From contig PLMQ01000037.1 of NCBI GenBank assembly GCA_003142535.1, positions 46,087 through 81,278 of the forward strand: a stretch of DNA of 35,192 bases. Direction: 5' to 3'. The notes beneath the pieces are model-generated. The model did not search any database. It was not told the DNA's origin and saw nothing but the letters and a program-made list of their open reading frames with translations. The stretch comes from Syntrophaceae bacterium. GTDB lineage: Bacteria; Desulfobacterota; Syntrophia; Syntrophales; Smithellaceae. The translations under genes and the position numbers were made by a program. Positions 1-35,192 of the stretch are shown here, one piece after another (the first letter of the stretch is position 1; each line of letters starts with the position of its first letter).

Positions 1-66
1 ATGAGACCCAAGTTTCGGAAACAGAGTGCACCGAAGCTTGCAGGTCGAATTATCCCGCTAAGCGGA

Positions 67-103
67 GGGTATGATACCCTGTCTTGTTTTGGGGTTCATA
101 CCC
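67..103. repeat. Inverted repeat downstream of the patatin-like gene
   Basis: GGGTATGA at 67-74 is perfectly complementary to TCATACCC at 96-103, with a further TACCC/GGGGT pairing inside, so the RNA could form a long hairpin. It lies just past the 3' end of the minus-strand lipase gene. No U-tract follows in that direction, so it is not a standard intrinsic terminator. It could stabilise or process the transcript. I see no gene in positions 1-128. Confidence 0.4.
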
Positions 104-128
104 GTGATTGCCATTCTTCAGGCAAAGC

Positions 129-1196
129 CTAAAGTCTTTCCATTACATCTTTGATCTTTCCGCTGTTGACAAGTTCCAGAAATTCTTCACCCAGCGGTGC
201 TGCCAGTTCCACTGCTTTGCGCCATTTCTTAATTCTTGTTTCCGGATCGTCAATATAGGTTTGGAAATCGCTACGATCGGGAATCCTTTCATCAGGAAGC
301 TTCTCAATAAAGCTTTGCGACGGGAAGATCATCAGGACGTTGCTCAGCGTTTCTGCATCCGGCTCACGGCGCAGACGATTTTTATCCAGCCATCCGGGGA
401 TGATTCTTTCCTGATGATGGAAAAAAAGCACAATATCATTCTCTTTAGCGGCAAACTGATGCGTCAGGTGATAATCAATCAACCCGCCATCGCGATAAGC
501 TCCGCGCGGCGCGCCGTATATATCGTGAACACCTTTAACAACCAGCGGAATAGCACCGCTGGCCATAACTGCATATTTAAAATTTGTCTCGTCAATCCGG
601 ACATACTTCCCCCGGAATTGCGGCTGAAAACAAAACTCCGGCGGCCGGGAGCCATCATAAAAAACAACTCTTTCCGCGAAGAGGAAAATATTATTCCGGC
701 TGAAAATATTTAACAAATAGCAGGTAGCCAGACCTATTTTCTGCAACCAGATTTTTTCCGAAGCTACCAGATTGCGCCCCCGTGCCGTTATTACCGCCAG
801 ACGGTATTTTTTATTGGCCAGGGCAAAGGGCAATGCATCGTTTTCCAGATATGTGTTGATAAGCTGTTCGAGTTTCTTCAGAACTGTTGCCGGCGTATCC
901 GTTCTGTCATATATTGTATTGATATAGCCGTCTAAAAGTTTTTGGTAACAGGTTACCGCTGACGGTTGCAGCCAAGCGGCAAATCGCCAGGCGCCGGCGG
1001 ATGAACCGATCAAATGAACGGCGCGGGTATTGCCCAAAACGCCGCTCTGCAAAAGAGTTAAATCAAAACCGCTGGAAATCAACCAGCGAGGCCCTGCTGC
1101 CGGCCCGAAATATGACGAAACTAAATCGAAATTAAATCCGCCGTCTTGAATTAGTTCGTAAGCGCGCTTACCGGCTTTTATTCTTAATTGACTCAT
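129..1196 (-). CDS. Patatin-like phospholipase family protein
   Basis: This 355-residue protein is probably a serine lipid acyl hydrolase of the patatin family. The nucleophile elbow GSSAG is at about residues 64-68 (Ser66) and the catalytic Asp lies in an RDGG motif near residue 236, giving the Ser-Asp dyad typical of the family. A Gly/Pro-rich stretch near residues 31-37 may form the oxyanion hole. I see no signal peptide or membrane segment, so a cytosolic location is likely. The start is the ATG at 1196. The gene is divergent from proA and stands alone on the minus strand. The specific lipid substrate cannot be read from the sequence. Confidence 0.85.
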   Translation of the reverse strand: MSQLRIKAGKRAYELIQDGGFNFDLVSSYFGPAAGPRWLISSGFDLTLLQSGVLGNTRAVHLIGSSAGAWRFAAWLQPSAVTCYQKLLDGYINTIYDRTDTPATVLKKLEQLINTYLENDALPFALANKKYRLAVITARGRNLVASEKIWLQKIGLATCYLLNIFSRNNIFLFAERVVFYDGSRPPEFCFQPQFRGKYVRIDETNFKYAVMASGAIPLVVKGVHDIYGAPRGAYRDGGLIDYHLTHQFAAKENDIVLFFHHQERIIPGWLDKNRLRREPDAETLSNVLMIFPSQSFIEKLPDERIPDRSDFQTYIDDPETRIKKWRKAVELAAPLGEEFLELVNSGKIKDVMERL

Positions 1197-1221
1197 TTTC
1201 TTCCCGCTTAAGGCAAAGGCC

Positions 1222-1250
1222 TTGACACGAAAACTATTGTCTTGTAAATT
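1222..1250 (+). promoter_or_regulatory. Candidate sigma-70 promoter for proA-nadD
   Basis: TTGACA at 1222-1227 is followed after 17 bp by TAAATT at 1245-1250. It lies in the divergent gap between the lipase gene and proA and would give a leader of roughly 130 nt before the proA ATG. The -35 box is perfect; the -10 box matches at four of six positions. Confidence 0.45.
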
Positions 1251-1386
1251 ATAACGATAATGCTTATTGACAAAAGCCGAAGATCATTGCGTTTGTAAAT
1301 TGCCAAATACATATACAACCGAGGCGGCTTTTATCAATAATTTGAAAAAAAGCAAGCAAAAACATTTTTTACCACCAGGATTAATA

Positions 1387-2652
1387 ATGGATATAATGGA
1401 TATAAAGAATACAATAAAGCAAATCGCCCAAAATGCACAGGCGGCATCCCGTCAGTTGGGCAGAGTATCTTCTACAGCTAAAAACGATGCTCTTTCGCAA
1501 ATGGCCGATGAGCTGTTGCGGAATACCGATTTGCTTGTCAGAGAAAACGCCAAAGATGTAACGGCAGCAAAAGAGTCGGGCATTTCCAAATCTATGATTG
1601 ACCGCCTGACGCTTACAGAAGGAACAATCAAAAGCATGGCGCAAGGGCTGAGGGAAGTCGCCGCGCTGCCCGACCCCGTAGGCAAAGTAACTTCCATGTG
1701 GCGTCGTCCCAACGGCCTCCTGGTAGGCAGGATGCGTATTCCTCTGGGTGTAATCGGAATCATATACGAATCACGCCCCAACGTAACGGCTGATGCCGCC
1801 GCCCTTTGCCTGAAGTCAGGCAATGCCGTAATTCTAAGAGGCGGCTCCGAAGCAATTAACTCCAATTTAGCTATTGCCTCCATCTTGCAGGGTGTCCTGC
1901 AAAAAAATTCTCTGCCCGCGGCGGCTATTCAGGTTATCCCGACAATCTCGCGCGAGGCTGTCAATGAAATGCTGCAATTGGAACAATACATTGATTTAAT
2001 TATTCCCCGCGGCGGCGAGGAATTAATCCGCGCTGTGGTCGCCCAATCTAAAATACCGGTCATCAAACATTACAAAGGAGTATGCCATATTTTTGTTGAT
2101 GCTCATGCTGATATTAATATGGCTACCGATATTTGTCTGAACGCGAAAGTGCAACGCCCCGGCGTCTGTAATGCCATGGAAACTCTGCTGGTACATAAAG
2201 AAATTGCTGCCGGATTTTTACCACTGATCGCGGAAAGAATGAAAAATGCGGGGGTTGTACTGAAAGGATGCGATCAAACCAGAAGAATCCTCAAAGATAT
2301 TGAAAAGGCCACCGAAGAGGACTGGTATGCCGAGTATCTTGACTTGATTCTCGCGGTACGTATTGTTGATAATATTGACGAGGCCATCGTCCACATTGAA
2401 AAATACGGTTCTCTCCATACGGAATCGATTATCACAACGGATTACACCAACGCCCAGCGTTTTTTGAATGAAGTCAATTCTTCTACAGTAATGGTCAATG
2501 CTTCCACCCGCTTCAGCGACGGATTTGAACTGGGGTTGGGCGCCGAAATCGGTATATCCACGACAAAGCTTCATGCTTTCGGCCCGATGGGTCTGGAAGA
2601 ATTAACAACAACAAAATTTATCATTTACGGCAACGGGCAGGTACGCACATGA
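1387..2652 (+). CDS. proA: Gamma-glutamyl phosphate reductase
   Basis: Catalyses NADPH-dependent reduction of gamma-glutamyl phosphate to glutamate-5-semialdehyde, the second step of proline synthesis. The sequence is a full-length ProA (421 aa from this start) of the aldehyde dehydrogenase superfamily. The catalytic Cys is at about residue 261 in [12 protein letters not shown], and the [11 protein letters not shown] segment is typical. The frame is open back to a TTG at 1267, but the ATG at 1387 has an AGGA ribosome site and begins at the family's usual N-terminus, so the 40-residue extension is rejected. The stop overlaps the nadD start by 4 bp (ATGA), which implies translational coupling. 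Confidence 0.96.
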
Positions 2653-3302
2653 AATGGGGATTATTAGGCGGAACTTTTGACCCGATTCACTTCGGGCATT
2701 TAAGGGCAGCCGAAGAGATGCTGCAAATTTTCAATTTGAACCGGATAATTTTTGTACCTTCATCGCGGCCTCCACACAAACTGGAAGGCCAAATAACTTC
2801 TTTTTACCATCGCGAGCAGATGGTACGCATGGCCATTGAAGGCAATGTTTCTTTTTCTTTTTCGGACGTGGAAAATTTAAGAGAAGGCAAATCCTATTCA
2901 GTGGAGACAGTCGAGCATATATTGAATAAATATCTGGAAGATTTGGATCTGTATTTTATTATCGGGCAGGATGCTTTTCAGGCGATCACAACATGGAAAG
3001 ACTGGGAAAAACTTCTTTTACTTTGCAACTTTGCCATAATGACTCGTCCCGGTTATGAAAATAAAGGATTGGCCGGTATTCTGCCCCAGAGTTTCGCTGC
3101 ACAATTTGAATACATCAAAAAAATAGATGGCTACAAGGGCCCGACAGGACATTTTCTGTATTTCCGCAGTGTCACTTTTTTAGACATTTCCTCTTCCCAT
3201 ATTAGAGAAGCGATGAAAACAGGGCAATCCATCAGATACCTAATGCCGGACAACGTCCGCAATTATATCGTCAAAAATTCCTTATATAAAAATCATGATT
3301 AA
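2649..3302 (+). CDS. nadD: Nicotinate-nucleotide adenylyltransferase
   Basis: Transfers AMP from ATP to nicotinate mononucleotide, making deamido-NAD in NAD biosynthesis. The 217-residue protein has the nucleotidyltransferase signature [11 protein letters not shown] at residues 7-17 and the C-terminal ISSSHIRE motif, both diagnostic of NadD. It overlaps proA by 4 bp and so is probably translated by coupling from the same transcript. In many bacteria a rsfS gene follows; here there is only a 110-bp gap and then the convergent uvrA, so the operon ends at this gene. The gap (3303-3412) holds no clear intrinsic terminator. Confidence 0.95.
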
Positions 3303-3412
3303 TGTAGGCGTTTCAAGCGAAGTGGTATTATTTATTGGCTAAGCGGTTTGGCATTAAGATCCCAGCTCCAATAATGGAAACGGCCGAAGATGATATTATC
3401 CGCTAGTGTAGT

Positions 3413-6238
3413 CTATGAATTCAGCGGCCGAGAAAGAATTTTCTTCAAGAAATTGCCTGTTGCTGAGTTTTCTGCTGCGGCTACTTCTTGCACAGTCCCT
3501 GCTATGATAATTTGTCCGCCCTGCGGGCCGCCTTCCGGCCCCAGATCAATTATATAATCGGCGCATTTGATTACATCCAGATTATGCTCGATCACGACCA
3601 TGGTATTACCCATATCCACCAGCCGCATCAGTACATCGAGCAGTTTTTGAATATCTGCAAAGTGCAAGCCGATTGTCGGTTCATCGAGAATATAAAGCGT
3701 ATTGCTGTTTACTCTTTTTCCCAGTTCCCGCGCGATTTTTATTCTCTGAGCCTCACCGCCGGAAAGAGTGGTTGCCGACTGCCCCAAACGGATATAGCCC
3801 AAACCAACATCATAAAGCAATTGCAGGTGCGATTTAATAGCCGGCATATTGGAGAAAAAAGGCAGTGCCTGATTTACAGTCATGTCTAAAATATCGGCAA
3901 TGCACTGATCTTTGTATTTAATATCCAGGGTATCCTGATTGAAACGCCGGCCATGACAGACATCACAGGTAACATAAACATCAGGCAGAAAATGCATTTC
4001 GATGCGGATTAAACCGTTTCCCTCGCAAGTTTCACAGCGTCCGCCTTTCACATTGAAACTGAATCGCCCCGGTTTGTAGCCGCGCACTCTCGCTTCCGGC
4101 AGATTGGCAAAAAGATCACGGATGAAAGAAAATATTCCTGTGTAAGTAACAGGGTTTGATCGCGGCGTGCGGCCGATGGGTTGTTGATTAATCATGATGA
4201 CTCGTTCAATATCGCCCAAATCTACAACTCTCTTAATTTTCCCCATCGCTCCACTGTGCTGATTGAGACGGCGCGCCAGTACCTTATAAAGAGTTTCAAT
4301 TACCAGGGTGCTTTTACCGGAACCGGAAACCCCCGTCACCGCTGTCAAAACGCCTACCGGTATTTTAATATCAATATCTTTAAGGTTATTCTCACTGGCA
4401 CCTTCCAAAACAATATGCCTGCCGGTAATTGGACGGCGCTTCGCGGGAAAGGCAATAGTTTCCTTGCCGGATAAAAACTTACCCGTGAGTGATTCCTCAT
4501 CTTTCAACATTTCACCCGGCGTTCCCTGAAACACAATTTCGCCGCCCTGCACCCCGGCACCCGGCCCCATATCCACAATGTGATCCGATGCCAGCATCAT
4601 ATCGGCATCATGCTCGACAACAAGCACGGTATTCCCCATATCGCGCAGCTTCTTTAAAGTATCGATCAGGCGCAGATTATCCCTCTGGTGCAGTCCCACC
4701 GTCGGTTCATCTAGCACATAAAGTACACCCATCAATCCGGAACCGATTTGTGTCGCCAGGCGGATACGCTGGCTTTCTCCGCCGGATAATGATAGCGTTG
4801 ATCTTTCCAGGCTCAGGTAGTCCATTCCCACATTTAAAAGGAATTTCAAACGGCTTTTAATTTCCTTAAGAATTCTTTCCGTTATAATCTTTTCCTGCAC
4901 TGTGAGTTGCAATTGTTCAAAGAAATCAAAACATTCACGGATAGAAATCCGGCAGAGATCATAAATATTTTTCCCACCCACGGTAACAGCCAGGCTTTCC
5001 TTTTTTAAACGCGCCCCCTGACAGGTCGGACAGGAACTCAAATCCATATACCGCGCCAGGTCATTGCGCACTGCCGTTGATTCCGTTTCCCGCCAACGGC
5101 GCTCCAGTTGCTTTATAGCTCCTTCAAAAGGGCGGTTGGCAAAGTATCGCCGGTCCGGGCGATCATGATAAAATTTGATATTTTCTCTTCCCGACCCGTA
5201 AAGAAGAACTTTTTGAATTTTCTCCGGTAATTTATTGAAGGGTTTATTGATGTCGAATCCATAATGGGTGCTGAGCGCATCCAGCATACTGTAATAGTAA
5301 AGAGAATTCCGGCCGGCCCAAGGTGCAATTGCTCCCTCCCGCATAGACAATCCGGCATCCGGCACTACCAGGTCCTCCGCAAAGTGTGTGCGTGAGCCAA
5401 GCCCGTTACAGTCAGGACAAGCGCCGTAAGGGCTGTTAAAAGAAAACATCCGGGGATTGAGCGCCGGAATGCTAATCCCACAATCAGGACAGGCATATTT
5501 CTCGCTGTAAAGCACTTCCTCGCCATTAGCCTTTACCAGACGTACCAGTCCTTCGGAGCGGCTGGCGGTAATTTCCAAAGAGTCGCGCAATCTCTTTCTC
5601 AAACCTTCCTTCATCACCAGCCGATCCACCACAAGATCAATGTCGTGGCGCTTATTTTTTTCCAAAATAATTTCTTCGGCAAGATCTCTTATTTCCCCAT
5701 CAATGCGAACGCGGACAAATCCTTCTTTCTGGAGTTTTTTCAATTCTTTTTGAAACTCGCCTTTTTTGCCGCGTACCAGCGGCGCCAGAATGCTGAAGCG
5801 GGTATTTTCCGGAAGGGATAGAATATTTTCCAGAATAATGTCGATTGATTGCGATTTAATCTCGCGTCCACAGCGGTAGCAATGGCAGGTCCCGATACCA
5901 GCATAAAGCAGGCGGAAGTAATCATATATTTCTGTGACTGTGCCTACGGTTGATCGCGGATTGTGGCTGGCAGTGCGTTGTTCAATGGCTATTGCCGGCG
6001 ATAAACCTTCAATTGATTCTACGTCCGGCTTATCCATCTGCCCGATAAACTGGCGGGCATATGTGGAAAGCGATTCGACATATCTTCTTTGCCCTTCGGC
6101 ATAAATTGTATCGAAAGCCAGTGAAGATTTTCCCGAACCGCTGACACCGGTAATGATAACAAGCTGATCGCGGGGAATATCCAGAGATATGTTTTTCAAA
6201 TTGTGCTGTGCAGCGCCTTTGATTCTGATTGTATTCAT
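3413..6238 (-). CDS. uvrA: Excinuclease ABC subunit A
   Basis: DNA-damage sensor ATPase of nucleotide excision repair, which loads UvrB at lesions. The 941-residue protein is full length. It has two ABC modules, each with Walker A (GVSGSGKS), signature (LSGGESQR and LSGGEAQR) and Walker B (LDEPTVGLH and LDEPTIGLH) motifs. The zinc-binding Cys motifs are present: a CPDC pair repeated in the first half, and CETC followed by CDVC in the second. It is the last gene of the run mfd > ppiC > surA-like > uvrA, separated from the chaperone gene by only 20 bp, so it is probably co-transcribed with mfd, its functional partner in transcription-coupled repair. Confidence 0.98.
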   Translation of the reverse strand: MNTIRIKGAAQHNLKNISLDIPRDQLVIITGVSGSGKSSLAFDTIYAEGQRRYVESLSTYARQFIGQMDKPDVESIEGLSPAIAIEQRTASHNPRSTVGTVTEIYDYFRLLYAGIGTCHCYRCGREIKSQSIDIILENILSLPENTRFSILAPLVRGKKGEFQKELKKLQKEGFVRVRIDGEIRDLAEEIILEKNKRHDIDLVVDRLVMKEGLRKRLRDSLEITASRSEGLVRLVKANGEEVLYSEKYACPDCGISIPALNPRMFSFNSPYGACPDCNGLGSRTHFAEDLVVPDAGLSMREGAIAPWAGRNSLYYYSMLDALSTHYGFDINKPFNKLPEKIQKVLLYGSGRENIKFYHDRPDRRYFANRPFEGAIKQLERRWRETESTAVRNDLARYMDLSSCPTCQGARLKKESLAVTVGGKNIYDLCRISIRECFDFFEQLQLTVQEKIITERILKEIKSRLKFLLNVGMDYLSLERSTLSLSGGESQRIRLATQIGSGLMGVLYVLDEPTVGLHQRDNLRLIDTLKKLRDMGNTVLVVEHDADMMLASDHIVDMGPGAGVQGGEIVFQGTPGEMLKDEESLTGKFLSGKETIAFPAKRRPITGRHIVLEGASENNLKDIDIKIPVGVLTAVTGVSGSGKSTLVIETLYKVLARRLNQHSGAMGKIKRVVDLGDIERVIMINQQPIGRTPRSNPVTYTGIFSFIRDLFANLPEARVRGYKPGRFSFNVKGGRCETCEGNGLIRIEMHFLPDVYVTCDVCHGRRFNQDTLDIKYKDQCIADILDMTVNQALPFFSNMPAIKSHLQLLYDVGLGYIRLGQSATTLSGGEAQRIKIARELGKRVNSNTLYILDEPTIGLHFADIQKLLDVLMRLVDMGNTMVVIEHNLDVIKCADYIIDLGPEGGPQGGQIIIAGTVQEVAAAENSATGNFLKKILSRPLNS

Positions 6239-6258
6239 TTCTTAACATTACCAGATTT

Positions 6259-7230
6259 TTATAACCTTATATTGATATAAGACCTTTTGCGCAATGAGCC
6301 GATCCATTCATCATATTTTTTATCCAGCTTTTCGTCTTCAATCTTTATTTTTATTTCTTCCCTTACAGCAGCGATCGGCTTTATACCCGCCCCTCTTTTA
6401 TCAACAACAACGATTATATGGAACCCCATGCTGGATTCGATGACCTGGCTTACTTTTTCCAAGGGCAGGGCAAAGGCAACTGCCTCCAATTCCGGTATAG
6501 TTGAACCTTTTTCGAAAAACCCCATATCGCCTCCTTGCTGGGCTCCCGGCCCCTGAGAATATTTTGCCGCCAGCATTTCAAAGGGCTCGCCATCTAATAT
6601 GCGCTTACGGATCTGCTCTGCGTCTTTTTTAATTTTTTCCTTTGTTGTTTTATCCGCATTTGGCGGAATATTCAGCAAAATTTGTTTCATCCGAACTGCT
6701 TCCTTGCCCTCATAATCGTTCCGGTGCTGATTATAATAATCCCCTATTTCCTGATCACTGACAACTATCTTGGATTTTATTTCCCAGCGTAACAATCGTA
6801 CCCGCATCATTTGGCCCTTGATATCTTTTTTAACGGATTCCAGGGTATTACCTTCACGTTCCGTCTTTTTTATAAAGTCTTCCATCTTTAAGTTTTGCTT
6901 GGTTAGCATATCTTTGAGCACTGCCGTAATTTCTTCATCTTTAATATCAATCTTGCTTTTTTTCGCTTCCTGTTCAATTAGTATATTGTCGATCATTCTT
7001 TGGAGAAAGGCATCTTTCGTCTGCTTGATAACTGCTTCTTTATTATCGCCCTTATAATTATCATCGATCCTTTTTTGATAGGGCTCAAATGCCGTATTGA
7101 ATTCTCTGCGCGTAATGATGTCGTCATTTACTACAGCAATAATTTTATCGAGAACTTCTGCCTGCGCAGCCATACACGCAAATAATATTACAGCCGATAT
7201 AATTAAAACAATCCTTTTTACGTATTTCAC
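6259..7230 (-). CDS. SurA-like periplasmic chaperone / parvulin peptidyl-prolyl isomerase
   Basis: Predicted periplasmic folding factor for outer-membrane proteins. The first ~24 residues are a signal peptide (positive N-terminus, hydrophobic core, AQA cleavage motif). A SurA-type N-terminal domain with the IIAVVNDDIIT motif follows, then one parvulin domain at about residues 177-280 with the GGDMGFF and GFHII motifs. With one PPIase domain instead of the two of E. coli SurA it resembles the 320-residue form common in deltaproteobacteria. It sits 25 bp after another parvulin gene and 20 bp before uvrA, so a shared transcript is likely. The exact client proteins are unknown. Confidence 0.88.
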   Translation of the reverse strand: MKYVKRIVLIISAVILFACMAAQAEVLDKIIAVVNDDIITRREFNTAFEPYQKRIDDNYKGDNKEAVIKQTKDAFLQRMIDNILIEQEAKKSKIDIKDEEITAVLKDMLTKQNLKMEDFIKKTEREGNTLESVKKDIKGQMMRVRLLRWEIKSKIVVSDQEIGDYYNQHRNDYEGKEAVRMKQILLNIPPNADKTTKEKIKKDAEQIRKRILDGEPFEMLAAKYSQGPGAQQGGDMGFFEKGSTIPELEAVAFALPLEKVSQVIESSMGFHIIVVVDKRGAGIKPIAAVREEIKIKIEDEKLDKKYDEWIGSLRKRSYINIRL

Positions 7231-7255
7231 AGTATCCCCCTTTTTTATTTCTTTA

Positions 7256-8254
7256 CTACTTGAATTGATTTCTTAAAACCGTAGATTCCTTTTTGATGAC
7301 AGCTTTCATCTTCAGCGCTTCGAGCCAACCTGTAAAAGCTGCATCTTCCTTCCTGGCGCGAATAGCAGACATAACTTCTTCTTTGCTCTCCACAAAGCTC
7401 CTTGTCTTGGCCGGCTGAATTTCCAGGACTTTAAAAATATGAAAGCCGTAAGGACTTTGCACGATGGAACTAACCCTACCAACTGATAATTTGAATATTG
7501 TTTCATCTAAAGGTTCCGGCATGACCTGTTTTGTAATAAATCCTAAATCCCCGCCATTCCTTGCTTCGGGACCAATTGATTCCTCTGCAGCCACTTTCGC
7601 AAAATCAGATCCATCAGTCAATTGTTTCATTATTTTTTGAGCTTTGGCGAAATCCCTGACTACTATTTGCAGAACATGGACGCGAGACTCAGCTTTATAC
7701 ATGTCGCGGTGTTCGTTAAAATAGTCTTCGGCTTCATCTTCCGACACACGGACATGGGCATTTACATCAGCCGCAATGAGCTTCTGCAGCAGCATCTCTT
7801 TTTTTAAATCTTCTTTCCATTGCTCGTATCTTAAATTTTCCTGAGCAAGCAGTTGGTAAAATCCCTTGCCATAATCCTGCTTGATTTCTGTAATCTTTTT
7901 TTCCAGTTCGTCGGAACTGATGGAAATATCCAATTCCTGCGCCCGTAAATACATGATTTTATCGGTGACCATGCTGTCTAAAACTTCTTCTTCGAGACGT
8001 TTTCTAAAGTTCGGCTGATTGGCAAGAGAGTCCTTCGGCAACATGGATGTTTTTTGACTTAACTTGACCTGATATTCATCGAGATAAATTTTGGCGCCGT
8101 TGACTGTAGCCACATACGGCCGGGAAAAAAAGTTGATATTGTCACAGGCAACAACAGCAAAAAACAAAATCAGAAAAATTATATAATTTTTGGACAATAT
8201 TATTCCCACCATTTTTTTAATGGCGGCCATTATTGGGAAAAAATTATTATTCAT
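7256..8254 (-). CDS. Parvulin-type peptidyl-prolyl isomerase, predicted lipoprotein
   Basis: A second PpiC/PrsA-like folding factor. The N-terminus has a hydrophobic segment ending in the lipobox VVAC, so the mature protein is probably lipid-anchored in the cell envelope. The helical N-terminal chaperone part is followed by a parvulin domain at about residues 195-285 (NGGDLGF and YGFHIFKV motifs). The chosen ATG gives 332 residues; in-frame Met codons at residues 9 and 15 would give a more usual signal length, so the start is uncertain. The gene lies 26 bp after mfd and 25 bp before the SurA-like gene. Confidence 0.87.
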   Translation of the reverse strand: MNNNFFPIMAAIKKMVGIILSKNYIIFLILFFAVVACDNINFFSRPYVATVNGAKIYLDEYQVKLSQKTSMLPKDSLANQPNFRKRLEEEVLDSMVTDKIMYLRAQELDISISSDELEKKITEIKQDYGKGFYQLLAQENLRYEQWKEDLKKEMLLQKLIAADVNAHVRVSEDEAEDYFNEHRDMYKAESRVHVLQIVVRDFAKAQKIMKQLTDGSDFAKVAAEESIGPEARNGGDLGFITKQVMPEPLDETIFKLSVGRVSSIVQSPYGFHIFKVLEIQPAKTRSFVESKEEVMSAIRARKEDAAFTGWLEALKMKAVIKKESTVLRNQFK

Positions 8255-8280
8255 AACATTTAATCATATCCTGCTTAAGA

Positions 8281-11200
8281 CTATTCGGCAAGCATCTTTA
8301 ATAACAAATCGGCCTGTATTAAAATATCATTTTCGGCAGAATTTGATACCGGCACAAACAATTTATAATCCGGAGTAAAGCGTAATTCCCTGGTTTTCTT
8401 ACGATAAAGAGCAATAATCTTTGCCGGATCGATAGGACTCGTCTTTTGGAAAAAAATATATAAATATTTGCCATCATAACCCATTTTTTTGCCGTGGAGC
8501 GGTTTTAACCTGTTTCTAATTCCTATCACCTGCATTAAGTTTTCCGCAACCGGAGGCAAGGGGCCATAACAATCCGCAAGCTCGCTTTTCAGTTTATCAA
8601 TATCGCCGGGGTTACCAGCCAGAGAAATTCTTTTGTATAACATCAGCCGCTGATGGACATCCGCCACATATTCTTCGGGAATATAAGCGGAAACGCCTAA
8701 TTGAATTTCGGGCATTGCCTCCTCTTCAATAATTTTTTCGCCATTGATTTCCCGGATAGTTTTTTCCATTAACTCCGTATAAAGCTCATAGCCTACAGCC
8801 GATATATGACCTGACTGCGAAATACCCAGCAGATTACCTCCACCGCGAATTTCCAGATCATTATGGGCAATGCGAAATCCTGATCCCGGCTCGGAGAATT
8901 CCCTGATTACCTGCAATCGTTTCATGGCCTCGCGGGAAAGCAATGCTCCTTTCGGCAATAAGAGATAAGCGAAAGCTTCCTGACTGGCCCTGCCCACGCG
9001 GCCGCGTATCTGATAGAGCTGCGCCAGACCGAACCTGTCCGCACGATTAATAATGATTGTATTGGCAGTCGGGATATCCATCCCTGACCCGATAATGGTT
9101 GTGCAGACAAGAATATCGCACTCCTGTCTGATAAATTTTCCCATCGCTTTTTCGATTTCCACCGATTTCATCTGGCCGTGGACAATCCCAATTTTTGCCT
9201 GCGGAACCAGACGCTCTAATAAATTGGTAATGGAATAAATGGAACGTACACGGTCATGAACAAAGAATACCTGACCGTTGCGTGCCAATTCTTTTTCTAT
9301 AGCTTCCTTAATGGTACCTTCATCAAATTCCATTACATAAGTCTTGATGGGCTGGCGGTCTTCCGGCGGCGTATTAATAATAGATAAATCACGGATGCCC
9401 ACCAGAGAGAGATGCAATGTACGCGGAATCGGCGTTGCCGAAAGCGTTAGAACATCAACCAGTGTGCGCATTTTTTTTAATTTTTCCTTATGCGCAACGC
9501 CGAAACGCTGTTCTTCATCAATAATCACCAACCCTAACTCTTTAAATTCTACATCTTTCTGGAGAAGGCGGTGTGTCCCCACAACTATATCCACTTTTTG
9601 CGTTTTTATATCCGCTATTATTTTCTTTTGCTCGGTGGCGCTTTTAAAACGGTTTAACACTTCAACGCGTACGGGAAAATCGCGAAGCCGATGCGAGAAC
9701 GTCTGGAAATGCTGTTCGGCCAAAATTGTTGTCGGTACCAGCAGAGCTACCTGCTTGCCGTCCATTACCGCGCGGAAGGCTGCCCGGATAGCCACCTCTG
9801 TTTTCCCAAAACCGGCATCTCCGCAAATCAGCCTGTCCATTGGTTTGGTTTCATCCATATCGAGGTGAATATCTTCGATGGCTTTGGCTTGATCCGGTGT
9901 TTCCGCAAATTCAAAAGTAGAACAAAATTCCTCGTAAATCCTGTCGGGCGGTGAAAAAGCTTCCCTTTCCATCACTTCCCGCGCTGCATAAATGGAGACA
10001 AGTTCCTCGGCAACTTCCCTGACCGATTTTTTCACGCGTTCTTTTACGGCATCCCAGGAAGTACCGCCCATTCTCTCAATCTTTGGCACATAACCATCGG
10101 GCCCCAGATAGCGTTGAATCCTCTCCAAGGAATTAACAGGAATATATAGTTTATCGCCATCTAAATACTCGATGACTAAGAAATCATTTTCTATTTTGCC
10201 GACTGTAATTTTTTTTAATCCCCGGTAGATACCAATGCCGAAATCCGTGTGGACAACAAAATCACCTTCTTTTAAATCACCGAAAGATTGCAGGAAATAT
10301 CCCTCGCGCGCCGGCCGAACGCGGCGGCGCGGCGCTTTTCTGACAAATATTTCTTCTTCACTTAAAAAGACCAGTTTCATTGCCGGAAAAACAAAACTCG
10401 AAGAAATTTTTCCCGCAGCCAGTATCAGTGCAGATTTTTCCTCGCGCGCGCTGATATTATCCATCAGAGAGTTTTGCTGTGGCAAAAGCTGCACCGGCAG
10501 GTTGTAAGACAAAAGTAAATGCTGCATCCGGTGCAGGTCTTCCGGAGTGGGACAAAGAAAAATAATAGTCATGCCTTCAGATAACCACATCTTTATCTTT
10601 TCCACTGTTAACTGCAGGAGAACATCCTCTTTAATCTCTCCGGCGGGTGGATTCTCCCGATAAATGTCTTTATCCGTTACAAAAGAAAATGTTGGTGTTA
10701 CAATATTATCTTCAATTCTACCCAGCTTGAGCCCTTCCAGATGAAGTTTCTGCAACTTATCCATGTTCTCCAAAACAACACATGGATTGATATATATGCT
10801 TTCTTTTTCCAAATAAAATTTAGAGCTGTTCTTTGCCTTGAATAATAATTTATCGATATTGTTTTCTGTGTTCCGAACAGACTGGCTTATAGCCAGAGGG
10901 TCATCCAGAATAACCAGCATATCCTGCGGCAAATAATCAAAGAAGCTGGAAAGCCTGCTTTGCGCAAAGCCTTTATCATCGTAAGTCTCATAAAACAGCG
11001 GCAAGAATATGGGGTTGACAGAATTGGCCAGGCCATTTTGCAGATTTTCCACAAGACGGCTGCGAATTTCCCGGGGCAAAGACAGGTCGTCAGCCCGCCG
11101 TTTGATATTGCGGGAAGCCAGCCCCAGCGTTTCGGAATTAAGAACTACTTCATTGGCCGGCGGCACGATGAAAGCATCCGCAGAGCCTACGGAGCGCTGG

Positions 11201-11838
11201 GAAATGGAATCAAATTTCCGGATAGACTCAATTTCATCACCCAGCATTTCCAGGCGCAGCGGATTATTCTGAGCGGGTGGGAATATATCCAGAATGCTGC
11301 CGCGCACGCTGAATTCCCCTTTTTCTTCAACAAGGCTGACTCTTTTATAGCCGCCTGCCACCAGGCGCTCACAAAATTCCTCCCTGATCATGATGTCGCC
11401 CGTGGATACTATCTGCAGATACCGGTTGAATACCGCAAGTGGCATAACTTTCTGCAGCAATGCCGTAACACACGTTACAATAACTGCGCCGGGATTAACT
11501 TGCAGGTGCGTCAATACTTCCAGACGCGCCAGCGCTTCGTCCTTCTGCAACGCAAACATATCAATAGCCAAAAAATCAAGCGGCGGGTAATAAAGAACAT
11601 TATCCTCACCCAAAAACAAAGAAAGATCGGAGGCAAACGCTTTTGCCTCTTTTTCCTCAGGACAAATAACCAGCAGGGATTTATCCAGCCGCTTCGCCAG
11701 AAGAGAAACGACAAAAGATCGTGCCGCTCCGGCTAAACCACCGGCATTGAGTATTTTCTCGCCAGCGTTAATCTTTTCCAGCAACTTGCGCAAAGGCTCG
11801 ATATCGCCATCAATTTTTTCTGTAATTATTTTTCTCAT
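8281..11838 (-). CDS. mfd: Transcription-repair coupling factor
   Basis: SF2 DNA translocase that pushes stalled RNA polymerase off DNA and recruits UvrA. The full-length 1185-residue protein has a UvrB-like N-terminal module. The RNA-polymerase-interacting domain includes FVVHTDFGIGIY at about residue 526. The translocase has Walker A (GDAGFGKTE) at about 671-679 and a DEEQ box near 773, followed by QIRGRVGRASQ and a C-terminal TRCF domain. It is the first gene of the minus-strand cluster that ends with uvrA, so repair coupling factor and damage sensor are likely co-expressed. It is divergent from moeA across a 203-bp gap. Confidence 0.98.
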   Translation of the reverse strand: MRKIITEKIDGDIEPLRKLLEKINAGEKILNAGGLAGAARSFVVSLLAKRLDKSLLVICPEEKEAKAFASDLSLFLGEDNVLYYPPLDFLAIDMFALQKDEALARLEVLTHLQVNPGAVIVTCVTALLQKVMPLAVFNRYLQIVSTGDIMIREEFCERLVAGGYKRVSLVEEKGEFSVRGSILDIFPPAQNNPLRLEMLGDEIESIRKFDSISQRSVGSADAFIVPPANEVVLNSETLGLASRNIKRRADDLSLPREIRSRLVENLQNGLANSVNPIFLPLFYETYDDKGFAQSRLSSFFDYLPQDMLVILDDPLAISQSVRNTENNIDKLLFKAKNSSKFYLEKESIYINPCVVLENMDKLQKLHLEGLKLGRIEDNIVTPTFSFVTDKDIYRENPPAGEIKEDVLLQLTVEKIKMWLSEGMTIIFLCPTPEDLHRMQHLLLSYNLPVQLLPQQNSLMDNISAREEKSALILAAGKISSSFVFPAMKLVFLSEEEIFVRKAPRRRVRPAREGYFLQSFGDLKEGDFVVHTDFGIGIYRGLKKITVGKIENDFLVIEYLDGDKLYIPVNSLERIQRYLGPDGYVPKIERMGGTSWDAVKERVKKSVREVAEELVSIYAAREVMEREAFSPPDRIYEEFCSTFEFAETPDQAKAIEDIHLDMDETKPMDRLICGDAGFGKTEVAIRAAFRAVMDGKQVALLVPTTILAEQHFQTFSHRLRDFPVRVEVLNRFKSATEQKKIIADIKTQKVDIVVGTHRLLQKDVEFKELGLVIIDEEQRFGVAHKEKLKKMRTLVDVLTLSATPIPRTLHLSLVGIRDLSIINTPPEDRQPIKTYVMEFDEGTIKEAIEKELARNGQVFFVHDRVRSIYSITNLLERLVPQAKIGIVHGQMKSVEIEKAMGKFIRQECDILVCTTIIGSGMDIPTANTIIINRADRFGLAQLYQIRGRVGRASQEAFAYLLLPKGALLSREAMKRLQVIREFSEPGSGFRIAHNDLEIRGGGNLLGISQSGHISAVGYELYTELMEKTIREINGEKIIEEEAMPEIQLGVSAYIPEEYVADVHQRLMLYKRISLAGNPGDIDKLKSELADCYGPLPPVAENLMQVIGIRNRLKPLHGKKMGYDGKYLYIFFQKTSPIDPAKIIALYRKKTRELRFTPDYKLFVPVSNSAENDILIQADLLLKMLAE

Positions 11839-11913
11839 AGATAATAATCCAAATTTTTTGCCGCCTTTAGTTTGCTAATCCTCTTCGTTTTTTATGCAGA
11901 AAGGCAACTTAGT

Positions 11914-11942
11914 TTACTAGCGTAATTGTCCGATTAGTTCAA
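11914..11942 (-). promoter_or_regulatory. Candidate promoter for the mfd operon
   Basis: Read on the minus strand: TTGAAC (11942-11937), a 17-bp spacer, then TAGTAA (11919-11914), upstream of mfd in the divergent gap. The -35 match is good and the -10 is weak, so this is a tentative call. Confidence 0.3.
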
Positions 11943-11980
11943 GCTTCGTTAATATTATCGAATCCGTTATTTTTATACTG

Positions 11981-12008
11981 TTGACATCAATCCCATCTTT
12001 GGTATGTT
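11981..12008 (+). promoter_or_regulatory. Candidate sigma-70 promoter for moeA
   Basis: A perfect TTGACA at 11981-11986, a 16-bp spacer and TATGTT at 12003-12008, about 35 bp upstream of the moeA ATG, which also has a GGAG ribosome site at about 12028. This is the only gene start nearby on this strand. Confidence 0.5.
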
Positions 12009-12041
12009 GTTTTCATAAACATTATATGGAGAAACAGCAAA

Positions 12042-13292
12042 ATGATTTCTGTGGAAAAGGCACGTCAAACAATTCTGGCACATTTCCAGCAGCTAGACAT
12101 CGAAAAAGTAAACATTCTGGATGCCTTAAACAGGGTAGCAGGAGAAGATATCTTAGCCGTACACCATATACCACCGGCCGATAATTCGGCGATGGACGGA
12201 TATGCCGTGCGGCATATGGACACCAAAAGCGCCACAAAAGCAAAGCCGGTCCGTCTGGCAATAATCGAAGACATCCGGGCAGGTATCGTATCCGGAAAAA
12301 ATTTACAAAGAGGAGAGGCGGCGCGTATCATGACGGGAGCAATAATTCCCCAAGGTGCTGATGCCGTTGTCCGCCAAGAAGACTGCCTCAGGGATGGCCA
12401 AACTGTTTCCATTTGTGTAACTGTAAAGAAAGACCAGGACATCCGGTTTGCCGGTGAAGATGTAAAGAAAGGCGAACTTGTCATCCCCCGCGGAACTATT
12501 ATTAAACCGGCGGTGATTGGGATGCTGGCTTCGCTGGGGTACGCATCCATCCAAGTACATCAAAGGCCACGGGTCGCCATTATGGCCACCGGAGATGAAC
12601 TGGTGGATATTCAAGTAAATCCACCCCGGGGGAAAATTGTTAACAGCAATAGTTACGCCCTGGCGGCACAGGTAAGCGCCTGCGGGGGCATACCGGTAAT
12701 GCTGGGAATTGCCGGGGATAAAAAGGCTGAGCTGAAAAAGAAGCTAAAAAAAGCGCTTAATGCCGATTTGATTATTTCTTCTGGCGGTGTATCGGTCGGC
12801 GATTTTGATTTTGTAAAAGACGTTATGCAGGAAATTGGCAACTCCATGTATTTCTGGCAGGTCGCCATGAGGCCGGGCAAGCCTCTGGCTTTCGGCGCCG
12901 TTGAAGGGGTACCTCTATTCGGCTTGCCGGGCAATCCCGTATCGGTAATGGTCTCTTTTGAACAGTTCGTCCGGCCGGCCCTTTTAAAAATGCAGGGGCA
13001 CTCTAAAATTTTCCGCCAAACAATAAAAGCGGTTAACGCCAGGGAATTTAAGAAAAAAGCGGGTATCAGGCATTTTATCCGTGCCATTATTAGAAAGCAA
13101 AAGGATAAATATATTGTCAGTACGACAGGCGAACAAGGCTCCGGCATTCTTCAATCGATGGTTCTGGCCAATGGCCTGATTATCATTGATGAAAAAACAA
13201 CCCTTGTTAAAAAAGGCGATCTGGTCAACGTTCAATTGCTGGATGATTCCGTTTTCTTATCAGAAAAGTTTATGGCAAAAGTAAAGTTATAA
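12042..13292 (+). CDS. moeA: Molybdopterin molybdenumtransferase
   Basis: Inserts molybdate (or tungstate) into adenylylated molybdopterin in the last step of molybdenum cofactor synthesis. The 416-residue protein is full length. It has the N-terminal MDGYAVR motif, the MoaB/MogA-like domain with TGDEL, SSGGVSVGD and GLPGNPVS motifs, and a C-terminal beta domain. A GGAG ribosome site precedes the ATG. The next gene (SppA-like) starts 35 bp downstream with its own strong ribosome site. Molybdenum or tungsten enzymes such as formate dehydrogenase, often selenoproteins in anaerobes, fit the neighbouring tRNA-Sec, although none is encoded in this window. Confidence 0.95.
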   Translation: MISVEKARQTILAHFQQLDIEKVNILDALNRVAGEDILAVHHIPPADNSAMDGYAVRHMDTKSATKAKPVRLAIIEDIRAGIVSGKNLQRGEAARIMTGAIIPQGADAVVRQEDCLRDGQTVSICVTVKKDQDIRFAGEDVKKGELVIPRGTIIKPAVIGMLASLGYASIQVHQRPRVAIMATGDELVDIQVNPPRGKIVNSNSYALAAQVSACGGIPVMLGIAGDKKAELKKKLKKALNADLIISSGGVSVGDFDFVKDVMQEIGNSMYFWQVAMRPGKPLAFGAVEGVPLFGLPGNPVSVMVSFEQFVRPALLKMQGHSKIFRQTIKAVNAREFKKKAGIRHFIRAIIRKQKDKYIVSTTGEQGSGILQSMVLANGLIIIDEKTTLVKKGDLVNVQLLDDSVFLSEKFMAKVKL

Positions 13293-13327
13293 ACTTAATA
13301 ATTTAATCTCGCAATAAGGAGGTAAAG

Positions 13328-14311
13328 ATGAAAAAAATTTATTTTGTTACAGCGCTAATATTAATATTAGCAATTACAGCCTGCGTTCCGTCAAAACTTA
13401 ATCTATTCAGTGATGTGCCTGATCCGCTTAAGGAATATACGCTGGAAGGCACCGGCAAGGATAAAATATTACTCATTGCGGTTAATGGATTAATTTCCGA
13501 TTCTGCGAAATCAGGTTTAATCACTTCCTCTCCGAGCCTGGTGGAACAGATTGTAACTCAGATCAGAAAAGCGCAAAATGACAAGCAAATCAAAGCAGTT
13601 TTATTCAAGATTAATTCTCCGGGCGGCACAATTACCGCGAGCGACCTTTTGTATCACGAAATTCTCCTGTATAAAGAAAAAACCGGCGCTAAAATCGTTG
13701 TTAGCATGATGGATCTGGCAACATCCGGAGCCTATTATATGTCGCTGCCCGCCGATTTGATTATGGCTCATCCGACAACGATCACGGGCTCTGTCGGCGT
13801 TATTACTCTGCAACCGAAAGTTGCCGGGTTAATGGAAAAAATAGGCCTGGGTGTGGATGTGAAGAAATACGGCAAATACAAGGATATGGGATCACCTTTT
13901 CGCGAGAGCAGCGCCGATGAACAGAAATACCTGCAAAAAACCGTCAATGATTTTGGTGAACGATTTATAAGCCTGGTGAAAAAACACCGTAAGCTGACAG
14001 CTCCGGCTGTTGCCGAAATATCCACTGCCCGCATGTTTCTGGCCGACGAAGCGCTGCAACTGGGGCTGATAGATAAGATCGGCTATATCAGCGATGCGAC
14101 AAGAGAAGCAAAAAAAATAGCCGGTATTCCCGATGATTCCCGGCTTGTTGTCTATCGCCGCGCTGAATTTCCGGAAGATAATTATTACAATACCGCCAAT
14201 GCCACTGCGGGAGCATTAAATATTTTGGCAATCAATATCGATCTGCCGGAAATATTGGGATTGAAAGCCGGTTTCTATTACCTCTGGCCCGGGGCAATGG
14301 CAACACAATAA
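13328..14311 (+). CDS. sppA: Signal peptide peptidase SppA-type (S49) protease, lipoprotein
   Basis: Predicted membrane-anchored serine protease that degrades cleaved signal peptides. The 327-residue length fits the short single-domain SppA class. The N-terminus is a lipoprotein signal with lipobox ITAC (Cys19). The catalytic Ser133 lies in ATSGAYY and the general-base Lys185 in KYKDMGSP. Their 52-residue spacing equals that of Bacillus SppA (Ser147 and Lys199). The start ATG has a strong AAGGAGG ribosome site. The gene follows moeA by 35 bp and is the last before tRNA-Sec; the 143-bp gap has no convincing terminator. Confidence 0.9.
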   Translation: MKKIYFVTALILILAITACVPSKLNLFSDVPDPLKEYTLEGTGKDKILLIAVNGLISDSAKSGLITSSPSLVEQIVTQIRKAQNDKQIKAVLFKINSPGGTITASDLLYHEILLYKEKTGAKIVVSMMDLATSGAYYMSLPADLIMAHPTTITGSVGVITLQPKVAGLMEKIGLGVDVKKYGKYKDMGSPFRESSADEQKYLQKTVNDFGERFISLVKKHRKLTAPAVAEISTARMFLADEALQLGLIDKIGYISDATREAKKIAGIPDDSRLVVYRRAEFPEDNYYNTANATAGALNILAINIDLPEILGLKAGFYYLWPGAMATQ

Positions 14312-14406
14312 TAACCCAACTGGTTTTTCATTGTGTATCAGTCTCGGTTGGCGGGAAAATAGGCAGAGAAAAAATACTGACATTGATTCTGTTTTTTTAT
14401 TGTCTG

Positions 14407-14436
14407 TTGACACAGTCAACAAATTAAGGTTATAAA
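14407..14436 (+). promoter_or_regulatory. Promoter of the tRNA-Sec gene
   Basis: TTGACA at 14407-14412, an 18-bp spacer and TATAAA at 14431-14436 place initiation about 10 bp before the tRNA 5' end. The -35 lies inside a perfect inverted repeat (GTTGAC, 3-nt loop, GTCAAC), which could be a protein-binding site. Confidence 0.6.
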
Positions 14437-14454
14437 TAATAATTACTTCCAAAG

Positions 14455-14552
14455 GGAAGTGCCAAGGTCACTGGTGGGCCTCCTGGACTTCAAATCCAGT
14501 GTGGGGCGCTAGAACCGTCCCGGGTGGGTTCGATTCCCATGCACTTCCGCCA
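14455..14552 (+). tRNA. selC: tRNA-Sec (anticodon TCA)
   Basis: Selenocysteine tRNA that reads UGA. GGAAGTGC at 14455-14462 pairs with GCACTTCC at 14541-14548, giving the 8-bp acceptor stem typical of bacterial tRNA-Sec. The anticodon loop ACTTCAAA has TCA at 14490-14492. The long variable arm and GGTTCGATTCC T-arm closely resemble E. coli selC. A discriminator G and an encoded CCA (14550-14552) follow. An integrase gene begins its 3' end 58 bp downstream, so this tRNA is the probable integration site of the element to the right. Confidence 0.95.
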
Positions 14553-14559
14553 ATTAAAA
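14547..14559. other. Candidate attachment site, left end of the element
   Basis: The 13 bases CCGCCAATTAAAA cover the last bases of tRNA-Sec including CCA plus 8 bp of flank. An identical 13-mer occurs at 33386-33398. With an adjacent integrase, the pair could be the direct repeat left by site-specific integration. Most tRNA att cores include more of the tRNA body, which is the main weakness of this call. Confidence 0.4.
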
Positions 14560-14610
14560 CAATAGGTTGACGATTATTGCTGCCGTTCGATCAATCTTAA
14601 CTTTTAGTTA

Positions 14611-15690
14611 TCAGCCGCTATTGTGATAAAATTGTGATAATTTTTCAGTTTTATTGATCGATGTCTGTTTATCTTGGTGTGCTTTAGCAATTTTTTCAGA
14701 GGCGATACGCAGATCATTCTCGCTTGTGATGTTGTACCTGTCAAAGACGCTTCTTGTTTTATGACCAGATATTTTCATTGTGACTGTATCTGGTATCCCC
14801 GCCCGTGACATATTGCGCACCGCAGTTCTTCTGTTGTCGTGAAGTAGTTTCCCAATTAGACCTGACTTTTTACATGCAGTGTGCCAAGCATCTTGATAAT
14901 TCTTTATCTGATGGCCTTCTCTGAAACAAACATAAGGACAATCCGGATAATGATTATCTCTTATTTTCTTTTGGTTCAAAATAGCATCATAAAGCTCACC
15001 CGAAAGAAAAATCACCCTTTCCTGATCATTTTTTGTTGTTCCTGCGCGAAGAGTAATCTTTTTTTCAAAAACGTTAGTATGATCCCAAGTTAAAGATAAA
15101 ATCTCACGCTTTCTCATACCGGTAAAATAAGCGATGGTCAGGATAGCTTTTAAATAATCCGGCAGTGAGTCCCGTAAACGGATATACTCTTCATATTCAA
15201 AGAACCCCTCCCGAGGTGGAGCCTCTTTCAGCTTTGGAACAAATGGTGGGTTGATAATTTTTGGTGGCGTATGTCTTGCACCCAATGTAAACATTCTCTT
15301 TAAAGCCGAGAGCTCTCTGTTAATAGTACTATTACTCGCATTATCTTCTTCCTGCCTGGCAATGATGTAGCTTTCGATCAATTTGGATGTAATCTCCTTG
15401 ACCTTCATACCATCAAAGAAAGAACCGAGATGTTTCAGGCTAATTTCCGCACGACCCAGAGATTTGCGGCTATTTAATTTGTAATCGTTTATAAGATCAG
15501 CCTTGAGGTCTTCAAACTCTATCTTTTCGATGTTTAAGCCATAATGCTTACCTTCCGCTATTTCGCCTTTCAATTTGTCAAAGATCCGTTGCGCCAACTT
15601 CTTGTCTTCAGTCTCTGTTGAGCGTCTTATCTGTTTACCATTATAGGTAAAACTCATCCACCAAACCGAATCTCTTTTATATAGAGCCAT
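14611..15690 (-). CDS. int: Tyrosine recombinase / phage-type integrase
   Basis: Site-specific recombinase, 359 residues from this start. It has an N-terminal AP2-like DNA-binding part, a SAM-like core-binding domain at about 60-160 and a catalytic domain at 165-335. The catalytic set is visible: Arg193 in TGMRKREI, Lys220, His284 and Arg287 in HDNRR, His310 in SGHKT and Tyr319 in RYNI. The frame is open further upstream, but the ATG at 15690 has a perfect AAGGAGG ribosome site and overlaps the HTH gene by 14 bp. It points toward tRNA-Sec and ends 58 bp from it, the usual geometry for a selC-integrated element. Confidence 0.93.
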
Positions 15691-16039
15691 TGTTAACCTC
15701 CTTCCTATGGCCCTCGATCCGGTCTGATTTCCCGTGATTGCTAGAGTAATATTTATTGGTCTCTTCGTCAATGATATTTCCGACAATTTTATCGAAATGA
15801 TTATTTATACGGCTAGATGACTTTCTCCTATTACTCTTGGCCTTCCGCTGTTTTGTCTCTGGTTTATTGACTTTACTGCAATTGACTAACCAGGCATTAA
15901 TTTCATCGAGACGAAACCTAATAAGCCGGCCAATGCGATAATGGGGAATGTCACCAGCTTCAACTTTGGCATACAGGGTCTTCACCTTGATGCTCAGATA
16001 AGCTGAAAGTCTATCTATTGTTAATAATCCTATTTCCAT
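15677..16039 (-). CDS. AlpA/Xis-like helix-turn-helix protein (putative excisionase)
   Basis: A 120-residue protein whose first ~55 residues match the HTH_17 excisionase/AlpA pattern: a first helix with [13 protein letters not shown], then [19 protein letters not shown]. The C-terminal half is basic ([14 protein letters not shown]) and low in complexity. It overlaps the integrase start by 14 bp, so the two are translationally coupled, as in many integrative elements. Its likely role is excisionase, directionality factor, or transcriptional control of the integrase. No clear ribosome site precedes the ATG. Confidence 0.75.
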
Positions 16040-16107
16040 GCTGTGATTAGTATACTCTTCTGAACTAACCAGCCATCAATAATATTGGTACGATTATATA
16101 TTTAATG

Positions 16108-16137
16108 TTGACTTTTACCGTTACAAGATAATAGTAT
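16108..16137 (+). promoter_or_regulatory. Candidate promoter for the 16198 gene
   Basis: TTGACT at 16108-16113, an 18-bp spacer and TAGTAT at 16132-16137 lie in the divergent gap between the xis-like gene and the 368-residue ORF. A GGGAG ribosome site follows just before the ATG at 16198. Confidence 0.35.
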
Positions 16138-16197
16138 TTAAAAATGAATAGAAATAGATGGCCAGAATACATATCGTTTCAGAGGCGGGAGTTTTAG

Positions 16198-17304
16198 ATG
16201 GCAAGATATACGAGTGAGCAGGATAAGTATTATAAAGGGATGAAATTGTTGGTTGACTTATATTACTCTTATAAATCTCTCGGTGATAAGAGCGATATTG
16301 GCCCCGAATTTATTGAAAAATATATTAAGATATTTCGCATATTATTGCCAGGGTTTGACTCATTTATTTGCATTGTGCGAAAGAGGCTCATTACATTTCT
16401 GTTTAATCGGGGTGATGGTTTAAATGTGGAAGGTCCGTCGGAAACTATTATCAGTTATTTTGATGAGCTAATCCAAGCTATCAAACTCCAAGACAATAAT
16501 CATTTTACGTCTGTGACATTACTGGGAGAAACGGTAAGATCGTCTAAAGGAGATAAGAAAAAATCCGCTGATAAACATCATGAACTTTTTTTTGATGAGG
16601 AATTGTTAAAAAATGAAAAATCTTTACAAAAAAAAATGTATCGTCTGGCTTCGCGGAGCAAAACAAGTTTGTATAATAAATATGAGGCCGTGCTTCTCAC
16701 ACCCGAACAAGTAACTGAATGGGGTAATAAGATTGATAGTGAAATATTTTATCCGCTTTATAAACATCAGACCTATGAAGTCGAAGTAGCTTCTGCATTT
16801 GGTAGGAAGATAGTAGATTTAGAAGTTACGTTACGCCGGTATCATTCAATACTAATAGGAATCCCTTATGTTCATGCCCCTGGTTACGATAAGTTAATTA
16901 GATTTTATGAGTTCCTCAATGGAGCTTTTTTTGGGTTTTATGTAGCATTTGGTTCATTCAATCGTATCAAGTTATGTAAAAACAAATCTTGTGAAAAACT
17001 ATTAATCGAAAAGAGACTAGGCTCCAGAGAATTCTGCAGCAATATTTGTAGAAAAAAACATCATGACTCTTTACAAGACCCCGCAACGCGCCTATGTCGG
17101 GAAAAACAAAATGCCTGGATAAGAAATAAACTCTCCCCAGTATTTACAAGACTTCGACCAGAATTACAAGAATTACCAGAATATCATGTCTTTAAGGATG
17201 ACTGTAATTTCTGTGTCAATCAAGTAAAAGGCGGTCTTTGTAAAAAATTGGAAAATAAATATGATAAGAAACATAAGAAGGCATTCATGGCCTTAAAAAG
17301 CTAA
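16198..17304 (+). CDS. Hypothetical protein with a C-terminal zinc-finger-like motif
   Basis: A 368-residue soluble protein that I do not recognise overall. Near residues 262-292 four cysteines are arranged as C-x4-C ... C-x3-C followed by basic residues and two His (CKNKSC, then REFCSNICRKKHH). This resembles the CGNR/ABATE-type zinc finger in which a WCS-x-x-CGNR-like segment closes the site. The upstream part is mostly helical and rich in Lys and Tyr. Two more Cys lie near the C-terminus (DDCNFCVNQ). It is the first plus-strand gene of the element and is divergent from xis-int. A regulatory or DNA-binding role is only an inference. Confidence 0.6.
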   Translation: MARYTSEQDKYYKGMKLLVDLYYSYKSLGDKSDIGPEFIEKYIKIFRILLPGFDSFICIVRKRLITFLFNRGDGLNVEGPSETIISYFDELIQAIKLQDNNHFTSVTLLGETVRSSKGDKKKSADKHHELFFDEELLKNEKSLQKKMYRLASRSKTSLYNKYEAVLLTPEQVTEWGNKIDSEIFYPLYKHQTYEVEVASAFGRKIVDLEVTLRRYHSILIGIPYVHAPGYDKLIRFYEFLNGAFFGFYVAFGSFNRIKLCKNKSCEKLLIEKRLGSREFCSNICRKKHHDSLQDPATRLCREKQNAWIRNKLSPVFTRLRPELQELPEYHVFKDDCNFCVNQVKGGLCKKLENKYDKKHKKAFMALKS

Positions 17305-17557
17305 AAAAGATCTAAGAAGAAGCATCTATTACAATCACCCAATAATCCTGCATTACATCACTATTTCAAAGGCCTCACCTTTTTCGGAGATGAATCCCCT
17401 CATAATATATTGTTACGCTTAATGCAATTCATAATAATCTTATCGTAATTAAATAATTGTGAGCTTATGAACCGCCAATTCTATAAAATAGCCACCAGAT
17501 AAAATTACAGTGAATAGCAAGCGAGCATCTGCGAAAGCTGGGAAAGGAGTTTTAAAC

Positions 17558-17956
17558 ATGAGTATCTATAGAACTATGGCAAGTGATTTTATTAGCTCTG
17601 CCGACACAAAAGCTGGATATGGCTGTTTTCAAGGAATTGATATGGCAAGTAAGCTGGCGCGAAGACTAAGCAAAAATGCTATTCGAAGTTTTCAGAGATA
17701 TCAAAGAGTACCGCCACTTTTTTTTCTATGTCTACAGGAGATAGGATTGATGGATTCTGCAATCGAGATCCCAAATCTGGGGGTTAATCTTCATCAAGCT
17801 GAAATAATTCTCAAGGCAGCCGGTTTATGGGAAGGGCTATCTAAAGATGATCATGTCACTTGCGGCTTGAGGAAACAATCCGGTTCACAGCAACACCTGT
17901 GGCATAGGATCATTGATCAGATAAGATATTTAAAACACGTAAAAATGCCGCGCTAA
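17558..17956 (+). CDS. Hypothetical protein, 132 aa
   Basis: I do not recognise this protein. The frame is open from a GTG at 17510, but the ATG at 17558 has an AAAGGAG ribosome site 8 bp upstream and is preferred. The product is basic, with Arg/Lys-rich helices in the first half (ASKLARRLSKNAIRSFQRYQ) and no signal peptide or membrane segment. The 253 bp between the previous gene and this one hold a possible -10 (TATAAA near 17483) without a well-placed -35. Confidence 0.55.
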   Translation: MSIYRTMASDFISSADTKAGYGCFQGIDMASKLARRLSKNAIRSFQRYQRVPPLFFLCLQEIGLMDSAIEIPNLGVNLHQAEIILKAAGLWEGLSKDDHVTCGLRKQSGSQQHLWHRIIDQIRYLKHVKMPR

Positions 17957-17995
17957 TGACATCCGCAAAGAGCCGGACAGATTATAATAACACTT

Positions 17996-18022
17996 AAGGA
18001 GGTGGTTTATATGATTGCATAA
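17996..18022 (+). CDS. Tiny leader ORF (Met-Ile-Ala)
   Basis: A near-perfect ribosome site (AAGGAGGTGG, 17996-18005) lies 5 bp before ATG ATT GCA TAA (18011-18022). A terminator hairpin follows 32 bp later and then the start of the 350-residue ORF. A strong ribosome site in front of a three-codon ORF suggests a translated leader or attenuation module, or the scar of a lost gene. A similar arrangement recurs at 20195-20219. Confidence 0.3.
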   Translation, partial: KEVVYMIA

Positions 18023-18054
18023 CAGAATAAGCGGCAAATCGGCGGAAACGAATG

Positions 18055-18086
18055 AGCCATTCCTGGTAACGGGAGTGGCTTTTTTA
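18055..18086 (+). terminator. Intrinsic terminator or attenuator before the 350-aa ORF
   Basis: AGCCATTCC (18055-18063) pairs with GGAGTGGCT (18072-18080), with one G-T wobble, followed by six T. It lies only ~50 bp upstream of the next ATG and after the tiny ORF. The sequence just after it (TTTTTTATTTCC, then TTTAAC) is shared with the hairpin at 20258. Confidence 0.7.
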
Positions 18087-18137
18087 TTTCCGGAAACTTT
18101 AACAATTTAACAAATCTCATTAAAGGAGAATTTAGTT

Positions 18138-19190
18138 ATGTCAGTTAATACTGAAAACAAAGAAAAAGTAGAAGTTTCTGAAACTGAGTTAGTACCGGCT
18201 TCAGAAGTGTTGTTAACCCCTTTTATGACAAAGAGTGATGAATGTGAATATATGGATTATTTTGGTCAAGATAGCACCAGCCTAATGGAAATTACATCAC
18301 TGGAAATAATTAATGATGAGGATGGGCATGCCGATGCCCTAAAAAATTGGGAAAAGAAATTAAATAAAGCTAAAGGTTCTCAGAAGGATGAAGTTATTGC
18401 CGAGGGCATTGAATTGGCGTTGAGCATCTCCCATGACACCAATAAACTAATTAATGTAATGTCAAAAAACCTTGCAGAAAGAGCTATAATTATTGGTGCA
18501 ATTTGCAACCAACTGAAGAAGCATATAAAAATTGCTAATACTCCCTGGATCGTCTGGGCCGAACAGAATCTTTCTTTCATCGGCAAGAGGAATAGGGAGA
18601 AGTATATGATGTTGGCAAACCGGTCAGATTGTTATCCCTATTCATTCCTAGGGATTGACCGTGTGGAAATGCTTTGTTCTGCAACTAAAGCCTCCAAGGA
18701 AAAGGATCCTATTGGTACTCTTTTACAGAGCCACAGTATCATCTTTGATCCAGAGGCAGAAACCAATCTGGCGGAATTCAAAGCTAAGATTGACGCTGCT
18801 CTTAGCATTGAGAGGCTGACAAAAAAAGGCTTAAATGTAGACTTCAATCTGGTTGTCAACCTTCTCTATGTGGGTGTTGAGGTTGATAATGCTTTAATCA
18901 AAACCCTTTCCAATATTCAAGAATGTGGTGGAGATACCACAAAGCATCTGGAAAAACTTTTGCTGACTGGTGGTAAGGAATCAGCGGACTATGATGGCGC
19001 TAAAAGACCGGAGGACTTTAACAAATTATCCAACCGTTTAATCCAGACCATCGATTATCTGATAGAAGGCTGCAGTAAGCAGACAGTTTCCATCGATCAA
19101 CTTGATAAGAATTCATACACACTGTTGATTTCGAAATTGGCGGAGTTGAGTAGGGCCGCTCATTTCACTGTTGCCGATGAAGACTTTTAA
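18138..19190 (+). CDS. Hypothetical protein, DUF3102-like segment
   Basis: A 350-residue acidic soluble protein. Residues ~110-160 (AERAIIIGAICNQLKK, then TPWIVWAEQNLSFIGKRNREKYM) resemble the DUF3102-type pattern of mobile-element proteins, in which a helix and a W-containing segment precede a helix-turn-helix. I cannot assign a function. The start has a good AAAGGAG ribosome site. It is preceded by a terminator-like hairpin and followed by another, so its transcription seems to depend on read-through or regulated antitermination. Confidence 0.6.
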   Translation: MSVNTENKEKVEVSETELVPASEVLLTPFMTKSDECEYMDYFGQDSTSLMEITSLEIINDEDGHADALKNWEKKLNKAKGSQKDEVIAEGIELALSISHDTNKLINVMSKNLAERAIIIGAICNQLKKHIKIANTPWIVWAEQNLSFIGKRNREKYMMLANRSDCYPYSFLGIDRVEMLCSATKASKEKDPIGTLLQSHSIIFDPEAETNLAEFKAKIDAALSIERLTKKGLNVDFNLVVNLLYVGVEVDNALIKTLSNIQECGGDTTKHLEKLLLTGGKESADYDGAKRPEDFNKLSNRLIQTIDYLIEGCSKQTVSIDQLDKNSYTLLISKLAELSRAAHFTVADEDF

Positions 19191-19208
19191 TAGCTAAACC
19201 CTTAACTG

Positions 19209-19249
19209 GCTCCCCATTGCTTCATCTCGGAATGGGGAGCTATTTTTTT
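19209..19249 (+). terminator. Strong intrinsic terminator 15 bp before the next gene
   Basis: GCTCCCCATT (19209-19218) pairs perfectly over 10 bp with AATGGGGAGC (19231-19240), followed by TATTTTTTT. The next ATG is at 19265, and its ribosome site lies directly after the T-tract. No promoter fits between the terminator and the gene. Confidence 0.8.
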
Positions 19250-19264
19250 AAAGAGGAATAAGAA

Positions 19265-20161
19265 ATGAAACTTTTTCATGCTTCACTATCGCTTAATATA
19301 TTGAAGCGATATTTTGAAATATTTAAAGCGAAACTCAATGTGCTGCTTTCCAGAGCATACAATGAGCAGGAAGCCGATGGTTTTCTAATCAAGTATCGTT
19401 ATATGACTGAAAGTATAATTGGTGATTCGGGTGCCTGGTCGGTGGCCAAGAAAACATCAAACCTAACAGTCGAAGCCCTGATTGCACATCTTGTAAGATG
19501 GGGGCATCTTTATGACCTGTATTTCAATTTTGATACGGACTTCAGTGACAAGGGCTTCAATAACAACATTGTCAATCAATTAATAATGGAATCTGCCGGT
19601 CTCAAGCCTGTACCGGTTGTTCATAATTTCTTTGATCAGGAAATACCTTATTATGTTCAATCGGGGAAATATGACTGGTTGGCGCTTGGTTCAAGTCAGA
19701 GCAGCAACTACGATTATTTCAGATACGCAATTGATAGAATCAAGACATGGGGCAACCCTAAAATAAAGATACATTGGTTCGGAGGCTCAAAATTCAACTG
19801 GCTGATTAATACACCAATCGCCTCTTGTGATACAACCTCCTGGGCTGCAACGGGAGCTCACGGTGATATTATGTATTGGAATGATAACTATGATGGTCTT
19901 TACAAAATGAATAAGATTTATATCTGCGGTCAAATCAAAGAAGAATCCGGTGATGAAGCCGGAAGACAATTTCATTTTGTTGAATATCCCTGGAAAAAGG
20001 AATTGGAAGAATATCTCTTCAAAACCTTTGGTCTGACTTATGGCAATCTCTGTGGCTATAACGGATATGAAAACATGCAACTTATCAATGTCCATTATTA
20101 TACGGAACTAGAAAAACGGATTAATGAGGAACGTATCCGGCGGGGTATAGAGTTAGAATAA
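19265..20161 (+). CDS. TGT/DpdA-like TIM-barrel protein (putative base transglycosylase)
   Basis: This 298-residue protein resembles the tRNA-guanine transglycosylase superfamily as found in phages and DpdA-type DNA-modifying systems, which swap guanine for a 7-deazaguanine base. Asp54 lies in DSGAWS, matching the DSG[GA] substrate-binding loop. Asp189 lies in SCDTTSW, matching the [SV]DSTSW segment that carries the nucleophile. Between them is a TIM-barrel pattern (VPVVHNF, DWLALGSS, KIHWFGG). The Cys zinc cluster of true tRNA enzymes is not visible. It is an orphan: no preQ0 synthesis genes and no dpdB-like partner lie nearby. A strong terminator precedes it by 15 bp. Confidence 0.6.
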   Translation: MKLFHASLSLNILKRYFEIFKAKLNVLLSRAYNEQEADGFLIKYRYMTESIIGDSGAWSVAKKTSNLTVEALIAHLVRWGHLYDLYFNFDTDFSDKGFNNNIVNQLIMESAGLKPVPVVHNFFDQEIPYYVQSGKYDWLALGSSQSSNYDYFRYAIDRIKTWGNPKIKIHWFGGSKFNWLINTPIASCDTTSWAATGAHGDIMYWNDNYDGLYKMNKIYICGQIKEESGDEAGRQFHFVEYPWKKELEEYLFKTFGLTYGNLCGYNGYENMQLINVHYYTELEKRINEERIRRGIELE

Positions 20162-20164
20162 AAA

Positions 20165-20183
20165 ACGCAGGAGTCTGCGTATT
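20165..20183 (+). terminator. Short hairpin after the TGT-like gene (repeat copy 1)
   Basis: ACGCAG and CTGCGT form a 6-bp stem with a GAGT loop, followed by a weak ATTT tract, 4 bp after the stop codon. The 15-mer CGCAGGAGTCTGCGT is identical to that at 25420-25434. Confidence 0.45.
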
Positions 20184-20194
20184 TAAAATAATAT

Positions 20195-20219
20195 GGAGGT
20201 AATGGTAAATATGCTTTGA
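20195..20219 (+). CDS. Tiny leader ORF (Met-Leu)
   Basis: A GGAGGT ribosome site (20195-20200) is followed by ATG CTT TGA (20211-20219); an in-frame ATG at 20202 is too close to the ribosome site. A terminator hairpin follows at 20258, then the 166-residue ORF. The order ribosome site, tiny ORF, hairpin, T-tract, gene matches that at 17996-18138. Confidence 0.28.
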
Positions 20220-20257
20220 ATGAATAAGATAAGATCAAAATTATAATGTCGGCAGGG

Positions 20258-20286
20258 GGCCAGGTTTTCTTAACTGGCCTTTTTTA
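20258..20286 (+). terminator. Intrinsic terminator or attenuator before the 166-aa ORF
   Basis: GGCCAG (20258-20263) pairs with CTGGCC (20274-20279), extendable to 8 bp with one bulge, and is followed by six T. The next ribosome site (AGGAGG, 20309-20314) and ATG (20323) lie within 40 bp. Confidence 0.7.
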
Positions 20287-20322
20287 TTTCCATTAACATT
20301 TAACCAATAGGAGGATTTTAAT

Positions 20323-20823
20323 ATGTATATTTTTACAAAAAAAGATAAAAAGAATTTTAACGATTTAAAATACTGCTTAAAAGAATTTGGTCTACCCATT
20401 AAGGCAGAAAAAAAGATAGATGCGGGCATGATTATTGAATCTGAATTTGAGCATAAAGAACATTCAGCAAGAATCTTCATTCTGTTGAATCCATCTTGCA
20501 AAGTCGTGACCATTATACTTGATTATGGCATAGCAGAGGGCGAAAAGATTACAACTCTCTATGAGCTGATTGATCGCATAAATATGAAATTGTGTACATG
20601 TCATTTCATAGTATGTCCTGATACAGGGCACGTTTCTTTATGCAGCGGGATGCATCTCACCCATGACAGAATTAGCAAAAAAGAATTTTTAGTGATTCTG
20701 GGAATGTTGATTGCTGAGAGCTGCTTTTTTGCCCCTCTCATCGTGCAGCAGATTGAATCAGATAAAAAGCCGGAAGTGCTGTGGAATCAGTTCTTAATAG
20801 AAAACAAAGACCGAATTGACTAA
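20323..20823 (+). CDS. YbjN-like domain protein (putative)
   Basis: A 166-residue acidic soluble protein whose alternation of strands and helices (DLKYCLKEFGLPI, ARIFILLN, VVTIILDYG, LYELIDRINMKL, FIVCPDTGHVSLCSGM) resembles the YbjN / type III secretion chaperone-like fold. This is a pattern resemblance rather than a firm match. A strong AGGAGG ribosome site precedes the ATG. An attenuator-like hairpin lies upstream and a terminator 75 bp downstream. A partner-binding or chaperone-like role is only an inference. Confidence 0.5.
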   Translation: MYIFTKKDKKNFNDLKYCLKEFGLPIKAEKKIDAGMIIESEFEHKEHSARIFILLNPSCKVVTIILDYGIAEGEKITTLYELIDRINMKLCTCHFIVCPDTGHVSLCSGMHLTHDRISKKEFLVILGMLIAESCFFAPLIVQQIESDKKPEVLWNQFLIENKDRID

Positions 20824-20896
20824 AAAGGAATTTGTTAAAAGCTCTATGCCGGATATGGCAGATAATAATTAATCAAACATAGTTTTATATGTTTAC

Positions 20897-20935
20897 AGGG
20901 GCTCATCTTCATCAAGAGGGTGGGCTCCTTTTTTT
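20897..20935 (+). terminator. Intrinsic terminator after the YbjN-like gene
   Basis: GGGGCTCA (20898-20905) pairs with TGGGCTCC (20921-20928), with wobble pairs, and is followed by seven T. It ends the series of hairpin-separated genes that begins at 17.5 kb. Confidence 0.7.
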
Positions 20936-21070
20936 ATTTAATGTTGTAGGGGATAATTTTTCCAGATATACTCTCTAACAAATAAAGGCGGAGTTCGGAT
21001 TGTCGAAGCAGCTTATTGATAACTGGATGGAATGTGGCATTTTTGGCGGTTGATTTTCCTGAACATCAGG

Positions 21071-21145
21071 GGTATTTGTAACTTCCCGGAAGTCCACACA
21101 TTGCTGTCTTGAAAAAATATTCAACATTACAAACGGTAATCATTA
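21071..21145. repeat. Dispersed repeat, copy A
   Basis: About 75 bp, running from TATTTGTAACTTCC to CAAACGGTAATCATTA. It aligns along its length with copy C (27613-27687), while its right end matches copies B and D. The ends are partly complementary (TTTGTAAC against TTACAAAC), so the unit is an imperfect palindrome. Its identity is unknown. Confidence 0.5.
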
Positions 21146-21303
21146 TTGCGTGTAGTTAATAATTGGCATGAGTTAGGAAAAGTTGCTGATATCAAATTGC
21201 GAACAATATCAGTTGTTGATAAAATACCTTGACATACGAGGCCACCATCGTTAACTTTCTATAAACAATTGAATTTTTTTATTATTTGAACAGAGGTTGC
21301 CTT

Positions 21304-21753
21304 ATGATGATAAATCGATTTGCGTATGTAATTGCAGCGATCATTGTCACTTTTCTGCTTATTGGTTGTCAAACGGCACAAATGTCCAAGAGCACTGAGA
21401 GTGATGCACCCAGTGCAAAGGCCGAATCGCCCAAGGGCACACAAACAGTCAAGGGCATCAACGGCTGGGAAGGCGAGATTTCCGGCTCGCCGGCGCCGGG
21501 CAGCCATTTCACGAGGTTGGAGATTGGAATGAGTATGAGGCAAGTGACCGATCTGATCGGCCGGCCTAACGATATGGGTTCCTATGTGACCGGCAAGGCT
21601 TGGATCCCGTTCTATTATGGTAGCGACCGTTACCGCTACGAGTTGCTTTACAGGGGCCAGGGCCGCTTGATCTTCGCGGGCGGCCACATGGGCGATCGCT
21701 CGGGACATTTGATCTCGATCATTCACAATGCCCAAGAAAGTGACTACCGCTGA
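21304..21753 (+). CDS. Lipoprotein with a SmpA/BamE-like domain
   Basis: A 149-residue exported lipoprotein: hydrophobic signal with lipobox LIGC near residue 21, a Ser/Ala/Pro-rich linker, then a domain with LEIGMSMRQVTDLIGRPND. That is the helix-turn-strand signature of the SmpA/OmlA (BamE) family, which helps stabilise outer-membrane assembly. A TTG further upstream is in frame, but the ATG with AGAGG before it fits the signal better. The gene is clearly GC-richer than the AT-rich sequence on both sides, suggesting separate acquisition. An open frame on the opposite strand is a composition shadow. Confidence 0.75.
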   Translation: MMINRFAYVIAAIIVTFLLIGCQTAQMSKSTESDAPSAKAESPKGTQTVKGINGWEGEISGSPAPGSHFTRLEIGMSMRQVTDLIGRPNDMGSYVTGKAWIPFYYGSDRYRYELLYRGQGRLIFAGGHMGDRSGHLISIIHNAQESDYR

Positions 21754-21768
21754 ATCGAATATTTGCAT

Positions 21769-22195
21769 ACTGGCAGAGTCGTTGCAGTCTATAACGCTGA
21801 ATTTCTGACTCCGGTTGTAACACTGCTTCCTTGTTAGTCAAGTATTCGGCTATTTTAATAACTATCCACCCTTTCAAACGGTATTCGTTATTGGATTGAA
21901 CCGGTTATTTCCTAATGCTAAGGCTATATACACCTTTTGCCCTGAAAATTTACACAATTTTGAAAACTAGACTTTCCCGGGCTATAATATCATTAATCTA
22001 ATTCTCTCCTCCCTGCATACTTGTTACCCATCTGAATACCAATAGGTGGATACATTTTATCCACTGCCGCTTAAGATATTTCAGTGCGTATTTAGAAATA
22101 TTATATAATATTAAACACTTGTCACGCATCTTTTGATTGGTCTATTTCTTGCTTTTGATATCATCAAAATATTTTTGTGAAAGGAGTAATATCAA
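21769..22195. other. Intergenic region with repeat copy B and a hairpin
   Basis: About 440 bp without a gene. It holds repeat copy B (core 21862-21892), whose outer ends ATAACG (near 21790) and CGTTAT (near 21886) are inverted. It also has a perfect 7-bp hairpin at 22046-22064 (GTGGATA, 5-nt loop, TATCCAC). A ribosome site (AAAGGAG) follows at about 22181 for the next gene. Confidence 0.45.
21862..21892. repeat. Dispersed repeat, copy B (core)
   Basis: The core CCACCCTTTCAAACGGTA with a flanking ATTCGTTATT matches the right end of copies A and C. The left half is diverged (GTTGTAAC near 21815). Confidence 0.45.
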
Positions 22196-22648
22196 ATGAA
22201 GAAAGCATTTATAATCATTGTAGCCCTTGTGGTATCTGTAGCTGCTGTCGTGTCGGTGTATGCCTTGCAGCCCAATGAGAAACCCCGTTCCCACAAAGAA
22301 TTTGGTTTTAAAAAATATCTTGGCCTTTCAGACGAACAATTAGCCAAGATGAAAGAACTGAAAATCAGCTTTCATAACGATACGAGGGATTTGAGATACA
22401 ATCTTGCAATCAAGCGGATAGAAATGCGTAAACTATTTACAGATCCCAAAACAGATGATGCAACACTTCTTGCCAAGCAAAAGGAGATAAGTAAACTTCG
22501 GCAGCAACTATCGGACAAGAAAGCTGGGATGAAAATCCAGTGGCGTAAAATTCTTACTGCGGAGCAGATTGCTAAACTTGATAGAATACCTCACAGACAC
22601 CATGAAAAGGGGTGGGCACACCATAGTCAATGCCCAACAAAGGGATGA
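22196..22648 (+). CDS. Spy/CpxP/ZraP-like periplasmic protein
   Basis: A 150-residue protein with a cleavable signal peptide (residues 1-23, VYA cleavage motif). A long helical region follows with YLGLSDEQLAKMKEL and, nearer the end, ILTAEQIAKLD, which match the two LTxxQ-type motifs of the Spy/CpxP family of periplasmic chaperones and metal-stress sensors. The C-terminus is His-rich (HRHHEKGWAHH), a feature of ZraP-like zinc-binding members. A good AAAGGAG ribosome site precedes the ATG. It stands alone between intergenic regions carrying repeats. Confidence 0.75.
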   Translation: MKKAFIIIVALVVSVAAVVSVYALQPNEKPRSHKEFGFKKYLGLSDEQLAKMKELKISFHNDTRDLRYNLAIKRIEMRKLFTDPKTDDATLLAKQKEISKLRQQLSDKKAGMKIQWRKILTAEQIAKLDRIPHRHHEKGWAHHSQCPTKG

Positions 22649-22710
22649 AATCCGGGTTTAGCAGGATTTTGAAAAACTGGATTGTCATATATCTTTAGAA
22701 AGGTTGTGCG

Positions 22711-23148
22711 TTGATTGCGATCACCGGACAAATTAGAAATGGTATTGGTGCGGCAACGCAAACGTTGTCGCACCAACTGCCGTACATTGCGAAGGAATTT
22801 CCCGAGGTAGCCACATGCCACCGCGGCTCCATAAACTTGGAGCTTGAGGTTCCCGTCATCGTGCTAATACCCGATCATCGCACCAAACCGATCGCCTGGC
22901 TGCCTGGGAACGCAAAAACAGAGACCTTCGACCTCGTACGAATCGAGCTTGAGGCGCCTTGCGGAGCCTCTCCCGTTCCAGCGTGGTTGTACATTCCGCA
23001 CCGTTCACCTCATCGCCGAAAATTTCGCATCTGCGAAGTCATCACCCGGAAACTGAACCTGGATGACGTGAAGTCGTGCCGAATCAAAATCAATCGACTG
23101 ACATTTCAGTTGCCCTTTTCTCTGTTCCCATTAGTGGTCGTTGTCTAG
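22711..23148 (+). CDS. Hypothetical protein, possible RibK/DUF120-like fold
   Basis: A 145-residue protein starting at TTG with a GAAAGG ribosome site 7 bp upstream; no ATG is available nearby. The order GQIRNGIGAAT ... RGSINLELEV ... RICEVITRKLNL ... CRIKI recalls the cradle-loop fold of CTP-dependent riboflavin kinase (G-x-V-x-x-G-x-G, PGTLN, C-terminal V-x-I-x-I). The match is partial and the kinase role is not established. GC content is higher than in the neighbouring hotdog gene, so this is another unit of distinct origin. The very hydrophobic last residues may reflect a disturbed C-terminus. Confidence 0.5.
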   Translation: MIAITGQIRNGIGAATQTLSHQLPYIAKEFPEVATCHRGSINLELEVPVIVLIPDHRTKPIAWLPGNAKTETFDLVRIELEAPCGASPVPAWLYIPHRSPHRRKFRICEVITRKLNLDDVKSCRIKINRLTFQLPFSLFPLVVVV

Positions 23149-23168
23149 CGCACATGCACAGGCCTGGG

Positions 23169-23366
23169 TACTGTCAATTTTTTTGTATAAATTTGTCATA
23201 ATCAAAGGACTATCTAATAAAATAGTTCTGATTGAGCGTACCGTTAAGGAAAAAGTAGAATTGGTAGAGTTTGTTTTAGATAAATCCAAGGAGAAATTAG
23301 AGTGAGTTATCTTAAAAAAGAAGGCAAGAATATTATTACAATAGTCGCTCCGATTGTTGCCAAAAA
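23169..23366 (+). repeat. Tandem duplication, left arm
   Basis: The 23 bp from 23169 are identical to the 3' end of the hotdog gene (23868-23890). The following stretch up to the GTG at 23302 and the first ~65 bp of the gene match 23868-24063 at a constant 699-bp offset. Up to the GTG there are about 16 differences in 133 bp and no indel. The left arm is therefore the remnant of an earlier upstream copy of the same gene. Confidence 0.8.
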
Positions 23367-23889
23367 GATTATTAATAAGAATATTCTTCCGCCCTGGGAA
23401 GCTGAACCATACCTTCTGGATCAGTACCTATCTGATAATGAGAATATACGCATGGTTAACATTGAAGATTTTATTCCTCACCGAGAGCCGATGCGTCTTA
23501 TTAATGAAGTTTACGAATTAAAGGAATATTCTGGGGTTACTGGGGCTGTGGTAAAATCTACTTGGCCGCTTTGCGATGGGGATTCGGTGGATTCGCTGGT
23601 ATTAATAGAGGCTATTGGTCAAACATTTGCTTTAGCAGATGGCTATAATAATAAAAAGAAAGGGAAGGCCATTGGTAATGGTTGGATTGTCGGTATTAAA
23701 AGCGCAGAGTTTAAGCAGTCGAGAATCCCAGTGGGCACCGAAATTATTATATCGGTTAAACACCGATATTCGATGGATAGCTATGGCGTTATTGATGGAT
23801 CTGTTAAGGCCGGTGATGATGTGTTGGTTGTAGCAGTAATTCAGGGAATACGTATGGATGATAATGATACTGTCAATTTTTTTGTATAA
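23302..23889 (+). CDS. Hotdog-fold 3-hydroxyacyl dehydratase-like protein (ApeP-like)
   Basis: A 195-residue protein. Residues ~50-190 have the hotdog pattern of ApeP-type 3-hydroxyacyl-(ACP) dehydratases: IPHREPM with His60 and SLVLIEAIGQTFAL with Glu103, matching the His/Glu active site of the FabZ/ApeP class. Residues 1-48 are an extension of unknown role. The start is GTG with an AAGGAG ribosome site, and it overlaps the TGA of a short upstream frame (GTGA). The classic partners (ACP, ketosynthase) are absent. Flanking sequence shows the gene was once tandemly repeated: its 3' end recurs upstream and its 5' end recurs, broken, downstream. Confidence 0.72.
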   Translation: MSYLKKEGKNIITIVAPIVAKKIINKNILPPWEAEPYLLDQYLSDNENIRMVNIEDFIPHREPMRLINEVYELKEYSGVTGAVVKSTWPLCDGDSVDSLVLIEAIGQTFALADGYNNKKKGKAIGNGWIVGIKSAEFKQSRIPVGTEIIISVKHRYSMDSYGVIDGSVKAGDDVLVVAVIQGIRMDDNDTVNFFV

Positions 23890-24063
23890 AGTTATCGTAA
23901 TCAAAGGACTATCTGATACAACAATTATGATTGAGCGTACCATTAAAGAAAAAGTAGAATTGATAGATTTTGCTATAGATAAATCTAAGGAAAAATTAGA
24001 GTGATTTATCTTAAAAAAAAGCAAGAACATCGTTACAATAGTCACTTCGCTTGTTGCCAAGAA
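23868..24063 (+). repeat. Tandem duplication, right arm
   Basis: Second copy of the 23169-23366 segment. It covers the end of the hotdog gene, the spacer and the first ~60 bp of a second hotdog copy. A 2-bp deletion near 24018 breaks the frame, and similarity stops at about 24063, where a lipoprotein gene begins. Confidence 0.8.
24001..24063 (+). pseudogene. 5' fragment of a second hotdog dehydratase gene
   Basis: It starts with GTG and encodes MIYLKK, matching MSYLKK of the intact gene. It is then frameshifted by a 2-bp deletion but still recognisable in nucleotides to GTTGCCAAGAAG. The rest of the gene is missing, replaced by the lipoprotein gene that follows. Confidence 0.7.
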
Positions 24064-24075
24064 GGAGTCTGTGCC

Positions 24076-24894
24076 TTGAGAAAAGAAATTGTTATCCTGT
24101 TTTGCGCCTTCATTATTGCTATCTTAATAGGCTGTGAGTCAGCGTATCAAACTAAAGCTCAAAGAACCTACACAATAGCCAATGCAAATTATGATATGTC
24201 TCTGATCTCGGTTGAAAGATATACGGGGACGCAGAAGATATTTGGAAGGCAAAGTATTGAAGCAGTCATTGAAGAGGGAATTTCAAAATTTTATTTTGAA
24301 GATGAGATGGTAAGAATTAAATGGCTTCCGAGACCTGATGATATTGTTCTTGTTGTCCATAATAAAGCGTTTGGGCCATTGAAAATCGTTTGGGATGAAG
24401 CGAGATTTGTTGATGAAAAGGGTATAAACCATAGATTAATACATTCTGGTATTGGCTATGAAAAAAGAAACGACTCACAGCCATCTACGATCGTTGCAGG
24501 AAAAGATACTATCGAAGATTTTGTACATCCTGTAGATTATTTCCAATGGGAAGAAGGCAAGGGCAAAAAATCATCTAAACAGCAAGGTTACTGGAAAAGA
24601 GACGCGTTCGTGCCGACGGAAATCAAAGGGACAGCAGAAGAATTAAGAGTAAAAGCTGAACCCTTCGTAGGTAAAACCTTTCAGGTGATACTTGCACTGC
24701 AAATTGACGATGTCCGAAATGATTACGCTTGTACTTTTAAAATCAATAAAGTGGATGTAACTGAGAAGGAACAGCAACCCGAAAAAAAAAATCCAATGAA
24801 GGGAAAGGTAATGGAAAAGGCGGCAGAAGGCGTGCATTCTGATCGTCTGTCCGGATTTGATTATGTTAAGAATATTACTATTATAGTAGAATAA
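24076..24894 (+). CDS. Hypothetical lipoprotein, 272 aa
   Basis: An exported lipoprotein with a clear signal and lipobox LIGC at about residues 17-20. I do not recognise the mature domain. It is rich in beta strands, with a charged, Lys-rich segment (GKGKKSSKQQ) and a C-terminal Pro/Lys linker. The frame is open back to the GTG at 24001, but that part is a frameshifted remnant of the hotdog gene. The TTG at 24076 with AAGGAG 8 bp upstream fits the signal peptide. The ribosome site lies at the edge of the duplicated hotdog fragment, so the gene seems to have been joined to a ready-made translation start. Confidence 0.7.
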   Translation: MRKEIVILFCAFIIAILIGCESAYQTKAQRTYTIANANYDMSLISVERYTGTQKIFGRQSIEAVIEEGISKFYFEDEMVRIKWLPRPDDIVLVVHNKAFGPLKIVWDEARFVDEKGINHRLIHSGIGYEKRNDSQPSTIVAGKDTIEDFVHPVDYFQWEEGKGKKSSKQQGYWKRDAFVPTEIKGTAEELRVKAEPFVGKTFQVILALQIDDVRNDYACTFKINKVDVTEKEQQPEKKNPMKGKVMEKAAEGVHSDRLSGFDYVKNITIIVE

Positions 24895-24989
24895 ATAGGA
24901 AATCACAACAGGAAAATACTCAAACAATTTTCACATACCAACCCGTGCTTCCAGTCGAAGTTGCCACGTAACGCGGCTGAAGAACATGT

Positions 24990-25018
24990 TACTCCCTTTC
25001 AATCCGTAATCCTCAATT
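24990..25018. repeat. Dispersed repeat, copy D (core)
   Basis: CTCCCTTTCAATCCGTAATC followed by CTCAATT matches the right end of copies A-C with a few changes. A possible left half (CACGTAACGCGGC) lies at about 24965-24976. Confidence 0.35.
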
Positions 25019-25419
25019 CTAACAACAGTCCTTCACTGAACAGTTGTAGATGAATGAAAGTCCTGCTGCACCTGAATTTTAACTAAATCAGCCTCAATGA
25101 ATACCATGTGAAGTATTGCATATCGGTTGAAAAGAACGACTTGCTGCTTTTAGTAAGCTATTAATAATTTTTCACCACGACGGAAGTTATTGTCTCCTGC
25201 TATACGTAACCGCCTTCATTCCCATTATCAAGCCAACCCGCCAATATTTCATAGTATTTATATAGAACAGCAAAAATCAGCCTCAAAAGCAGAATAAGTC
25301 CCACCATTTAAAAACATAAAACAGACAGTCTGAGAATCTATTCAATACTGGAATATCCTTTCCTGCTACCGGCATAGCATCCAAAAAGCGCACCCGGTGC
25401 GTATTTCAAGATGTAAAAG

Positions 25420-25438
25420 CGCAGGAGTCTGCGTTTTT
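25420..25438 (+). terminator. Short terminator hairpin (repeat copy 2)
   Basis: CGCAG, GAGT loop, CTGCG, then five T. The 15-mer is identical to that at 20166-20180. It precedes the RHH/Rep-like pair by ~110 bp; no gene directly upstream needs it. Confidence 0.6.
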
Positions 25439-25547
25439 ATAAGATGTGCACTTTTTTTATTCAGCACTTTTCCGGAAAGTTTATAGGTTTCAATCCGCAT
25501 ATCTTTCCAGAACAAATATTAAAATAATTTACAAGGAGGTTTTATCT

Positions 25548-25745
25548 ATGAACACAGAGAAGAAAATACAAATTAACCTGGCCATCCCCGAGCATTATAG
25601 AAATCAACTTAGAAGAATGGCTGCTGAAAAGATGATCAAGAATCCGTGGCAAACTACTACCGGAACAGCAATAGCTACAAAGTTGTTGTTAAAGGCACTC
25701 GATGAAATTGAAAAATCCAATGAGGAAGGAGAAACTGAAAAATGA
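25548..25745 (+). CDS. Small ribbon-helix-helix-like protein
   Basis: A 65-residue protein starting at an ATG with a strong AAGGAGG ribosome site 8 bp upstream; the longer open frame from 25446 is rejected. The order of a beta strand (IQINLAIPEHY) and two helices (RNQLRRMAAEKM and TAIATKLLLKALDEIEKS) fits an RHH/CopG-like DNA-binding fold. It overlaps the next gene by 4 bp (ATGA), so the two are translationally coupled. In several plasmids a small RHH repressor sits directly before rep and controls its level; that role is inferred here from position. Confidence 0.55.
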   Translation: MNTEKKIQINLAIPEHYRNQLRRMAAEKMIKNPWQTTTGTAIATKLLLKALDEIEKSNEEGETEK

Positions 25746-26812
25746 AACTGGCATCTGAAAAGTGTTTTAACCGCGCTATCTGTCCGGTAATGAACATCAA
25801 AGGAAAGATAGTGAAGTATCCGCTTGTCGTCAAGCACAAAACATTCGGGTTCCGCTGTGATCGTGGCATACTAGGCCCCAAGCAGATGATGATCATGGAC
25901 ATCATTGGAACAAAACTTATTCATAGCGTGTATGGTAATTCGAGTTTCTCTGACAGAATCCCTACGCCTAATGAAACTCGAGTCAAAAACGTCTCTGCCC
26001 GATGGATGTCCTATAAGCTTTTAAAATATGTAACGGAAAATCTTTCAACAACGCACGAAGGGAAAATTCCGGAATCCTGGCGCAGCGAGAAAGGGCTATT
26101 ACATGAAATCGACAAAGATAAGCCGCGGATTAAAGATGCTGTCGTCCTTACATTGAATGACGGGGTGTTACGCAAGGAGCTGCCGTTTTTGAGAAAATAT
26201 TCATCCGTGCAAATCGAAAAAATGATCAGGCAGACCGCTGAATGCATCTTGAAATTGAATTACCCGATTCGCTTCTTTAACGGAAAGGAATACCAGACCA
26301 TTCCTTTTAATAACTATGGTCTTCCGTCGACATTGTTTACTGGCATCGATATAAAGAACAGAAAACTGTCTAAAGACAACCATGTCCTTGAACGGGAATA
26401 CATTATTCAATTGAATACCATTCTGGGATATATGTTTATGCAGAACATCGCTTCCTGTTACATGGATCTGCTGCCGGGTAAGTTCTATGAGATGTCTGAT
26501 TATGCCCAGCTCTTTTACCGGTTATTCATTTTAACGTATTTCCCAAACAAGAAAAGCGGGAAAAGCCCAAAGAATCCAATTTCCCTTGAAGAGATAAGAA
26601 AAAGACTTGTTCTAAAGACACCTGACACATACATGGTGAGAAAAACAGTGAGCAGAATATTGAGTGAATTGGAAGATTATAATTTTATCAGCGCCCCTAA
26701 AGAAGAGAAGATATACGGCGCATACATGTACAGCTATAAGAAAAATACATGGAAAGATATTACCGGAGAAGATGAAACCCCGGAAACTGATTTGGATGAT
26801 ATCGGAAATTGA
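25742..26812 (+). CDS. Replication-initiator-like protein (putative)
   Basis: A 356-residue protein with two helical, probably winged-helix regions. The second (MSDYAQLFYRLFILTYFPN, then NPISLEEIRKRL and TVSRILSELEDYNFI) has the cadence of plasmid and integrative-element replication initiators. There is no signal peptide or transmembrane segment, and the C-terminal tail is acidic. It is coupled to a small RHH-like gene upstream and followed by nearly 1 kb of gene-free AT-rich DNA, the usual place for an origin. The family cannot be confirmed by eye. A transcriptional regulator with duplicated wHTH domains is the main alternative. Confidence 0.45.
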   Translation: MKLASEKCFNRAICPVMNIKGKIVKYPLVVKHKTFGFRCDRGILGPKQMMIMDIIGTKLIHSVYGNSSFSDRIPTPNETRVKNVSARWMSYKLLKYVTENLSTTHEGKIPESWRSEKGLLHEIDKDKPRIKDAVVLTLNDGVLRKELPFLRKYSSVQIEKMIRQTAECILKLNYPIRFFNGKEYQTIPFNNYGLPSTLFTGIDIKNRKLSKDNHVLEREYIIQLNTILGYMFMQNIASCYMDLLPGKFYEMSDYAQLFYRLFILTYFPNKKSGKSPKNPISLEEIRKRLVLKTPDTYMVRKTVSRILSELEDYNFISAPKEEKIYGAYMYSYKKNTWKDITGEDETPETDLDDIGN

Positions 26813-26941
26813 AATGGTTAACCTCGGTAACTCAATTGGTGTTTTAGCGAATATATCCGATTCTCATTTGAAAATAGCACTCTAAACCATTGAGATATAA
26901 AAGCAATTTCTCTATTAAATTAATATAATTTAATTATGGTT

Positions 26942-26979
26942 GAGAGAAATGGACCTTGCTAAAGCAGGCCCATTCTCTC
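26942..26979. repeat. Long imperfect hairpin
   Basis: GAGAGAAATGGACCTTGC and GCAGGCCCATTCTCTC are complementary apart from two bulges and a wobble, around a short TAAA loop. A run of C and A follows instead of T, so it is not a classic terminator. It may be a DNA or RNA structure linked to replication. Confidence 0.55.
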
Positions 26980-27612
26980 CCCCTAAAAAGAGAAAAGATC
27001 TGATAATCTGGGATATAATTAAGAAGAAATATCAAAAGTAAAAAGCATAAATTCAAGGAAAAGAATAAATGGCTTCTTTGAGATAAATGAAATTATCAAG
27101 GGAGCTCGAAAGTCCGGAGATAACAAAGGATAAAACGCGAAGCAATTTCAACAGAAAGTTACAGATATTCTTTGTTCTCATCAAGGCTAAAGTTAAGAAA
27201 AAGATTTAAGATAACCTAAGTACTAAAATAATATTATTTATGGAAGATTTCAAATTAACGTTCCAGATGAGAATTGGTCGAAGCAGAGAAAAACTTTTAT
27301 CTTTAATTTTTTAGAAATATGGGAAGTAGAAGCCTTAAGTTAAGATGGAGTCTTCAACCAGGTATTTCAGGTCTTTTAAAAAAAATAAAAAAAATGGTAT
27401 AATATTAAAGTGGTTGTTGCTGCTTCTGCTGGTTATATCTGAGCATCAGCATTTAATAACTTCCTGAGTCGTCTGGAGTAAGAGATCTTTACTGATTAAT
27501 ATATGGGGTAGGATGAAGAAAAAAATGACTCTCAAGAGTTTGTTGCTTAGTCTAGATTGATGAATATAGGATGAAAGGTGCGTTTTTCAAGGGCTATTTT
27601 TTCAATGATTGA

Positions 27613-27687
27613 GGCTATTTGTAACTTCCTGAAATCAAGCATCCGGCAGTTATGAATTATATCCAACCTTTCAAACGGTAATCCTTA
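27613..27687. repeat. Dispersed repeat, copy C
   Basis: About 75 bp, best preserved with copy A: CTATTTGTAACTTCC at the left and CCTTTCAAACGGTAATCC at the right, with a diverged centre. Like copies A and B it lies upstream of a gene for an exported protein. Confidence 0.5.
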
Positions 27688-27793
27688 CCAAGAAGAATTT
27701 ATTGACAATCACTTTAGATAAATCTATCGTTTTTTCAAATTAAATTGAAGTTATTATTTCTTTAAATGACTACTATTAATTGTTGGGTTCAAT

Positions 27794-28092
27794 ATGAATA
27801 AAGCTATACTTGCAGTATTTCTTCTAGTTGCTGCACTAACTTTACCGGTAAACTTATATGCCGATGGCTTGACGATTAATATCAAGGCAATAACCCCAAA
27901 TATTAGGAAAGGCGAGGTTCCAAAATTCAACGTAAGCATCACAAATTCTTCTAGTACATCAATAAAAATTATTGACGTGATTTCCGGGCAAGACCCAAAG
28001 GATATTTATACGAAGTTAATCGTAAAAAATCAGGAAAACCAATTGATATTCCAATTGCAATATCAGATACTGGTCCATTCTTAGATGTATGA
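27794..28092 (+). pseudogene. Secreted beta-sandwich protein, probably frameshifted and truncated
   Basis: It starts with a clear signal peptide (residues 1-23, LYA cleavage motif). A short beta-rich domain follows (KGEVPKFNVSITNSSSTSIKIIDV). The zero frame ends at 28084 in an uncharacteristic tail. In the +1 frame, from about 28038, the translation KPIDIPIAISDTGPFLDV reads as a more natural continuation and stops at 28092. Either way the protein is short (<100 aa) and looks like a decayed gene. The identity of the intact family is not known to me. Confidence 0.5.
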
Positions 28093-28139
28093 GTAAACAT
28101 TAAGAATGGATACCGAAGTTATCGGATGAAAGGAAAAGC

Positions 28140-29114
28140 ATGCAGTCATCCTCAGGCAATCTTGTTCAAAACGAATATCGGATGCGCATTAACCGGACAA
28201 TCGATTTTATCCGGGAACATTACGATGAGGAATTGAATCTCGACAGGCTTGCATCCATCGCCTGTTTTTCCAAATTTCATTTTCACCGGCTCTTCCGAAC
28301 CATAGTTGGCGAGACACTCAGTGACTTCGTCCAACGGATCCGGCTTGAAAAATCCGTGCAGAAACTGACAACCGAGGCGGAGAAATCCATAACGGAAATC
28401 GCGTTGGAATGCGGCTTCTCCTGTTCGCAAAATTATGCCAGGGTCTTCAAAGCGCACTATGGCGTGTCGCCCTCGGTGATTCGCCGGGAGTTTAACTGGA
28501 ACGAATGGAAGGTGAAGATCTCCAAGTTGAAGGGGAAATGTAAAGATAATCTGTCTCCGGCCGAGGCCTACTTGTACGAGACCTATCTCAAGAAGGGCAA
28601 ATTATCGATTGATGATTTAATTGATGAACGGCCGACACTGGACGTCAGTGTCAGGAACCTGCCGGACATACGCGTTGCCTACGTGAGAAGTCTGGGACCT
28701 TACACCGCCGAGCGTATTGCACCGGCCTTCCGGCAGTTGTTCCAGTGGGCGACACCACGGGGGCTAGTGGGACCGAAGGTTAAGGTACTGAGCGTATGGG
28801 CAAATCCCAGCGTCACCCCGGAAGATAAGCTGATTCACGACGCCTGCATTGGCGTGCCGGAATCCGTAGGGGCGGATAAATGGGTGGATGTTCAGGTGTT
28901 GCCTGGCGGATTGTTCGCTATCTATCACTGCGAAACAAGCCCCGCCCAGTTAGATGAAGCCTGGAAGCGCCTGACATTAAACTGGCTGATCTCCAGCGAC
29001 TACCAGCCCGATGACCGTCCCCTGTATCAAATCTACTGCAACAACCCCGCTACCCACCCTTCTAAGCACTGCGTGCTGGCCTTGTGCTTGCCCGTGAAGC
29101 CGCTTTTCGAGTAG
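28140..29114 (+). CDS. AraC-family regulator with GyrI-like effector domain
   Basis: A 324-residue transcription factor. Residues ~12-115 are two AraC-type helix-turn-helix units (LDRLASIACFSKFHFHRLF and ITEIALECGFSCSQNYARVF). Residues ~165-320 form a GyrI-like small-molecule-binding domain (VRNLPDIRVAYVRSLGPY, VLPGGLFAIYHCE). This layout is that of Rob/BltR-like regulators that sense hydrophobic ligands. An AAAGGA ribosome site precedes the ATG. It is the first gene of a plus-strand run with an acetoacetate-decarboxylase-like enzyme and an acyl-CoA dehydrogenase, which it may control. Composition is GC-richer than in the 21-28 kb segment. Confidence 0.9.
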   Translation: MQSSSGNLVQNEYRMRINRTIDFIREHYDEELNLDRLASIACFSKFHFHRLFRTIVGETLSDFVQRIRLEKSVQKLTTEAEKSITEIALECGFSCSQNYARVFKAHYGVSPSVIRREFNWNEWKVKISKLKGKCKDNLSPAEAYLYETYLKKGKLSIDDLIDERPTLDVSVRNLPDIRVAYVRSLGPYTAERIAPAFRQLFQWATPRGLVGPKVKVLSVWANPSVTPEDKLIHDACIGVPESVGADKWVDVQVLPGGLFAIYHCETSPAQLDEAWKRLTLNWLISSDYQPDDRPLYQIYCNNPATHPSKHCVLALCLPVKPLFE

Positions 29115-29284
29115 CCAGAGATTATAGAGCATTAGCAGCCACACTTGTTGTTCGATTGACGTGTCTGTCACAACACCTATTTATAAAAAAGCAATATTTG
29201 CCACATCAAAAGCAATTCCAGGCAAGAATTTTACCCCGCCTTTCCGTATACTGCCCCCAAGTTAACTAACAAAGGAGGTTACAT

Positions 29285-30076
29285 ATGGGTTTTGTAAAAT
29301 CATTTCAGGAAATCACGGGCAACGCCAGAAAGACGTCGGATTTTTATGACGCGGAGATATTGACTATCTTCTGGGAAACGAAACCAGACATTGTCGCCAG
29401 GCTTCTTCCGCCGCCGCTCACGCCTGCCGAATACCCGCTGGCCATGGCTTTTGTGGCCAACTATCCGAAAACCAATTTCGATATCTCTTACAGGGAAAGC
29501 GCGTTGTTTGTTCGCGCCGTTTATAACGGCGAAGAAGGAAACTACTGTCTGTCCATGCCGGTGACTAACGACATGGCGATGGTCGGCGGACGGGAAAATT
29601 ATGGCTATCCCAAAAAAATGGCCGACATTCATTTTGAAGTCAAAGGCGATAATGCTATGGGCTGGGTCGAACGCCGCGGCGTACGTTATGTCCAGATTAG
29701 TGCAAAACTTACCGGACATTTCAATGACCCTAAAGCAGAGAAACGACAACCCAGGCAGGCGAATGCCAACGGATCAATCAAAGGCCTTTCCTTTACATAT
29801 CGATCTTATCCGAAGCCCGGAGGCAATTCCCGGGAGTACAATCCTTGGCTGCACAAACAGGAAACTCTCTTGAAGCCGAAGTCAGTCCGGTATGGCAAGG
29901 GGGAAATTGTTTTTCAGCCTTCACCCTATGATCCATGGACGGAAGTGGAAGTTGTCAAGATGTTGGGCGCCGTTTACATGGTGAGCGACAATTCGATGTT
30001 GGGAGCAACGGCGCTAGCCGCGGTCGACCCGATGAAGTTCGCACCATACGCGTTCATTAAGTATGACATGAAATAG
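29285..30076 (+). CDS. Acetoacetate decarboxylase family protein
   Basis: A 263-residue member of the ADC family, whose enzymes form a Schiff base between an active-site Lys and a beta-keto acid. The motif GGRENYGYPKKMADI has Lys110 and Lys111, matching the Lys115-Lys116 pair of clostridial ADC. Many ADC-like proteins have other activities (aldolase or dehydratase), so the substrate is open. A strong AAAGGAGG ribosome site precedes the ATG. It lies 170 bp after the AraC-type gene and 100 bp before the acyl-CoA dehydrogenase, so a shared keto/acyl-CoA pathway is likely. The preceding 170 bp hold no gene. Confidence 0.85.
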   Translation: MGFVKSFQEITGNARKTSDFYDAEILTIFWETKPDIVARLLPPPLTPAEYPLAMAFVANYPKTNFDISYRESALFVRAVYNGEEGNYCLSMPVTNDMAMVGGRENYGYPKKMADIHFEVKGDNAMGWVERRGVRYVQISAKLTGHFNDPKAEKRQPRQANANGSIKGLSFTYRSYPKPGGNSREYNPWLHKQETLLKPKSVRYGKGEIVFQPSPYDPWTEVEVVKMLGAVYMVSDNSMLGATALAAVDPMKFAPYAFIKYDMK

Positions 30077-30176
30077 TCGAGGTGCTTGGCATATTCCGCC
30101 ACTGAGGCGGATATGCCTTTAACCGCGATGATCCCTCAAACAACAGTGGTTCTTATCTTAAAGGAAATTAGTTTTT

Positions 30177-31397
30177 ATGACACTTCAAAATATAGATGGT
30201 CCGATCCGCAAAGATGCGGAAGCCATGCTGGATGTAATCACTAAATTCAGCATGGAGGTAATGCGCCCGGCCGGCATCGAGCTGGACAGAATGGCAAGCC
30301 CCAAAGACGTTATCGCATCGGGTTCCGTCCTGTGGGAGGTTCACAAAAAATTTCGTGAACTGGGGTTGCACACTTTGCAGATCCCGGAAAGTCTGGGTGG
30401 GATGGGTGGACAGATTGATCCGGTCGCGGCAATCCAGATATATGAACAGATGGGTTATGCGGACGCCGGACTGACGATCAGCCTGAGTGCGTCAGCCAGA
30501 ACGTTCCATTTGGCTGCATTGTTTTCCAACCCCGACATCCAGCAGCTGGCGCGGGATTTTTGCGAAGATCGGGAGGGGAAAATGATTGGTTGCTGGGCTA
30601 TCACCGAGCCAGACCATGGAACAGACTGGGGCATGGGCAATGCAATACCTGAATGCGGACCATCGGTCAGGGCAGTGCTCAAAGGTAATGAATATATCCT
30701 CAACGGCGAAAAATCAGCCTGGGTGTCTAATGGTACAATCGCCACGCACGCGACACTGCATGTCGGCCTGGAGCCGGGCCGCGGCATGCAGGGACATGGC
30801 CTGGCGATTCTTCCGCTGGATCTTCCGGGTATCACGCGCGGCAAACCACTCGACAAGATGGGGCAGCGGCCACTTAATCAGGGAGGAATCTTTTTTGAAG
30901 ACGTCGTTCTTCCTAAGAAGTATATGGTTGTCCCGTCACCTGATTTCCTCAACACGAGAGCTGGCCAGGGGCTTGCAGCAGTCAACGGTGGGATGGCCAT
31001 TGTGTTCGCGGGGCTAGCCCGGGCGGCGTTTGATGAGGCTTTCCGCTATTCCAAAGAACGGATTCAAGGTGGTGTTCCGATCTTTGAACACGCCAATATT
31101 AAGCAAAAACTGATGAAAATGTTTGCACAAACGGAAGCGGCCCGGGCTGCCGCTCGTCAAATGGCACTGTATAACTGGAAAAACCCGAGCTCACCTTCCG
31201 TGACACATGCTGTTGCGGCTAAATGTTTTTCCACGCAGACGGCCTTTGATGTGGCCAGCGACGCGATTCAGATTCTAGGCGGGTATGGATTGGCAAAAGA
31301 ATACCCGGTAGAAAAGATGTTTCGCGACGCCCGAACGAGTATGATTGAAGATGGCTGCAATGATGCTCTAGCCATTAAGGCAGCAGAGTATTTGTAA
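30177..31397 (+). CDS. Acyl-CoA dehydrogenase family protein
   Basis: A 406-residue flavoprotein of the acyl-CoA dehydrogenase family, which oxidises acyl-CoA thioesters at alpha-beta and passes electrons to ETF. An N-terminal helical domain contains IPESLGGMGG. The flavin-binding middle segment CWAITEPDHGTDWG is followed by YILNGEKSAWVSNG. The C-terminal helical domain has the QILGGYGLAKEYPVEKMFRDAR signature. The catalytic Glu is probably in SMIEDG, a variant of the common Y-E-G-T box, so substrate preference may be unusual. It lies between the ADC-like gene and a membrane protein gene, all on the same strand. Confidence 0.92.
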   Translation: MTLQNIDGPIRKDAEAMLDVITKFSMEVMRPAGIELDRMASPKDVIASGSVLWEVHKKFRELGLHTLQIPESLGGMGGQIDPVAAIQIYEQMGYADAGLTISLSASARTFHLAALFSNPDIQQLARDFCEDREGKMIGCWAITEPDHGTDWGMGNAIPECGPSVRAVLKGNEYILNGEKSAWVSNGTIATHATLHVGLEPGRGMQGHGLAILPLDLPGITRGKPLDKMGQRPLNQGGIFFEDVVLPKKYMVVPSPDFLNTRAGQGLAAVNGGMAIVFAGLARAAFDEAFRYSKERIQGGVPIFEHANIKQKLMKMFAQTEAARAAARQMALYNWKNPSSPSVTHAVAAKCFSTQTAFDVASDAIQILGGYGLAKEYPVEKMFRDARTSMIEDGCNDALAIKAAEYL

Positions 31398-31550
31398 ACG
31401 ACTATCCTGTGATCAGAATAAGGTCTGGGCAAGTTGCCTTCAAAGGATAACGAGGCGGCAAGGAGGAGACGCCGCAGACGATGACAAGAAAGTTAGCTCA
31501 CTAATGCAACCTGGTATTACAATACACTTGTTCTATGTACGAGGAGACAA

Positions 31551-31712
31551 ATGAAATCATTCAATCGACTTATGTGCATTGCCATCGGCCTATTGTTATC
31601 AGTCAGTGGCTATGTACAGATTGGCGAGAACAGTCCTGAGAGAGTAAGTCTTAAGGAGCCACGCATCAAACCGATACAAAAATCCGGGTGGGCCGATGAG
31701 CAAACAAAGTAA
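31551..31712 (+). CDS. Small exported peptide, 53 aa
   Basis: A short ORF with a GAGGAG ribosome site 4-5 bp before the ATG. Residues 1-21 form a signal-like segment (basic N-terminus, then CIAIGLLLSVSGY), and the remaining ~30 residues are polar and basic. Its end overlaps the start of the next frame by 17 bp, which suggests coupling. I do not recognise it. It could be a small membrane or secreted peptide, or the 5' part of a degraded gene. Confidence 0.4.
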   Translation: MKSFNRLMCIAIGLLLSVSGYVQIGENSPERVSLKEPRIKPIQKSGWADEQTK

Positions 31713-32439
31713 TTTAGTTTCTACGAGAGCTAACCAGTGCCCGGATCCGGCGCAAACCGGCGATAGAGTGTTTTTGAGGTCAAAAGTAAAAAAGAAAAGT
31801 CAGATGCCGATTTTTATGAAGAAACATTTTCTGGAGCTTTCTAAAACCAAGCAAATATTTCTGATATTTGCATCACTGGTCGTTCTTGTTGCTTATCAGG
31901 TCTGGAGAATACCGGACCGTCCGGCTGACGTCCTTCTGGCAGGAGCTATTGTTGCGCTTACGCTTTGCACCGCTGTGATTGCCATGGCTAGGCGATGGGA
32001 CAAACCTGCCTATTTTGACTGGTCGATTGCTGGTTACCTTGCAGTGATGACGCTTCTTCTTTTTGCAAAACCCGACCAGGCTAAATTCTTTCTCAGAAAT
32101 TACAGTGAAGTTGGCATTTACGGCAGTTTTCTGATTGCAACGTTTTTCCCGCCACTTTTCGGCCTGCCGCCATTTACATTTCACTATGTCAGAAAAAAAA
32201 TCCCGCAGGCTTATTGGTATCACCCCGTGGTCACCAGAATCAGCCTGATTACCAACTTTGTCTGGACGGTGATCTTCTGTGTCTCGATGTTGATGAGCTT
32301 CATCCGCTCTCCTCTGTTCCAGTTTCTTATCCCGAATCTGTTGATACTGGGATTCGGCGTACCATTCAGTTCGTGTTTTTCCGCATTTTACCTGCGGCGT
32401 TATGCTGGTACGTTGTGGCGATCCTCCGTAATGAGATAG
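31696..32439 (+). CDS. Multi-pass membrane protein, unknown function
   Basis: A protein of up to 247 residues with about five or six hydrophobic segments (for example IFLIFASLVVLVAYQVW, VLLAGAIVALTLCTAVIAMA, YLAVMTLLLFA, GSFLIATFFPPLFGL, FVWTVIFCVSMLMSF and LFQFLIPNLLILGFGV). The first ~36 residues are polar, and Met codons at 31804 and 31816 are alternative starts; none has a strong ribosome site. It sits between the acyl-CoA dehydrogenase and SDR genes. A role in the same pathway (substrate handling or uptake) is only suggested by position. Confidence 0.65.
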   Translation: MSKQSNLVSTRANQCPDPAQTGDRVFLRSKVKKKSQMPIFMKKHFLELSKTKQIFLIFASLVVLVAYQVWRIPDRPADVLLAGAIVALTLCTAVIAMARRWDKPAYFDWSIAGYLAVMTLLLFAKPDQAKFFLRNYSEVGIYGSFLIATFFPPLFGLPPFTFHYVRKKIPQAYWYHPVVTRISLITNFVWTVIFCVSMLMSFIRSPLFQFLIPNLLILGFGVPFSSCFSAFYLRRYAGTLWRSSVMR

Positions 32440-32485
32440 TTATTCCCCAGAAGACGTTAATACAATAAATGAAATGAGGTGAACA

Positions 32486-33376
32486 ATGCAGGAAAATAAA
32501 CTTCGTATCTATCAGAATGCTACAGCGATCGTCACTGGCGGCGCATCAGGAATCGGCAAGGCAATCGCCGAAGAGCTGGTCCGGCGCGGCGCTGAGGTTG
32601 TTCTGGCTGATTTGCAGCAACCGGAAGTTCAGGGTGTTGCCGCAAAAATCGTTGCCGGCGGTGGACGAGCCACAGCTGTGATACTGGATGTAGCTGACCG
32701 CACAGCAATGATAAAACTGGTCACAGAGACATTTGTACGCACCGGCCGTCTTGATTTCATGTTCAACAACGCCGGTGTCAATGTGGCCGGCGGCGTCCAT
32801 CAACTCAGTCCCGACGATTGGGACTATATCAACAACATCAACATTAGAGGCGTCGTAAACGGTGTACAGGCCGCCTACCCGCTGATGCTCAGGCAGGGAT
32901 TCGGCCACATCGTGAATATGGGGTCGATTGCGGGGCTGATTGCTGCGCCGGGAATAGTCGCCTATTCCATGACGAAGCACGCCGTTGTCGGCCTGTCAAG
33001 GTCGCTGCGGGCGGAAGCAGGATTGTCAGGTATCCGCGTCAGCGTTTTGTGTCCCGGCATTATTCGGACTCCGATGTCAGAAAGCGGCGGCCGTTATGGC
33101 AGGAGCTATGCTCAAGTGAATCCGGACATGCGCAAGCACATAGCAAAAAAGGTCCGGGCCATGCCGTCCGATCTCTTTGCCCGCCGTGCATTGGATGCGG
33201 TTGCCAGAAACAAGGCTATCATTGTGGAACCTGCCAGCTGGCGCTGGCGCTGGCGGTTCAATCGCCTGTGTCCGGACTTTGCCATTACGATCGCTCAAAA
33301 GATACTGAAGAAAAAGCTCGTTGTTCTAGGCATCTGGTCAGGTGGTCAGGAAAAACCTCTATGGCAACGCCCGTAA
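32486..33376 (+). CDS. Short-chain dehydrogenase/reductase (classical SDR)
   Basis: A 296-residue NAD(P)-dependent oxidoreductase. It has the cofactor motif TGGASGIG at residues 17-24, NNAG near 94, the catalytic Ser in MGSIAG and Tyr/Lys in YSMTK at about 158-162, and PGIIRT after the active site. The C-terminus is ~35 residues longer than a minimal SDR and is basic and Trp-rich (SWRWRWRFNR). An acidic residue after the second strand (LADLQQ) favours NAD over NADP. The ATG has a GAGGTG ribosome site. With the ADC-like and acyl-CoA dehydrogenase genes upstream it probably acts on a hydroxy- or keto-acyl intermediate. Confidence 0.92.
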   Translation: MQENKLRIYQNATAIVTGGASGIGKAIAEELVRRGAEVVLADLQQPEVQGVAAKIVAGGGRATAVILDVADRTAMIKLVTETFVRTGRLDFMFNNAGVNVAGGVHQLSPDDWDYINNINIRGVVNGVQAAYPLMLRQGFGHIVNMGSIAGLIAAPGIVAYSMTKHAVVGLSRSLRAEAGLSGIRVSVLCPGIIRTPMSESGGRYGRSYAQVNPDMRKHIAKKVRAMPSDLFARRALDAVARNKAIIVEPASWRWRWRFNRLCPDFAITIAQKILKKKLVVLGIWSGGQEKPLWQRP

Positions 33377-33385
33377 CGCCTCTGC

Positions 33386-33398
33386 CCGCCAATTAAAA
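33386..33398. other. Candidate attachment site, right end of the element
   Basis: A 13-bp perfect copy of the tRNA-Sec 3' boundary (14547-14559), placed 9 bp after the SDR stop codon. If real, the integrated element spans about 14560-33398 and carries the acyl/keto genes as cargo. Confidence 0.35.
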
Positions 33399-33443
33399 TA
33401 GGGAAGAACAGGGAATTCGGAAAAAAATAGTACACTAGTAGCT

Positions 33444-33686
33444 ATGGCAGATGGCGATAAACATGTCATTAGTCTTTTTGATAAACTAAATAGACCAATG
33501 CAAATTTTATGTCTATGCAGTGTCCTTATAACGATACAGTCTATTATCGACCTTGTAAAATATTCTAGAAATTCACCACTGTTCGATTGCATAATTGCAT
33601 TATTTGGAATTGTATCAATTATTTGCTGGCTAATCATTGAAAATATAATTAATAAAATTAAAAAGATATTTGACCCAACCGTATAA
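33444..33686 (+). CDS. Small membrane protein, 80 aa
   Basis: An 80-residue protein with two hydrophobic segments (about residues 20-36 and 46-66: ILCLCSVLITIQSII and CIIALFGIVSIICWLII) and a short charged C-terminus. I do not recognise it. The ribosome site is weak. A terminator follows 10 bp after the stop, which supports a real transcription unit. Confidence 0.5.
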   Translation: MADGDKHVISLFDKLNRPMQILCLCSVLITIQSIIDLVKYSRNSPLFDCIIALFGIVSIICWLIIENIINKIKKIFDPTV

Positions 33687-33695
33687 CAAAAGTAA

Positions 33696-33727
33696 TACAG
33701 CCGATCGCTTACGCTCCGGCTGTTTTT
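33696..33727 (+). terminator. Intrinsic terminator
   Basis: ACAGCCG (33696-33702) pairs perfectly with CGGCTGT (33715-33721) and is followed by TTTTTT. It ends the small membrane protein transcript and shields the IS110 gene beyond it. Confidence 0.85.
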
Positions 33728-33801
33728 TCATTGCACATTTCAAATGGTTATCAATAAATTATACCTGACCAAATTTTATTGATAAGTAGATACCGTTCTT
33801 G

Positions 33802-34770
33802 TCAAGCGAAAGCTGGCTTATAATTTGGATCATATTTTTTGCCGGATTTTAGAATACCAAAGATAATATGAACCAGTTTCCGCATAATAGCACAAACGAT
33901 TACTTTGCCATTTTTGCCTTTTTCTTTCAGGCGATTATAAAAAGCAGTCATAACAGGATTGCACTGAATCGATACCAGCGCCGGCATATATAAGGCTTTT
34001 CTGAGCCTTGCATGGCCGATTTTGCATAATCTTGGTTTGCCCTTTATGGATGTTCCGGAAAGTGTTTCCTTTGGCGCAAGCCCAATGAAGGCAACCACTT
34101 CTCGAACATGGGTAAACTTCTCCAGGTTATCCAATTCTGCCAGAATAGTAGGAATAGTTACCTTGCCGAGTCCGGGAATAGAATCCAGCAAATCCTTCTT
34201 TTGTTTAAGTTTTGGATCCTGCTCTATGAGATTGGCAATTTGTTTTCTGATCTTTTCAACTTCTTGATCCAAATATGAGATATGTTCTTTAATCAAAGGG
34301 ATGACAGATTCATGCGCCGTGCCGATCCGATTCTTCTCCTGGCTGCGCATATCGATCAGGCTATCAGCTCGTCTAACAAGTGCTCGCAGAATCCTGATTT
34401 CCATTGAAGGTAGAATCCAAGTGTCCGGTTTCATAGCCAAACAGAAGCGAGCAATGATCCCCGCATCAACCTTATCTGTCTTGGTGCGAATCAGTTCACT
34501 CTGAGCAAATCCTTTGATGCGGGCAGGATTGACAATACTAACGATGTGACCGGCTTCATGAAGATAGATCGCTAAATCCTCTCCATAATTGCCAGTTGCT
34601 TCCAGACAAGCGTGAACCTTCCGACTTCCCTGTTTTTCGAGCCAAAGAGATAGAGACTCAAAACCTTCCGTTGAGTTCTTAAAAGATTTGTTTTTGATTT
34701 TACTGTTTACAAGCAGTGCGGCCTCAAATCTCTGTTTGGCAATGTCTATCCCCAGAACCGATGTTGACAT
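33802..34770 (-). mobile_element. IS110-family transposase (DEDD recombinase)
   Basis: A 322-residue transposase of the IS110 family. The N-terminal RuvC-like DEDD domain has VLGIDIAK (Asp9), a Glu in CLEATGNYG, and TDKVDAGIIARF with the last two acidic residues. The C-terminal Tnp20 domain has IPGLGKVTIPTILAEL, FIGLAPKE and the SGTSIKGKPRLCKIGHARLRKALY block that holds the serine nucleophile. The frame opens at a TTG 21 bp earlier; the ATG at 34770 has a GGGGAAAG ribosome site and the usual N-terminus. Full length and intact, so possibly active. IS ends are not marked by inverted repeats in this family and I could not place them. Confidence 0.92.
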
Positions 34771-34791
34771 AATCTTTCCCCTTTCTATCAA

Positions 34792-35145
34792 TGATAGTTG
34801 GTAAAAAGCTTCGTCCGAATCAACCTTGCAAGTACAAACTCATTCTCATTGGAGAAGGTTTCTGATACCGTACGAGTTAATGAACAAAGCCTCTGAGAAG
34901 ATGATCTAATCTACAAATCATGCTCCTAGGCATCAGGTGAAATACAGATTCACTCTTCCCTTTTACCCCGGCGTCCCAGGGTAGTTTATACCATTCATTG
35001 ATTCATAAGAACACAAGGTGACAGCAATACCCGACTCAATTCAGCTTGCCCTGAGCTCGCTTGAATATAACGGGTAGAAAGCTACTATACAGATATGCGA
35101 ACCGCAAATATTTGTCCTCATAATTCCATTCTTATCCTTCAAATA
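34792..35145 (-). other. Non-coding region upstream of the IS110 transposase, candidate bridge-RNA locus
   Basis: About 350 bp without an ORF, on the 5' side of the transposase. Stem-loops: ATGAT/ATCAT at about 34901-34921; GTGAA (34937-34941) with TTCAC (34949-34953); TACCC (34964-34968) with GGGTA (34979-34983). IS110-type elements encode a structured bridge RNA in the non-coding end next to the transposase start. This region is the place to expect it, but I could not identify the target- or donor-binding loops. Confidence 0.3.
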
Positions 35146-35182
35146 AAAAAAGACAAGAGCCACTTATGCCGTCTTGTCTTTT
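35146..35182. terminator. Bidirectional intrinsic terminator
   Basis: AAAGACAAGA (35149-35158) pairs perfectly with TCTTGTCTTT (35172-35181), with A-rich sequence on the left and a T-run on the right, so it can stop transcription in either direction. It may end the gene lying beyond the window edge. Confidence 0.75.
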
Positions 35183-35192
35183 GCTGGAGTCC

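Follow-up and report, generated by a model that had tools for sequence, protein, structure and literature searches.

Intrinsic terminators and tiny upstream ORFs in an integrative element at tRNA-Sec suggest an operon expressed by read-through

In the window (the whole 35,192-nucleotide stretch of Syntrophaceae bacterium DNA analysed here), the rightward genes of an integrative element are interspersed with intrinsic terminators, whose places, conservation and lack of promoter room behind them follow from the DNA sequence and its comparison with related elements. Expression of the operon very likely requires read-through, as had been proposed earlier for genes behind terminators without promoter room, and this read-through is probably regulated. 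The leading mechanism, to which we give somewhat less than an even chance, is that the element's rightward operon is terminator-gated and is passed by processive antitermination. The features are as follows (L003 and the like denote related elements):

14455 to 14552, + strand: tRNA-Sec, presumed attachment site of the element
14611 to 15786, - strand: tyrosine-recombinase integrase (PF00589, E=7e-17; PHROG 1)
15677 to 16039, - strand: HTH_17 excisionase-like protein (PF12728, E=7e-12; PHROG 66 excisionase)
16198 to 17304, + strand: unknown protein (weak CGNR zinc finger, below cut-off)
17558 to 17956, + strand: unknown protein
17997 to 18002, + strand: leader A, Shine-Dalgarno (SD) AGGAGG of the uORF
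18011 to 18022, + strand: leader A, uORF ATG ATT GCA TAA (MIA; same peptide in L008, MNV in L011)
18054 to 18085, + strand: leader A, intrinsic terminator T1 (hairpin 18054-18081 plus T-tract; from the scan), kept in L008 and L011
18138 to 19190, + strand: first gene, conserved helical protein
19201 to 19206, + strand: CTTAAC motif, abutting the 5' side of the junction C hairpin
19207 to 19249, + strand: junction C, intrinsic terminator between first and second genes, ATG 15 bp downstream
19265 to 20161, + strand: second gene, TGT/DpdA-like protein
20165 to 20180, + strand: leader B, short hairpin ACGCAGGAGTCTGCGT (T0), second copy within 25415-25442
20195 to 20199, + strand: leader B, SD GGAGG of the uORF
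20211 to 20219, + strand: leader B, two-codon uORF ATG CTT TGA
20257 to 20286, + strand: leader B, intrinsic terminator T1 (hairpin 20257-20280 plus T-tract; from the scan), hairpin identical in L003
20323 to 20823, + strand: third gene, weakly YbjN-like protein
20897 to 20936, + strand: cluster-end terminator (hairpin 20897-20929, 14-bp stem; from the scan)

The integrase and excisionase adjoin the tRNA gene, which is the arrangement of a tyrosine-recombinase integrative element in a tRNA, and the terminator cluster is part of this element in tRNA-Sec. A repeat of the tRNA-Sec end of at least 15 bp (attR) was not found in 14440-28300, and the right boundary possibly lies further on or is degenerate. 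The palindrome CGCAGGAGTCTGCG is repeated near the element ends. As to the protein labels of the earlier note, the TGT-like one is borne out by similarity of the 19265 product to phage tRNA/DNA transglycosylases (PHROG 887, E=1.2e-22), placing it in the TGT/DpdA superfamily, and its L010 relative matches 152 phage records. The YbjN-like label keeps a weak likeness in a Pfam match that falls below the cut-off (E=0.042). The DUF3102-like label of the first gene is not borne out, there being no Pfam match at E<=0.1; the predicted fold of this protein (pLDDT 68, low to moderate confidence) has no PDB match.

A purpose-written hairpin scan, controlled by 1000 dinucleotide shuffles per gap, confirmed the three hairpins with T-tracts previously noticed before start codons. 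The leader A hairpin, GAGCCATTCCTG-GTAA-CGGGAGTGGCTT (-19.8 kcal/mol), is followed by TTTTATTT, and the junction C hairpin (19207-19242, -21.8) by TTTTTTTA; like the cluster-end hairpin (-21.4), they were equalled in 0 of 1000 shuffles. The leader B hairpin (-11.8, then TTTTTATT) is the weakest of the set, with 14 of 1000 shuffles as strong. The distance from T-tract to ATG measures 52 bp for the 18054 terminator, 15 bp for 19207 and 36 bp for 20257, in keeping with the range of 15-52 bp given before, and a simple scanner found no sigma-70-like site between T-tract and start codon at any of the three. Each cistron is built as SD, ORF and terminator, with no recognisable promoter after the terminators, and therefore each downstream gene would depend on polymerase passing at least one intrinsic terminator. 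Over 18 kb, a simple scanner counted 24 terminator-like sites, where 15.0 +/- 3.7 would be expected; the sites at 20897 and 18054, both of the four-terminator set, have more base pairs than any of the others. CTTAAC, picked out post hoc, presumably bears a weak resemblance to the boxA core (the host boxA is not derivable, the assembly being without a 16S gene), and GCGGYAA is likewise taken by us to resemble weakly a part of ops.

Lack of hairpin conservation in homologous islands had been named beforehand as an outcome that would refute the idea. The result was the opposite: terminators are kept at the same junctions in L008, L010 and L011, and in part also in L003 and L030, the flanking proteins (first and third genes) being mostly only 28-40% identical between elements. 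Terminators of both leaders occur in the window, L008, L010 and L011, and that of leader B also in L003. At junction C, the terminators differ in sequence and keep their place and pairing, with free energies of -24.1 in L008, -26.5 in L010 and -23.4 in L011, and in these three and the window the T-tract starts 21-26 nt before the ATG. In L030, three tandem terminators precede the first gene, and junction C has another. Some elements depart from the pattern, so that termination at these places is not general: the first two genes of L003 are not separated by a terminator, and L031 and L032 carry a hairpin without a T-tract in the same place before the SD of the TGT-like gene. BLAST matches between elements in leaders A and B reach E=1e-14 to 2e-19, most adjacent coding DNA giving none; gapped percent identity of leaders was discarded as evidence in favour of BLAST, since values of about 66% are obtained with shuffled leaders. 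Of 34 co-directional element genes, 12 have a terminator no more than 120 nt upstream, versus 5 of 169 host genes (p=2.6e-7). The independent elements are few (5-6); the window and L003 leaders come from one genome, and L011 is a 3.2-kb contig of a MAG named Clostridia, possibly misbinned. Distant TGT relatives around the L011 genome were considered as well and did not extend the element family. The exact hairpin sequences had no match in viral contigs, and plasmid and phage DNA gave no relevant match.

The earlier note did not mention the conserved uORFs of 2-4 codons, nor that most of them are preceded by a second hairpin or terminator. In front of the first gene, and again in front of the third, the leader combines a strong SD with a 2-4-codon ORF 31-54 nt 5' of the terminator, which is the order of SD, short uORF and intrinsic terminator found in vmlR-type attenuators. 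Of the 10 leaders, 8 have a strong SD with an ATG and at most four codons (null 0.04-1.3% per leader); the L008 leader A has the MIA ORF of the window with a weaker SD, and that of L010 is without an ATG. The leader B uORF is exactly two codons long in all five elements (ML, MR, MR, MS, MC), its second codon varying; an in-frame ATG lies upstream of it at 20202, and its use would give MVNML. In a search of 155 genomes, the pattern SD-ATG-NNN-stop-T-tract turned up in three of these islands only, and the reversed control gave none. A covariance model of leader A was run on 297 genomes, and the best non-island matches examined (three loci) resemble ordinary gene-end terminators.

According to the leading mechanism of processive antitermination, the terminators would silence the genes while the element sits integrated and quiescent, and would also end stray transcripts or those coming from the host; upon activation, an elongation complex starting from the element's own promoter would become terminator-resistant and read through all of them. 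The SD and uORF of the two leaders would bring a ribosome close behind the polymerase, between two hairpins, and the leaders may adjust the gate or install the antiterminating state. The mechanism does not seem tied to one leader, because junction C has a terminator without a uORF. Whatever confers antitermination is expected to be either a host factor or a conserved component of the element, and an RNA of the 5' region and a conserved protein, for instance the product of the first gene, are candidates. The 16198 and 17558 products, nominated earlier for this role, are not conserved alongside the architecture: none of the other elements tested has a relative of the former, though terminators occur there, and the latter has its sole relative in L008 (32% over 88 aa, E=1.4e-11), while other elements share the terminators. 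Rfam searches of 16-27 kb gave chance matches only, proteins resembling N or Q were not recognised, and a NusG domain is absent from the element, the two NusG proteins of the genome (one an extra paralogue) being encoded on other contigs.

Ribosome-gated attenuation is placed second to processive antitermination and is, in our estimate, unlikely: a ribosome starting on the uORF would decide whether T1 forms in leaders A and B, as at B. subtilis vmlR, and translation stress would turn the downstream genes on. The frequency of uORFs among the leaders, the fixed two-codon length in leader B despite the varying second codon, the MIA ORF retained in L008 in spite of its weaker SD, and the confinement of the pattern to these islands all speak for it, and vmlR has the same order of three-codon uORF, terminator and SD (PMC9226507). 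However, the 5' arm of T1 generally pairs with the upstream leader within the shuffle range, with or without a ribosome mask, and no conserved antiterminator pairing that would exclude T1 was found; moreover, the uORF is missing at junction C and the L010 leader A has no ATG. A bolder variant, which we consider distinctly unlikely, is that a ribosome on an ORF of start, one codon and stop between two hairpins makes the following polymerase terminator-resistant, so that translation initiation itself, rather than peptide sequence or alternative RNA folding, would switch the whole operon, a new kind of mobile-element gate.

A low level of constitutive read-through might be enough, because intrinsic terminators can be partly leaky. 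It is improbable, in our view, that no dedicated antitermination exists and that the hairpins simply set relative expression and shield upstream messages at their 3' ends; the L031 and L032 hairpins lacking T-tracts and the moderate strength of the leader B hairpin agree with this, as does the two-codon axe-txe minigene, whose effect is instead on mRNA stability and on translation (PMC8708949), whereas T-tracts are retained at nearly all junctions of five close elements, free energies are -17 to -26 at most junctions, and tandem terminators stand in the first-gene leaders of L008, L010, L011 and L030. It is very unlikely that leaders and hairpins are mainly recombination joints for gene swaps, with conservation reflecting recent exchange rather than regulation. 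Leader DNA that matches beside such diverged first and third proteins would fit modular cassettes, as would the common genome of the window and L003 leaders and the palindrome near element ends; yet the order first-TGT-YbjN is constant in close elements, which indicates little shuffling, the uORFs keep their length and place even as sequences diverge, and junction C retains its pairing despite sequence change.

Control of integrative elements by termination and antitermination has been described mostly for conjugative elements of Gram-positive bacteria and for lambdoid phages. The window likely adds a case with conserved leaders in a little-described, mainly Desulfobacterota-like element family. 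Its uORF fixed at two codons ahead of a terminator makes a compact system open to testing, and the terminators and leaders together are concrete material for finding a new antiterminator. Modified polymerase passing operon terminators would be the feature shared with lambda N/nut, RfaH/ops and LoaP.

Among the closest known systems, the B. subtilis vmlR leader has SD, three-codon uORF, hairpins, intrinsic terminator, SD and gene in succession, with conserved uORF length and varying codons (PMC9226507); in contrast, the alternative antiterminator pairing was not found in the window family, the downstream genes do not encode ABC-F factors, the B uORFs have two codons, and a uORF-less junction also has a terminator. 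The axe-txe operon likewise has a two-codon ORF in a gene leader, reported to act on translation, possibly via mRNA stability (PMC8708949), while in the window a terminator lies between minigene and gene. Several intrinsic terminators in one co-directional operon, the mark of Tn916 and pLS20, are found in the window elements too. In pLS20-type operons, internal intrinsic terminators are read as a sign of processive antitermination; pLS20 itself has more than 20 of them in a conjugation operon of over 30 kb, with the ConAn1 protein and conAn2 RNA encoded at its start (PMC8955417), whereas no conjugation genes were recognised in the window element. In Tn916, intrinsic terminators within an integrative element operon, one of them near the attachment end (T1-T2-T3), must be read through for expression, as is very likely so in the window; there, a canT fragment of 452 bp brings this about, most likely in the form of RNA (PMC11658703), and no RNA of that sort was recognised in the window element. 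Unlike the conjugative Tn916, the window family has terminators between successive small genes and leaders with tiny uORFs.

Four terminator hairpins punctuate the rightward gene cluster of the element, which resides in a 2.93-Mb genome of 70 contigs. Three of them stand just before start codons, as the earlier note had described, and the fourth lies at the cluster end.

Features of the element (rightward genes follow the integrase and excisionase-like genes)
14455-14552: tRNA-Sec gene
after tRNA-Sec, leftward: integrase gene
beside the integrase, leftward: HTH_17 excisionase-like gene
start 16198, rightward: gene
start 17558, rightward: gene
18054-18081: terminator
start 18138, rightward: first gene
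19207-19242: terminator
start 19265, rightward: second gene (TGT-like)
20257-20280: terminator
start 20323, rightward: third gene (YbjN-like)
20897-20929: final terminator

Equally strong terminators arise in 0, 0, 14, and 0 per 1000 shuffled gaps, respectively. T-tract and start codon are separated by 52, 15, and 36 bp, and a simple scanner finds no promoter-like sites in these gaps. Among the labels given previously to the gene products, TGT-like is well founded (TGT/DpdA-like, PHROG 887, E = 1.2e-22), YbjN-like reflects a weak likeness below the cut-off (E = 0.042), and DUF3102-like is unconfirmed for the first gene, for which no Pfam match reaches E <= 0.1.

Related elements were reached via the TGT-like protein. 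L008 comes from a genome of the same family, L010 from the MAG of an uncultured delta proteobacterium (L022 is apparently the identical contig), and L011 is a possibly misbinned 3.2-kb contig of a MAG named Clostridia; L003 is a second island of the window's own genome, L030 belongs to the same phylum, and L023, L031, L032, and L033 are more distant. The order first gene, TGT-like, YbjN-like is kept in L003, L008, L010, and L011, and its first two genes in L030. L003, diverged and on another contig, lies near an antisense tRNA end and also carries, by reading of the sequence, a putative ATPase gene and a sulfatase-modifying-factor-like gene.

Conservation of the hairpins in homologous islands, proposed earlier as a test, is found at the same junctions in L008, L010, and L011 and partly in L003 and L030. 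Between the first and second genes (junction C), the terminators of the window, L008, L010, and L011 (-21.8, -24.1, -26.5, and -23.4 kcal/mol) lie 21-26 nt upstream of the ATG, and their stems vary in sequence, with place and pairing kept. L030 also has a terminator here; in L003 it is absent, the genes being 17 nt apart. The same four elements have terminators in the leaders of the first (A) and third (B) genes, as does L003 in leader B; L030 bears three in tandem before the first gene, and in L031 and L032 a hairpin without a T-tract precedes the TGT-like gene. Terminators within 120 nt upstream of co-directional genes number 12/34 in five elements vs 5/169 in host DNA spanning about 280 kb (p = 2.6e-7, Fisher's test), figures that are approximate, being based on script gene calls.

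When window 16.0-21.2 kb was compared with the other elements by BLASTN, leader A matched L008 (113 bp, 80%, E = 8e-18) and L011 (106 bp, 78%, E = 1e-14), and leader B matched L003 (237 bp, 70%, E = 2e-19). The TGT-like gene matched as well; the first gene gave one short match (L010) plus the few bases ending the L011 leader A match, and the YbjN-like gene none past its first bases. Percent identities from gapped alignments were left aside because shuffled leaders reach about 66%.

Both leaders contain a minimal ORF (uORF) behind a strong Shine-Dalgarno (SD) site, 31-54 nt upstream of the terminator. Leader A encodes MIA (window and, with a weaker SD, L008), MNV (L011), or MPFT (L030); L010 has no ATG at this place, where CTG would give LPTT. 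In leader B, all five uORFs consist of a start, one codon, and a stop (ML, MR, MR, MS, MC). For each leader, 0.04-1.3% of dinucleotide shuffles contain such an ORF. The joint probability that all five B leaders have two-codon ORFs is 2.6e-12 under an independence that these related leaders do not have. When 155 genomes from the class were searched for SD, ATG-NNN-stop, 48-78 nt, TTTTTTATT, matches fell only in three of these islands, and the reversed SD/ATG-NNN-stop/T-tract control gave 0. Most uORFs are preceded by a further hairpin. In B leaders it is the palindrome CGCAGGAGTCTGCG or a variant of it, whereas L008, L010, L011, and L030 have terminators in this position in their A leaders. Two-codon ORFs before terminators may be more widely spread. 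Viral contigs L077, L079, L083, L084, L086, and L087 have AAGGAGG...ATGATATGA and then a terminator; L080, L082, and L085, also viral, have SD-ATG-(AGA/AGG/AAA)-stop and a T-tract, scored as a terminator in L082 and L085.

Several repeats and similar stretches were also seen. Copies of the palindrome AAAACGCAGGAGTCTGCGTTTTT lie both in leader B and close to element ends (window 20161-20188 and 25415-25442, L010 14774, L008 2122). A 77-bp stretch past the cluster end (21073-21149; 83% identical to L008 1875-1950), with related copies at 21838-21890 and 27635-27687, is possibly an element boundary or insertion module. A 151-nt direct repeat (23169-23319 and 23868-24018) has copies 89% identical and 699 bp apart, and a small gene with its 5' region (25495-25740) closely resembles L003 14200-14440 by eye.

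The terminators, conserved at the same junctions and enriched in the elements, confirm the earlier observation and partly support its reading as an operon needing read-through. Its antiterminator candidates are not supported: no relative of the 16198 product occurs in the other elements, and the 17558 product has one only in L008. Should the factor be encoded by the element, conservation would favour the first-gene, TGT-like, or YbjN-like protein, or an RNA. The first-gene protein is predicted to be all-helical (pLDDT 68), and no PDB match to its predicted structure was found. Outside the island, the genome encodes an extra NusG paralogue of 167 aa (L073, contig C15), which is of RfaH/LoaP size; the other NusG (L072) adjoins ribosomal-protein genes. 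CTTAAC/TTTAAC occurs within 30 nt past the stop codon at 7/13 element junctions vs 1/105 host gaps; this motif was noticed post hoc, its likeness to the boxA core is faint, and it sits upstream of hairpins at junctions of L008, L010, L011, L030, and the window.

Sequence and comparison show the anatomy, its conservation, the enrichment, and the uORFs; that read-through is regulated, and by what means, we infer. The uORF leaders look similar to that of vmlR (PMC9226507), but its defining alternative pairing was looked for in them and not found; elsewhere, a two-codon minigene has been described that may stabilise mRNA (PMC8708949). Junction C lacks a uORF, is too tight for a promoter, and leaves little space for an alternative fold, so the best fit is a mechanism targeting the polymerase during its passage over the whole series of terminators, and mobile elements offer precedents in canT of Tn916 (PMC11658703) and conAn of pLS20 (PMC8955417).
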